From contig JALSQX010000037.1 of assembly GCA_026985075.1 (NCBI GenBank), positions 1-52,175 on the forward strand: DNA of 52,175 nucleotides, written 5' to 3'. The first letter of the stretch is position 1; every line of letters begins with the position of its first letter. Source of the stretch: Blastocatellia bacterium. Its GTDB lineage: Bacteria > Acidobacteriota > Blastocatellia > HR10 > J050. Below are positions 1 through 52,175 of the stretch, piece after piece. The notes beneath the pieces were generated by a model. The model had not been told where the DNA came from and ran no database searches. It saw only the letters and a program-made list of their open reading frames with translations. Made by a program: the position numbers and the translations under genes.

Positions 1-2
1 CC

Positions 3-176
3 TCGGCGGCCAGCCTGGTGGGCCGCCTCACCCTGGAAGAGATGGAACGCACCATGATCGAACAGGCCCTGGAACAAACCGGCTGGAACCAAACCCGCGC
101 CGCCCACCTGCTCGGCATCTCGCGCGATTCGATTCGTTATAAAATGAGAAAGTATGGGATCGAGGAGAAGAAATGA
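3..176 (+). CDS. Sigma-54-dependent response regulator/transcription factor, C-terminal Fis-type HTH (5' partial)
   Basis: Only the last 57 codons are inside the window; the gene enters from the left edge and stops with TGA at 174-176. The visible peptide has the typical end of an NtrC-family activator: a short linker, then a helix beginning LTLEEMERTMIEQAL, the GWNQTRAAHLLGIS turn and the recognition helix SIRYKMRKYG, ending in EEKK. This is the Fis-like DNA-binding domain that places such activators on enhancer sites upstream of sigma-54 promoters. The receiver and AAA+ parts lie outside the window, so partner kinase and target genes cannot be named. It converges on pntB across a 113-bp gap in which I saw no clear terminator. 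Confidence 0.85.
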   Translation, partial: SAASLVGRLTLEEMERTMIEQALEQTGWNQTRAAHLLGISRDSIRYKMRKYGIEEKK

Positions 177-289
177 GCGGGCCGGCGCCCGCATCCAGGA
201 AACGCTCAGCGAGGAGAAGACGATGCCGACAACTCGCTTTCCAACGATGACGTCATCACCACGTTGATCCCCCGGTCAGATCACTCGCC

Positions 290-1657
290 TCATCCCTTCA
301 ATTCGTGGACGAGTTCGGTGAGTACTTTTTTGGCGTCGCCAAAGACCATCATCGTTTTGGGATCGTAGAACAGTTCATTGTCCACCCCAGCGAATCCCGG
401 TGAGAGGCTGCGCTTGATGATCATCACCGATCGCGCCTTATCGACGTTGAGGATGGGCATACCATAAAGTGGACTGTCCTTCTTGTATCGTGCCGCCGGA
501 TTGATGACGTCATTGGCCCCCACGACGAGAGCGACATCGGTGTTCTGGAAATCCTCGTTGATCTGATCCATATCGTAGATCATGTCATACGGCACGTTCG
601 CTTCGGCCAATAGAACGTTCATATGTCCGGGCATCCGACCGGCCACCGGATGAATAGCGTACCGAACGGTGGCCCCGCGCTCCATGAGAATGGTCGCCAG
701 CTCATGCAAGACGTGCTGAGCCTGGGCCACGGCCAATCCATATCCGGGAACGATGATGATGGACTGGGCGCTCTCCAACACCATGGCGGCATCTTCCGGC
801 GTATATTCGGTGACCGGTCGACGCTCGCCGGCCACGGCTCCCCCTCCGTCGGTGCCCACGGCCCCGAACAGGACGTTGGCCAGAGAGCGATTCATCGCCT
901 TGCACATGATCTCGGTGAGAATGAGTCCCGATGCGCCCACCAAAGCGCCACTCACAATGAGGACGCTGTTGGAGAGAACGAATCCCGTCGCCGCCGCCGC
1001 CATTCCCGAATAGGAATTCAGCAGCGAGATGACGACGGGCATATCGGCGCCACCGATGGGAATCACCGAGAGGATGCCGAGCATCGTGGACGCGACAACC
1101 ACGGCCAACAGGAAGGCGCCCTGGGGCGCGTCGAAGACGAACAATCCGCCCAATCCGAGCGCGACCAAGAGGAGAAATCCGTTCACGACATGATGAAGCG
1201 GAAGGACGATGGGAGCCCCGCGGATGATCCCCTGGAGTTTGGCGAACGCCACCAGACTGCCAAAGAACGTCACCGTTCCGATGAGCACGCTGAGCACCAT
1301 GGTGATGAGCACGTCCATCCCCGGCGGCCCGCTCAGGCGAACGTACTCGGCATACGCCACCAGAGCCGATGCCGCGCCACCGAATCCATTGAACAGCGCG
1401 ACCATTTGCGGCATGGCCGTCATTTGGACCGTTTTGGCCGCATAGACGCCGATCGCTCCCCCGATGATCAAGCCGATGATGATGTGGGTGAAATCGAGGA
1501 TCTGCTTATCGAACAGCGTGATCACAATGGCCAGCAACATGCCGAGCATGGCCAGCGCATTGCCCCGTCGAGCGGTGCGGGGAGAGCTGAGATTTTTCAG
1601 ACCGAAGATGAACAAGACCGCTGCCAACAGGTACACCAAATTGGTCACTGTGGACAT
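290..1657 (-). CDS. pntB: NAD(P) transhydrogenase subunit beta
   Basis: This is the membrane and NADP(H)-binding subunit of proton-translocating transhydrogenase, which moves hydride from NADH to NADP+ using the proton gradient. At 455 residues it has the usual family length. About the first 270 residues are a run of hydrophobic helices (starting TNLVYLLAAVLFIFGL). The C-terminal 180 residues form the NADP-binding domain III with the conserved IIIVPGYGLAVAQAQH stretch, GRMPGHMNVLLAEA and the VVGANDVINPAA loop. The ATG at 1657 has AAGGAG eight bases upstream. It is the last gene of a pntA1-pntA2-pntB unit, separated from pntA2 by about 170 bp. Function is well supported by family knowledge. 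Confidence 0.97.
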   Translation of the reverse strand: MSTVTNLVYLLAAVLFIFGLKNLSSPRTARRGNALAMLGMLLAIVITLFDKQILDFTHIIIGLIIGGAIGVYAAKTVQMTAMPQMVALFNGFGGAASALVAYAEYVRLSGPPGMDVLITMVLSVLIGTVTFFGSLVAFAKLQGIIRGAPIVLPLHHVVNGFLLLVALGLGGLFVFDAPQGAFLLAVVVASTMLGILSVIPIGGADMPVVISLLNSYSGMAAAATGFVLSNSVLIVSGALVGASGLILTEIMCKAMNRSLANVLFGAVGTDGGGAVAGERRPVTEYTPEDAAMVLESAQSIIIVPGYGLAVAQAQHVLHELATILMERGATVRYAIHPVAGRMPGHMNVLLAEANVPYDMIYDMDQINEDFQNTDVALVVGANDVINPAARYKKDSPLYGMPILNVDKARSVMIIKRSLSPGFAGVDNELFYDPKTMMVFGDAKKVLTELVHELKG

Positions 1658-1829
1658 CGATGATTCTCCTTCTGTAGGTTATTGATCTGTCGCTGGTTGG
1701 ATCTCTGCGATCGCCGCATGGGATTGTACGCCTGCCCCTCGGAGAGCGCCCATCGATCGCCGGGAACCCTACGAGGTCGGCCGACGGTGAGAGCCTCTCA
1801 CTGCCCTCCCTCCCTGGAGGCAGGGTCGA

Positions 1830-2132
1830 TCATGGTTGACTGGTCCCCTTCTTGGCTGGCTTGAACATCTCCAGCATCCGATCGGTCACCAGGAAACCGC
1901 CGACCACGTTAATCGTGGCACAAATCACGGCCAATGTGCCGAGGACGGTGCTCAAGCCGCTGTGCCCCGCGCCCGCGCTGATCAATGCCCCCACGATGGT
2001 AATCCCCGAGATGGCATTGGACCCGGACATCAACGGAGTATGAAGAAGCGGGGGGACTTTGGTGATGACCTCAAAACCGACGAAGATGGCGAGAACGAAG
2101 ATATAAATCGATACGATGATCGACGCCGTCAT
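1830..2132 (-). CDS. pntA2: NAD(P) transhydrogenase subunit alpha part 2 (membrane part)
   Basis: This 100-residue protein is the small membrane component that in many bacteria is split from the soluble alpha subunit. It shows three or four hydrophobic segments (SIIVSIYIFVLAIFVGFEVI near the start, then ISGITIVGALISAG, TLAVICATINVVGGFLVTD) and ends with a short basic tail. The IGG/NVVGGFLVTDRML ending is the characteristic C-terminus of PntAB. It starts six bases after the pntA1 stop, so the two are almost certainly translated from one message. A GGGAGG lies upstream of the ATG. Confidence 0.95.
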   Translation of the reverse strand: MTASIIVSIYIFVLAIFVGFEVITKVPPLLHTPLMSGSNAISGITIVGALISAGAGHSGLSTVLGTLAVICATINVVGGFLVTDRMLEMFKPAKKGTSQP

Positions 2133-2138
2133 GGCGAT

Positions 2139-3299
2139 CTATCCTCCCGTTCGCACTTTCATGGCATTCTTCACCATGTCGTTGATGATTTCCCCATCAT
2201 GCGTCACACACGCTTCACGGGTGATCTCGTCCTGAAAATCGAGTGACTTCTCCGGCGAGGGGAACAGATGCCGGAAGAGATTGACGACATTCTTGGCGTA
2301 CATCTGACTGGCGTGGACCGGTATGGCCGCGGCCAGATTCACCGGGCCAAAGATGGTCACACCCCGGTGTTGGACGATCTCATTCGGCTTGGTCAGGGCA
2401 CAATTCCCCCCTTGTTCGGCGGCGAGATCGACGATGATCGAGCCCGGGCGCAACAGGTTCACCATCTCTTCGGTGATCAACACGGGGGCGCGCTTGCCGA
2501 ATACCTGCGCCGTGGTGATGATCACATCCACTTTGGGCAATCGCTGGCCGATGACCTCGCGCTCTTTCTGGAGAAAGGCTTCGGATTGCTCCTTGGCGTA
2601 GCCACCGGCCGTCTCGACATCCTCGGGCACTTCCATCTCGATGAACTGAGCCCCGAGACTCTGCACCTGCTCTTTGACCGCCGGGCGAGGATCAAACGCT
2701 TCGACCTTCGCGCCGAGCCGCTTGGCCGTGGCGATGGCCTGCAGGCCAGCGACGCCCGCACCGAGCACGAGCACGGTTGCCGGAGGAATGGTTCCCGCCG
2801 CCGTCATCAGCAGGGGGAGGAACTTCCCCAGATGATCGGCCGCCATGAGCACCGCCTTATACCCCGTGACCGTGGCCATCGAACTCAACGCATCCATACT
2901 CTGGGCGCGCGTGATCCGCGGAATCAGCTCCATGGCGAAGGCACTGATCTTCTTCTCCAGAAGTCTCACAATCGTCTCAGTGCGAGACAATGGAGCGAGA
3001 AACCCGATGAGGACGGATCCCTCTCGCAACAGATCGACTTCCGGCCGATCGGCCTTCGGATGCCAGTCGAGAGGGCGAACTTTGAAGATCACATCGGCCC
3101 GTTGATAGAGCTCGACGACGTCATCGATCAACGTGGCACCCGCCGCTTCATACTCGGCGTCGGAAAACGAGGCGCGAACTCCTGCGCCGGTTTCTACCAT
3201 AACCTCATGTTCCAACTTCGTCAGGGTGGGGACCAGAGAAGGGACCAACGCTACCCGCGTTTCTCCCTCCACCACCTCTTTCGGTATTCCGATTTTCAC
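2139..3299 (-). CDS. pntA1: NAD(P) transhydrogenase subunit alpha part 1 (NAD(H)-binding)
   Basis: The soluble NAD(H)-binding domain I of proton-translocating transhydrogenase, related to alanine dehydrogenase. The 386-residue protein begins MKIGIPKEVVEGETRVALVP, the family's hallmark start, and carries the Rossmann glycine motif VLVLGAGVAGLQAIATAKRLGA and the segment ALTKPNEIVQHRGVTI. Translation starts at a GTG with GGGAGG six bases upstream. It is the promoter-proximal gene of the pnt unit. With PntA2 and PntB it supplies NADPH for biosynthesis and redox defence. No truncation or missing motif was seen. Confidence 0.97.
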   Translation of the reverse strand: MKIGIPKEVVEGETRVALVPSLVPTLTKLEHEVMVETGAGVRASFSDAEYEAAGATLIDDVVELYQRADVIFKVRPLDWHPKADRPEVDLLREGSVLIGFLAPLSRTETIVRLLEKKISAFAMELIPRITRAQSMDALSSMATVTGYKAVLMAADHLGKFLPLLMTAAGTIPPATVLVLGAGVAGLQAIATAKRLGAKVEAFDPRPAVKEQVQSLGAQFIEMEVPEDVETAGGYAKEQSEAFLQKEREVIGQRLPKVDVIITTAQVFGKRAPVLITEEMVNLLRPGSIIVDLAAEQGGNCALTKPNEIVQHRGVTIFGPVNLAAAIPVHASQMYAKNVVNLFRHLFPSPEKSLDFQDEITREACVTHDGEIINDMVKNAMKVRTGG

Positions 3300-3689
3300 C
3301 TCACACCTCCCGGGTTATTCACTGCACTCACATGACGTGCGGTCGCCAGACAGGCAATCGCTTTCGATCGTGCGTCGCACTCCTTGAGAAGTTAGAGAAA
3401 AATTTAAAACATTATGCTCCGAAATGCCAGACCGAATTGCTTTTTTCCGTCGAGATTCCATCCAGATCATGTTCGACCCCGCCCGGTCGGAGATCGCGCA
3501 GATGGGATGCGGTGGTGACCCACTGGCCCCCCCATCGCCATCATAACCGGAACGGTCGCACGCGTCGTCCCTCGATCTCCGGCCGGGATGACATCCCACC
3601 GACACCGTCCCCTCCCACCGATCCAGGTACTATTCGCCCCGATCTTCCGGATCATGTGGCCCTCCCGTCCCCGCCACATCGGTCTCCCG
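3300..3689. other. Intergenic region between the pnt unit and the glycosyltransferase pair
   Basis: These 390 bases contain no convincing coding region; the reading frames that cross it have no family motif and no ribosome-binding site. It must carry the promoter of pntA1 (minus strand). An AT-rich patch at about 3390-3450 is the only compositional feature that stands out, and the pntA1 Shine-Dalgarno GGGAGG sits just before 3300. I could not define -35/-10 boxes with confidence. Confidence 0.5.
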
Positions 3690-4835
3690 CTAGGGCACTG
3701 TGGTGCGCATCGATCGCCGTTGTGGTTCGGGCATGGGCCAGGCCAATGCTTGAGCAAAGAGTTGCTCGTACTGATCGGTGACCCTCTCCCAGTCATAGTG
3801 GACCTTGACGCGGGCCACGGCCTTCTGTCGATAAAATCCGAGCAAGCGCGGCTCATCGATGAGGTGCTGAAGGACGGCCTGCAACTCCTCGGCATTTCGA
3901 TAATAGAGACCGGCGTCGCCCACCACTTCGCGATTCTCCGGCGTCTCCAGCGCCACGACGCAATTGCCGAAGCCCATCGCTTCGATCAAAGCCGGATGCG
4001 TTCCGCCCACTTCGGTGGCATGCACGTAACAGTAGGCATGCTGCTGAAGGATGCGATAGGCCTCTCCGAACACGAATCCGGTGAAAAGGATCCTCGCATC
4101 GCGCGTGCGCCGCAGACGACGAATGTAAGCCTTCGCGTAGGGGGCATCTCCTACAATGACCAGTTTCTTGGTCGTCCGCACGCGCTCGAAAGCCTCAATG
4201 ACGAGATGGGCATTATTCTCTGGCTCTAATCGACTGACATAGAGGATGTATTGTTCGGGGAGCAGCCCGAAGGCCCGCAGTGCTTCGGGTCGGAAGCGCC
4301 GTTCGATCTCCGCGCCGTAGGCGATCATCGCCGAATCTCGGCCGTAGTGTTGTCGATAATATCGCTGGATGACGCGAGCATCGGTGACCAGAAGATGGGG
4401 CCGCCTGGCCGCCCACCATTCGGCCAGTCGATAATAGGCGCGGCCGAGCCAGTTCCATTTCTTGCGTCGGTGTTCGAGCCCATCCACGTTCAAAATCGTC
4501 TTTTTCCCCGAGAGCCGAACGATCTCGGCGGCCAGCACATTGGCCGCATTGCACAATAACACGACATCATAAGATCGAAAACAGGCGTGGATGGCGGCCA
4601 GCAGGGTGTGGACAATGGTATCCAGATATTTATGCTTGATGGTGGGCAAAACGACCAGCTCCACGCCCTTATAGACGCGGTGGGGAACGGACACATGATG
4701 GCGGCGGCCATAGACGGTCACGCGGTGGCCGCGCTCAACCAGACGCGTGCTCAACTGTTCGGCAAACGTCTCGAATCCTCCATAGTTCGCCGGGATGCCC
4801 CGTATGCCCATAATGGCAATTTTCATCGGTCTCAT
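3690..4835 (-). CDS. GT4-family glycosyltransferase with DUF1972-type N-terminus
   Basis: A 381-residue cytoplasmic or membrane-associated retaining glycosyltransferase of the GT-B fold. The N-terminus MKIAIMGIRGIPANYGGFET is typical of the DUF1972 group used in exopolysaccharide and O-antigen building (rhamnosyl-, galactosyl-type enzymes). The C-terminal half has the nucleotide-sugar side: YILYVSRLEPENNAHLVIEA, LVIVGDAP, and GGTHPALIEAMGFGNCVVAL, the acceptor E-x7-type region. The start was set at 4835 because this ATG overlaps the stop of the upstream glycosyltransferase as ATGA, which indicates coupled translation. The longer frame to 4961 reads through the neighbour's coding region. Sugar and acceptor cannot be told from sequence. 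Confidence 0.88.
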   Translation of the reverse strand: MRPMKIAIMGIRGIPANYGGFETFAEQLSTRLVERGHRVTVYGRRHHVSVPHRVYKGVELVVLPTIKHKYLDTIVHTLLAAIHACFRSYDVVLLCNAANVLAAEIVRLSGKKTILNVDGLEHRRKKWNWLGRAYYRLAEWWAARRPHLLVTDARVIQRYYRQHYGRDSAMIAYGAEIERRFRPEALRAFGLLPEQYILYVSRLEPENNAHLVIEAFERVRTTKKLVIVGDAPYAKAYIRRLRRTRDARILFTGFVFGEAYRILQQHAYCYVHATEVGGTHPALIEAMGFGNCVVALETPENREVVGDAGLYYRNAEELQAVLQHLIDEPRLLGFYRQKAVARVKVHYDWERVTDQYEQLFAQALAWPMPEPQRRSMRTTVP

Positions 4836-5974
4836 CGCCTCGCTACCTCGACGGACGCGCCCGCGCCCACTTCTCGATAGACGGCCAAGGTCAACTCTGC
4901 CGTCCGACGCCACGAGAACCGGGCCGCCCGACGCACACTGCGCTCCGCCAGCTCGCCCCACAATTGACGATCTTCAACCACGCGGAGAATCGTCCGGACC
5001 CAGGCGTCCTCATCATACGGGTCGACCATCAGGCCGGCCTCCCCGACGACTTCTGGTAACGACGAACTATTACTGGTGATCACCGGCGTCCCACAGGCCA
5101 TCGCCTCCAGGACGGGGAGACCAAAGCCTTCGAAGATGGACGGGTACAAGAACACCGTCGCCCCACTATAGAGAGCGGGCAAGTCGTCCTCGGGAACGTA
5201 CCCGGTGAACACCACATCCTCAGCATACCGGGATCGGTGCGCCTCGTGCAGGATGTTCCGGTGTAACCAGGCCCGTTTCCCGACGATGACGAGCTGATGA
5301 CGAAAATCCTCGACCATCTCCCGCAATTGCGAGTAGGCCTTGATGAGTCGAGCCAGGTTCTTTCGCGGTTGAAGATTTCCCACGCTCAACAGGTACGGTC
5401 GTTCAATCCCGTACTTTCTCCTCACGGCCTGAAGGCGTCCCATATCCCGAGTGGGCTTGAATTCCGGTCCCACGCCGTTGGGCGTGACCACGACTTTTTC
5501 CGGCGGTAACCGATAGGTGTTGATGATATCCCGCCGCGAGTATTCGGAGACGGTCAACACTTTGGCGGCCCGGCGCGCCGTGTGAGGAATGGTTCGCCGG
5601 AAGAAAAATCGTTCTCGCGGCGTGAAAAATTGGGGGAAGTGCTCAAACGAAAGATCGTGAATCGTCACCACGATCGGCTTGTGACAGAACGGGGGCGCCG
5701 TATATTGCACGTGAATGAGATCAACGCCCGCCCGATACATGGCCAGGGGAAAACTGACCGGAATCCGGGCATAGGGCGTGTGCGGTCGGATGAGCTGAAC
5801 GCGGACATTGGGGAAACGCCCTTCCCACTGACGGGCGACCTCGGGGCGAGTGAAAAAGAGAACGTATTCGTTGAAGCGATCGATCTCGGCCAGGGCGAGA
5901 ATGAGATTTTTAATGTAGGTCTCGTTCCCTGTCGATTGGCTTCCGATGGCGTGAGCGTCGATTCCGATTCGCAT
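4832..5974 (-). CDS. GT4-family glycosyltransferase
   Basis: A 380-residue GT-B enzyme. It begins MRIGIDAHAIGSQSTGNETY (donor/acceptor loop of GT4), then VTIHDLSFEHFPQFF, TVSEYSRRDI, PNGVGPEFKP, LLSVGNLQPRKNLARLI and the diagnostic PSIFEGFGLPVLEAMACGTP containing the E-x7-E motif. This family transfers sugars from nucleotide- or lipid-linked donors in capsule, LPS or exopolysaccharide assembly. Its stop overlaps the start of the next glycosyltransferase (ATGA at 4832-4835), so the two probably act in successive steps of one glycan. No polymerase, flippase or other glycan gene is beside them. Confidence 0.92.
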   Translation of the reverse strand: MRIGIDAHAIGSQSTGNETYIKNLILALAEIDRFNEYVLFFTRPEVARQWEGRFPNVRVQLIRPHTPYARIPVSFPLAMYRAGVDLIHVQYTAPPFCHKPIVVTIHDLSFEHFPQFFTPRERFFFRRTIPHTARRAAKVLTVSEYSRRDIINTYRLPPEKVVVTPNGVGPEFKPTRDMGRLQAVRRKYGIERPYLLSVGNLQPRKNLARLIKAYSQLREMVEDFRHQLVIVGKRAWLHRNILHEAHRSRYAEDVVFTGYVPEDDLPALYSGATVFLYPSIFEGFGLPVLEAMACGTPVITSNSSSLPEVVGEAGLMVDPYDEDAWVRTILRVVEDRQLWGELAERSVRRAARFSWRRTAELTLAVYREVGAGASVEVARR

Positions 5975-6133
5975 CGTCGGGGGAAAATATTACGGACTCC
6001 CGACGAAAAAAACAACCTCAGGATGCGCCACAGCAACGGAAAGACCCCCGTCGCCCTGGCCGACGAGCACTACGCCGGGGCGTCGGTCACCGTCAGCGGC
6101 CACAGGTCGATGATCGGGCCGCGCCTCGTGGAT

Positions 6134-6340
6134 TCAGGCGGTTTTGCGCTCTTCCGAGCTGAGCGCTCGATAGATGAAGTAAATCACAAAGGCCACGATT
6201 CCCACCGCCAGCGCCACGTAGACCAGGCTGACGACGAGACCGAAGACGAGACCAAGAATCCAGAGCGCGATCTTGATGATCACATATCCGGCAATGATGC
6301 CGATGATGATCTTGAGCAATTTCATCATCTTTCCCTCCAT
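6134..6340 (-). CDS. Small hydrophobic membrane protein
   Basis: A 68-residue protein made almost entirely of two adjoining hydrophobic helices (KLLKIIIGIIAGYVIIKIAL, LGLVFGLVVSLVYVALAVGI and VAFVIYFIYRAL) with a charged C-terminal tail SSEERKTA. I do not recognise a family with a known function. I placed the start at the ATG at 6340, which has GAGGAG five bases upstream; an ATG pair at 6325-6328 with GGAGGG before it is the alternative. It follows the zinc-ribbon membrane protein by 62 bp and is probably the last gene of the sigma/anti-sigma operon, which suggests a role in the same envelope response. Confidence 0.7.
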   Translation of the reverse strand: MEGKMMKLLKIIIGIIAGYVIIKIALWILGLVFGLVVSLVYVALAVGIVAFVIYFIYRALSSEERKTA

Positions 6341-6402
6341 GGGAGCTCCTCGATGACGCGAAGCGCCGACTCCACTCGCTGAAGCCCACCGCTGGCCCTC
6401 TT

Positions 6403-7173
6403 TCACCCCTTCCCTCCGACGGGGTGATCCGATGGGGAATCTGGTTCGCTCGACTCTCCCGCGCCGGGCAACCGGCCGGTGGGCGGCGAAAAGAGCGATG
6501 GCGTCACAAGACGAAAATCAACCGAGAGAGGCTCCGAAGGCTCCTCCCTCTGCGAAGCCCGCCATTGTCTGACGATGAGATAGATGCCCCCGGCAATGAG
6601 CAGCACCGGCCACAAGCGGATCAATCGAATGGGGGTACTGAAGAACTGAAACACATCAGTGAGCAAGAAGATGAGGCCCAGTGCAATGAGCAGGCCCGCC
6701 CAGGTTCGAACATGTTCTTGAAGGAAACGCCGGAGCCGGAGGTCCTCGTGAGCCGGATCGCTTCCGGCTCGAACGGCGCGCGCCGTCCGAACGGCATCAA
6801 TGATCGAGTAGAGGTAGAAGACGCCGCCGCCCACGCCCAGGAAAGCCAATCCGGTCACTTCGGCCAGCTCCCACAGGCCGACGATGACGATGAAGTACAC
6901 GAACGCCTTCGTATGCTGACGATTGTAGGCCGCGCCCAGTCCCGGCACCAACGCCGCCAGGAGGGCCAGGGCGGGCACCGGCTTCCACCCTATCGACGTC
7001 TCCCGACCGGCTCGGCTCGCCGACCGGAGCAGTTCCACGCCACGCACAATACAATCCTGACAGTAGGCGAATCCTTTGATCCGATGATCGCACCGGGGAC
7101 AGAGTGGCCGGCCACAGGCCGAACACTGGATCATGGCTCGATGGGCCGGATGGTAGAAACATTTCATCATCAT
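6403..7173 (-). CDS. B-box-type zinc-ribbon membrane protein with DUF5668-like C-terminus
   Basis: A 256-residue protein. Residues 5-41 hold a cysteine/histidine-rich zinc-binding domain (CFYHP, QCSACGRPLCPRC, YCQDC), as in the B-box proteins found beside bacterial ECF sigma operons. Several transmembrane segments follow (PALALLAALVPGLGAAYN, FVYFIVIVGLWELAEV). A C-terminal helix pair, LIALGLIFLLTDVFQFF and LWPVLLIAGGIYLIVRQW, matches the DUF5668/LiaF-like pattern. I chose the ATG at 7173 because GGTGGAG precedes it and the longer frame would overlap the anti-sigma gene. It lies 22 bp downstream of that gene. A cytoplasmic zinc domain tied to the membrane suggests a sensing or anchoring role; the actual function is unknown. 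Confidence 0.8.
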   Translation of the reverse strand: MMMKCFYHPAHRAMIQCSACGRPLCPRCDHRIKGFAYCQDCIVRGVELLRSASRAGRETSIGWKPVPALALLAALVPGLGAAYNRQHTKAFVYFIVIVGLWELAEVTGLAFLGVGGGVFYLYSIIDAVRTARAVRAGSDPAHEDLRLRRFLQEHVRTWAGLLIALGLIFLLTDVFQFFSTPIRLIRLWPVLLIAGGIYLIVRQWRASQREEPSEPLSVDFRLVTPSLFSPPTGRLPGAGESSEPDSPSDHPVGGKG

Positions 7174-7195
7174 CGCTCCACCTGCTGAACAGAGC

Positions 7196-8113
7196 TCATT
7201 GGGGCGCCCGGCGGCTCGCGGGACTCCCGCGGCGCGTCTGGAGCTCGGCATCTCGATGTCGAGGTGATCGCCCTCTCTTCTTCTCTGGCCCGGAGAGCGC
7301 TCCGGAGGAGGGCTGCCGACTTCGGTCGGCCGAACCGACGAGCAGATTTGCGCCGAGCTGGAGGACGCCGTTCAACCGCGACGCCATGCCACGCAACTCC
7401 GAAACGATCACTCGCTCTTCCAGCGCGCCGGAGCGCGAATGGGCGACCACCCGCTCGATCTTGAGCCGGGCTTGTCTGTAAATTCCGCGCAAGGTCATGT
7501 CGTCGGAGACCTCAACCAGGAGGAATCCCACCGTGGCCAGGGAGAGAAGGACCGCCGTCACGCCCTCCGGCGTCACTATGAGGCCGATGGTTCGCGCGAT
7601 CTTCGCTCTCCGCTCTCGCCACCATCGACGAACGATGGCTCTCCATTTTCGGTGAGCCGGTATCCGCTCAATGCCCACCGTCGCCCTCATGATACGCCGC
7701 TGAAGATCTTCGGGCACAGGCACGGCTCTCGCTTCATGGCACAACTGGCGCGCCAGCCGAATACTGGTGAGGAGCCGCTGACACCGAGGGCAGGCCTGAA
7801 AGTGCTCTTCGAAGACGTGATAATCGCCAGCCGGAATGTAGCCCTCAAAATAATCCAGAATCAACTCGTCAAAGACGGCACAACTCATCATCGAGCCCGC
7901 TGGCGTCGCTCGAAGGATGCGGCTCACCAGATCGTCGGGCGGTTCGACGAGGGCCGCCCGGCGGCAGGCCGCCATCGTCGCCCGGACATCGGCGAGCAAC
8001 CGGCGACAAGCTGCGCAGGTCATCAGGTGTTCGGCACTCCGGGCACGGGCAGGCAATGTCAGTGTGCCATCCGCGTACTCGCCAACGATGTCCTGGAACT
8101 GCTCACAATTCAT
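7196..8113 (-). CDS. Anti-sigma factor with two zinc-finger (zf-HC2/ZAS) domains
   Basis: A 305-residue protein that probably holds the upstream ECF sigma factor inactive. It has two copies of the zinc-binding anti-sigma domain: one with HLMTCAACRRLLADV around residue 29-43 and one with HVFEEHFQACPRCQRLL around 100-115, each with the H-x3-C-x2-C arrangement. A transmembrane helix (VTAVLLSLATVGFLLVEV) near residue 195-215 splits the cytoplasmic part from a C-terminal region that would face the periplasm. It starts 4 bp after the sigma factor stop, the standard sigma/anti-sigma order. The duplication of the ZAS domain is less common; it could allow binding of two sigma factors or tighter control (inference). 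The last ~35 residues are low-complexity and basic. Confidence 0.87.
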   Translation of the reverse strand: MNCEQFQDIVGEYADGTLTLPARARSAEHLMTCAACRRLLADVRATMAACRRAALVEPPDDLVSRILRATPAGSMMSCAVFDELILDYFEGYIPAGDYHVFEEHFQACPRCQRLLTSIRLARQLCHEARAVPVPEDLQRRIMRATVGIERIPAHRKWRAIVRRWWRERRAKIARTIGLIVTPEGVTAVLLSLATVGFLLVEVSDDMTLRGIYRQARLKIERVVAHSRSGALEERVIVSELRGMASRLNGVLQLGANLLVGSADRSRQPSSGALSGPEKKRGRSPRHRDAELQTRRGSPASRRAPQ

Positions 8114-8117
8114 CTCA

Positions 8118-8720
8118 TCAAATCACCTTCATGCGACGTAAGATCTTGGCCAACTCGATGCGTCCCCGGTTGATGCGAGATTTGACCGTTCCTTCCGGGA
8201 TCTTCAACAAGTCTACGATCTCCTGGTAGGAAAGTTCCTCCAGATCCCGCAAGATGATGCAGGTTCGGAGTTCCGGAGAGAGCTTGTCGATCGCCGCCTG
8301 GATTTGCTCGCTCAGTTCGCGACGCTCCACCAGACGTTGAGGGCTCTCGGTGCGACTTTTCAAGTGGTAGGCGTGAGCCTCCAGCGTGTCGCTCGCCTCG
8401 GTTGGCGTGCGGCCCCGCTTCCGCCAATCGTCGATGATGAGGTTTCTGGCCACCCGCATGAGCCAATTGGACAAACTCCCCGCCTGAGGATCGTACTGAT
8501 CCAGCGTGCGGTATATGCGCAAGAAAACCTCCTGGGTTAAATCCTCGGCGGCCTCGTGGGTGCCGACGAACCGGTAGGCGAGACTGTAGATCCGCCGGGA
8601 ATACTGCTTGACGATCTCTTCCCAGGCCGCCTCATCCCCGGCCAGGCATTGTCGGACCAATTGGGCATCCTCGTTGGACAATGCAACTTTTGCTCCCACT
8701 GGCTCTTCTCTCTGTACCAA
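8118..8720 (-). CDS. RNA polymerase ECF-type sigma-70 family factor (RpoE-like)
   Basis: A 200-residue sigma factor with regions 2 and 4 only. Region 2 includes YSLAYRFVGTHEAAEDLTQE and VFLRIYRTLDQYDP followed by NWLMRVARNLIIDDWRKR, the -10 recognition part. Region 4 includes LSPELRTCIILRDLEELSYQ and LKIPEGTVKSRINRGR, which reads the -35 box. The start is uncertain: the frame opens at TTG 8720 without a good ribosome-binding site. A TTG at 8681 has GGGAG upstream and would give a protein beginning about SNEDAQLV. It heads a four-gene operon with its anti-sigma factor, a zinc-ribbon membrane protein and a small membrane protein, so an envelope or oxidative stress role is likely. Confidence 0.93.
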   Translation of the reverse strand: MVQREEPVGAKVALSNEDAQLVRQCLAGDEAAWEEIVKQYSRRIYSLAYRFVGTHEAAEDLTQEVFLRIYRTLDQYDPQAGSLSNWLMRVARNLIIDDWRKRGRTPTEASDTLEAHAYHLKSRTESPQRLVERRELSEQIQAAIDKLSPELRTCIILRDLEELSYQEIVDLLKIPEGTVKSRINRGRIELAKILRRMKVI

Positions 8721-8750
8721 TTATCATGTGTTGATGCTCAATTTGCAAAA

Positions 8751-8774
8751 CGAAAACGGGGAGAGAGAAGTTCC
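8751..8774 (-). promoter_or_regulatory. Candidate ECF-type promoter for the sigma factor operon
   Basis: On the minus strand the sequence GGAACTT (8774-8768) is followed after 16 bases by a T-rich GTTTTG element just ahead of the sigma gene. GGAAC-type -35 boxes are typical of ECF sigma factors, so this could be an autoregulated promoter. The -10 element is poor, so confidence is low. Confidence 0.28.
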
Positions 8775-9030
8775 CCGCCCGGGTGACGGAGAGGCCTGAG
8801 GGAGCCCCGAGGATACCATATAACTGGCCCGATTGGAGAGCGTTAAGTCCCACGAGGGAGTCAAGAGGGGGGAGCGCGTGCTGTCATCCGACGATCGCTT
8901 CGTCGCCCGCCCCGGGGAGGTGCCTGGAGTCCCCCGATGGACCCCGATGCCGGAGGGGGTCACTCACCGGGATGGCGCTTGACCTCTCCCGGGCTTTTCA
9001 GGTACTTTAGCATCTTCGGACAGCGAGATC

Positions 9031-10104
9031 GTGCAAGACCGACGCTTCAAGCTGAAATTCACGCTCTGGTTGATGATCGCCGCCCTGTTGATCGCCTACT
9101 TCGCTCATCGCCTGGATTGGGTTCAGGTCAAGGCGAGCTTTCGGCACTTGAATCTCTGGCTGGCGGCGGGCTCGGTCCTCCCCATCCTGGCCACCTACGT
9201 CGTCCGGGCGCTTCGGTGGCGGGCATTTCTCGCTCCCATAGCTCGACCATCATTTCGGAATCTCTTCGCCGCCACGGTCGTTGGGTTCTCCAGCATTTTC
9301 ATCTTCGGTCGCGTAGGTGAAGTCGCTCGCCCGGTGATGCTCAGTCTGCGGGAGCGCATTCGGCCCAGCGCCACACTGGCCACCATCATGATCGAGCGCC
9401 TCTACGATTCCATGTTCGTCGTCCTCCTGTTCGCCATCGATCTCACGTTCTTCGAGCGATTCATCAATGAAGGTGACCTGACCACCATCCGCCGGGTTGG
9501 CTTTGGTCTGCTCGTCGTATCGGGCTTGGGGATCATCGTTCTCTCGGTATATCGGTGGCGGGTCAAGGCCATCCTGGGATTCCTGGAGAAGAGACTCCCT
9601 TGGGTTCCTGAGAAACTCCGACGCGTCCTGCTGAATTTCCTGCGCCATCTCGCCGATGGGCTTTATGTTCTCCACGATGCCAAAGGATTGTTCATCACGC
9701 TGGGATACACGGTTCTGGTGTGGGCGTTGGTCACCCTCAGTTTCTGGCTCGTGGTTCGCGCTTTCGGTCTGACGCTGTCGCTCCTCTCCATCGTCTTCAT
9801 CCTGGGGTTCGCTCTGGTGGGATCGCTCATCCCCACGCCAGGGGGGTCTGCCGGCGCTTTTCACACCGCGACGATGATCGCGCTGACTCTGTTGGGAGTG
9901 GAACGCAATATGGCGGCAAGTGCGGCCATCGGCATGCATCTGGTCGGCTTTGGTTCAGCGCTGCTGTTCGGAGTGTATTTCTTCCTGCGCGATGGCCTCT
10001 CGCTGAACGATCTGCGGGCGATGATCGCCGAAGAGATGCTCTCGGAGGAGATGTTGTCGGCCTCGCAACACGCGGAGACTCAGGTCATTGGAGTGAAACC
10101 ATGA
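9031..10104 (+). CDS. Lysylphosphatidylglycerol synthase TM region/UPF0104-type flippase-like membrane protein
   Basis: A 357-residue integral membrane protein with about eight hydrophobic segments and the family features: LDWVQVKASFRHLNLWLA near residue 27, VRALRWRAFLAP, FIFGRVGEVARPVMLSLRER and, near the C-terminus, VGSLIPTPGGSAGAFHTATM. This family (AglD/MprF flippase-domain-like) is linked to lipid-linked sugar or aminoacyl-lipid handling; there is no synthase domain here. Translation begins at GTG 9031, with only a weak purine stretch upstream. Its stop overlaps the nrdR start as ATGA (10101-10104), so the two are co-translated. The region 8721-9030 between it and the sigma factor is a divergent promoter region. 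Confidence 0.88.
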   Translation: MQDRRFKLKFTLWLMIAALLIAYFAHRLDWVQVKASFRHLNLWLAAGSVLPILATYVVRALRWRAFLAPIARPSFRNLFAATVVGFSSIFIFGRVGEVARPVMLSLRERIRPSATLATIMIERLYDSMFVVLLFAIDLTFFERFINEGDLTTIRRVGFGLLVVSGLGIIVLSVYRWRVKAILGFLEKRLPWVPEKLRRVLLNFLRHLADGLYVLHDAKGLFITLGYTVLVWALVTLSFWLVVRAFGLTLSLLSIVFILGFALVGSLIPTPGGSAGAFHTATMIALTLLGVERNMAASAAIGMHLVGFGSALLFGVYFFLRDGLSLNDLRAMIAEEMLSEEMLSASQHAETQVIGVKP

Positions 10105-10568
10105 AGTGTCCGTTCTGTGGTCATTTTGAGGACAGGGTCGTCGATTCGCGAGAATCGCGCGAAGGCGATGTCATCCGGCGGCGACGCGAATGTGAAAAAT
10201 GCGGACGCCGGTTCACGACCTACGAGCGTATCGACGAAATCCCTTACATGGTGGTGAAAAAGGACGGGCGCCGCGAGCCGTTCGAACGGCAAAAGGTCTT
10301 GACCGGCATCCTCAAAGCATGCGAGAAGCGGCCCATCCCCATGGCCAAGATCGAAGCTATCGTCGATGCCGTCGAGGCCTACGTGCACAACTCCCCCGAT
10401 CGAGAGCGCTCCACACAGAAAATCGGCCAACTCATCATGCGACGGTTGAAGGACCTGGACAAAGTGGCCTATGTGCGCTTCGCCTCGGTCTATCTGGAAT
10501 TTCAAGACGTGTCCGAATTCATGAACGAGTTGAAGCAACTGGTTCGCGGCAAGAAGAAGAAACGATGA
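10101..10568 (+). CDS. nrdR: Transcriptional repressor NrdR
   Basis: A 155-residue ATP/dATP-sensing repressor of ribonucleotide reductase genes. The N-terminal zinc ribbon is complete: MKCPFCGHFEDRVVDSRESR with the second pair in RRRECEKCGRRFTTYER. The ATP-cone domain follows (VVKKDGRREPFERQKVLTGI, then the VYLEF end of the cone around residue 130). The length and motif order match the family closely. The ATG at 10101 overlaps the stop of the upstream membrane protein. The longer frame starting at 9720 is an out-of-frame read of that gene. No NrdR box or nrd gene is visible nearby. Confidence 0.97.
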   Translation: MKCPFCGHFEDRVVDSRESREGDVIRRRRECEKCGRRFTTYERIDEIPYMVVKKDGRREPFERQKVLTGILKACEKRPIPMAKIEAIVDAVEAYVHNSPDRERSTQKIGQLIMRRLKDLDKVAYVRFASVYLEFQDVSEFMNELKQLVRGKKKKR

Positions 10569-10616
10569 AGCGGTCCCTCTCCCCGCGGCCGTCCGAACGG
10601 ATGCGCTCGCGCCCCC

Positions 10617-11111
10617 TCACTCGATGAAGGCGAACGCTCGCTCGACGGCCTCCTCCGGAGTCTGAGCGATAGCGAGGCGAGCCGAAGGTGGCCGAGGCGT
10701 GATCTCAAACTTCCACGAATGAAGCAAAACGACGGGTTTGCCTATTTTCAAGGCCAAGGCGATTTCCGAGAGAGTTCCATATCCACCCCACAGAGCGATC
10801 ACCACATCGGATGATCGCACATTGATGGCATTGCGCGCGTCGGACATGCCGGTGAAGATGGCCACATCGATGAACGGATTGGGCGGGGATTCCCGTTCAT
10901 TGCTTCCCGGCAGGATACCAATGGTCAATCCTCCCTCCTGCTTCGCCCCTTTGGCCGCCGCCTCCATCACTCCCGTCAAGCCGCCACACAGCAAGACAGC
11001 TCCACGACGAGCGATGAGGCGCCCGACCTGGTACGCGCAGTGGAAAACCTGGGCATCACAGCTCGATGCCCCCATCACGCCGATCACTTTCAGACGTCGT
11101 CGCTCGATCAT
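10617..11111 (-). CDS. LOG-related nucleotide-binding protein (TIGR00725-type)
   Basis: A 164-residue Rossmann-type protein of the lysine decarboxylase-like/LOG superfamily. Visible motifs are IGVMGASSCD at the N-terminus, AVLLCGGLTGVMEAAAKGAK (the GGLTGVM signature), a variant of the PGS loop in GILPGSNER, and the WGGYGTLSEIALAL motif that corresponds to PGGxGTxxE of LOG enzymes. True LOG proteins release cytokinin-type bases from nucleotide monophosphates. In this shorter subgroup the first G of the motif is replaced by W and the activity is not established. It converges with nrdR and lies downstream of the SDR gene on the same strand. Confidence 0.82.
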   Translation of the reverse strand: MIERRRLKVIGVMGASSCDAQVFHCAYQVGRLIARRGAVLLCGGLTGVMEAAAKGAKQEGGLTIGILPGSNERESPPNPFIDVAIFTGMSDARNAINVRSSDVVIALWGGYGTLSEIALALKIGKPVVLLHSWKFEITPRPPSARLAIAQTPEEAVERAFAFIE

Positions 11112-11144
11112 CGCCGATACGGAGACAAAGGGCCTTCCATCCCA

Positions 11145-11984
11145 TCACGAACCCGGTCCCGCGCCCGCCGCCGTGGATTCCCCTCTCCGTCCTCGAATCC
11201 GATTGATGCTCTGGCGCATGGCCCAATCGACCATCCGGGGACTCACCGCATTCAACACGACGAGCGCTCGCGCCGGCTTGAACGTGATCACCTCCGGTCG
11301 CGGACGTCGCGCCAAGCTGACAATGGCGCGAGCCACCTCCTCGGCCGATTGAACCGGTCCGACGGGACGGACGCGACGCCCCGTCCGATTCTCGGCAACC
11401 TGGAAGAATTCGGTCGCCGTCGCTGCCGGACACACCAGGCTCACCTTGATGCCACTGTCGGCCAACTCGACGCGTAATGACTCGGACAGGGCAACCACGG
11501 CGAATTTCGTCGCCGAATAAGCGCCGGAATAGGGGAGAGCGCGCTTCCCCGCCACCGAGGCGACGTTGATGATATGCCCCCGACCCTGCCGGCGCATCAC
11601 CGGCAATACGGCTTTGATGGCGGCGAAGGCGCCCATGAAATTGACGTCCATGATGCGCTTGACATCATCAATGGTCGTCTCCTCGATTGAGGCGAACAGA
11701 CCATATCCGGCATTGTTGATCAACAGATCGATTCTCCCGAAGTGCTCCATGGTCGTTCGGATGAGGCGCTCGACGTGATGCTGAATGCTCACATCTGTTG
11801 GCACGATCAGCGCTCGGCCGCCTCGCGCGCGAATCACTTCGGCGATCTCCCGGAGTCTCGGCTCGCGCCGCGCCGCCAATACGACGCGGACCTCCTCATC
11901 GGCCAGCGCCAACGCCGTCTCCTTCCCGATCCCGCTGGACGCGCCGGTGATGATGGCCACTTTCCCTCGCAACTCCTCCGCCAT
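11145..11984 (-). CDS. SDR-family NAD(P)-dependent oxidoreductase
   Basis: A 279-residue classical short-chain dehydrogenase. It shows the cofactor motif ITGASSGIGKETALAL (TGxxxGIG), the NNAG motif in DLLINNAGYGLFAS, the catalytic Ser in INVASVAGKRALP and the YSATK of YSGAYSATKFAVVAL (YxxxK). RAAR-type residues after strand 2 (VLAARREPRL) suggest NADP(H) preference. The C-terminal extension with RMVDWAMRQSINRIRGRRG resembles proteins that attach to the membrane surface. AAGGAG stands upstream of the ATG at 11984. Substrate cannot be predicted. Confidence 0.92.
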   Translation of the reverse strand: MAEELRGKVAIITGASSGIGKETALALADEEVRVVLAARREPRLREIAEVIRARGGRALIVPTDVSIQHHVERLIRTTMEHFGRIDLLINNAGYGLFASIEETTIDDVKRIMDVNFMGAFAAIKAVLPVMRRQGRGHIINVASVAGKRALPYSGAYSATKFAVVALSESLRVELADSGIKVSLVCPAATATEFFQVAENRTGRRVRPVGPVQSAEEVARAIVSLARRPRPEVITFKPARALVVLNAVSPRMVDWAMRQSINRIRGRRGESTAAGAGPGS

Positions 11985-12032
11985 GTCCGTGCTCCTTGTT
12001 TCACGAAAATACCAAACCAGTCCTCCATTAGC

Positions 12033-12284
12033 TTAAAGAACCGATCTTCGAGATGCAATGGTGCTCTTCCACTCCGGTGGGCCGGATGGAAACCGATCAC
12101 CCCCGAGCAGTGGCATAAAGATGTCCGAGGCGTCCATCCCCGTATCTCCGCCCTCCCGCCACCGCGCTCCTCGAGAGGCGATATATTGGCTTTCGCCCCT
12201 CGTGACCACACCGTTCCCCTCGTATACCACCCGGCGTCCTCGACAAATGGTGAACGTCGCTCTACCCTCTATCATCTCGAATGA
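12033..12284 (-). pseudogene. Remnant: C-terminal end of a dihydroorotase/dihydropyrimidinase-type amidohydrolase
   Basis: The last ~83 codons of a minus-strand frame that stops at 12033 look like a genuine protein end, although farther upstream the same frame is only the antisense of endonuclease IV. The peptide has the order F-E, GRATFTICRGRRVVYEG, GVVTRG, which resembles the closing beta-sandwich of cyclic amidohydrolases (G-R-x3-TI-x-RG-R-x-VY-E). No start codon, barrel or metal ligands remain. The fragment ends seven bases from the nfo start codon, as though nfo and an older gene were joined by a deletion. I regard it as a likely but unproven gene relic; chance resemblance is the alternative. 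Confidence 0.38.
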
Positions 12285-12290
12285 GAGACG

Positions 12291-13133
12291 ATGCGCATCG
12301 GGGTCCATACGTCCATCGCTGGAGCTCTGGTCAATGCCATCCACCGGGCTGAGCGATTGAACTGCCAGACGGTCCAGATCTTTTCGCGTAATCCCCGGGG
12401 ATGGATCGCCCGACCACTCTCCTCCTCGGACGTACAGGCGTTCTGCCGGGCGCGTGATCGCGCCGGGATATGGCCCCTCATTATTCATGGCGTCTACCTG
12501 ATCAACCTGGCCGCTCCCGATCCCTCGATTCGAGAGAAATCCATCGTTGCCTTCCGGGAAGAGATCAAACGAGCGTTGAGGCTGAAGGCCGATTTCCTCG
12601 TCATCCATCCGGGAAGCGTCAAGAATGGCTCTCCTGAAGAGGGGATCACGCGGTGTATCCACTCGATCAAGAGAGCCGCCGGGCGATTGAGGCTGGGGAG
12701 TCTGACCATTCTCATCGAGAACACCGCCGGTCAAGGCGGCCAGATTGGATGCACGTTCGAACAGGTCGCCGCCATTCTGGACGGTCTCGATGGATTGCCC
12801 GTTGGCTGTTGCCTGGACACCGCCCACACCTTCGCCGCCGGTTACGACATCGCCACGCCTCGCGGTTGCCACCACACGCTCTCGTTGATCGCCGCGACCA
12901 TAGGTCTGGACAACCTCCACGTCATTCACGCCAATGACACCCGGGTGCCGCTGGGCGGGGCGGTCGACCGCCATTGGCATATTGGCCATGGAAATATCAG
13001 TCTCGCCACGTTCAGCGATCTGCTCCATCACCCCATCCTGGGACGCCGGTCTTTCATCCTGGAGACGCCCAAGACGTCCGACGAAGACGATCGACGTAAC
13101 CTGACCACCTTGCGTCGATTGGCCAATACATGA
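12291..13133 (+). CDS. nfo: Deoxyribonuclease IV (AP endonuclease IV)
   Basis: A 280-residue TIM-barrel, zinc-dependent apurinic/apyrimidinic endonuclease for base-excision repair. It begins MRIGVHTSIAGALVNAIHRA and contains TVQIFSRNPRGW, FLVIHPGSVK, ILIENTAGQGGQIGCTFEQ, GCCLDTAHTFAAGYDI and the metal-binding VIHANDTRVPLGGAVDRH with HIGHGNI, all in family order with the expected His, Glu and Asp ligands. Length is exactly typical. A purine-rich GAGAGACG precedes the ATG. A long open frame on the opposite strand (to 13346) is only its antisense shadow. Confidence 0.96.
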   Translation: MRIGVHTSIAGALVNAIHRAERLNCQTVQIFSRNPRGWIARPLSSSDVQAFCRARDRAGIWPLIIHGVYLINLAAPDPSIREKSIVAFREEIKRALRLKADFLVIHPGSVKNGSPEEGITRCIHSIKRAAGRLRLGSLTILIENTAGQGGQIGCTFEQVAAILDGLDGLPVGCCLDTAHTFAAGYDIATPRGCHHTLSLIAATIGLDNLHVIHANDTRVPLGGAVDRHWHIGHGNISLATFSDLLHHPILGRRSFILETPKTSDEDDRRNLTTLRRLANT

Positions 13134-13224
13134 GCCGCCGGACGACGTAGAACGTCCCCCGTTCTTGTCTGGCGGAACATCGCCTGACTTCGTCTTGTGG
13201 GGCGCTGATCCGGGCTTCCGTCGT

Positions 13225-14127
13225 TCAATGGTTCGTCTTCTTCGACGAGAGGCTCCGATAAACGATCTCAATCCATCGCTCGGTGGGAATGAATCCACTC
13301 CCCCACGAGGCCCATTTATCGGGCAGCCCTTCGGCCTTGATCTCATCCAGACTCTTGCCCGCGGCCATCTTCCGTCGCACGATATCCGTCGTCTCCACTA
13401 ACATCTGATGATAGAGCTTGAGATCGTCCAAAGTGGAGACGGGACCATGCCCGGGAATGATTTTCACATCGGCGGGGAGCTGCTTCATGATCGCTTCCAC
13501 GTTCTTGATGAGGCCCTCAACATCCCCACCACTGTTCAAGTCGACGAATGGAAAGCGACCGGAGAAGAAGTCATCGCCCATGTGCACCACATTCGATCCA
13601 GTGAAAAAGATGACTACATCGCCATCCGTATGCCCATGGGGAAAATGGATGGCCTTGATCTCCTCTCCGTTGAAGTGGATGGAGACCGATTGATCGAAGG
13701 TGATCACCGGCCACGCCTCTCGGGGAGCCGGTGGAATCGTGCGCCCGAGAACGTGCTGCTCCCTCATCAGACGCTTCCGAACATTGGTGTGAGCGATGAT
13801 CGGGGCTTCCGGACCGAACACTCGATTCCCCCCGGTATGGTCGCCGTGCCAATGCGTGTTGAGAATGAACTTGAGGTCACCCTGACCGATATCCTTGAGC
13901 GCCGCCCGAATCTTGTCTGCCAGAGGCGCGAACTTGTCATCGACGATGAGGATCCCATCCGGTCCGACGGAGACGCCAATGTTCCCCCCCGTCCCATTGA
14001 TCATGTAGATATTGCCCCTCACATGGGTCGTTTTGAGCGTCACTTTGGAGAAGTCCTGTTGAGCGCTGACCGATGCCAGGCTCACGAGGAGACACCCCAC
14101 AACACTCAGACACACCGGTCTCTTCAT
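13225..14127 (-). CDS. Exported metallo-beta-lactamase-fold hydrolase
   Basis: A 300-residue protein with a clear signal peptide (MKRPVCLSVVGCLLVSLASV, cleavage likely after ASVSA near residue 22). The mature part has the MBL metal site: HWHGDH at residues 92-97 (H92, H94, D96, H97), the later VIIFFTGSNVVHMGDDFFSG with H and bridging D, and IIPGHGPVSTLDDL with the final His. The set is complete for two zinc ions. Relatives are periplasmic MBL-fold hydrolases of unknown substrate, sometimes linked to quinoprotein or beta-lactam-like substrates. It is a single gene, with no operon partner in the same direction close upstream. Confidence 0.9.
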   Translation of the reverse strand: MKRPVCLSVVGCLLVSLASVSAQQDFSKVTLKTTHVRGNIYMINGTGGNIGVSVGPDGILIVDDKFAPLADKIRAALKDIGQGDLKFILNTHWHGDHTGGNRVFGPEAPIIAHTNVRKRLMREQHVLGRTIPPAPREAWPVITFDQSVSIHFNGEEIKAIHFPHGHTDGDVVIFFTGSNVVHMGDDFFSGRFPFVDLNSGGDVEGLIKNVEAIMKQLPADVKIIPGHGPVSTLDDLKLYHQMLVETTDIVRRKMAAGKSLDEIKAEGLPDKWASWGSGFIPTERWIEIVYRSLSSKKTNH

Positions 14128-14223
14128 GATGCCCTCCCTGATTGAGAATGATGGTTGAGTAAGATAGCCTGGCGTCCGACAGCCGTCAAGGAGGCGGAGA
14201 CTCCCCTTCCCGATGCTCCTTCC

Positions 14224-15012
14224 TCAGAGTTCGTAAGCCTCGGGACGCCGGTCGGCGAACAGATCGTTAAGTGGAGTCACGTGCTTATTACACGCTTGAG
14301 AAGGATCGATCTCGACGACCGAGAGCGCCTCCTCCCGAGCCGAGGCTTTGATGAGAATGGACCCATCGGGTGCCGCAATCTGACTACATCCGGTGTAAAC
14401 CAGCTTCTTGCCTCCACGGTGTTCGGCCCCACAACGATTAGCCAAGATCCAGAACACACGGTTCTCGATGGATCGAACGCGCGTGGTGAGTTGACCGTAT
14501 TCGGGCAACACCAAGTTAGACGGATGACAGACGATTTGCGCTCCTCGGAGAGCCAGCGTACGCGCGGCCTCCGGAAAAAGGTGATCGAAACAAACGAGCA
14601 GGCCCACTTTCACTCCGGTCACATCGAAGACCGGACATCCCAGGTCGCCCGGCTGAAAGTAATATTTCTCTTCATTGAATAAGTGAAGCTTACGATAAAC
14701 GCCCACCAGCCCACGAGGACCAATGAGCACCGCGCTATTGAAGAATTCGCCATCGACGCGCTCGACCAATCCAACGACGAGATGGCAATGGCGTTTCTCC
14801 GCCAGTCTATGCAGGAATTCTGTCGTCGGACCGGGAATGGGCTCGGCGACGGCGTTCACTTCCTCCCGGCTGATGAATAAGTAGCCGCTCGTGGCCAGTT
14901 CGGGGAGGACGAGGAGATCGGCATCAACATTCTCCAGAGCAAGGGCGATGTGCATGAGGTTCGTCTCTACGTCGCCGAACTCGGGGGCGAATTGATAATA
15001 TCCGATGCGCAT
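14224..15012 (-). CDS. Nitrilase-superfamily carbon-nitrogen hydrolase
   Basis: A 262-residue cytoplasmic amidase. The catalytic triad is visible: Glu38 in LLVLPELATSGY, Lys108 in VGVYRKLHLF and Cys141 in LLVCFDHLFPEAAR, at standard spacing. The start at 15012 was chosen because GGGAGAG lies six bases upstream and homologous proteins start MRIGYYQ. The upstream-extended frame to 15162 has no supporting features. Such enzymes hydrolyse amides such as omega-amides, carbamoyl amines or aliphatic amides; the exact substrate is not predictable. Its neighbours do not suggest a pathway. Confidence 0.9.
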   Translation of the reverse strand: MRIGYYQFAPEFGDVETNLMHIALALENVDADLLVLPELATSGYLFISREEVNAVAEPIPGPTTEFLHRLAEKRHCHLVVGLVERVDGEFFNSAVLIGPRGLVGVYRKLHLFNEEKYYFQPGDLGCPVFDVTGVKVGLLVCFDHLFPEAARTLALRGAQIVCHPSNLVLPEYGQLTTRVRSIENRVFWILANRCGAEHRGGKKLVYTGCSQIAAPDGSILIKASAREEALSVVEIDPSQACNKHVTPLNDLFADRRPEAYEL

Positions 15013-15177
15013 GACGAACTCTCCCACCCCATTGAAGCAAACCGAGCGCCAGGACGCAACCCCATCCTTGCCGGGAAGAAGTGATCTTGACCGATCCACG
15101 GCCTCGTCCCGAAACGAGCATAGGGATTCAGTGCCCGAGAGAGTCGGCGACGGGCCCATCAATCTGATGTCCTTCCA

Positions 15178-15654
15178 TCAGCGGCCTCGCGCGGACTCTC
15201 CCCGAAGAATCGAACAGGTACGGCTCAGGCGAGCGATGAGATGCCGTCGCTCATCCCTCACATCGCACTCCAGGAAACAGAGCGTCCGCGTCTTTCTCAC
15301 GATTCTCGCCGCCGCCGTCAATCTCGCTTCCCAGACGGGCTTGAAAAAATTCGCCTTGAGTTCGATCGTGGTGCACGACTCGCCGGATGGCAACGTGGAT
15401 CCTAACGCGCAGCCCATGGCGGCATCGGCGATATCACAGATGACTCCTCCATGCAGCGTTCCCATCGGATTGGCGTGCCGCGATGTGGCCTGAAACTCGA
15501 CGACCGCTGTCCCTCTCTCGGCCCGAACGAGGCGGAACCCGATGAGCGCGGCGATGGGTGGCGGTGGCAGCTCATCGGCGATGACTAGCTGAATCCACTC
15601 GCTATACGTCAAGGTGTTCGCCCAACGCGATGGATACTCTTCCGTCATGGTCAT
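15178..15654 (-). CDS. PaaI-family hotdog thioesterase
   Basis: A 158-residue hotdog-fold acyl-CoA thioesterase. The signature is the segment ANPMGTLHGGVICDIADAAM around residues 61-80: the HGG turn at 68-70 and Asp74 at the start of the central helix are the PaaI/YbgC-type catalytic features. A TTIELKANFFKPV strand follows, typical of the PaaI branch. Two in-frame ATGs (15654 and 15648) share a GAGGAG ribosome-binding site. It ends shortly before the nitrilase gene but the two have separate ribosome sites and no functional link is evident. Confidence 0.9.
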   Translation of the reverse strand: MTMTEEYPSRWANTLTYSEWIQLVIADELPPPPIAALIGFRLVRAERGTAVVEFQATSRHANPMGTLHGGVICDIADAAMGCALGSTLPSGESCTTIELKANFFKPVWEARLTAAARIVRKTRTLCFLECDVRDERRHLIARLSRTCSILRGESARGR

Positions 15655-15690
15655 TCTCTCCTCTACCTGCTGATATGGCAGGATCCGGAG

Positions 15691-17031
15691 CTATGAGGGG
15701 AAGCACCGAACGAACGCTCGGAGGAGCCGGAGTGAACCTTTGAGCCGAATCTTCCTCCGGAGAAGCGCCCACAATAGTCTCCGTTCGCCCGCCAAAAAGT
15801 CGAGCCACGTGCGACTGTCGGCCATCACCCGAAGATCGGCGATGCCTCGATGATCCTCATGGACCTCGAGGGTCCGATTCCGAATAATGACCGTCGCACA
15901 GATGGTCTCCTCGCCGGTGAAGGTGAAGTGATACGTCGCGTTCATGCCCTGGGAGCGATCCCGTTGAAAGGTGAGAGACAATCCTGCCAGGAATTGTCGA
16001 ATTGATTGGGGACGCCGCCGATGGTGAACCCGCCGGACCTTCTTATGGGGAAAACGCCGCATCACGTATCTCTCAGCATCCGATCCGGGAATGACGTAGA
16101 CCGTCTCTTCTTTCTCCTGCAACGGTCGGACGACGCTCCGCAGATATGCCCTTCGATCGGCGAGATACGGTGCGATCACTTCCTTCCCTGCCGGGCAGAC
16201 GGCCATACAGTAAGCCGATTTATAATTGGCCCCGAACGAGAGACTCTGCCACATGGACACCGACTCGGCATCGCTCATCTTCCGCCGATAATCTCCGGCT
16301 CCGCGGCTGTCGGCGATCATCTCCACCCAATCGGTGAATCCTCCCGTGAACTCCCGATAGTTGTGCGCGTAACAAGCCGAGAAATCGAAAGATCCATCTG
16401 ATCCAATCGCTCCCACCGGACAGACCGCCACGCACAGCTTGCACTCCACACACGGGTTCCCATCGATGGGATGATCATAGGTCGTCACCTCAGCATCCAT
16501 GAGGATTGTTCCCAGGAGAATGAAATTACCGAACTGGGGATGGATGACATTTCGATGAATTCCCATCTGACCGAGTCCCGCCGCGATGGCCACCGGCTTG
16601 TGGGAGATGATCCAGACCTTTCCGGGGAAGCGCTCCATCTCCATGGGGAATCCCATCGCCGGATTCACGGCCCGAATCCCGCGACGTTCCAGGGCAGCAA
16701 CGATTTTGCGCCCGACGTCATTGACCCGATCGCCCACGTGATGAAATTCCAGATTGGCCACCGATCGCGCCGGACTCCGGATGTTTTGGCGATTCATGCG
16801 GCAGGCGAAGCCCACCAACGTCCGCGTGAATGGAAACAGAGCGAGGATCTCATCTCGTTGATCGGCGATCTCCAGCCGATCAATCTCGACGAACCCAACA
16901 TCGTCGGCGCCCTGCTCCAGACACAGGGTCCGTAACCACTCCGCCTCGAACCGGACGATCGATCGCGACTCTGATCTCCGGTCGATGCCATCGTTCACCG
17001 ACGCCTCCTCTGAAGAGAGGTGTTCCGTCAT
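15691..17031 (-). CDS. QueG-like 4Fe-4S oxidoreductase fused to a C-terminal SCP2 sterol-carrier domain
   Basis: A 446-residue protein. The middle part resembles the epoxyqueuosine reductase/reductive dehalogenase iron-sulfur region: GLGQMGIHRNVIHPQFGNFI then a full cluster motif CVECKLCVAVCP (Cys194, 197, 200, 204) and further cysteines at 220, 275 and 279 (YCMAVCP) that could complete a second cluster. The B12-binding N-terminus of QueG is not obvious. From about residue 345 the sequence changes to an SCP2-like domain (ATYHFTFTGEETICATVIIR, LRVMADSRTWLDFLAGE), normally a hydrophobic-ligand carrier. Start 17031 has GGGGAG upstream. It sits 50 bp behind a marR gene and both share a palindromic operator, so its ligand or product probably controls it. 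A role in reducing a lipophilic compound is inference. Confidence 0.8.
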   Translation of the reverse strand: MTEHLSSEEASVNDGIDRRSESRSIVRFEAEWLRTLCLEQGADDVGFVEIDRLEIADQRDEILALFPFTRTLVGFACRMNRQNIRSPARSVANLEFHHVGDRVNDVGRKIVAALERRGIRAVNPAMGFPMEMERFPGKVWIISHKPVAIAAGLGQMGIHRNVIHPQFGNFILLGTILMDAEVTTYDHPIDGNPCVECKLCVAVCPVGAIGSDGSFDFSACYAHNYREFTGGFTDWVEMIADSRGAGDYRRKMSDAESVSMWQSLSFGANYKSAYCMAVCPAGKEVIAPYLADRRAYLRSVVRPLQEKEETVYVIPGSDAERYVMRRFPHKKVRRVHHRRRPQSIRQFLAGLSLTFQRDRSQGMNATYHFTFTGEETICATVIIRNRTLEVHEDHRGIADLRVMADSRTWLDFLAGERRLLWALLRRKIRLKGSLRLLRAFVRCFPS

Positions 17032-17050
17032 TGTCGCTCCCCGATGATAT

Positions 17051-17062
17051 GTGTATCTACAC
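17051..17062. promoter_or_regulatory. Predicted MarR operator upstream of the 4Fe-4S/SCP2 gene
   Basis: The sequence GTGTATCTACAC is a perfect inverted repeat (GTGTA-N2-TACAC) located 20 bp upstream of the oxidoreductase start, in the short gap after marR. A near copy stands upstream of marR itself, which supports a shared binding site. Confidence 0.55.
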
Positions 17063-17081
17063 TCATGCTTGGAAAAAAATT

Positions 17082-17537
17082 TCATTCCTGGCGAGTGAGA
17101 CTCACCAGCGTTGATAACTCCCCGAGCAATCGTTGCCACCGCTTCGGACCGAGCGCGCTGAGGATGTGGACTTGCGCCTCCCGCCAGAGCGGATAGGCCT
17201 TAGCCAAAGCCCGGCGTCCATCGGCGGTCACCGTGATCTCTCGCTGGCGCCGATCCTTCCCCGCTGTCAGACGAATGAGGCCGTGCTTTTCGAGAAGCCT
17301 GAGATTTCTGGTCAACGTGGTGCGATCGGTCACGATGGCCTCGGCCAACCGAGATATGGTGACCGGCTCAAGGGCCAGCGCAGCGCCCAGGATATTGAAC
17401 TGCGTCACCCGCAAGCCGCTCGGCCGCAATTTCTCATCGTAAAACTGGGTGAGGGCTCGAGAGGCTTTACGAATATGATGACAGGCGCAGGTGGTGAAAG
17501 CGATGCGCGCTTTTTCTGCTCTTTTCCGACGATCCAT
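17082..17537 (-). CDS. MarR-family winged-helix transcriptional regulator
   Basis: A 151-residue regulator with the MarR layout: a dimer helix (CHHIRKASRALTQFYDEKL), the LRVTQFNILGAAL helix, the winged helix with TISRLAEAIVTDRTTLTRNL and the wing LLEKHGLIRLTAGKDRRQRE. The N-terminus carries a Cys-x-Cys (Cys17, Cys19, in FTTCACHH), which occurs in a subgroup and could sense an oxidant or metal (inference). It is transcribed ahead of the 4Fe-4S/SCP2 gene on the same strand, with a matching operator before each gene, so it most likely represses both. Confidence 0.92.
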   Translation of the reverse strand: MDRRKRAEKARIAFTTCACHHIRKASRALTQFYDEKLRPSGLRVTQFNILGAALALEPVTISRLAEAIVTDRTTLTRNLRLLEKHGLIRLTAGKDRRQREITVTADGRRALAKAYPLWREAQVHILSALGPKRWQRLLGELSTLVSLTRQE

Positions 17538-17545
17538 GAAATTGC

Positions 17546-17557
17546 GAGTATATACAC
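17546..17557. promoter_or_regulatory. Predicted MarR autoregulatory operator
   Basis: GAGTATATACAC lies 9-20 bp before the marR ATG. Read on the minus strand it is GTGTATATACTC, matching the site at 17051-17062 at 10 of 12 positions with one mismatch in the palindrome. The position would block the ribosome-binding/promoter area. Confidence 0.5.
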
Positions 17558-17739
17558 TGTTTTCTCTTTCGTCAAGGTCATTTCGCGCTCACCGCCATGA
17601 TGCCGATCTGCTCGCTACACGAAGCAGAGAAAAGGATCGATCTCCGCGAGGGACCTTATCGGCACAACGTTCGGCGGGAGCGGTGTGGTCGCGTATTCTT
17701 TGACGCACATTCGGCGACCATCGATTGGGGGCATGGGGT

Positions 17740-18720
17740 TCACGCCGACTGCGTCAACTGCTGACAGAGGTCTCCGAGATCATCGTCATGCTCTCGAATG
17801 ATGGCTTCGGCCAGCAGCTTCAACACGCGAATGTTGGTTCGACTGGCATCATCCAGATCGTCATTCCCCTCGTCCAACCGTGGCTGAAACCGATAGTACC
17901 TTTTGGTCCCGTCCGACGCCGGTGGCAGCAAATGCCGCAGATGGTAATCGACCGTAGCACTCACCCCGTGAAAGACGACGTTCAGGAGCGGTTGCGCCCA
18001 CCGGGCCAGCCCCCACCCGCGAGCTTCGTCATAGGGAATTCGGCGCGTCAACTGGCCGGTTCCCAAAGAAACGAGGAGGATGTCTTCGGCCTGAGGAAAC
18101 ATGGTTTGAGCCTCGACGAATCCACACAACGCTGGGTTGTTGGCGAATACGCCACCATCGATCAAGGCATAGTAATCGGATTGGTCTGATGTTTCGACCT
18201 TGAGCGGCTCGAAATAGGTCGGCGCCGCCGACGTCGCTCGCGCGACCACCTTCATGGGAAAGTCATATTCATCGTTCACCTTCGCCTTCCGACTTTTGAA
18301 GAACCAGGGGATGCGCCGCTCGATCTCATAACTGGTGATGAGGACATCGGTCATCACGTCCTTGAGCCGCGCTTCACCGAAATATTCGTCGAGGACTTGC
18401 TCGATGCCCTCCGAGGGGTATTTCTCTTCGGCGATGTTTCCCACCGCATGAAGGCGATGCCAAACCGAGCGGGAGAAGATTCGCGCTCCTTCCGTCTCAT
18501 AGAGGGCGACGAGATCATGAGCGGTGTATTGCGGCTTTCCCTGAGCATCGGGTTTGGTGAGCCCGAGGGCGAGAATCCCTCCCGTCGACGTGCCGGCGAT
18601 GAGATGGAACTGCTCGGCAATGGGCATCTGCAATCGGCGTTCGATCTCGGCCAGAATCATAGCTGGGATGATGCCGCGAATTCCACCACCATCGATGGAG
18701 AGAATGTTCACCCGAGCCAT
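17740..18720 (-). CDS. Patatin-like phospholipase
   Basis: A 326-residue lipid acyl hydrolase of the patatin/CapV type. The catalytic dyad is complete: the oxyanion loop DGGGIRG at residues 10-16, nucleophile Ser45 in GTSTGG, and Asp188 in LIDGGVFANNP. Family members cleave acyl chains from phospholipids or galactolipids. Similar proteins act as effectors in CBASS anti-phage systems, but no cGAS/DncV cyclase, E1/E2-like or JAB gene is adjacent, so a stand-alone metabolic lipase is more likely. It has no signal peptide. The next gene upstream starts beyond a 135-bp gap. Confidence 0.92.
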   Translation of the reverse strand: MARVNILSIDGGGIRGIIPAMILAEIERRLQMPIAEQFHLIAGTSTGGILALGLTKPDAQGKPQYTAHDLVALYETEGARIFSRSVWHRLHAVGNIAEEKYPSEGIEQVLDEYFGEARLKDVMTDVLITSYEIERRIPWFFKSRKAKVNDEYDFPMKVVARATSAAPTYFEPLKVETSDQSDYYALIDGGVFANNPALCGFVEAQTMFPQAEDILLVSLGTGQLTRRIPYDEARGWGLARWAQPLLNVVFHGVSATVDYHLRHLLPPASDGTKRYYRFQPRLDEGNDDLDDASRTNIRVLKLLAEAIIREHDDDLGDLCQQLTQSA

Positions 18721-18855
18721 GCTGGCGTTAATGGTAACAGCGACCCGCGTTACACGTCCAGCTCAGATCCATCGACGTTCGCCGAGGGCAACGCGGGAAA
18801 AGATGCTTGCACGGGTTGAGCTCCCTGCCCTCGAGGCTCATCGACCATGAGGCGT

Positions 18856-20505
18856 TCAATGGGCACGGCGGCGCAGGAGCCGGCCGACCGGTTCGCCCTG
18901 GAACTGACCGCGCGCGACGACAATACGGCCATTGATGATGACATACTCGATGCCCTGAGCCGACTGTCGGGGTCTATCGAATGTGGCACGGTCGCGAATC
19001 CGTCGAGGATCGAACAGCACCAGATCAGCGCTGGCCCCGGGGCGAATGACGCCGCGATCGCGGAGACCGAAAATCTGGGCCGGATACGCCGTCATTTTTC
19101 GTATGGCCTCCTCCAGCGAGAGGCTCTGCCTTCGCCGCACGAACCGGAAGAGAATGCGAGCGAATGCCCCATAGGCCGCCGGATGAGGGCACCCGCGTCC
19201 ATAATCTTCGGCGTCGGTGCAGAAGGCGCCGAGTGGATGTTGCGCATACCGGATCAGATAGTCGAGCTGACGGCGCTCGCCCGAAATGCCGAAGATGAGC
19301 ATGGAGACCTGGCCCTCTTCTTCGATGATGAGATCGGAAATGGCCTCAAAAGGCGGTTTCCCCGTGCGGCGAGCCAGTTCCGTCAAAGGCAATCCCTCAT
19401 AGCGTTTATTCCTCCGACTTCCTACCCAACCGATGAAGATATTCTCCCAGCCGACGGCTCGCACCAGGTTATGTGGCCATCCACGCTCTTTCCACGGTGG
19501 CCAGGACGGAGATCGGCGCTCGATCTCGCGTCTGACCCGCGCTCGCGTCTTCGGATCAGTCAACCGCTCGATGAGGTTGCCCACTCCTCCTTCCAGCGAC
19601 CAGGGAGGATACAATGCGATCATCATGGTCGCCGCCGCCGTATACGGAAACATATCGAATGTAATCCGAGTGCCGGCACGATGAGCCCGTTCTTCCATCT
19701 CGAGGACGCGATCGATCTTGACCCAATGAGACGAACCGACCGCTTCATTGTGGGAGTGATGCACGCGCACATCGGCTCGGCGGCCAATTTCGATGAGTTC
19801 TCGCACCGCCGGGATGAGCGTCTCGCTGGAGCCGCGAATGTGGCTCGTGTAGAGACCGTCGTATCGGGCGACCACACGAACGAGGGCGATGAGCTCATCA
19901 GTCGTCGAATACATGCCCGGCGGATAGATGAGTCCACTGGACAGTCCCAGCGCCCCGGCCTCCATGGCCTCCCGAACGAGCGCACGCATGCGCCGCAACT
20001 CGGCCATCGTGGGCGATCCTTTTCTCAGTCCCATGACCGAGATGCGGATCGGTCCATGAGGGACGAGTGCGCCAACGTTGAGTGGAAGGCCGCCGGTCTC
20101 CAACCAATCGAGATACTCACCGAACCGACGCCAAGGCCACGGCATGGGCTCGGGCGTCATCCAGGAGACGACCGCCCGCAGTATAGGCTCGGTCTCCGCC
20201 GTATGGGGCGCTGCGCCGAGACCGCAATTGCCGATGATCGTCGTGGTGATGCCCTGCATGATCTTGCCCTTCATGAGCTGCAGGCGGCGCTCTGGTGACA
20301 CGCAGAGGATGAGATCGGCGTGCGAGTGAGGATCGATGAAACCAGGCGCCAGAACGAGTCCCTCTCCGTCAATGACGCGACCCGCCGGACCATCGATGTG
20401 GCCGACGACGGCGATTCGATCCCCGACGAGGCCCACGCTCGCTTTATAGCCAGGCGTCCCCGTTCCCTCGATGACCAGCGCACGGTGAATGAGCAGATCG
20501 ATCAT
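18856..20505 (-). CDS. N-acyl-D-amino-acid deacylase family amidohydrolase
   Basis: A 549-residue metal-dependent amidohydrolase. It starts with a small beta domain (MIDLLIHRALVIEGTGTP), then has VLAPGFIDPHSHADLIL with the HxH metal site, the long GITTTIIGNCGLGAAP stretch, YTSHIRGSS and VHHSHNEAVGSSHW with further His ligands, and CTDAEDYGRGCPHPAAYGAF near residue 420 typical of D-aminoacylases. The end ADLVLFDPRRIRDRATFDRP and GIEYVIINGRIVVARGQF closes the beta domain. The ATG at 20505 was chosen because the family begins there and GGTGA precedes it. The role is release of D-amino acids or imide-type substrates; the exact substrate is unknown. Confidence 0.9.
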   Translation of the reverse strand: MIDLLIHRALVIEGTGTPGYKASVGLVGDRIAVVGHIDGPAGRVIDGEGLVLAPGFIDPHSHADLILCVSPERRLQLMKGKIMQGITTTIIGNCGLGAAPHTAETEPILRAVVSWMTPEPMPWPWRRFGEYLDWLETGGLPLNVGALVPHGPIRISVMGLRKGSPTMAELRRMRALVREAMEAGALGLSSGLIYPPGMYSTTDELIALVRVVARYDGLYTSHIRGSSETLIPAVRELIEIGRRADVRVHHSHNEAVGSSHWVKIDRVLEMEERAHRAGTRITFDMFPYTAAATMMIALYPPWSLEGGVGNLIERLTDPKTRARVRREIERRSPSWPPWKERGWPHNLVRAVGWENIFIGWVGSRRNKRYEGLPLTELARRTGKPPFEAISDLIIEEEGQVSMLIFGISGERRQLDYLIRYAQHPLGAFCTDAEDYGRGCPHPAAYGAFARILFRFVRRRQSLSLEEAIRKMTAYPAQIFGLRDRGVIRPGASADLVLFDPRRIRDRATFDRPRQSAQGIEYVIINGRIVVARGQFQGEPVGRLLRRRAH

Positions 20506-20679
20506 CGTATCACCATCTCGCTCTTTGCCATTTGAACCGGCCCTATTATTTTCGCTCCACTGAGGCGAGCGCAAGGGACGGAACGCCGAGAGGATGTTGA
20601 GGAGGCGGTGAGCGCCTCCACTCTCGAACCCGATCAACTCCAGATCCTCGATCGGACCACCATGGCAATTTCGGAATCT

Positions 20680-22278
20680 TCACTGTTCTTGAAACAGCAC
20701 TGGCTCGGGGGTGAGTTCCACAGTGAGGCCGGACGAACTTCCATCGAGCGGGACGGTCTGGTAATCATCGCCGGACGTGGGAATGGTGTACATGGTGACC
20801 GGTCCGCGGATCGGCAGGCGAACCTCCCGCGCGGGAAGAGGATCGTTCATGCCCCGCACCTCATCTTCCCACAACCAGGCCACCCATACCGGCGGGCGCC
20901 CGTCGGCGAACAGGAAGCGATAGAGTTCGACTCCAGGGTCTGCCTCAATCTTCTCCGCTTGAGCGAATCGGTCGAGTTTATCCACCAACAGCGCGAGGGC
21001 GTAAAAGGCCGGCCAGGGATCTCCGTCAGAGTCCGTCAAGCCAATGAACGGATTGGCCACGGTGAAGCGAGCGAGCATCTTATCCCAGTCGTTGGGCATG
21101 CCCATGAACACCTTCTCGAATCCCGCCGCAAACCGCGTGACGAAGACCTTCACCAGGACGCGCGATTGTTCGGCTCGGTACCAGGCGACGGCCTCATCGT
21201 GCAACGGATCAGCGGGATTTTTCATCGCCTGCAAGATCCGCTCTCCATCAGGGATCACCAACTCGGGATGAAAATGGACCACGGGGTTGAACGTGAGTCG
21301 CGGTTCCGAACGAGCCTCCATGTCCCAGATGGTCGTGGTCAAGCCGTGTTTGGCCAGTTCCTTCTGCACCCAGGCCATATACCCGGCGGAAGCCGTCTCA
21401 TACGGGCCGTTCCCACCGGCGTCGAGGATGTCATAGAGATACGCCAGCGCCACCGTCAATTCCGTCATGGCGCGGGCCCGTTGCCAGGCTTCCCGCCAGA
21501 CATCGGATGGAAGACTCTCCAGGAACGCGGCAAAGCGCTCCTCGAATAGTTGAGCATCGGGATCGTTGTGAAAGAGGTCGTTCCATCGGATGCCGTTGGA
21601 GATGATTTGAACGTCGGGCGAAGCGCCACGAGCCGCGCTGACCGTCTCCTCAAGCAGAATGCGATAGTCGTCCAGCGTGCCCGTCCAGAAGACGGGATTG
21701 GCATATTCATTGCCAACTTGATAGTGCCGCACGGGAGCGCGCAGGCCGGGCATGTCGTTCTGACCGTCATCATCGTAACGCTCGACCAGAGCGGCGATCC
21801 AGGCGCGGTAATCGTCCATGTATTCTTCGGCGGGCAGGCGATCCGAGTTCCTGAACTCTATGCCGCCAGGGCGATACGTGATCGGTCCGGCGAACCAGCC
21901 GTTGCCCAATCGCAGCGAGATAGTGATTCGGAAGCCGTACTTTTGCCACAGACGTACCGAGCGGTCTAACCCCGCCCAGTTGTATCGATGCCGTCCCCCT
22001 CGGGGGGGATGGGGTTCGATGGCCCCCCAACTCACCTGAGCGAAGTTCACCCATCCCGCCCCCGTCCGGGAAAACCGTTGCGGCCACTTTTCCTTCTGGT
22101 AGAAAGACTGCAACGGAAAAACATAATCAATGCCGAAACGAGATTCGGCCGCTCGGGCGGCATCCGACCGGGAGAGGACCTGTGGACCGCTCCGTCCAGG
22201 TTGAGAGATACTCTGTGGCCACCCGCAGAGAATGATAAACATACTCAAGACGAGGGAAAATGTCGTTCGGTTTTTCAT
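20680..22278 (-). CDS. Secreted clan GH-A-type glycoside hydrolase
   Basis: A 532-residue exported enzyme with a signal peptide at residues 1-25. The catalytic barrel has GAGWVNFAQVSWGAIEP at the first strands, a putative acid/base Glu191 in HYQVGNEYANPVF at the end of strand 4 and a candidate nucleophile Glu321 in TTIWDMEARSEP at strand 7. The N-E order and the C-terminal beta-sandwich (LPIRGPVTMYTIPTSGDD) resemble GH39/GH42/GH5-type enzymes, but I cannot place it in a named family. GGAGGG precedes the ATG. It stands apart from the large hydrolase island to the right, separated by the EamA relic and the toxin-antitoxin pair, but is on the same strand and of the same style. Confidence 0.72.
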   Translation of the reverse strand: MKNRTTFSLVLSMFIILCGWPQSISQPGRSGPQVLSRSDAARAAESRFGIDYVFPLQSFYQKEKWPQRFSRTGAGWVNFAQVSWGAIEPHPPRGGRHRYNWAGLDRSVRLWQKYGFRITISLRLGNGWFAGPITYRPGGIEFRNSDRLPAEEYMDDYRAWIAALVERYDDDGQNDMPGLRAPVRHYQVGNEYANPVFWTGTLDDYRILLEETVSAARGASPDVQIISNGIRWNDLFHNDPDAQLFEERFAAFLESLPSDVWREAWQRARAMTELTVALAYLYDILDAGGNGPYETASAGYMAWVQKELAKHGLTTTIWDMEARSEPRLTFNPVVHFHPELVIPDGERILQAMKNPADPLHDEAVAWYRAEQSRVLVKVFVTRFAAGFEKVFMGMPNDWDKMLARFTVANPFIGLTDSDGDPWPAFYALALLVDKLDRFAQAEKIEADPGVELYRFLFADGRPPVWVAWLWEDEVRGMNDPLPAREVRLPIRGPVTMYTIPTSGDDYQTVPLDGSSSGLTVELTPEPVLFQEQ

Positions 22279-22466
22279 GACTCACCCTCCGACCAATGGT
22301 AATCCTATGCGATCACATTGTGAAGTTCGTCATCATTCCGCAATGCTGATGCTTATGGACGTTCGATATCCCAGATTCAACATATTCATGAGCCGTTTGC
22401 TCAATCATATCACGACTCACCGAGCAGCGAAGATCGCCGGCTTATATGTCCAAAACTGGAGCTTGG

Positions 22467-23183
22467 TCAGTGGATCGGCCTCCTGGTTCTTAATCGCGGA
22501 AAGCGGCAAGAGATCAATAGGTCGGAGCGCGACCGAAACGGCTTGCCGAGCACTACGCAACTGAACGCTCGGCTGCCGTCGACCCACTTCGCTCCTTCAC
22601 GGGCATAGACCTTCCGGTTGGTGAACATACCGGGTCTGGCGAGGCTCTTCTCGATAGCGCTCCAGGATGTCGGTATTGCCGAAAGATCCGGCGCGGAAAC
22701 AGTGCTCAGGATGATCAACCCCAATCCCAGTACGGCCAGAAATGCTCCTAACCAGGCGCTCCGGTTGATGCGCTCGTTCAGCACGGCTGCTCCCAACAAG
22801 GGAACCCACACCACTGAGAGCCCGGTGAGAAAGGCGCTCTTCGTAGCTGTCGTATCGAGCAGGCCCCAGGTCTGGAGAGCGTAGCCGCCAAACAGCGCCA
22901 CCCCGATGAGCATCCCCTGCAACCAAAGTTTCGCTGGAACGCCCCGAAGTCGTGGCGCAAACAGAACCAGTAATAACGTGAAAGCCAGCAAGGAACGATA
23001 AAAGAGAAACGCGAGTGGAGGGATCTCGATCAAGCTCTCTTTGATGAGTATGAAGGTCCAGCCCCAAATGAAAGCAACGCCCAGAAGGGCCAATGAGGAG
23101 AGCAGATCCGCAGCCGTTCGATCGGCGAAAGAGCCTTCGGGAGCCCGAACCTTTACGCACATTTGATGAGGATGAACCTCCAA
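22467..23183 (-). pseudogene. Truncated EamA/DMT-family transporter, 3' half replaced
   Basis: The start is intact: TTG at 23183 with GGAGG seven bases upstream. The first ~165 residues form one EamA half-domain with hydrophobic segments LALLGVAFIWGWTFILIKES, FLFYRSLLAFTLLLVLFAP, LIGVALFGGYALQTWGLLDT, SVVWVPLLGAAVLNERI and LGAFLAVLGLGLIILSTVSA. Normal family members are about 300 residues with two such halves. Here the frame leaves homology after LIILSTVSAP and runs on as a polar, unrelated 70-residue tail that overlaps a GH26-like relic in another frame. The second half of the transporter is missing, so activity is doubtful unless two copies dimerise. Deletion or recombination inside the gene is the simplest cause. 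Confidence 0.7.
22597..22674 (-). pseudogene. 3' remnant of a GH26-like glycosidase gene
   Basis: In the frame ending at 22597 the peptide ILERYREEPRQTRYVHQPEG appears. It matches the C-terminus of the GH26-like protein encoded at 40159-41325 (ILERYREEMRRSRYIHKPEG) at 15 of 20 positions. The DNA is similar too: CGCTCCAGGATGT followed by GGTATTG occurs at both places. Only these ~25 codons are left, fused directly onto the truncated EamA gene. Confidence 0.75.
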
Positions 23184-23347
23184 GGATCTTCCTCCCTTTC
23201 CCGATGTAGGATGTGAGGTGGCACCTCCCGACCAGTGCCCGAGCAGATAGACGGCCGCACCAGCTCCAAGTTTGGACTTCGCTCAACCGCCAATGCGACT
23301 CAGTTGGTGTAAGACCTTCACTCCTCTGAGTCCTCGGCCACAGAGTC

Positions 23348-23376
23348 TTGACGGTGGTCGTTTCTAAGTGTACGCT
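23348..23376 (+). promoter_or_regulatory. Predicted sigma-70 promoter of the toxin-antitoxin pair
   Basis: TTGACG at 23348-23353 and TACGCT at 23371-23376 are separated by 17 bases, a canonical spacing, 25 bases before the antitoxin ATG. The -35 box is a 5/6 match; the -10 is a weak but acceptable match. Confidence 0.55.
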
Positions 23377-23391
23377 TTTTGGTGTCTACTT
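23366..23391. promoter_or_regulatory. Inverted-repeat operator overlapping the toxin-antitoxin promoter
   Basis: AAGTGTAC (23366-23373) and GTCTACTT (23384-23391) form an interrupted inverted repeat AAGTNNAC-N10-GTNNACTT that covers the -10 box. Phd/YefM antitoxins bind such palindromes to repress their own operon, so autoregulation is likely. Confidence 0.5.
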
Positions 23392-23401
23392 TGAGGGAAC
23401 G

Positions 23402-23662
23402 ATGGCCGAAGTCAGCGCCAAGGAATTACGCTCTCAGATGGGCCGCATCCTTCAACGGGTGCGAGCTGGTGAGCGGATCACGGTGACGCTGCGTGGCAGA
23501 CCCGTAGCTGTCCTGACCCCATTCCATGAGGCGAGCGACTCCTTTCGTCCCATCGCCTTTGGGATCTGGAAGGATCGTGAGGACGTGGAGGATGTCCAAC
23601 AGTGGCTCGACAAAGTGCGCCGAGCGCGCCACTTGACGTCATCTTCGACACAGACATCTTGA
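23402..23662 (+). CDS. Type II antitoxin, Phd/YefM family
   Basis: An 86-residue antitoxin. The N-terminal part is the DNA-binding Phd fold: MAEVSAKELRSQMGRILQRV, followed by AGERITVTLRGRPVAVLTP. The C-terminal half, rich in charged residues (WKDREDVEDVQQWLDKV), is the segment that normally wraps around and blocks the VapC toxin. The ATG at 23402 has GAGGG upstream. The gene overlaps the toxin by 61 bases, so both are made from one message and the last ~20 antitoxin residues are translated out of frame with the toxin's first residues. Promoter and operator are visible upstream. Confidence 0.9.
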   Translation: MAEVSAKELRSQMGRILQRVRAGERITVTLRGRPVAVLTPFHEASDSFRPIAFGIWKDREDVEDVQQWLDKVRRARHLTSSSTQTS

Positions 23663-24021
23663 TCTATTACCTGAGGGGCGAGCAGCGGGCTGCGGAGTTC
23701 CTCCGCCGGATTCCCTACCTCCAGCGGAAAATCTCCATCGTAGCCTACATGGAGTTGCTGCAGGGAGCCGCCGATCGGCGGGAGTTGAGCACTATCCGCC
23801 GGGATATTCATCGCAATTTTTCGGAGATCGTGGCCTTGGATGAAGCCATCAGCCGGCAGGCGATTCGGTTGATAGAGCGCCATGCTCTGCCCCATGGGCT
23901 TCGGGTGGCCGATGCCCTGATTGTGGCCACTGCTCTGGTGCGGGGCTTTCGATTAGCCACTGCCAATGAGCGCCACTATCGTCCGATCCGAGAATTGAAG
24001 CTCCAGGTGTATCGCCCCTGA
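23602..24021 (+). CDS. vapC: PIN-domain ribonuclease toxin, VapC family
   Basis: A 139-residue PIN-domain protein. The acidic metal-binding residues are present: Asp in LDVIFDTDILIYYLRG (first strand, two Asp), Glu in AYMELLQGA, and Asp in HGLRVADALIVATAL with the following NERHYRPI. VapC toxins cleave initiator tRNA or rRNA when free from antitoxin. The GTG at 23602 is the only start that keeps the first strand; it lies inside the antitoxin gene. The pair sits between the truncated transporter and the hydrolase island, and may help keep this rearranged region from being lost (inference). Confidence 0.9.
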   Translation: MARQSAPSAPLDVIFDTDILIYYLRGEQRAAEFLRRIPYLQRKISIVAYMELLQGAADRRELSTIRRDIHRNFSEIVALDEAISRQAIRLIERHALPHGLRVADALIVATALVRGFRLATANERHYRPIRELKLQVYRP

Positions 24022-24122
24022 TGCACCCACTTGGATCTCTGATCTCTATTGGTCGGATATGAGAAGGGCCTCGGGACGGGAAAAAGAAGCGCTCGTCGTT
24101 GAAGATGAGGCGAAGCTCGCTC

Positions 24123-24428
24123 CTACCGATATTCACGGGAGAGAAGCGTGTTCTCTCCATCCGCGTACATCCCGAAAGGAACGAAGTGGCTCGCCATGAC
24201 CCCGACTTCGATCGATCGCGATTCGCTCGTCAGGAAGCATATGGAGCGTCTCCCCAACCAGCACGAGGTCATAGAGCCACCGGATCGGTCATCCTGGAGT
24301 TGCTCTTTGTCACAGAGGAAGGAAGAGAGGGAAGCCGCTTGAGTTGACCGCTCGGAAATGCCGAGCAAAGCCATACTCCAAGCTACGATACTGAGTCCCA
24401 TGAAGCATATTCGGTCACCTTCTCTCAT
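24123..24428 (-). CDS. Short putative secreted protein, possibly a 3'-truncated gene
   Basis: A 101-residue frame whose ATG overlaps the stop of the 1251-residue glycosidase as ATGA (24425-24428). It begins with a plausible signal sequence (FMGLSIVAWSMALLGISERS then TQAA), followed by a polar stretch and FVPFGMYADGENTLLSREYR. I recognise no family. No good ribosome-binding site is present apart from the overlap. The next frame downstream continues with protein-like sequence (RLIFNDERFFFPSRGP), so the gene could be frameshifted. It could equally be a chance frame. Confidence 0.3.
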   Translation of the reverse strand: MREGDRICFMGLSIVAWSMALLGISERSTQAASLSSFLCDKEQLQDDRSGGSMTSCWLGRRSICFLTSESRSIEVGVMASHFVPFGMYADGENTLLSREYR

Positions 24429-27400
24429 GAGCTCTGGCTGACAGGGCTTCGGCGAGCGCGAAGGCGCTTGTGCGAACCCCGTCGGCTTCGGATCTTTGCG
24501 ATGAGCTCTTCGAACTCGTGAAAGGATAGAGTCCGCTTCCCCTCGGCGAGAGCTTCTCGAAAGTCCGCCAAATACTGCTCGGTGGGCATCTGCCGACCGC
24601 CCTCAAACTGCCAGAGGTCATCGTAGCCCGGATAGAGCACGAAATACATGGTGAACCAGGGCTCGATTCCCAGAAGATCGTGCCTCTGGGCGTAATAGGC
24701 CATCACCCGGAGGAAGCGGGCATCCCACCAGGCCCGGCAAGGGTCGTTGAAGCCAGGGAACATGTCCGTGGGATCGGGCGTCCGCCGGTTCCACTGCGTG
24801 GTGAGCCAGAACTCCTCCACCCAGGCCCCCTTGCCCCGGGAGTGGATCAGCTTGATCTTCTCCTCGATGGCGTCCCCGCCGGGACATTCCTCGCACAGCC
24901 CCCAGAGGTTGTAGATGTCGAAGCCCACAATATCCAAGCAGGGGATCTCCACGAAGACGTCCACGTAGTCGATCCCTCGCTCGGAGTTGAGGGCCGTCGC
25001 GCTCGCTTTGACGTCCGGGTCGATTTGCTTGGCCCGCTCACAGGCCGCCTCCACCCAGCTCCTCACGAACGCTTGAGACAGCCTCTCTCTCCCCTTGGGC
25101 TCGTGGACGATGGTAAAGTACTCGGGGTGCCACCTCCTGATGATGAATTCCGTCGCGCTGAGGACCTTTGGCGGCCGCTCCCGCGGGCCGTACATAAAAC
25201 TTCTCAGCCAGAGCTTGAGCTTCAGGCCCCTGGCCCGTGCCGCGGCGATGACCCGGTCGTAGCGCTCAAGCAGGGCTGGGGGAATGTCCTCCGGAACTCC
25301 TACAATGCCCAGGGCGAAGACGTCCACCCCCAGCTCGGTCAGCATCTGCAGGAACCTCAGGTCATCGTCAAGGTCTGTGAAATCGCGGAGCCCTCCGCTG
25401 AGGGGCAGATGAAAGCCCATAAAGTGCATGGGTTTGAACGTGGAGGGCCGCCATTCCCCAAGCTTTCGGTCGAGCCAGGTGTCCATCTCTCTATAGACCT
25501 GCTCATATTCAGGGGGCAGGTTCGCAGGAAGACAAGGAGATTCCCCCGGATTACCTTCGCAGTCAGCGCTCGAACGAGTCGTGCCGGTCCCAACGGTTGC
25601 TACGGCCTCCCGATACGCCCGACTGGCCTCGGTGAGTTGCCCGGCTGCGGCCGCCTCCATCGCCCGGTCCAGCGCAAGCCCGAGCATCCGGTTCGGCGGC
25701 AGGTACTCCTCCGGATGTCGTTGCACCTCGTCGTAGTCGAGATAGGCGAAGAAATAGCCCGTGAAGAAGGGATCGAGGAACGCCAGCCGCTGCCAGTGGG
25801 CCAGTCCCACCAGTATGCGCATAAATTGGGCATCCAGGGGCGCCCAGAAGGAGAAGACGTCGCTGTAGCGCCACTTGTCCCGGAGCCAGTCCTGCCCGCC
25901 ATAGTGGGCCCACGTCTCCCCGATCCCCACGCCCTTCCCCTGCGCGCGGGCGAACCCGGCCAGCTCGACCAGCTTGTAGAGGTCGCCACGGTGCAGGCCG
26001 TAGAGGTGAAGGTTGATGAAGTCCACCTCGGTGTTTCGGGCAAAGCTCCGCACGTAGGGTTCCTCCCAGGTGCCCCCTCCAGCCCCGATCTGCATCTCCG
26101 GGTCGGGACAGCTCAGACGGCTCTTCACGTGGGAGACGAAGGCTGTCCACTCCGGGACGGAGATCTCCAGGCCCAGGCGCTCGTTCTGTGTATGGGGCTC
26201 GTCCACGATCGTGTAGAAGTCGGGCCGAAGCTCCCTGCAGATGCGCTCGGCATACTCTAAAAGCACATCGCGCACCCGCCCTTTGGTGAAGCCCTCGTAG
26301 GAGACGGGAATCCATTCGGGCAGGGCGAACTCGAACTCCACGTGGAGCTTGAGACGGCGGGCCCGGATCTCCTCTGCGAGCCGCCGGTAGAGGGCCAAAT
26401 ACTCCGAAGAACGGGGGAACTCCTCCGAGAGCAGGGGATAACCGATGTCCAGATGGATGAGCCGGACGCCCAGAGCCTTGAGGGCGTCAAGGTAGCGCAG
26501 CGTCTGCTCGTAGTAGGCGGGATCGAGCATCGCCTCCCCGGCGTGGAGGTTGGCGGGCAAGAGGTTGGCCCCGAAGGCGACATCGTAGGGCTCCCCGTCC
26601 CAGATTTCAGCGAGGTAGCGGTCGAACTCTTCGAGGGTGGCCTGCAGCGCCACGTAGGTCTCGCCATAGGGTCCCGGGACCTCATCCGTCGCCCTCGCTT
26701 GGGCCAGCTCTCGGATCGTCTCATAGGTGTTAAACTCCGGGGCCAGGGCGTCGTACACCCGGTAGTGCCCGAAGGCTAATCTTGTCGTGACTTCTCCCCT
26801 CCCCAGGTAGCCGCCGTGCACCGGATAGGCGAAGATAATCCCCAACTCTTGGAACGCCCGATCGAATGCTCTCAGGGCCTGCCGCTGCTCTTCGGGGGTG
26901 AGCTGCTGGCTGAAGGCCACCAGTGGGGACTCATCGAACGACCAGTCGATGAAGGCGATCAGCGGGATCTTCCCGTATTTCTCAAAGATGAGTGCAAGGG
27001 CCTCCCGCCATCTTTCTACATCGAGCCGCTTCTGTAGGACCTCCTCGATGGTGGGCGAAAGCGTCACGAAATCCATCTGCGGCGGATTGTAGGGGAACTC
27101 CTGGCCTTCCAACTCCGCCAGCACGAACGGGCCAGCCCAACTGCCCACGGAGACCCGCCTGCCCCGTGCCATCCCATACTGATGGATTTCCTCGACGATG
27201 TGAGCGGCCGCGACCAGCGACTCCTGCACCGCCGAATGCTGAAGATCCCCCGTCATCTGGGCCAGCAGGGTCGCCTGGCGGTAGAGCATGTCGATCCAGA
27301 TGGCGTTGGCGCCGCAGTCGATCTGCTTCTTCGCCCAATTCAACAACAGCGCTTGGAACTGAGGGTTCGTGAGATCGGGAAAGTAGGCCGGGACCGTCCG

Positions 27401-28180
27401 TCGGTCATATTCTTCAATGGACCCGCCGTAGGGATGGATCCCGTAGAACCAGGCTTGAAACTCCTCCTTGGTGACCGGCCTTCCCCGGTAGCGGATGCTC
27501 CACTTTTGGGGGTCGAGGGCCATCGCCCAAGTTTGTTCGGAATTGTAGACCCGACGCGTGATGGGGTCCCACTCCACGCGAGCGAGGGTCTGGGCCGGGA
27601 TGGCTCCGACGAAGAGCACGTCGGGCAACTCTCTCTTGATGGCCGCGATCCAGCGGCGCAGCTCCTCATAGTAGTGGCCGGTGCGCCGGAGGTTCGCGGC
27701 GATCTGCTGCGGCGTAGGCGGGGGCTCGCCCCGCAGCTCGGCCAGCTCTCGGGCAAATTGTATGAGTTCAGGAGGGATCTCGTCCGGGGAGTCCACCACG
27801 GGCATCCACTTCCAAAAGGCCCGAAAGACCAGATCCGCGCGCGTCTCCTTCAAGATTTGGAGGGTTTCGTCGATACTGCGGTCCAGATAAACCCCGTCGG
27901 TGATGTTCTCATAGAGTACGGCCACCCGCACCGCGGGCAGCCCTACCGGAGTTGAGGCCTGGGTCTTCCCCTCATCGGGCTGGGGAAAGGAGACCCAAAG
28001 CCCAAGGATCGTGGCCAAAAGCAGCACGGGTACGAGAATTCGCAGGCTCCTGCCTCCTTCAACGCTTGAGCTTCTCCTTTCAGGCTTGAGGCGACGAATT
28101 CCCCCTAAGCCTGAGCCGGAGCCCTCTGCATGAGGTGAGCCCGTTGGACCCCGTCTCAGGAGAGGAGGATGATGTTCCAC
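24425..28180 (-). CDS. Giant exported protein with three TIM-barrel glycosidase-like modules
   Basis: A 1251-residue protein with an N-terminal membrane helix or signal anchor (ILVPVLLLATILGLWVSF, residues 48-65). Module 1 (about 82-490) is barrel-like (ADLVFRAFWKWMP, CGANAIWIDMLYRQ, VSVGSWAGPFVLAEL, PLIAFIDWSFDES) without a family I can name. Module 2 (about 505-825) is clan GH-A-like, with acid/base Glu661 in FYTIVDEPHTQ and nucleophile Glu755 in VGIGETWAHYG. It is clearly homologous to the barrel of the protein at 33265-35634. Module 3 (about 895-1190) repeats the plan with Glu1027 in FTIVHEPKG and Glu1123 in AWVEEFWLTT. The start is a GTG at 28180 with a weak ribosome site. Three hydrolase modules in one chain suggest processive or multi-linkage attack; substrate unknown. 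Confidence 0.8.
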   Translation of the reverse strand: MEHHPPLLRRGPTGSPHAEGSGSGLGGIRRLKPERRSSSVEGGRSLRILVPVLLLATILGLWVSFPQPDEGKTQASTPVGLPAVRVAVLYENITDGVYLDRSIDETLQILKETRADLVFRAFWKWMPVVDSPDEIPPELIQFARELAELRGEPPPTPQQIAANLRRTGHYYEELRRWIAAIKRELPDVLFVGAIPAQTLARVEWDPITRRVYNSEQTWAMALDPQKWSIRYRGRPVTKEEFQAWFYGIHPYGGSIEEYDRRTVPAYFPDLTNPQFQALLLNWAKKQIDCGANAIWIDMLYRQATLLAQMTGDLQHSAVQESLVAAAHIVEEIHQYGMARGRRVSVGSWAGPFVLAELEGQEFPYNPPQMDFVTLSPTIEEVLQKRLDVERWREALALIFEKYGKIPLIAFIDWSFDESPLVAFSQQLTPEEQRQALRAFDRAFQELGIIFAYPVHGGYLGRGEVTTRLAFGHYRVYDALAPEFNTYETIRELAQARATDEVPGPYGETYVALQATLEEFDRYLAEIWDGEPYDVAFGANLLPANLHAGEAMLDPAYYEQTLRYLDALKALGVRLIHLDIGYPLLSEEFPRSSEYLALYRRLAEEIRARRLKLHVEFEFALPEWIPVSYEGFTKGRVRDVLLEYAERICRELRPDFYTIVDEPHTQNERLGLEISVPEWTAFVSHVKSRLSCPDPEMQIGAGGGTWEEPYVRSFARNTEVDFINLHLYGLHRGDLYKLVELAGFARAQGKGVGIGETWAHYGGQDWLRDKWRYSDVFSFWAPLDAQFMRILVGLAHWQRLAFLDPFFTGYFFAYLDYDEVQRHPEEYLPPNRMLGLALDRAMEAAAAGQLTEASRAYREAVATVGTGTTRSSADCEGNPGESPCLPANLPPEYEQVYREMDTWLDRKLGEWRPSTFKPMHFMGFHLPLSGGLRDFTDLDDDLRFLQMLTELGVDVFALGIVGVPEDIPPALLERYDRVIAAARARGLKLKLWLRSFMYGPRERPPKVLSATEFIIRRWHPEYFTIVHEPKGRERLSQAFVRSWVEAACERAKQIDPDVKASATALNSERGIDYVDVFVEIPCLDIVGFDIYNLWGLCEECPGGDAIEEKIKLIHSRGKGAWVEEFWLTTQWNRRTPDPTDMFPGFNDPCRAWWDARFLRVMAYYAQRHDLLGIEPWFTMYFVLYPGYDDLWQFEGGRQMPTEQYLADFREALAEGKRTLSFHEFEELIAKIRSRRGSHKRLRARRSPVSQSS

Positions 28181-28301
28181 TCCGGGATCGGGTTTGGATC
28201 ACAGGCCAAATCTTCTGCGGTTGGTTCGCCGAGGGCGATCACTCACAGAATCAGGCTCAATCCTGAGAGCGCGAATGACTTCACGGTTTCCGCCTCAACA
28301 G

Positions 28302-29906
28302 TCACTCTCCTCGCAGTATGAGGAGCGAGATGGCATTCACCGGCAACTCGAAGCTCAAGCCCAACTGGCCGTGAGGCGCTTCAACATACTGCGGCGGCTC
28401 GAGTAGCTCAAGTTGCGCATGGGCTTGAATCGCGGCTATCTGCTCGGGGGTGGGATCGAGTGGTCGCCCCAGCCGCTCCCAGGCCCGATAGGCGTTACTG
28501 TGCTCCCTATCGATGCGATAGTGTCTGAGCGTGAACACTTCGGTTTCCAAGCCGGCGATCTCCACCTGGATGGGAGTCGCGCGGCCCCTCCCCTCCTCAT
28601 CCGTCTCATCGAAGTGGTAAATCAAAACCTGAGTGCTGGTGAAGCCACGCCGGGTAGCAAAGCCGCGCACCTCGCTCTCCAGACCGGGCCCGAACACCTG
28701 GACCCGCTCGGAACCCAATTTGGCCAAAAGCTCATAGGCGAGGAAAATTGGGAGCTTGATCAGCGTGCCTCCCAGGTCAAAGGTGAGGGCACGCCAGCCG
28801 CCTCTCCCTATGCCACCTGTGGGTTGGCCCCACCTCAGGAACTTGTCGACTCGAGCACTGGGGTCGTGAAATACAAGGTCAAGAGAGCGACAAAGAAAAC
28901 AGGCCTCGTACTCGCTATAGATGCTCTCGGTGCGTCTCCGCAACCGCTGACCCCACTCATTCTGCTGCAACTCCACGCCGGTGAGCTCCGGGAACTCGCG
29001 CACGATCTGCTGCATCCGCTGATTCTTCTGGCGGATGGACTCGGTCGTCCCATAGCCGTGCCAGGAGATGAAGTCAATCGGGGTACCGCGCCCCCCGGTG
29101 GCGTGATTCCTCCCACGGACGCAATGATTGAGGAAGGCTCTGAAATATTGCTCATTTCCTGCAATGGCTGGGCCCCCCACCTTGATTTGAGGATCAGCGG
29201 CTTTGGCTCCCGCTGCGAAATAATCGTACATCTTACAGAAGCGCTCTATTTTCTCGGGCGTGACGGGCTCACCCCGCTCCACACCGTCGATGAAGTACCT
29301 CTTAAGGTCAGGCTCGTTCCATACCTCGAAGTACCAGGTGCGCACTTCCTGGGCGCCATAACGATCGAGGCAATGGCGGATGGTTTCATAGACGAGATCG
29401 TGCCATTTATCATAGTCTTTGGGCGTGTTGATTGCCCCGTAGCTATAGTTTCGCACGATGGGACCTTCGGCCAAGGCGTCGGGCATAAAATCCGTCTCCA
29501 GAATGGGCTTCAAGCCCGCCCTCACCCAGATGTCGAGCACCTGATCGAGGTACCGCCAGTTATATCTCGGGTTGCCCTCGGCGTCTTCGGAGTAGACTCG
29601 GCAACCATAGGGCCAGGGGTCACCGGGACGACCGTCGCTGAAGGCATTATGGCAACGGATGTACCGAAAGGCCTCACTTTCTCGCACCAGCTCCCAGAAA
29701 GGCTGGTTCTCGGGGCGGATCGTGACAGCATAGATGGGGTCGTAGCCGATGTTAGCCCAGATCGCTGGATCACAGGGACCGAGCGTTCGCGTGAGATCGA
29801 CCTGAAAGCTCACCACCCTCTGAGAAGAGGTCCATTTCGGAAGGGCCGGGACGAGAAGCACCCCCGAAAGCCCGGTCAAAAATGTCCGCCGTGAAAGTTT
29901 TTTCAT
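28302..29906 (-). CDS. GH39-like glycoside hydrolase, TAT-exported
   Basis: A 534-residue enzyme. The N-terminus MKKLSRRTFLTGLSGVLLVP has the twin-arginine export signal. The barrel shows FRYIRCHNAFSDGR, LPILE-type strand GLKPILETDF, WYFEVWNEPD with acid/base Glu198, VGGPAIAG, DFISWHGYG and GVELQQNEWG with nucleophile Glu317. This order matches GH39 (beta-xylosidase/alpha-L-iduronidase) enzymes; a beta-sandwich C-terminus follows, ending ISLLILRGE. GGGAGGAG precedes the ATG at 29906. It lies 121 bp ahead of the giant three-module protein on the same strand. Specificity for xylosides or iduronides cannot be chosen. Confidence 0.85.
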   Translation of the reverse strand: MKKLSRRTFLTGLSGVLLVPALPKWTSSQRVVSFQVDLTRTLGPCDPAIWANIGYDPIYAVTIRPENQPFWELVRESEAFRYIRCHNAFSDGRPGDPWPYGCRVYSEDAEGNPRYNWRYLDQVLDIWVRAGLKPILETDFMPDALAEGPIVRNYSYGAINTPKDYDKWHDLVYETIRHCLDRYGAQEVRTWYFEVWNEPDLKRYFIDGVERGEPVTPEKIERFCKMYDYFAAGAKAADPQIKVGGPAIAGNEQYFRAFLNHCVRGRNHATGGRGTPIDFISWHGYGTTESIRQKNQRMQQIVREFPELTGVELQQNEWGQRLRRRTESIYSEYEACFLCRSLDLVFHDPSARVDKFLRWGQPTGGIGRGGWRALTFDLGGTLIKLPIFLAYELLAKLGSERVQVFGPGLESEVRGFATRRGFTSTQVLIYHFDETDEEGRGRATPIQVEIAGLETEVFTLRHYRIDREHSNAYRAWERLGRPLDPTPEQIAAIQAHAQLELLEPPQYVEAPHGQLGLSFELPVNAISLLILRGE

Positions 29907-30205
29907 AGCTCATCTCCTCCCTTTTTTCCGCCTTCTATGACTCGCGGACAGGGGCACTCCGCCCGCGAAAGATCGCGATTCCTCACTCATCGTGGCTCTC
30001 ATCGGTCGGCGCGTCAGAGCCTCGTGTCTATAGAGATCGGCAGTCCAAATCGCGAGCTCGCACAGGATAAAATGGAGACATTCCCCGGTGGGTGTTTCCC
30101 CACCCGGAGAGGGTTTCGGCACCCGCGTCCACGCTGGCTTTTCCTCTTCCAAACGGTCCACGCCACATCTTCGATTGCTCGGCACGGTGTCAGGCCATCG
30201 CCGGC

Positions 30206-32440
30206 TCACGGCGAGAGATCGAGAAGTGTCATGATGGCTTGAGCAATTGTCCAGCGGTAGCGGGCGTAATCTTCCGCTTCGAAGTACGCAATGATCCCCC
30301 GCGCCTCCGGGCCGTAGCGATTCAAGTCGGCCCGCAACTCGGCCAGAAGGGCTTCTGCACGAGCCACTGCATCGGCTTTTGTCGGATCGCCTCGGACGGC
30401 CGCTAACGCCCGTTCCAGAGTGAAGAGATATCGCAAGTCATCGATCCCTTCCCGAACGCCCTCCCAGCGCAGCGTCGGGAGCGTGGGTGCGTAATGGCGT
30501 TCCGGGTCGGGATAGGCATACGCCAGGTCGCCGGTGGGGCCGTCCGTGTCGTCGTAGGGATCACCGAAGAAGACCTGATAGATCCACACCCCTTGCTCCC
30601 GGAAGGGGCTGTTCCAAGCGTAGAATCCCCAGGTGACGCGGGAGAACTCGGGTCGGCCACCCAGGCTACGCGTATTGTAGTAGAAGCCCAGCCGATCCCC
30701 AGAAGATGCCGCGTCGGCCGCAATCTCTTGAAAAGGATGCAGGGGGAGCCAGCGGTCCACCGACCAACCACTGTAGAAACGCACGTCAACGAAGGGATCT
30801 GCTTCCGGAGGCAAGACCTCAGCTCCGTCCAGAGAGACCTCCACCAGCGCGCCCGGCACCCGCTTGATCAGTGGAGCCAGCCAGTAGAATTCGGCTTCCT
30901 TCTGGGGATCGCCGAAGGGTTCGTCTACGGGAAAGAAGTAGATTTGGGGCCAGCCTCGTTCCTGCTGCAGGCGCAGCACAGTGGAGACTACTTCGGTGTA
31001 GATCGCTTCTAGCGTCTGAGTGGCCACTCCGAGGCGTTGCAGGTCACGATGAAGCTGCGAGATGCCGCGCCAATGGACTGGCCCGGTGAATCCCAACTCC
31101 ACCAGCAGATCCATGTGCTGGATCAAATCGCTATAGTCCACCTGGACGGTGCCATCCAGAGCCAGACTGACGGCCACCGGAGTGTAAGCGAAGCCGGAAT
31201 TCATTCCATGGACGCGCATGTCCTCGTGGTCCTGGCGCAGGTAAGCGAAGGGATCACCGGGCAAATGAACGCCATCGAACTCTCGAAGCGGCCGATAGCC
31301 CATGCTGAAGGCGCGATCGGGCGGAGTCTGCAACGTGAAGGGGAGAACCTCCAGCGTCAGCGTCAAGATGCGGGAAGGCGCATTGACCGGGGCGACGGTG
31401 ATGGTGCCCTGATACGTGCCCGGCAGAGCATCAGGTGGGACGTGGATGATGAGCCAGTACTGTCGGGAAGCATTGGCCGGGATATCCTGGGGTGTGTTGT
31501 AATCCAAAATTTCAGGCACCAGCTCGGTCTCCTCGGGAGCGCTGTGGTTGTGGCGGCGCTTGGTCATCACTCGCACGACGCGCAGGTCGAGCGCGGCGGC
31601 AGGGATGACGGCACGAGCGCTTGGAGAATGAAGGGTCAAATCACTGATGCTCACCATTACGTCACGTAACGATTGGCGAGCATAGATCGCGAAAGTCAGA
31701 GGCTCGTATTCGCCAGGAGTAGCAAAGGTCCACAGAGTGGAGGTGATCTCGTCCGGCTCGGGGATCGTGGAGGGAAGGATGTGCTCCAGCCAGGAGCGAA
31801 CATACAGGACGTAGTCCGAGTAAGAGTCGAGGTAGCTGCGATCAATCGGTGGTTTCTCGATCCCCGATGGGACCCATGTGGGATCGGTCGTCAGAACGAT
31901 GGCGTCCATGCGCATGGGAGGACTATCAGGGTCGTCCCGGCGCAGTTGCAGGGTGTGCGGATTACCCGCTGGGTCCAGGTCCAGGTTCAGGCCGCGGGTA
32001 TCCAGTCGGATCCACCGGAAAGCGAGATCAGGGCCATAGGTCGGTCCCCGTTGGAGAATCGTGGCCGGAATTGGCGGCTGGTCGTCCACGGTCCAGGAGA
32101 AGAGAGCATCCGCCGGCCAGAGGGCGATCCAAACGGCGCGATAATGACCGGGAGCGGGAACGCGCAGGGCATAGTCTGCATACCAGTAACCGGGCGGATC
32201 GAAAGGTCGGCCTTTGCGGCCAGGCCAAAACAGGAGGTACTCCTGGTCGCTGCAATGGCGACAGAAGCGGCCACGGGTGGCGTAGCTGGCGTGGGGAAAG
32301 TTGCTCCTGGCGAAGGCTTCCGCCTCCAGCCAGACCCAGGACGCCGAGCCCGCGCTGCCCTTCTCGGACGCTCCGTGCAATCTCAGCGTGAGAGCCGGCA
32401 GGAGCAGACACAAGCCCAAAATCATCGCCAGTCGTGTCAC
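30206..32440 (-). CDS. Exported DUF4091/GH123-like glycosidase
   Basis: A 744-residue protein with a signal peptide (MILGLCLLLPALTLRLHG). The N-terminal ~180 residues form a carbohydrate-binding-like beta domain (WLEAEAFARS, YADYALRVPAPGHYRAVWI). A second beta domain contains PGEYEPLTFAIYARQSLRDV. The catalytic barrel follows (DMRVHGMNSGFAYTP, IYFFPVDEPFGDPQKE with a D-E pair, VRFYSGWSVDRWLP) and the DUF4091 signature LRWEGVREGIDDLRYLFTLE lies near residue 660. Related GH123 enzymes are beta-N-acetylgalactosaminidases that use substrate assistance with a D-E pair. Start GTG 32440 has AGGAGG seven bases upstream. The likely role is cleavage of an N-acetylated hexosamine linkage (inference from the family). 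Confidence 0.85.
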   Translation of the reverse strand: MTRLAMILGLCLLLPALTLRLHGASEKGSAGSASWVWLEAEAFARSNFPHASYATRGRFCRHCSDQEYLLFWPGRKGRPFDPPGYWYADYALRVPAPGHYRAVWIALWPADALFSWTVDDQPPIPATILQRGPTYGPDLAFRWIRLDTRGLNLDLDPAGNPHTLQLRRDDPDSPPMRMDAIVLTTDPTWVPSGIEKPPIDRSYLDSYSDYVLYVRSWLEHILPSTIPEPDEITSTLWTFATPGEYEPLTFAIYARQSLRDVMVSISDLTLHSPSARAVIPAAALDLRVVRVMTKRRHNHSAPEETELVPEILDYNTPQDIPANASRQYWLIIHVPPDALPGTYQGTITVAPVNAPSRILTLTLEVLPFTLQTPPDRAFSMGYRPLREFDGVHLPGDPFAYLRQDHEDMRVHGMNSGFAYTPVAVSLALDGTVQVDYSDLIQHMDLLVELGFTGPVHWRGISQLHRDLQRLGVATQTLEAIYTEVVSTVLRLQQERGWPQIYFFPVDEPFGDPQKEAEFYWLAPLIKRVPGALVEVSLDGAEVLPPEADPFVDVRFYSGWSVDRWLPLHPFQEIAADAASSGDRLGFYYNTRSLGGRPEFSRVTWGFYAWNSPFREQGVWIYQVFFGDPYDDTDGPTGDLAYAYPDPERHYAPTLPTLRWEGVREGIDDLRYLFTLERALAAVRGDPTKADAVARAEALLAELRADLNRYGPEARGIIAYFEAEDYARYRWTIAQAIMTLLDLSP

Positions 32441-32592
32441 GGTTTCACCTCCTCCTCGCCCGGCTCATAGATCCCGCAATTGAGAGGATACCCTTGGGCG
32501 GTGGCCGCCTGAGAGACCAGAAAAGTTCGTGCGGCTCGTTGTTCCCTGCCACCAGATTCTCCCACAGGCGTACGTCGAGGACGTCGGTTCAT

Positions 32593-33040
32593 CGCGTGTA
32601 GGGTCGTCCAGATTCAAGAAGCCTTCCTCCCGCCGTTCCAAGAGTGACGGTGTGGGATTGGTACGGCTACTGATCCCGAACAACATATCAGTTACGAATG
32701 AACGCACCGTCATGCGAGACACCCGAAGTGCCACTCCCTTGTCCTGGTTCGGCAATAAAGGTACCGGCCGAGATGCCCTTCATCTCCCTCGCTGCCTGGC
32801 TGTTCAGTAAAATAACCGATCTCTCGGGCTGGCTCATGTATGCTGCCGCCGTACGGTCCGGTCATACGGACTTTCTTCATCACGCGCCATCAGATCACAA
32901 GTCGCCGCGCAGGAACGCCCTCCTCGTCGTAGGCGCGAGCTCATGAGCGACTCCCGTCGAAATAGGAACACAGCCGATGCGGGAAACCAATACTCGAATG
33001 GAGGTTTCGGTCGTCTTCACGCCCCTGCGCATCTTCACCT
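32593..33040. other. Non-coding gap inside the hydrolase island
   Basis: About 450 bases with no frame that has both a start signal and protein-like composition. It splits the 27-kb run into two possible transcription units and should hold the promoter of the DUF4091-GH39-giant protein unit. I saw no insertion sequence ends and no clear terminator. Confidence 0.45.
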
Positions 33041-33268
33041 TTAAGACGAAACCGCTCGATGAGGAGTTTGAAAAATATCTCTTCGGAACGAGGACCCGAG
33101 TGATCGAGCGGACGACCGCATCACGTCCTTGCCCATCAGTCCCTCAAGCGCCCTGATCGAAGATTCCCATATGGGGATGAATGGCTGATCCCAATCCAGA
33201 AAGGACCAGCGCCTCATCGTCCGAGAGTCGATCTCGACCACGACGAGCATCCGCTCCAGACCGCTCAT
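33041..33268 (-). CDS. Short hypothetical protein coupled to the GH-propeller gene
   Basis: A 75-residue frame beginning with an ATG that overlaps the stop of the upstream gene (ATGA, 33265-33268). The first 50 residues look protein-like (RMLVVVEIDSRTMRRWSFLD, FIPIWESSIRALEGLMGKDV), the last 25 do not. No family is recognised and there is no independent ribosome-binding site. It could be a degraded remnant or a chance frame. Confidence 0.25.
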   Translation of the reverse strand: MSGLERMLVVVEIDSRTMRRWSFLDWDQPFIPIWESSIRALEGLMGKDVMRSSARSLGSSFRRDIFQTPHRAVSS

Positions 33269-35634
33269 CGGTGCTCGATGTCCCATCCCTCGGCGAACTC
33301 CATCAGAACGAGCTTCAAGGTCACTTCGGCGCGCCGTTCGGTCCCGAAATCGACGCCCAGCGTTCCCGCCAGGAATTTCCCATTGGGACTGATATCTGAG
33401 GCGGCGACGATGGTGCGCCTGCCCAGATATTCGGGAGCTTCGGGATCGTTGAAATAGGTCAGCCGCTCCTTATGCGTCCCATCGGCCGTCATGAGCCAAT
33501 ACTCGCGCTCCTGCGGTTGCGCCGGCCAGTTGGGATCGTCAAAATCAAGCTCGTAGCGAGAGGTAACATTGCTCATGTAAACGATCGTGTCACCGTCGGG
33601 CGAGATGGACGCGTCCTCTTCCCACACGGTCGGCGAGTTGTGCAAATTAATCAATCGACCGGTCGGCACATCAAGAATATACTGGTCCATTCCATACTCG
33701 TGTTGACCATCCAGATTTCCGGCCAAAAGCAACCGCCGACCATCGGGGAAAAATCCCATACTGGTGACGTAATTGCCGCCCACGTCCTCGGCGCGGAGAA
33801 TGACGCGCTCGTTCGCCAATCGTGGGCCACCTTCGTCGACGATGAAATCGGCCATCTTGATCTGCCATCGTCCCCAGTTATGGTGACCTCCCTCGCCATA
33901 TCGCTCGGTCCAGACGAGAACCGCGCCATCCGGCGAAAAGTGGGGATTCACCACGCCAAAGGTGGGCGTCGGATCATCAAAACCTCTCTTGATGGGGATA
34001 TCGGTCAATGGCCAGAATCGATCGCCCTCCGGTGTCGTCGCCCAGAGATTGGCATAGAGTCCCAGGCCGGGATCGCCGAGCCATTTCATCCACAGGCCGA
34101 AATGCTCCTCCGTTTCGGAAACGAAAACAATATACTGTCCCGAGGGATGAAAGACGGCATTTCCATTGTGCCTCTGAGGAACGCCCGGTCGGCCCTCGGT
34201 GAGCGACCGCCGAATCGTTCCGTTCACATCCATCAGATAAACGTCGGCGAACCCATCGTCATTCTTCCGGTCAAACACGATGAGGTCGCCCGAAGGTGAG
34301 AAGCGCGGACGAGCCCCTTGTTGCTGAACGAGGCGAATGCTCTTGAGGCGAGGGCTCTTCCCCCTCACCGCCATCTGTCCTCCCCTGAATGCGATCGTTC
34401 GCGAGCCCGCCGCCTCGGCGATCAAGGCGCCATACCGAAGACCCGTCTGAGAGAAACGACCGGCGAGGAGGTTCTGGACGGCCGCCTGATCCGAGAGCTG
34501 GCGGAGCCGAGCGTAGGGGAGCCAGCGCGTGCGCCGATTATAATCCAGGTAAGCGAAGAAGTACGTGCTCCAGAATGCTGACATGAATTCGATGCCCTGA
34601 GCCCGAGCCAACTCGACGATGACCTCCAGAAACTTCTGGTCCAGAGGTTCCCAGAAAGAGAAGACATCCCGCCGGAAGGCTTCACTCCAGGTCTCCGTGC
34701 CCAGTTCCGCTTGGCCGACTTTGTAGAGCCATGCTTCGCCCACGATGATGCTCTTATGCTGAGCGCGGGCGAGCTCGGCCAAGTCGACTGCCCGTCGCAA
34801 AAAGCCCCGCACGATGGGATAGATGTGCAGATCGATGTAATCAAGCTCGGGCAGACGCACGAGTTCGTGGATGAACCGCGGATCGTCCCAGGTTCCCGCT
34901 CCGGCTCCAACTCGTGTCTCTTCGGGATCGAGCCCATCGAGGATGAATGCTATCAGCTCGGCGTATTTTTGAGGATCACGTAATTCCACCAGGCCCGTAT
35001 TCCTGGCCTCGGTGGAGGGCTCATTGCCGATGGTGAGGTAGTCGGGCCGGATCTCACGAGCGATGATCTCGGCCACCTGACGCCGCCCTCGCTTGAATTC
35101 CTCGAAGGTCAAACCGGAATAGTCGACCGATACGGAGGTAAAGTTCGGGTCTCGGAACATCGCCCCCGTCCCCACCAGGAGAACCATTCGTCGCCTCCGG
35201 ATTTCGGCGGCCAGCCGTTTGTAAAAATCGAGAAATTCTTGAGCGCGAGGGAAGTTCGGCGCCAGCAGCGGATAGCCGATGAAGACTTTCACCCCTTTGA
35301 TACCCAAAGAGGCCAGCGCGTCCAGATAGATGGTGGCGCCCAGCAGAGCGTCAGGCGCCAGCAACTGCTCTCCTCGATGGGCGTTGGCCGAGAGCAACTC
35401 GGCGGCGAAGGTGATCCTTCGTGGCTCACTGGGAACGCCGATCTCTCGTTGGAATTCCTCCAGAGTCTCCCGAAGCTCGTCGAATAAAGCGTGATATTCT
35501 GATGGGACTTCGCTCCCCGTCGAGATGAACGTAGACCTTATCAATCCGGTCAATCCCACGAATCCAACCAGGAGGATCATCGTCCAGATCATGCCCCTCA
35601 TGTTGACCATTGTTCCCATCTCACATCTTTTCAT
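33265..35634 (-). CDS. Exported GH-A-type glycosidase fused to a TolB-like beta-propeller
   Basis: A 789-residue protein with a signal peptide or membrane helix (MIWTMILLVGFVGLTGLI). Residues ~70-370 form a barrel closely related to module 2 of the 1251-residue protein; shared blocks include KVFIGYPLLAPNFPRAQEFL, YLTIGNEPSTEA with acid/base Glu205, SIIVGEAWLYK with nucleophile Glu300 and DVFSFWEPLDQKFLEVIV. Residues ~430-789 are a six-bladed propeller of PD40/TolB repeats (RPRFSPSGDLIVFDRKN, NAVFHPSGQYIVFVSET, VNPHFSPDGAVLVWTER, DASISPDGDTIVYMSN, ASDISPNGKFLAGTLG). Such propellers bind proteins or polymers. A barrel joined to a TolB propeller is unusual; the propeller may dock the enzyme at the cell surface or on substrate (inference). 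Confidence 0.82.
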   Translation of the reverse strand: MKRCEMGTMVNMRGMIWTMILLVGFVGLTGLIRSTFISTGSEVPSEYHALFDELRETLEEFQREIGVPSEPRRITFAAELLSANAHRGEQLLAPDALLGATIYLDALASLGIKGVKVFIGYPLLAPNFPRAQEFLDFYKRLAAEIRRRRMVLLVGTGAMFRDPNFTSVSVDYSGLTFEEFKRGRRQVAEIIAREIRPDYLTIGNEPSTEARNTGLVELRDPQKYAELIAFILDGLDPEETRVGAGAGTWDDPRFIHELVRLPELDYIDLHIYPIVRGFLRRAVDLAELARAQHKSIIVGEAWLYKVGQAELGTETWSEAFRRDVFSFWEPLDQKFLEVIVELARAQGIEFMSAFWSTYFFAYLDYNRRTRWLPYARLRQLSDQAAVQNLLAGRFSQTGLRYGALIAEAAGSRTIAFRGGQMAVRGKSPRLKSIRLVQQQGARPRFSPSGDLIVFDRKNDDGFADVYLMDVNGTIRRSLTEGRPGVPQRHNGNAVFHPSGQYIVFVSETEEHFGLWMKWLGDPGLGLYANLWATTPEGDRFWPLTDIPIKRGFDDPTPTFGVVNPHFSPDGAVLVWTERYGEGGHHNWGRWQIKMADFIVDEGGPRLANERVILRAEDVGGNYVTSMGFFPDGRRLLLAGNLDGQHEYGMDQYILDVPTGRLINLHNSPTVWEEDASISPDGDTIVYMSNVTSRYELDFDDPNWPAQPQEREYWLMTADGTHKERLTYFNDPEAPEYLGRRTIVAASDISPNGKFLAGTLGVDFGTERRAEVTLKLVLMEFAEGWDIEHR

Positions 35635-35672
35635 CGGTCCTCTCCGAAAACGACTGAGGCCGTCAGGGCCCG

Positions 35673-38600
35673 CTAATTCAGAACGGTCATCGGCATCAAT
35701 GAGGACATCGACATCAAAAGAGCACTCCTTGAGCGCATCATCAGAGGAAGGTCACCATCGCGAATGAGAACGTCAGCACTCACAGAAATCCCATCGCTCA
35801 GGCTCCGCCTCAACGAGCGTCGTAAGGGGTCGATCCTCAGCCGCTCGATGGCGGCCAACCGGGTCACATCATGCAGAGCGCCAGTGCCGTTCGCATCGCG
35901 CCTGCACGCTTTCTCTGATGGAGCTTGTAGTTCCAGAAAAGTGACCGAGTGCGGTGGGAGAGCGAGGTGAGTCGGAGGCTCCCGCAGTGGCTCCTCGCTG
36001 AGCACGACGTTCGTGGGGTAGCGATCATTATCGGCCGCGGGGTCTTCAGCCCATAGCCGCCACAGGCGCGCAGAGGCGGGCGTGAATCCGTTGATGTGGA
36101 GCGTAGCCGTCAACGGCCTCTGCTCAGCGTTATTGATCATGGCGAGGCGCAAGATGCCACCGTCGGGAGAGAGCGCCGCCGCCGCGACGACGTAAGGAAC
36201 CTCTCGGTCATAGGCCATGGCCGAGGGTGAGTCCACCGCCACCGGGAGTACGCGACTGCCCGGCCAAGTGGAGAATCCCTGAAAAACATACCCCATGGGC
36301 GCGATGCTATAATTGGTCTGACTGCGAATCAGGGCCAGGTTACCCCCACTCAGCGCGAACTGCTCGGCGTAGGCCACTGGCGTATGCTGACTCGCATTGA
36401 GCAGGCGGATGAACCATTCCGCAGCGATGACTGCTCCTTCCAAGGTCCGATTGATGTGCCAGTAGTCCTCATTCAAGAAAATATTCCACTCCGTGACGGC
36501 GATAGAGGGTCTCTCGGACACGGCCAGGCTCTCCAGATATTGATCTATCTTCCCGTACACCCCGGCGAGATGATCGGCGCGCTCCAGGGCGATCTGGCGC
36601 CGGGCCGCGTAAGAACCATACGCCCGGATTGGGATCGAAATGCCGTACTGATGGCGAACGTAGAAGTCCATTTGCTGAAAGATCTCACGCATGCGGTCCG
36701 GATCGGCGATGGGAGCGCCGTCGCGAAAAGGGAGCACTGCCGCGCCAATGTGAATGGGCACCGACGAAGGAGCCGCGCGCATGGCGCGAGCGAAATCCAG
36801 AAAGCCATCGTGGCCATAGGTGGTGTACTCCACCAGGAAGAAGCTCCCCGCCGGGGGCATCGCGCCATGGACTCCGTCACCGAACCGGAGCACCCCGGCC
36901 TCGGCATCCAGGGCGAAGACACGGGCATCTGAAGGCTGGGTGCTGAGATCCTCTACCTGATGCCACTCCTGGTAGATGCGATTCTCCACCTGCTGTCGCG
37001 TCGCCGCCCAAAAGACGCGTACATCACGCACCGGTGGAAATCGCAGGGTGTAGGTCTGATGCGGCCCACCCTTGGCTTTGAAGACGTCTCCCTTCGCGCC
37101 CACCGGGTCGTATGCCTGGCTCGATGTGTTATCGTAAAAGCCGCGACGCTCCTCCTCACCACCAAAAAAATATTTCTCGGGATTCTCAGCAGTCCAGGAG
37201 TAGTACCACATGTGCGGTTGATTCTCCTCGTTGCCAATCTCGAAGTAGCGCACGTTGATCGGCTCGGGAAACCCGAGAGCGGCGCGCCGTGCGCCCCACG
37301 GTGAGTCGATCGGGCCGTTCAAGAACTCCACCAGGTCGGCGGCGTCCTGGGCCGTCATGGTACCGAAGTTGACCGTGATGCTCAACTCGGCGCCGGTATC
37401 GCGCACAAACTGGAGGATGCGGGCGATGTCGACTCCATCGGGCCGGGGCACGCGCCGACCGGGTTTGATCATCTCGTTGCGCTTCCAGTCGTAGGCTGAG
37501 GCGTTATTCCCGCCAGGCCAGCGAATCACGCGCACGCCAATTTGGCGCGTGGCATCTACGAAGTTGGCGCGTTCGACCGTCCGAGCGGCCGGAGCCAGGC
37601 TGGTCAGGTTACTCCCCCACAGACGTCCCTCAATGAGGGGGCCGGGACGGGTCGCATCGACGGTGATGATGACCTCGGAGCTTGAAGTGACCGAATCGCG
37701 CAGCAGGCCACCGCCACCCCCGCTCTCACTATTGTGGGGAACGCCCCGGGTCTGGCGCGAGATCTCGCCCCGTTCGCCCTGAGCCGTGCTCTTCTCCAGG
37801 ACATCGATCCGCTCGGCGTGGGCCAGGATCTCATCGCGGTAGAACCATGCTCGTTTGAGCTCACCGCGGCTCTTGAGCGGCACTTGATCGGCATAATGAG
37901 GAGCATCGGGATTCTCGCTGATCCCATAGGGGAGGAGGCTATAGGCCTCCACTCGCGGCCCGAGCGCGACCACCATCGTAAACGATGAACCATGATCCGC
38001 GTAGATCCTTCCCCGCTCGTCCAGCGATCCCGAGGCCATCCAGAGCGTCGGCGGTTGCTGCTCGCCGGCGATGGGAAGGTCGAACGTCCCCCGACGGATG
38101 CGGTGAATCTGCCCCCAGGGGACGTCGATCGAGCCGTAGAGGCTCTCCATCTCGGAGACGGCAGCTTCCAGCCCCCCGAGTGGATCCTGGGCCCGTTGGC
38201 GCTTGACGTGGTGCCACCAGAAATAAAATAGCGTCATTCCCGATTGATCGATGTCCCCGCGGCGATTCCAATTCCGGAACAATGTGATAGCTGGCGCCAG
38301 GGATCGGCGCCGTTCCGGCGAAGCGGATTCGTAGGCGGCGAAGATTTCCGGCAGGGTTTCTTCTGCCGCCATAACGAGTGTGTCGGTGGCGAGCTTCAAG
38401 GCATCGGTCATCGTCCAATCGTGGGCTTGCCAAAGGACATCGCTCGCCCGCCGGCCACGGTCGTTGAGCGAGGCGGCGGGGACGATGAGATACGATGGAA
38501 ATCGCTCGGGGTCCATCTCCAGACCAGAAGTAACGAACCAAGGCATGACGTTGTTGTTCTGCATCCAGTCGCTCTCGGGGTTCTCCACCCGAGGAAGCCC

Positions 38601-39887
38601 GTCGAAGGGGAGAATCTTAGAACTCCAGCGGGCGTTGGGGTCCCAACCGGGCCGCCACTCGGCTCGAGTCCACGCCTCGCTGCGCTCGTGCAGGCGGGCG
38701 TTGTAGACGTAATAGAGATTCCCCTGAGCATCGGCGGCCATCACGTTCCAGAGGAGGAGCTGGTGCATGGCCATCGCACGCTTGAACTGTTCGATGTCTT
38801 GGGCCCGGGCCATAGCCAGGAATTGCGCGAGGGTGTTGAAACAGTCCGAGCCTTCCAGCGCCACGACGAGGGCTCGGTGGTGCTCTGGTTCGGAGTGAAC
38901 CACCCAGCCGTTGCGAGTGTAGGAGAGCTTTCGCACGACGGGAGCGCTGCCTCGCACTTTGAAGGATTCCTCGCGGACCATCATCCGCTCCCAGCCCGAC
39001 TCGGTACGGTAGCGCCTGGGATCATCGGGATGAAGCTCCTCCACAAAGACGTCGGCCAGGTCAGGCGCATTACGGGTCATCGACCAGGCGATCTTGCCGT
39101 TATGCCCCATGACGATGAGTGGGCTCCCGTAGAACGTGGCACCGTAGACATTGAGCGTCTCGCCGACCAGATGAGCCTCGTACCAGCGGTTCATGCCTGA
39201 CCATGGGAGGTGAGGGTCCATGAGGAGAATGGGCGCTCCCCTCGCGGTCCGCGAAGAACCAACGACCCACTGATTAGAAGCCTCTACGGAGACACCCAAC
39301 GGCTGTGAGGCGGCCATGAAGGCCGAATGCTGCCGGAACTCTTTGGCTGCTGCGCTCAGCGAGCGGGAGATCATCGTATAATGGGCGAAGCGCAGCACTT
39401 GAGTGACCGTCACCTCGAAACCGCGGGCCCATTCGGGAAGCCCAGCGCGGTGCTCGCGGATATATCGATTGATTCCCCGGACGAATGCCCCCACCAGTTG
39501 CAGGGTCTCTGGATCGATGATGGCGAGGAGTTCATCGTCTCCATAGTTCAGCACGGCTCGAGCTTGAACATCACTCTCCAGATACGACGGCCCAAAAAAC
39601 TCGGCCTTCCGACCTTCGGCCGTCAAGTAGTTCTCGAGCATGTCGAGAAGATGATCCTCAGCCTGCGCATAGCCAAAACCGTAGAGCGCTTCTTCGTCCG
39701 TAGCCGCATAAATATGGGGCACTCCGAACGCGTCGCGGACGATCTCAACGCGATCGGGGGCCACCTGCACAGCCGCCGTTGTCACGGGATGGAAGGGTTC
39801 CCGGGACAATGAGTGAAAACTGATCATCCCAACCCCACCACAGAAGATGCTCAAGAGCACGATTCGTTGCACGGTGCCTTTAATCAT
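35673..39887 (-). CDS. Fusion of a penicillin-amidase-type Ntn acylase with a GH51-like glycosidase
   Basis: A 1404-residue exported protein. Residues 40-700 are an S45 acylase: VEIVRDAFGVPHIYAATDEE, LYGFGYAQAEDHL, the autocleavage and nucleophile Ser204 in VEASNQWVVGSS, MDPHLPW, and the C-terminal GISENPDAPHYADQ. After a GGGGG linker (724-728), residues 740-1324 resemble GH51 arabinofuranosidases: VRVIRWPGGNNASAYDW, RYFEIGNEENQP with acid/base Glu888, AVTEWNIFLNED with nucleophile Glu1134, and the closing ALPPHSVTFLELQAP. A beta insert with RFGDGVHGAMPPAG sits inside the barrel. The last ~80 residues are not GH51-like and look like read-through of non-coding DNA. Start 39887 has AAGGAGG. Autoprocessing after residue 203 would leave the glycosidase on the large acylase subunit. 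Confidence 0.82.
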   Translation of the reverse strand: MIKGTVQRIVLLSIFCGGVGMISFHSLSREPFHPVTTAAVQVAPDRVEIVRDAFGVPHIYAATDEEALYGFGYAQAEDHLLDMLENYLTAEGRKAEFFGPSYLESDVQARAVLNYGDDELLAIIDPETLQLVGAFVRGINRYIREHRAGLPEWARGFEVTVTQVLRFAHYTMISRSLSAAAKEFRQHSAFMAASQPLGVSVEASNQWVVGSSRTARGAPILLMDPHLPWSGMNRWYEAHLVGETLNVYGATFYGSPLIVMGHNGKIAWSMTRNAPDLADVFVEELHPDDPRRYRTESGWERMMVREESFKVRGSAPVVRKLSYTRNGWVVHSEPEHHRALVVALEGSDCFNTLAQFLAMARAQDIEQFKRAMAMHQLLLWNVMAADAQGNLYYVYNARLHERSEAWTRAEWRPGWDPNARWSSKILPFDGLPRVENPESDWMQNNNVMPWFVTSGLEMDPERFPSYLIVPAASLNDRGRRASDVLWQAHDWTMTDALKLATDTLVMAAEETLPEIFAAYESASPERRRSLAPAITLFRNWNRRGDIDQSGMTLFYFWWHHVKRQRAQDPLGGLEAAVSEMESLYGSIDVPWGQIHRIRRGTFDLPIAGEQQPPTLWMASGSLDERGRIYADHGSSFTMVVALGPRVEAYSLLPYGISENPDAPHYADQVPLKSRGELKRAWFYRDEILAHAERIDVLEKSTAQGERGEISRQTRGVPHNSESGGGGGLLRDSVTSSSEVIITVDATRPGPLIEGRLWGSNLTSLAPAARTVERANFVDATRQIGVRVIRWPGGNNASAYDWKRNEMIKPGRRVPRPDGVDIARILQFVRDTGAELSITVNFGTMTAQDAADLVEFLNGPIDSPWGARRAALGFPEPINVRYFEIGNEENQPHMWYYSWTAENPEKYFFGGEEERRGFYDNTSSQAYDPVGAKGDVFKAKGGPHQTYTLRFPPVRDVRVFWAATRQQVENRIYQEWHQVEDLSTQPSDARVFALDAEAGVLRFGDGVHGAMPPAGSFFLVEYTTYGHDGFLDFARAMRAAPSSVPIHIGAAVLPFRDGAPIADPDRMREIFQQMDFYVRHQYGISIPIRAYGSYAARRQIALERADHLAGVYGKIDQYLESLAVSERPSIAVTEWNIFLNEDYWHINRTLEGAVIAAEWFIRLLNASQHTPVAYAEQFALSGGNLALIRSQTNYSIAPMGYVFQGFSTWPGSRVLPVAVDSPSAMAYDREVPYVVAAAALSPDGGILRLAMINNAEQRPLTATLHINGFTPASARLWRLWAEDPAADNDRYPTNVVLSEEPLREPPTHLALPPHSVTFLELQAPSEKACRRDANGTGALHDVTRLAAIERLRIDPLRRSLRRSLSDGISVSADVLIRDGDLPLMMRSRSALLMSMSSLMPMTVLN

Positions 39888-39951
39888 CGGGCTCCTCCTT
39901 GGCTCGCCTCCAGAGGCGACCGCGAGACTCTCTGCACGCCCCTACACTGCG

Positions 39952-40131
39952 TCACCGTGCGGACTCTGAGACGAGCAGATAAGTTGCCCCATCCGGACGG
40001 CGGAGGCGCACCCACGCTTCGCCGACCGCACCGAATTCCTGACCCGCTTCTCGGACAGTAACCGTGAAGCCCCTGGCCCGGAATTCTCCCCGACCGCCGT
40101 AGAGGACTGCCGGAAAGGCTTTCCGTCTCAT
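39952..40131 (-). CDS. Small hypothetical protein
   Basis: A 59-residue protein, beginning MRRKAFPAVLYGGRGEFRAR and continuing GFTVTVREAGQEF, AWVRLRRPDG and ending YLLVSESAR. The ATG at 40131 has AAGGAG six bases upstream, which supports real translation over the slightly longer frame from 40146. The alternating hydrophobic pattern suggests a small beta-strand-rich domain without signal peptide. I do not recognise the family. It lies between the GH26-like gene (27 bp upstream) and the acylase-GH51 gene (64 bp downstream) on the same strand. Confidence 0.5.
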   Translation of the reverse strand: MRRKAFPAVLYGGRGEFRARGFTVTVREAGQEFGAVGEAWVRLRRPDGATYLLVSESAR

Positions 40132-40158
40132 AGCCGTCTCCTTCATCGATCTCAGGAT

Positions 40159-41325
40159 TCAAGGAATACGCGCGCATAAAAGTGCTTGCGCACACTCTGG
40201 CTGCACGACGAGGCGAGGAGATATGGATGGGCCGAATCGCTTCGTTCCCTGACACTGGGACAGGCCCTCTGGTTTGTGGATATATCTCGACCGGCGCATC
40301 TCCTCTCGGTACCGCTCCAGGATGTAGGTATTGACGTCGATGCGGGCATTCCCTCGACGCGCTTGATCGGGATCTCGCCGCCGCGTCCAATCCTCGTTCA
40401 GATAACACAATGCCTTGATCTCAGGATGAGCGGCAAGCCAATCGAAGAAAATCCGAAACCACCCCGCCCAATCCCGTCGGCCATCGCTGTGGTCGGGATC
40501 AACGTCATCAGGACTGATGTCCACAAACCAGGCCGCCGCCTCCGACAAGAAGACGGGCTTACCCCGCCGTCGCGCCATCTGGAGGAATCGTTCCGTCTTG
40601 CCTCTGGGCGTGCGCCGCCCACGCCGGATGTCCGGCACCCGGGGATCGAAGTGATCGACCCGAAACACATCGTGCCCGAACCAATCGACATACTCATCGC
40701 CGGGATACCAGAGCGACTGACCGCCACGCACGGCATCGAAGTCGTCCGGAGCATCGGGCTCGTAGCACCAGATGAACGCCGCCTCCTGGACGCCGGCAGC
40801 ACGGAAGCGATCGACGATCTTGCGATAGGCGGCCACGTAGATGACGGGCGTATATCCGTTCCAGGGACCGTTGAACTCAAACCCGGGCCGCACAAACAGC
40901 GGCTGGAACGGCCGAACGACTTCGGCCAGCCCATTGATGAGCGAATCGAACCGGCTCGTCTCGGCGATCTCCACGTCGGTCGGGCCATGCACCCCCTGGA
41001 AGGCAATGCTCAACTCGATGATCCGCCCATCGCGCCGCACTTCCTCCAGACAGTCGCTCAGGACATCGAGATTCACCCCGCGGGTCCCCGGGATGCTCAC
41101 CCACCGCTTCTCAATGAGAGGCTCCAGCTCCGGCCCCAGAGCGGCAATGTATTCCTCGGCCGCCCCCTTACTCGTCGCCTCCCCCACGCCGTGATACACC
41201 CGCCCATCCGGCGGTTCAAACAGGGCACGGTCAGACGATAGAGCCCACGGCGCAACCCGCTCAAGTGCGCTGCCTCGTCCTCCAAGAACGAGGAGCTTGA
41301 GAAAATCCCGGCGCTTCGTGTTCAT
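40159..41325 (-). CDS. GH26-like endo-glycosidase, TAT-exported
   Basis: A 388-residue protein starting MNTKRRDFLKLLVLGG, a twin-arginine-like export signal. The barrel carries RPGFEFNGPWNGY with putative acid/base Glu150 and GKPVFLSEAAAWF with nucleophile Glu262, matching the RPxxExNG and SExA patterns of GH26 mannanases and related lichenases. FIWCYEPDAPDDFDAV lies between them. Start 41325 was chosen for GAGGAAATAG upstream; the frame extends to 41424 without support. Homology appears to end at HKPEGLS; the last ~32 residues are a cysteine-containing tail of doubtful origin. A second, severely truncated copy of this gene's 3' end lies at 22597-22674. Confidence 0.8.
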   Translation of the reverse strand: MNTKRRDFLKLLVLGGRGSALERVAPWALSSDRALFEPPDGRVYHGVGEATSKGAAEEYIAALGPELEPLIEKRWVSIPGTRGVNLDVLSDCLEEVRRDGRIIELSIAFQGVHGPTDVEIAETSRFDSLINGLAEVVRPFQPLFVRPGFEFNGPWNGYTPVIYVAAYRKIVDRFRAAGVQEAAFIWCYEPDAPDDFDAVRGGQSLWYPGDEYVDWFGHDVFRVDHFDPRVPDIRRGRRTPRGKTERFLQMARRRGKPVFLSEAAAWFVDISPDDVDPDHSDGRRDWAGWFRIFFDWLAAHPEIKALCYLNEDWTRRRDPDQARRGNARIDVNTYILERYREEMRRSRYIHKPEGLSQCQGTKRFGPSISPRLVVQPECAQALLCARIP

Positions 41326-41454
41326 GGCTATTTCCTCGACGTGGAACTCAGGCTGACGTATGCCTCTGAAGCCTGGTGCATTCGGCCAGAATTTGCCGGG
41401 CTCCAACATATCAATGGGCTGCACGCTCCACGAAAAGCTCCCATGGCAGAATGC

Positions 41455-43200
41455 TCAAGGTGCAATGGCGTGCACAATCAGACCATCTTCCGACACGACC
41501 ACTGGTGCCCCCGGGAGTGGCATCAATCCGTTGATGTATTCCTCGATATTGGTATAGCCGTCCTCATCGGCATCGCCGCTGGCATCGTACACGTCAGGAT
41601 TCAGCCCGTGTGTAATCTCCCACTCGTCCGGCATGCCATCGGCGTCGCTGTCTGCCGGAGCGTCGAAGCTGGTCGCATAGTCCGGCCAGCCGCCCGCATT
41701 GTTGTCACAGTGGACGATGAAACGATAGTGCGAGCCGACTTTCGGGATCACATCCCATGGCCGGTCCACGGTCACCACGTTGATCCGGGGGGCGAAGCGC
41801 ACCACATCCCGCACCTGACCCGCCGCGGCGCCCGTGGTGATCTCGATGCTGTTGCCGTCGTACGTGTGCCGGTTTTGCGGATTGGGCCCCTGTCGAGTAT
41901 CACCGGGATGATGCTCGACGGTGACCGTGTTCGAGGTGGCGCCCCGGACTCGGCCTTCGGGATAATAGATGGGATCGGCATCGACGCAATCGCGGATTCG
42001 ACCGGTGCGCGTCTCGATTTCGGTCAAAATCCGTCGATCCACGACATCTCGCTGCCGGCCGGTCGTCAGGTTGCCCGCGCCATTGGGGCCGCTGAGTTGA
42101 GCATAAAGGGTCTCGACCGGATCGACCGCGACGCCGGAGAGCGCTCCCACCGGCACATCGCTGCGATACCGTTCGTCGCCATCCACGACCAACCACTCGT
42201 CGCCGCTATCGGTGGGGCGGAAGGGGCCGAGATTCCCTTGCACATATACCCGTGTCGTGCCGCAGTCTGAGCCGGGGCAACCGATCACCACGCCCCGGCT
42301 GTCGGGCGGCGTATTCGGCCCGACGATGAAATGGTTGCCGATGATGTTGACCAGAGCATCTTCTCTCACCTGAAGACCTCTGTTGCCCCAATTGTAGATG
42401 ATGTTGTTGATGGCCTCGCCGTCCACGCCATTGGCATACTGCGGATTGCGGTTGTAGCCATGAGCAATGATGTTATGGTGCACGCTGATGCGATCCATGG
42501 GATCTTTGCCATAGAGAGCGAACGCAAACCCATGCGGCCCTTCCTGATGAATGCTGTTGTGCAGTGGCTCGGTGATGAAGTTGTATTGAAATGTTACATC
42601 ATGCGCATAGCCGACGCCAACGACCTCGTCAGTAGACCAGCTCAGCGAATTATGATCCACGATGATGTTGTAAGAGGGATTCTCTGTCGTGCCCCAGATG
42701 GTGATGGCGCGGCGAATACCCGGCCGTGGCCCTTCGGGATCGTCGCCAGGGCGGATGGTGAGCCCGCGAATGATGATGTCGTGGGTACTGACGATACGGA
42801 TGCCGGCGCCGCGGAGCATGATGCCATCGCCAGGTGCAGTTTGCCCAGCCACGGTCAGATAGGGGTGGGTGACGCGGATGTCTTTCTGCAGATCGATCAC
42901 CCCGCCGACCTCGAAGACCACGATGCGCGGCCCTTCCGCTTCTGCGGCCTCACGGAGGCTGCCGGGGCCGGAGTCGTTGAGATTCGTCACCTTGATGACG
43001 CGTCCGCCCCGGCCACCGGGAGTCGTGGAACCGAAGCCCTCGGCGCTGGGGAAAGCGGGCAGAGCCACACGCTGTGTTGCGGGTTGATCCTGCTTGATCG
43101 GTGCGGCTTGGGAATCCCGCGCGTCACTCTCGATGTGAAAACGACCGCTGAACAAGAGCAGGCTCAGGAGCATGATCGCTGTCAATGAGAGATCTTTCAT
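41455..43200 (-). CDS. Secreted pectate lyase-like protein (PL1-type right-handed beta-helix)
   Basis: A 581-residue exported protein with a signal peptide (LTAIMLLSLLLFSG). The mature start ALPAFPSAEGFGSTTPGGRG and VIKVTNLNDSGPGSLREAAE are hallmarks of bacterial PL1 pectate lyases. Parallel beta-helix turns follow (DIIIRGLTIRPGDDP, NIIVDHNSLSWSTDEVV, RISVHHNIIAHGYNRNPQYA), including the N-x-Q/R-x-P region near the catalytic Arg. The C-terminus has calcium-type repeats DSDADGMPDEWEITHGLNP and DADEDGYTNIEEYINGL, seen on many secreted polysaccharide lyases. Start 43200 overlaps the stop of the NodB-like gene (ATGA) and has AGGAGG upstream. It should cleave polygalacturonate-like chains by beta-elimination. 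Confidence 0.9.
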   Translation of the reverse strand: MKDLSLTAIMLLSLLLFSGRFHIESDARDSQAAPIKQDQPATQRVALPAFPSAEGFGSTTPGGRGGRVIKVTNLNDSGPGSLREAAEAEGPRIVVFEVGGVIDLQKDIRVTHPYLTVAGQTAPGDGIMLRGAGIRIVSTHDIIIRGLTIRPGDDPEGPRPGIRRAITIWGTTENPSYNIIVDHNSLSWSTDEVVGVGYAHDVTFQYNFITEPLHNSIHQEGPHGFAFALYGKDPMDRISVHHNIIAHGYNRNPQYANGVDGEAINNIIYNWGNRGLQVREDALVNIIGNHFIVGPNTPPDSRGVVIGCPGSDCGTTRVYVQGNLGPFRPTDSGDEWLVVDGDERYRSDVPVGALSGVAVDPVETLYAQLSGPNGAGNLTTGRQRDVVDRRILTEIETRTGRIRDCVDADPIYYPEGRVRGATSNTVTVEHHPGDTRQGPNPQNRHTYDGNSIEITTGAAAGQVRDVVRFAPRINVVTVDRPWDVIPKVGSHYRFIVHCDNNAGGWPDYATSFDAPADSDADGMPDEWEITHGLNPDVYDASGDADEDGYTNIEEYINGLMPLPGAPVVVSEDGLIVHAIAP

Positions 43201-44246
43201 CGCACACCTCCTGTCAACTCTGGAAACGCCGCCCGTGCGATCTCGCTCGCCGTAGCGAAGATCACGCGTCCCTCGGCTGCTTTCTCGGCGACATAACCCA
43301 GAAAACGATCCAGAGCGGCGAGCGCTTCGGGATCAGGCGGATTCTCGCCGCGATTGCCCACGGCGTACTCGCTGATATGCGTCACGAAGCCCCAGGCGGC
43401 TGCGCGCCCCGGGCGCCGCTCTTGCATGTAGCGGAGCGCCGCGTCAAACAAGGTCCGCAGTCGCTCGAAATGGGCGTCGGTCAGCACATCGGCGACGCCG
43501 CGGCCATCCAGATTGGTCCACCACTGCATCGGCGAATGATCCACGAACACAAAATCGCCGTGGGGATCATCGGCACAGATGTTCCCGCCTTGATAATCCG
43601 GCCGCCAGGGAAACATCAGGTTGCCCGTCTCTCCTCCCATGTCATTCCCGATGCCGATCTGGCCGCCGCACCACTGAAACAAGGGGCCAGAACTCAGATT
43701 GATCGTCGCCGCGCGGATCCCCCAGCCGACGTGGCGGGCGATCCCCTCAGACATGACCTGCTGAAACCCGTCAGGTCCGGCCTGGCGAGCGTCCGTCAGC
43801 AGACCGGACGTGACGCGCACATCGAGCCCGCAGATGTCGCTGAGCGCTCGAAGATCGCGTTCATAATCGGCGTAGCGGTGAACGTGCAATCCGATCTCGT
43901 GACCCGATTCGATCAACCGCCGAAAGATGTGGTTCTCACCCTCGTATGCGCAGAGCCCCTCGGCCGTGCCATAGACGACCTCCCACGTCCCTTTCACGCC
44001 ATGGTGCTCGAGCACCTCGGCGATGCCCTCGATGGTCGCGACCATGTTCTCGGCGATGCGTGGATCGAGGGTCCGCAGCGAGGGAGTCGTGTACGGAAAA
44101 TGATCTCCGGCCACGTGAGTGTGGATGGCATAAAAGAAATAGAGCGGCGGGATCTCTTCCGGAGGCGCTTCCATAACGGCATCGCCCACGCCGTTGAGAA
44201 GGAAAAGACTCGCGAGGATGAGCCCCGAGAGCACTTGCCGTTTCAT
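43197..44246 (-). CDS. Exported NodB/polysaccharide-deacetylase-like protein with altered metal motif
   Basis: A 349-residue protein with a signal peptide (MKRQVLSGLILASLFLLNGV). It has the NodB barrel plan: first strand LYFFYAIHTHVAGDH, then EGIAEVLEHHGVKGTWEVVY, SGHEIGLHVHRYADY as motif 2, and AAWGFVTHISEYAVG late. The canonical TFDD motif is replaced by IHTHVAGDH and the H-x3-H of motif 2 by HVHRYAD, so it belongs to a divergent branch shared with the proteins at 45320 and 49092. Start 44246 has GGGGAGAG upstream. Its stop overlaps the pectate lyase start, so both are made together, consistent with de-esterification followed by lyase cleavage (inference). Whether it is a deacetylase is unproven. 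Confidence 0.7.
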   Translation of the reverse strand: MKRQVLSGLILASLFLLNGVGDAVMEAPPEEIPPLYFFYAIHTHVAGDHFPYTTPSLRTLDPRIAENMVATIEGIAEVLEHHGVKGTWEVVYGTAEGLCAYEGENHIFRRLIESGHEIGLHVHRYADYERDLRALSDICGLDVRVTSGLLTDARQAGPDGFQQVMSEGIARHVGWGIRAATINLSSGPLFQWCGGQIGIGNDMGGETGNLMFPWRPDYQGGNICADDPHGDFVFVDHSPMQWWTNLDGRGVADVLTDAHFERLRTLFDAALRYMQERRPGRAAAWGFVTHISEYAVGNRGENPPDPEALAALDRFLGYVAEKAAEGRVIFATASEIARAAFPELTGGVR

Positions 44247-44303
44247 TATCGTTTCTCTCCCCAGCATAACAGACGTCTTTGTCTCATGGTCCCCTCATCA
44301 GCT

Positions 44304-45299
44304 CTATGGGCCGGAAGATGTTGATATCCTTCCAGAACAGCACAAATAGCGCCATACTGGCGCGAACCGAGGGCGGCCATCAGGCAACCGTGGCGTCTTG
44401 CGATCGACCACCACGGCACCGTGGGCGTCGGCGAAGCTCCCCGTGGCGGGCAGCGCGTCGGTATATAGTTGATGAGTGTTCCCGTACGGAGGAGCGGCTC
44501 CGTCTACACTGCGCGGCGGGCCGAAGGCATCCAATCCTAATGCTTCCCAACTCCGCTCGAAGGATGGCCACCCTCTGTCCCGTCGATGGGAGAATCCGAA
44601 GTAGCGCTCGGCAGGAGTGGCGTGCGAGCCGCGCAGCCAGGGTGCCGGTTGCTCCCCCAGGCGATCACCTGGTGAGGCAAACATGACCACGCGAGCCACT
44701 TCGTGCACTTGAGCGATGAACGCGGCATGCCCGCCACCCTGAGAATGACCGGAGACGATGAACTTCGACCAGTCGAGCTCTTCGCCCTCCAAGAAACGCT
44801 CCCACCCTTCGCCCGGATAACGGGCGCTCAGATAACGGAGCAAACTGAGCAGACGGTGCTCAATGGAGTTGGCCGGGGTGACCGTCACTAGCGGCGTGCG
44901 ATCCTCGCCAGTGAGAATCTCGTGTCGGACCCGCTCGTGACACGCGGGATCGGAAGAACCGCGGCAGAGCCGGGCCACCGTCCACGAGTTCGGATACCGC
45001 AGGCCGATGGCCGGAATGCCCTGCCGGACGACCTCCCGCAGAATCAGCCGGCTGTTCTCGGGCACGCCGAACGAGCCGGGCAGGTGGACGAAGAGCACAT
45101 CTCGCGGCGACACCCCCGGATCGAAGTAGACGACGTGCGGCTCCAGCCAATCGTCGATGGCCGGATCTGTCGCTTGGGGAAGGACGAATCGCTCGATGAG
45201 AGTCGCATTGGGCGGACCTTGGCCAAAGCTCACGCTCGACAGCAAGAGAAACCCCAACCAGATCCCTCTCCGCGCACGCGCGAATGGTGAGTTGAACAT
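44304..45299 (-). CDS. Exported alpha/beta-hydrolase
   Basis: A 331-residue protein with a signal peptide (GIWLGFLLLSSVSFGQG). The nucleophile elbow is SGHSQGGGHAAFIAQ, giving the catalytic Ser; DVLFVHLPGSFGVPENSR is the oxyanion-hole strand. It resembles the BPSS1187-type alpha/beta-hydrolases, for which no substrate is known to me. A GTG at 45323 overlaps the previous stop (GTGA), but the ATG at 45299 has GAGGGAG five bases before it and is preferred. It lies between two NodB-like genes, so an esterase role on acylated polysaccharide fits (inference). Confidence 0.78.
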   Translation of the reverse strand: MFNSPFARARRGIWLGFLLLSSVSFGQGPPNATLIERFVLPQATDPAIDDWLEPHVVYFDPGVSPRDVLFVHLPGSFGVPENSRLILREVVRQGIPAIGLRYPNSWTVARLCRGSSDPACHERVRHEILTGEDRTPLVTVTPANSIEHRLLSLLRYLSARYPGEGWERFLEGEELDWSKFIVSGHSQGGGHAAFIAQVHEVARVVMFASPGDRLGEQPAPWLRGSHATPAERYFGFSHRRDRGWPSFERSWEALGLDAFGPPRSVDGAAPPYGNTHQLYTDALPATGSFADAHGAVVVDRKTPRLPDGRPRFAPVWRYLCCSGRISTSSGP

Positions 45300-45319
45300 C
45301 GTATCTCCCTCGGAATCGC

Positions 45320-47383
45320 TCACCGGCCGGCATCTTCGGCCATCTCGACAATGTCCTCCGAGGTGACCACACAGAGATGCTCGGCGGCGTATTGCACCAA
45401 CTCCTCGTATGCCACCCAGATTTGCTCCTCATTCTCGGGTGTTCGCGGACGCGAGGCGTCCGGCGCGTTCAAATCATAAGGTGGCGACTTGGGGCGCGTT
45501 TTCTGTCGATCTTCATAATAGACGAACGCCCAAGGCGTCGCACCCCGGCGATAGAAGTTGTTCTCATGAATCAGGGCGGTGATGAACGGTGGGCGCTCGT
45601 GCGCCCAGTCGTTCAAAAGCCGCTGCAGGCGCTTCCTGGGGTTGTACGCGTCAGCATAGGGCGTGTCGAGTTGGTTCCACCAGAAGGCATCCTGAGGCCC
45701 GCCGGGGACGCTCCAGCGCGTCACGCTGAAGTCGCTCGGTCGGATGAGCAATCCGTGAGTCCACTCGAAAGGCTGATCGGGCTTGGTGCCCGTCTCGTGG
45801 TAGATCACGGTCATCCGGGCTCCCATCTCGGCGAAGAGGGGCAGCGCGACGTCTCGCCAGCGGGCGCTCGGCACGGAAGCGACCACCGGTGCGCGGCCAA
45901 ACACGGCTTTCACATAACTGTAGCCACCCGGTTCATCCCGCAGTAGTCCACCCGTGGTCATATCGAGGCGATACGTCTCGTAGTCGCGCAGCATCTGCTC
46001 CCGTTCCTCAGCAGAGAGCCCCCACAGCCGCCCGTCGAAGCCCGCAACCAGCGGATGCGGCGGGCGAACGTGATAGCTGATCGTCATCGCGCTGTCCTTC
46101 AAGCGCTCGATGATGTCAGGACGCCGTTCCTCGTAAAAGTGGACCATGGGAGCCGTGAAATAGAAATCGCCGCGGACGCCGTATCTTTCGAAGATGTCGA
46201 TCAAATGGTGCAAGGTGTCGGCGCTCTCGTCCAGGTTCTTGAAGTCGTGCACATTGATGGCGAACGTCATGTATCCCCGGCACTCGTCGTCGGGAGCCCC
46301 CTCTGATGGACCGGTGTCCGCGGCAGCCCGCGGATCGACGCCCGGATGTCCCTGCTCCCAGGCGATGAAGGCATCGGCCATCTCCGAGAACGTGGCCCAC
46401 CTCACCCGTCCCTGAGCCACCAAGGGATCGACGACGTCGGTCAAAAATTGATCGATGACGGCGAAGGGCTCGGCGGCGCTCGGGTCTCCGCGGAACTCGC
46501 CGGGATGGACGGTGAAGTGAAACACGTTCACCCGATCGGCGCGCGCGGCGGCCAGCGAGCGCAGAAGATCATCGCGGATCACGTCGAACCACGCTTCCGC
46601 GCCGCCCTCGGCGATGATCTCACGCTTGCGACGAAAGCGCTCCAGGTCCAACAAGCCGTCGGGCAGATAGATCACCGGGCCATGGGGATCGTGGGTGGCA
46701 AACGCCGTCAGGTCGTCAGGATCGGGACCACCGGCAGGTCGCCAAGGGCTCACTCCAATCACGAGTTGGTGAGAACTCTGTGTACGTGGATCTTTCCAAT
46801 CGCCGTTGATATCGAGCCCGGCACACGAGGCCGCCTCAAGCAGTTCCGGATAGAGATTCCCGCCGCTCCAGTAACGAATTGGGCCGCGAACGCCGGCTTG
46901 ACGAATGGCCTCGATCTCCTCGCGCATCACGGCGCACCAGCGCTCGGGCGGCAGGCGCTCCGGATCCCGACCGAGGTGCGCGTCCTCGTGGAAGTGCAGG
47001 GCCAGCTCATGGCCGCGAGCTTCCAGATCACGCAGCACGGGACTGTCGAACCGAGCGGCCGCCGTTGTGAATGGCGTTTGTACCTGGATGGTGAGCTTTC
47101 CACCGTGACGTTCCACAAGATCGGCCAACTCGTAGAGGTCTTCGACGTGGCGTTGGAAAAACTGCGGATTGTTGTAATCCCCCCTCCCGCTACGATACCC
47201 CTGGGCCGTCGTGCCCAAAGGCTCGACGTGCACGCCGATGGTGAACAGCAACGTGGGCTCTCCACCCGTTTGAGCGGCACTCCCGCTCAGGAACGCGGCG
47301 ACAAGGATGGCCCATCCTGCTATGCTCCAGATGAGAAGAGTCGCTCGGGATGTGAGCTTGCGCATGCGCAATCCTCCCTTCAT
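45320..47383 (-). CDS. Exported protein with two tandem NodB-like deacetylase domains
   Basis: A 687-residue protein with a signal peptide (ATLLIWSIAGWAILVAAFLS). Domain 1 (about 44-350) has LLFTIGVHVEPLGTTA at strand 1, ARGHELALHFHEDAH at motif 2 and VNVFHFTVHPGEFRGD. Domain 2 (about 370-680) has YMTFAINVHDFKNLDE, GVRGDFYFTAPMVHFYEE, ISYHVRPPHPLVAGF and PFITALIHENNFYRR. In both, the TFDD metal-binding motif of NodB enzymes is replaced by an H-x-E or H-D pattern, while a His-x3-His remains in domain 1. The ATG at 47383 has GGGGAGGAG. Its product heads a string of coupled genes (GTGA overlap with the next). Metal-dependent hydrolysis is plausible but the reaction is not established. Confidence 0.7.
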   Translation of the reverse strand: MKGGLRMRKLTSRATLLIWSIAGWAILVAAFLSGSAAQTGGEPTLLFTIGVHVEPLGTTAQGYRSGRGDYNNPQFFQRHVEDLYELADLVERHGGKLTIQVQTPFTTAAARFDSPVLRDLEARGHELALHFHEDAHLGRDPERLPPERWCAVMREEIEAIRQAGVRGPIRYWSGGNLYPELLEAASCAGLDINGDWKDPRTQSSHQLVIGVSPWRPAGGPDPDDLTAFATHDPHGPVIYLPDGLLDLERFRRKREIIAEGGAEAWFDVIRDDLLRSLAAARADRVNVFHFTVHPGEFRGDPSAAEPFAVIDQFLTDVVDPLVAQGRVRWATFSEMADAFIAWEQGHPGVDPRAAADTGPSEGAPDDECRGYMTFAINVHDFKNLDESADTLHHLIDIFERYGVRGDFYFTAPMVHFYEERRPDIIERLKDSAMTISYHVRPPHPLVAGFDGRLWGLSAEEREQMLRDYETYRLDMTTGGLLRDEPGGYSYVKAVFGRAPVVASVPSARWRDVALPLFAEMGARMTVIYHETGTKPDQPFEWTHGLLIRPSDFSVTRWSVPGGPQDAFWWNQLDTPYADAYNPRKRLQRLLNDWAHERPPFITALIHENNFYRRGATPWAFVYYEDRQKTRPKSPPYDLNAPDASRPRTPENEEQIWVAYEELVQYAAEHLCVVTSEDIVEMAEDAGR

Positions 47384-47415
47384 GGTCTCCTCCCCGGTAT
47401 CGCAAGAGAGCAGGC

Positions 47416-49023
47416 TCAAAACGACGGTCCCGTGTTGTCCACGATGTGCGGGAACCAGATGGTGTTTCGGCTCCCATCACGGCCCCTGGCCGTTACCACC
47501 AACGCGTAAACCCCATCGGGGACCGCCAGCGTGTCTCCATCCGTTCGCACTTCCAGGGCATAAGGCGGGGCAGTCCGCGTCGCCGCGACGATCGGGTGCG
47601 GCGGTTCCTGCCCATGTCGGAGGGCCGCGATGAGCGGATCGTCCAGCGCGTGTAGATAAAGCGTCACGCCGGCGATCCCGGCTCCGTTCTCAGCCCCGAC
47701 GTCCGGGTCGTAGGCCGTGGCCTCATAGACGACCGTTCCGTGGACGACGCGATCCCCACCGGGGCTCACCACGTCGATCACGGGCACGCGGTTCACGACC
47801 CGCGACTGCACCGCCACCTCCACCTGCAGCGCGTTCACGGTCTTCTCCAGGACCGTGATCTCCACCCCAGCAGCCGGGTCGACGAAGGTCTGCCCTACGC
47901 CTAACTCCACATCCTGCCAGTCCTCCTCCTGTGACCCCGGCGTCATGTCCAGCAGGATAGATGCCGGGATGTTCGACCGCGCGCCCCAGGTGATGATGAG
48001 CCCATCACTCGCGTAGGGCTCCTCCGCCCGGTAAAAGAGCCAGTAGTCCTGGCGGGAGTTCCTGGGGATGCGCACCGCGGTGTACTCGGTCACATCGAGG
48101 CCCGGCTGGGGTGCCCGCTCCAGGGCGCGGATGGTCACCGTGATCACGCCGGACCAGGTCACGTTCAGAATGTTCGTCGGCGGGATCCAGCCGACGCGGG
48201 ACTTGAACCAGGGATTGTAGTGGTGGAACGATCTCCGCCGACCCTTGAGCTGGTCTCCCATGATGTCGAAAGGATCGCCGTATTCGATCTCCCTCCCATC
48301 CGGGGAGATGGGCGAACCCGTGGTCACCCGCCAGAAGTTGGCGTGCATCCAGCCGAAGGTGTGTCCCAACTCGTGGAGCACCAGGTAGGGACACCAGCCG
48401 CACCCAACGAAGGCCGTGCGGCCGTTGAGCGTGCCCTGCCCCGTCGCATAGGGCCAGATCTTGGGGCTCAAGATCACCTCCCGGTCGTACGTCTCGACGG
48501 GGAAGCCCGCCGCTTTCGCCAGCCGAAGAGCATCTGCCCGCACCCGGACCAGGGTGGGGCCACTTTGGTAGTAGGCTATGGGTTGAGGCATGGCCAGGGG
48601 CGGCGTGACGTCGATGATGAACGTCGCGCGACCGTAGCTGTTGCGTTCTAAGCCTTCCTTGACCGCCCCGGCAACTTCTCGTGCGCCTTCCTCGGTCAGA
48701 AGAGGCTCTTCCTCGCCCGGATAGTAGACGAGGACGAACAGGATCTTCTGCTCGCCGAGTACGGGCCGGAAGAGCACGTCTCCCGGCGTCGTGGAAAAGT
48801 CATCGATCAGGCTGAATCCGGGTCGGTCGTACAGCCCCGCCAACGCCGTCTCGTGGGTGTCCAACCGGCCCGCCTCAGTTTGTCCTGGCCGCCGCATGGT
48901 TGAGGAATCGACGATGATACGGGCAGGCTCGACATCTTCAGGTTCGACGGCGCTCCAGGAGAAGCCCGTCATCAGCCAACCCATGCTTATAAGACAGCCA
49001 CATAAAATGGGTTTCATCTTCAT
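47416..49023 (-). CDS. Exported zinc metalloprotease, gametolysin (M11)-like
   Basis: A 535-residue protein with a signal peptide (residues 1-25). The zinc site HELGHTFGWMH at residues 217-227 has the metzincin HExxHxxxxxH pattern, preceded by AFVGCGWCPYLVL, and GDPFDIMGDQ follows where the Met-turn is expected. This arrangement resembles peptidase M11/gametolysin-like enzymes. A beta-rich C-terminal part (VDVVSPGGDRVVHGTVVYEA, DGDTLAVPDGVYALVVTARG) looks like an Ig-type Big domain for binding. The ribosome site AGGAGGTGATC (49026-49036) is fully complementary to the usual 16S 3' end. It is the only obvious protease among the carbohydrate enzymes and might process or attack matrix glycoproteins (inference). 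Confidence 0.8.
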   Translation of the reverse strand: MKMKPILCGCLISMGWLMTGFSWSAVEPEDVEPARIIVDSSTMRRPGQTEAGRLDTHETALAGLYDRPGFSLIDDFSTTPGDVLFRPVLGEQKILFVLVYYPGEEEPLLTEEGAREVAGAVKEGLERNSYGRATFIIDVTPPLAMPQPIAYYQSGPTLVRVRADALRLAKAAGFPVETYDREVILSPKIWPYATGQGTLNGRTAFVGCGWCPYLVLHELGHTFGWMHANFWRVTTGSPISPDGREIEYGDPFDIMGDQLKGRRRSFHHYNPWFKSRVGWIPPTNILNVTWSGVITVTIRALERAPQPGLDVTEYTAVRIPRNSRQDYWLFYRAEEPYASDGLIITWGARSNIPASILLDMTPGSQEEDWQDVELGVGQTFVDPAAGVEITVLEKTVNALQVEVAVQSRVVNRVPVIDVVSPGGDRVVHGTVVYEATAYDPDVGAENGAGIAGVTLYLHALDDPLIAALRHGQEPPHPIVAATRTAPPYALEVRTDGDTLAVPDGVYALVVTARGRDGSRNTIWFPHIVDNTGPSF

Positions 49024-49091
49024 CGGATCACCTCCTGACGAGTATCCACGGAACGCGCGTCCGGCGCGAGTCCTGTAGCCGGTATCAGGAT

Positions 49092-51566
49092 TTAGAATGC
49101 CCCTTCTCCTTCCTCTCTCAACTGACTGGAGGAGCCAAACTCATGCGCATACCAAGAGGCCCGCGCGAGCTCGGGTCCTGGAAATCCCACCAGCAGATCG
49201 CGCATCGTCTGCGCTTGTACCTCGTACTCGCTCAACACTTCGAACAGCTCCCGCACCTCCTCGAAGCGGCGGTTCTGCAGCGTGTCGTCGTTGAGCACGA
49301 GCCCCATGACCTGCTCTGACGTCGCCATCTCCAGCGCCCGTTCAACGTCCTCCAGAGTGACTGCACCTGAGCCCTCCAGCCGGCCGATGGCGTACCCCGT
49401 ATTGAACACCTCTATAGCGGGGAGACCATTGTATTTCACCCGGTGCGGGACGCTCAACAGATCATCGGGCGATGGTCCGGCCTCCGGGTCGGATTTGGTG
49501 GCCTGATAGCGCAACTGCGGATGCCAATCCACTTCCTGATCGGTCATCCCCGCCGAGACGATGATCTGCTCGCTCAACGGCCCCACCAGATGCATCAGAT
49601 CGTCCATTGTGCCCTGATACGTCACCGGGAAGCGATAGGCGCTGGGATCCTGAATGAGGTCTGGTCTATTGGTATAGCCATCGAAGAAGGCATGCGAAGG
49701 ACCGTGGTGGTGCAGGGCGATCTCGTGGCCAGCCCGCTCCCAGGCGTGAACCTCGTCCAGCAGATCGTTGTCCAAGATGTAGCGGGCCCAGTGGGCAGTG
49801 AACATCAGGGTGAGCTTTTCATCGTGCTCATCCGCCAAGGCGATGAGCCGTTCTAATTGGGGCCACAGTTGTGCAATGTGCTGGCGGGTGCTCACCTCCA
49901 GATGCACGGCCACGAATGCGCCAGCGAGCTGTGTGGACTTTTCTCCTTCATCCTCGTCGCCCGGAGGCGGCTCGGTTGCTATGTGACCCAGCAGCGAGCC
50001 GCTGCCAAGGTTATCATGGCGGTAACGAGGCCAGACGGCCTTGCCGTAGCCCTCCAGGCCGCTGTTTTCGATAATGTTCAGCGTTCCGTCTTCCTGCAGC
50101 ACATAGATCGCGCCGTTATGGAGGACGGGACTGGCGAGTACGCGTGCGTCCGAACCCAACTCATATTGCCCAACGAGCTGGCCATCGAAGGTGAGAATGT
50201 GCAGTCGTCCATCGGTAGCAAACAGCACGTATTGATCGTCGGCCAGCGTCGGCGAGGCGTGGGCCCAGCTCCCCGGGACTTCCATGAGGAGCGTGCTCTG
50301 GCACTGGGGCGTCACCTTGAAGAGCTGCGCCTTCCGCACGGCGGCCGCGTCGGGGACGGTCACGGGGACGTAGGCGTTACCGGCCGCGTCGAGCGTCGGC
50401 GCGGCGTAAAAGCCCACGGCTTGAGTCCGGGGCTCAAAGTCGAACTCCAGGCGACAACGCTCGGTGAGATCACCCTTCTCCAGGATGTAGAGCGCCGCCT
50501 TCATGCCCGAATCGTTGGGCCGAACGTACTGGACCCAAAGCTCGTTGGAGCCGATGGGCATCTCGCCCGCCACGGAGTCCATGTTAGCACCCTGGAAAGG
50601 GAGCATGTAGCAGCCAAGATCTCCAGGGTCGAATGAGGCCAGGATATTGAGCTGCTTGTCGGCCTTGACGACAGAGCAGCCATACAAATACTCCGTCTCG
50701 TCGCCCGACTTCTCGCCAACGGTCTGGGCCGCGGTTCCAATGTAGAGAAACTCCCCGTCCGTGGTGAGCCCGGTCCCGATCCAGGCGCGGAACCCCTTGT
50801 CGAGATTGAGCGAGTAGCTGACATTCCCCTGAGCGTCCAGAGCGAAGATGCCGCCGCAGTCCGGGTTGACGGGCTGCTGGCAGCTCTCAAAGGGGCTGTT
50901 CACCGTCCCGTAGTAGTAGAGGCCGTCAAGATAGACGCCCGACGAGTCGCTCGTGGCCCGCACGCCCACTCTGTCCTGAAACGCGAGAGTTTCGGCGTCG
51001 AAGCGCAGGACGCTCCCGCCGAAGACGACGTTCCAATACAGCGTGTTCGCTTCGGGGGCATACGTGAGGGGAGCCTCGCCCGCAGCACCTCCGTAGATCT
51101 CGTAGAGCTGCCCGTCCCGGGTGTTGAAGCCGAGCAGCGTCCGGTCGTAGGGGCCGCGCGCCTGACACTGTCGCTGGTGGGTGTGCATGGGGTAGATCAT
51201 CCAGTCGCCCACGACGATGGGTGTGGCCGTCACGTTCACGCAGTCCGTGACGGGGATCTGAACATAGCGCACATCACCTTTGACGGCATAGATGGCATCA
51301 GGAACGGGCTGAGATTGTGACTGGGCGGCCATCACCGTCGCCAAGCGCGCGCCGGTCACGTCAGTGAACGCGCCGCTCCTTCCAACACGGGATATCGAGG
51401 AAAACGTACTCACCATTGTCTCTCCTACACCGCTGAGGAAAAGAACGGCGAACGCGAGGCTCACAAGAAGGATACGTCTCATATTCATATTGCGCCGAGC
51501 TGTGGTTTCGCCCGGCCTTGATTCGGCTTTTGATGTACATCCCAGATCGATTCGGTTCGGTTTCAC
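49092..51566 (-). CDS. Exported beta-propeller protein with C-terminal NodB-like domain
   Basis: An 824-residue protein. The start is a GTG at 51566 with AGGAGG seven bases upstream, better than the ATGs at 51488 and 51482; the signal sequence ILLVSLAFAVLFLSGVG follows after ~28 residues. Residues ~85-520 form a PQQ/quinoprotein-like propeller (LLGFNTRDGQLYEIYGG, GIFALDAQGNVSYSLNLD, AAPTLDAAGNAYVPVTV, ASPVLHNGAIYVLQEDGTLN). Residues ~555-780 are NodB-like with FVAVHLEVSTRQH, KLTLMFTAHWARY, AGHEIALHHHGPSH. Motif 1 is H-x-E instead of D-D, as in its neighbours. It is the most upstream gene of the island. The propeller may bind substrate or partner proteins. Confidence 0.72.
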   Translation of the reverse strand: MKPNRIDLGCTSKAESRPGETTARRNMNMRRILLVSLAFAVLFLSGVGETMVSTFSSISRVGRSGAFTDVTGARLATVMAAQSQSQPVPDAIYAVKGDVRYVQIPVTDCVNVTATPIVVGDWMIYPMHTHQRQCQARGPYDRTLLGFNTRDGQLYEIYGGAAGEAPLTYAPEANTLYWNVVFGGSVLRFDAETLAFQDRVGVRATSDSSGVYLDGLYYYGTVNSPFESCQQPVNPDCGGIFALDAQGNVSYSLNLDKGFRAWIGTGLTTDGEFLYIGTAAQTVGEKSGDETEYLYGCSVVKADKQLNILASFDPGDLGCYMLPFQGANMDSVAGEMPIGSNELWVQYVRPNDSGMKAALYILEKGDLTERCRLEFDFEPRTQAVGFYAAPTLDAAGNAYVPVTVPDAAAVRKAQLFKVTPQCQSTLLMEVPGSWAHASPTLADDQYVLFATDGRLHILTFDGQLVGQYELGSDARVLASPVLHNGAIYVLQEDGTLNIIENSGLEGYGKAVWPRYRHDNLGSGSLLGHIATEPPPGDEDEGEKSTQLAGAFVAVHLEVSTRQHIAQLWPQLERLIALADEHDEKLTLMFTAHWARYILDNDLLDEVHAWERAGHEIALHHHGPSHAFFDGYTNRPDLIQDPSAYRFPVTYQGTMDDLMHLVGPLSEQIIVSAGMTDQEVDWHPQLRYQATKSDPEAGPSPDDLLSVPHRVKYNGLPAIEVFNTGYAIGRLEGSGAVTLEDVERALEMATSEQVMGLVLNDDTLQNRRFEEVRELFEVLSEYEVQAQTMRDLLVGFPGPELARASWYAHEFGSSSQLREEGEGAF

Positions 51567-51573
51567 TATTGGA

Positions 51574-51579
51574 CCTCCT
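51574..51579 (-). promoter_or_regulatory. Shine-Dalgarno AGGAGG deciding the GTG start at 51566
   Basis: AGGAGG (51579-51574) with a 7-base spacer TCCAATA precedes the GTG codon. No comparable ribosome site stands before the two ATGs downstream, so the longer signal peptide is favoured. Confidence 0.7.
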
Positions 51580-51910
51580 GAAAGAGATTTTTGTTCGTCC
51601 CTTGAAACGAGCATGAGTTGGGCCTCACTCTCTTGAATCACCGGTGAGCACCAGTCACCCGAGCGGGGCTCAACACGTCAATCCAAGGTTCGTTCCGGGC
51701 TTCTTGTCCAACACCTGGATGGATGACCAGGACGTTCCCCTCCTTTCCCTCTCCCTGATCTTTACGACACGAGGAGATGAATAAAAGTTTGAAAAAATCT
51801 CGCCAGCCGGAGCAAGGGAAAATCATACGCGAAGCACTCGCTGGCCGCATCCACAGAACCAATAGACTGAAATCCAGAGCAAGGCGAACCTCACCGGCGC
51901 GGCCCCATTC
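51580..51910. other. Upstream region of the hydrolase island
   Basis: About 330 bases between the first island gene and the FAD-monooxygenase remnant. It must include the promoter of the minus-strand island. An AT-rich patch (51776-51798, with TGAATAAAAGTTTGAAAAAA) stands out, but no confident -35/-10 pair or operator could be assigned. No gene is seen. Confidence 0.4.
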
Positions 51911-52080
51911 ATGCCATTATCCTCCCCCTTGAGCTCTAAGATGAAACGATGGTATGAGCCCCCGGTCTTCATCGTCGGAGATGCGGCTCATGCCACGCCG
52001 AATTATGGTCAAGAAGCCAACAGCATCATGGTAGGCGTCGGGGTATTGAGGCGTCTCCTCTCCGAGGTCGAGAGGCCCGC
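51911..52080 (+). pseudogene. Fragment of an FAD-dependent monooxygenase
   Basis: The plus-strand frame opening at 51911 contains PVFIVGDAAHATPNYGQEAN followed by SIMVGVGVLRRLL. This is the second FAD-binding motif (GD-AH-P-GQ-N) of class A flavin monooxygenases, normally about two thirds into a 400-residue protein. The N-terminal Rossmann fold (GxGxxG) is absent upstream, and after about 55 codons the frame no longer resembles the family although it stays open to the window edge. It is best read as a gene relic; a truncated gene that resumes beyond the window is possible. Confidence 0.5.
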
Positions 52081-52133
52081 CATTTGGAGAGTGTCGGATG
52101 GACCTATCGATCCATGCGCCAACCATTTGTCAA

Positions 52134-52164
52134 TCGCATCCAGCGCGCACCGCGCTGGATGCGA
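52134..52164. repeat. Perfect 14-bp inverted repeat (3-base loop)
   Basis: TCGCATCCAGCGCG (52134-52147), loop CAC, then CGCGCTGGATGCGA (52151-52164) form a perfect GC-rich hairpin. There is no T-run on either side, so a REP-like palindromic repeat or a protein-binding site is more likely than an intrinsic terminator. Confidence 0.7.
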
Positions 52165-52175
52165 AGGTTGGCCTC

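Follow-up and report, generated by a model that had tools for sequence, protein, structure and literature searches.

Two groups of described enzymes come closest to the protein considered here. One comprises the glutaryl-7-aminocephalosporanic acid and cephalosporin acylases of family S45 (PDB 3s8r and 1keh), to which homology spans residues 42–690; the N-acyl homoserine lactone acylases of the PvdQ and MacQ type also have the S45 family and nucleophile in common with this protein. The other comprises the GH51 alpha-L-arabinofuranosidases, such as that of Thermotoga petrophila (PDB 3s2c). Unlike the glutaryl and cephalosporin acylases, the protein reported here carries a C-terminal GH51 domain. 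As far as we have searched, its acylase–GH51 order of domains is new, the two enzyme families themselves being known. The author of an earlier note on this DNA knew of no described enzyme with this order. That statement agrees with our searches, since no fused acylase–GH51 relative was found in the genomes examined and literature queries for such a fusion returned nothing.

The DNA analysed (hereafter the window) is a stretch of 52,175 nucleotides from a Blastocatellia bacterium. The fused gene belongs to a co-directional run (24425–51641, minus strand) that encodes secreted-type, mostly glycan-acting proteins. It is a single open reading frame of 1404 codons with 0 internal stops, and its parts and neighbors are listed below.

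40159–51641, minus strand: upstream co-directional genes for GH26-like and pectate-lyase-like proteins, NodB-like deacetylase candidates, a BPSS1187-family protein, an M6-like protease and an 849-aa secreted protein
35673–39887, minus strand: fused ORF of 1404 aa, with signal peptide, S45 acylase, linker, GH51-like glycosidase and unconserved tail (ORF and Pfam)
39789–39887, minus strand: likely signal peptide, residues 1–33 (MIKGTVQRIVLLSIFCGGVGMISF...), from a hydropathy of 2.26 over 15 aa and inspection
37827–39749, minus strand: S45 penicillin-amidase domain, residues 47–687 (Pfam PF01804 Penicil_amidase, E 6.7e-136; model pLDDT 86.7; Foldseek E 2e-53)
39276–39278, minus strand: Ser204, N-terminal nucleophile of the beta chain (alignment to solved S45 beta chains)
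39210–39212, minus strand: His226, by position beta-His23 of glutaryl acylase (alignment)
37722–37796, minus strand: novel linker, residues 698–722 (LEKSTAQ...HNSES; local alignments score no higher than with shuffled DNA; low pLDDT)
37707–37721, minus strand: GGGGG, residues 723–727 (DNA alignment to the GH51 gene of the nearest relative, which has GRGAG)
35883–37685, minus strand: GH51-like domain, residues 735–1335 (profile match E 1.2e-36; 52–90% identity to separate relatives)
37227–37229, minus strand: Glu887, GH51 acid/base, in a GNE motif (invariant in 9 sequences)
36822–37007, minus strand: baseplate-J-like insert inside the barrel, residues 961–1022, with the motif RFGDGVHGAMPPAGS (TIGR02243, E 5.7e-8)
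36489–36491, minus strand: Glu1133, GH51 nucleophile, in a TEW motif (AVTEWN; invariant in 9 sequences)
35676–35882, minus strand: unconserved C-terminal tail, residues 1336–1404 (DNA comparison with the nearest relative)
24425–35634, minus strand: downstream co-directional genes for a 789-aa protein with glycosidase-like domain and beta-propeller, a GH123-like protein, a GH39 protein and a 1251-aa glycosidase-like protein

The proposal of the earlier note that one frame joins two complete domains is borne out. The frame is uninterrupted, the GH51 half has its profile match, and the acylase covers positions 2–673 of the 675 in the Pfam profile, which indicates full-length S45 homology. Ser204, which the note had named as the nucleophile, matches the first beta-chain residue of many solved S45 enzymes (e.g., 3jtq_B and 1ghd_B). 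By sequence, the solved protein nearest to this half is glutaryl-7-aminocephalosporanic acid acylase. Among known folds, that of glutaryl-7-aminocephalosporanic acid or cephalosporin acylase is nearest to the acylase model (TM 0.85 by query and 0.89 by target), and the nucleophile and beta-His23 are in place, but identity to these enzymes is only about 25%. Moreover, Ser634 occupies the position of Glu624 in the HGETW motif of 3s8r, a residue that we take to be Glu455-beta of the catalytic triad; a literature search on this triad residue found nothing. Foldseek also links the model to MacQ (E 2e-41) and PvdQ (E 1e-32), and the NCBIfam PvdQ model matches at 152 bits, far under its equivalog cut-off of 950 bits. 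As a family member, the acylase half should hydrolyze an N-acyl amide via Ser204.

The nucleophile is not constant across the wider family. Gly or Ala replaces the Ser in S45 relatives from Hydrogenedentota (L086, L087, L088 and L143), and Cys replaces it in one from Planctomycetota (L080). Several such variants have long low-complexity C-terminal tails, and some of the relatives that lack the Ser may be inactive as acylases.

For the GH51 half, a Pfam search with the single sequence returns weak pieces (residues 845–888 and 1133–1314) that miss the gathering scores (24.1 versus 27 bits and 20.7 versus 22.2 bits). Membership in GH51 is secure because a profile built from nine relatives matches solved GH51 arabinofuranosidases. 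The catalytic residues of clan GH-A are invariant across the nine GH51-like sequences; the earlier note had recognized this pair of glutamates correctly but numbered each one too high (888 and 1134 for Glu887 and Glu1133). The structural model (pLDDT 65) is too weak for detail, with GH51 entries at the top of its matches (E 5e-20, TM ~0.35). The GNE and TEW motifs are common to this protein and the known GH51 arabinofuranosidases, from which it differs in its low overall identity, its secretion, its scores below the Pfam GH51 cut-offs and its additional insert. Judged by family, this half should cleave a furanoside or related glycoside by a retaining mechanism that uses Glu887 and Glu1133.

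The insert, which sits between the two catalytic glutamates and matches a baseplate-assembly family, is common to the separate GH51-like relatives (L070 and L072–L078). This insert-bearing subfamily is thinly scattered over genomes of several phyla.

A close GH51-like gene is present in only one of 147 relatives, the same-genus Acidobacteria bacterium isolate J050 (G001; RFHM01000183.1, L070), whose protein is 90% identical over 597 aa, insert included. Unlike the GH51 half of the fusion, it has a gene to itself and carries its own signal peptide; the gene adjoins GAF/PP2C-like and Lon-like genes on the opposite strand. Neither an ortholog of the acylase nor any close acylase was found in the G001 genome. 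Literature queries about this isolate gave no results. A scan of the species-genome collection gave seven further relatives from other phyla at 52–74% identity, in records labelled Bipolaricaulota, Caldilineae, Chloroflexi, Bacteroidetes and Verrucomicrobia, and none of their frames includes an acylase domain. All the GH51-like relatives but L077, which is truncated at its 5' end, start with a signal-peptide-like stretch. Samples of 396 genomes from the same phylum and 400 from the phylum of G166 gave no additional close GH51-like gene, and viral contigs yielded no relative of the enzyme. In the Chloroflexi representative (L076:7878-10964), one frame of 1028 aa encodes the GH51-like domain and, behind it, a second glycosidase-like domain.

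The nearest acylase, from Caldilineae bacterium M2005 (L071), is 73% identical over residues 44–697 of the window protein. It is a separate secreted protein of 684 aa whose own stop lies near window residue 697, and its gene adjoins a putative esterase gene, not a glycosidase gene. Acylases within the bacterium's own class reach at most about 35–37% identity, and the contrast between these values suggests that the acylase arrived by lateral transfer.

When the genomes of 11 relatives were searched with the whole fusion, none held both close partners: carriers of the GH51-like enzyme had no close acylase, and carriers of a close acylase had no GH51-like enzyme. Thus the search for the same domain pair in other genomes, which the earlier note had advised, did not find it, and in G001 the GH51-like gene stands alone, an absence that the note had held to point to assembly error or a recent accidental fusion. 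Nor were other S45–GH fusions present among the acylase loci whose frames were read. Long S45 frames in Hydrogenedentota bear tails that are mostly of low complexity, the extension of the long L147 frame is N-terminal and GC-rich, and a 1416-aa frame in G040 in fact reads 783 aa with a stop.

The site of the join can be placed by aligning the window DNA with that of G001. Homology resumes at about residue 723 in the same codon register, where the five glycines that the earlier note had seen in the joining segment stand opposite the GRGAG of G001, directly behind the hydrophobic core of its signal peptide. The join lies just 5' of these glycines, inside the former GH51 signal peptide; the start codon and hydrophobic core are missing, and the codons behind them are kept in the same frame. 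The linker resembles neither separate gene's flank above the level of shuffled DNA, and the model predicts it with very low confidence, as expected of a disordered stretch. The other two frames across this region contain stops. No signal-peptide-like stretch occurs in the fusion frame at the join, and the only moderately hydrophobic stretch nearby is in another frame and is broken by an Arg. The join sequence occurs only once in the genome, and apart from the GH51 gene of G001 it gives only chance-level short matches. From the in-frame homology to G001, the lost signal-peptide core and the single-copy join, all read from DNA sequence, we conclude that the fusion seen in this assembly arose by an event of the deletion type, not by loss of a stop.

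The other end of the gene has also changed. Homology to G001 fades at about residue 1340, the tail of the G001 protein is itself unrelated, and the stop is displaced. The last ~70 residues of the fused protein read like translated intergenic DNA.

The surrounding gene cluster is dispersed in G001. The genes for the 849-aa and M6-like proteins are on contig C316, those for the BPSS1187-family and pectate-lyase-like proteins on C82, and the GH51 block on C270, where it adjoins the PP2C/Lon pair. Because the parts are scattered in this way, the join in the window coincides with a synteny break relative to G001. Two Bipolaricaulota have relatives of the 849-aa and BPSS1187-family genes upstream of a GH51-like gene on the same strand, as in the window, which supports the order of the window contig. 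The cluster is thus prone to rearrangement. Against this background a fusion by deletion is plausible, and the same background is a reason to treat the assembly with caution.

Several details of the cluster can be recorded here. Within the window, the 1251-aa protein is homologous to a relative of the 789-aa protein, and the pectate-lyase-like protein (41455–43200, minus strand) is closest by sequence to the solved pectate lyase 9buj and to VexL. In G001, the GH123-like gene (L037:2983-3666) has lost its middle, corresponding to about residues 90–638 of the window's protein, and a remnant of ~51 aa (L191:7364-7516) of the 356-aa deacetylase-like protein lies on C82 between the BPSS1187-family and pectate-lyase-like genes. 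The segment L037:9392-9446, between the GH51 and PP2C-like genes of G001 and at the synteny break, has extra copies on C129 and C244.

We consider it about 70% probable that the gene arose by a recent fusion specific to this lineage, in a cluster of secreted glycan enzymes that is undergoing rearrangement, and that it is not an established two-in-one enzyme. Two separately secreted enzymes of a glycan-acting cluster would have become one gene in this lineage when the acylase stop, whatever gap followed it, and the GH51 gene's start codon and signal-peptide core were lost by deletion or rearrangement while the frame stayed open. The product would be exported once, via the acylase signal peptide, and would mature by self-cleavage between Ala203 and Ser204, in the manner of S45 enzymes. 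The cut would leave an alpha chain (roughly 170 aa) and a second chain (about 1200 aa) in which the beta chain continues into the GH51 domain, the two catalytic bodies being connected by a flexible linker. In the simplest view, the arrangement would be a tolerated co-secretion of two independent enzymes.

Among the other explanations, the one that survives best, although we think it improbable, is that an assembly error joined two contigs at this point, where the genome in fact has two normal genes, one for the acylase and one for the GH51-like enzyme. The genome is a draft in 105 contigs, and the join sits at a synteny break where the nearest relative has other genes, and no acylase, upstream of GH51. 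However, a chance misjoin sits poorly with a join that is in frame, lacks a stop and falls just behind a signal-peptide core, and the site contains no repeat liable to confuse an assembler. Genes that lie upstream in the window are found upstream of GH51-like genes in Bipolaricaulota as well, and the counterpart of the G001 PP2C/Lon pair lies inside a 252,740-base contig of the window genome, so that the site is not left dangling.

It is less likely still that the fusion was selected as a bifunctional enzyme whose acylase and GH51 domains attack the same molecule one after the other (for example, an N-acylated sugar or aminouronate polymer). Neither half is damaged, both are conserved, and the cluster includes deacetylase-like proteins and the VexL-matching pectate-lyase-like protein, all of which would suit such a role. 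Yet the searches turned up no fused relative, none of the other genomes examined combines a close acylase gene with a close GH51-like one, and the neighbor of the nearest acylase gene is an esterase candidate. The earlier note had suggested that the two domains suit an N-acylated sugar or acyl-amino-sugar polymer, or degradation of acyl-homoserine lactones coupled to attack on biofilm matrix. With GH51 alone in G001 and the partners apart in all 11 genomes, joint function lacks comparative support, and we doubt that the covalent linkage helps to strip an N-acyl group and a sugar in succession from a single extracellular molecule.

The fusion might instead mark the start of decay, with one half or the whole gene losing function. 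Its recent origin, the displaced C-terminal stop with its unconserved tail and the loss of cluster parts in G001 (the GH123 deletion and the deacetylase remnant) are in keeping with this. However, the dN/dS of the GH51 half against G001 is 0.14, alongside 0.14 and 0.11 for two neighboring genes, these values being sums over the time before and after fusion. None of the 171 columns conserved in seven outgroups has changed in the window lineage alone, and derived GH51 residues are equal in number in the window and G001 lineages (20 and 20). On these three grounds the GH51 half is not visibly decaying and, with every named catalytic residue present, we regard decay as an unlikely account. A missed stop or frameshift between two intact genes can be dismissed, because the GH51 start and signal-peptide core are gone and homology to G001 runs in the fusion frame.

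If the join is real, the fused gene offers a clean natural example of two secreted enzymes becoming one, in which the second signal peptide was lost just behind its core and the maturation cut leaves the partner on the beta chain. It would also indicate that an S45 beta chain can carry a C-terminal domain of ~600 residues. Otherwise, it is a fusion confined to a single lineage, like many others, and reveals little about substrate. The more lasting point may be the separate GH51-like subfamily with its baseplate-like insert, which is found across several phyla.
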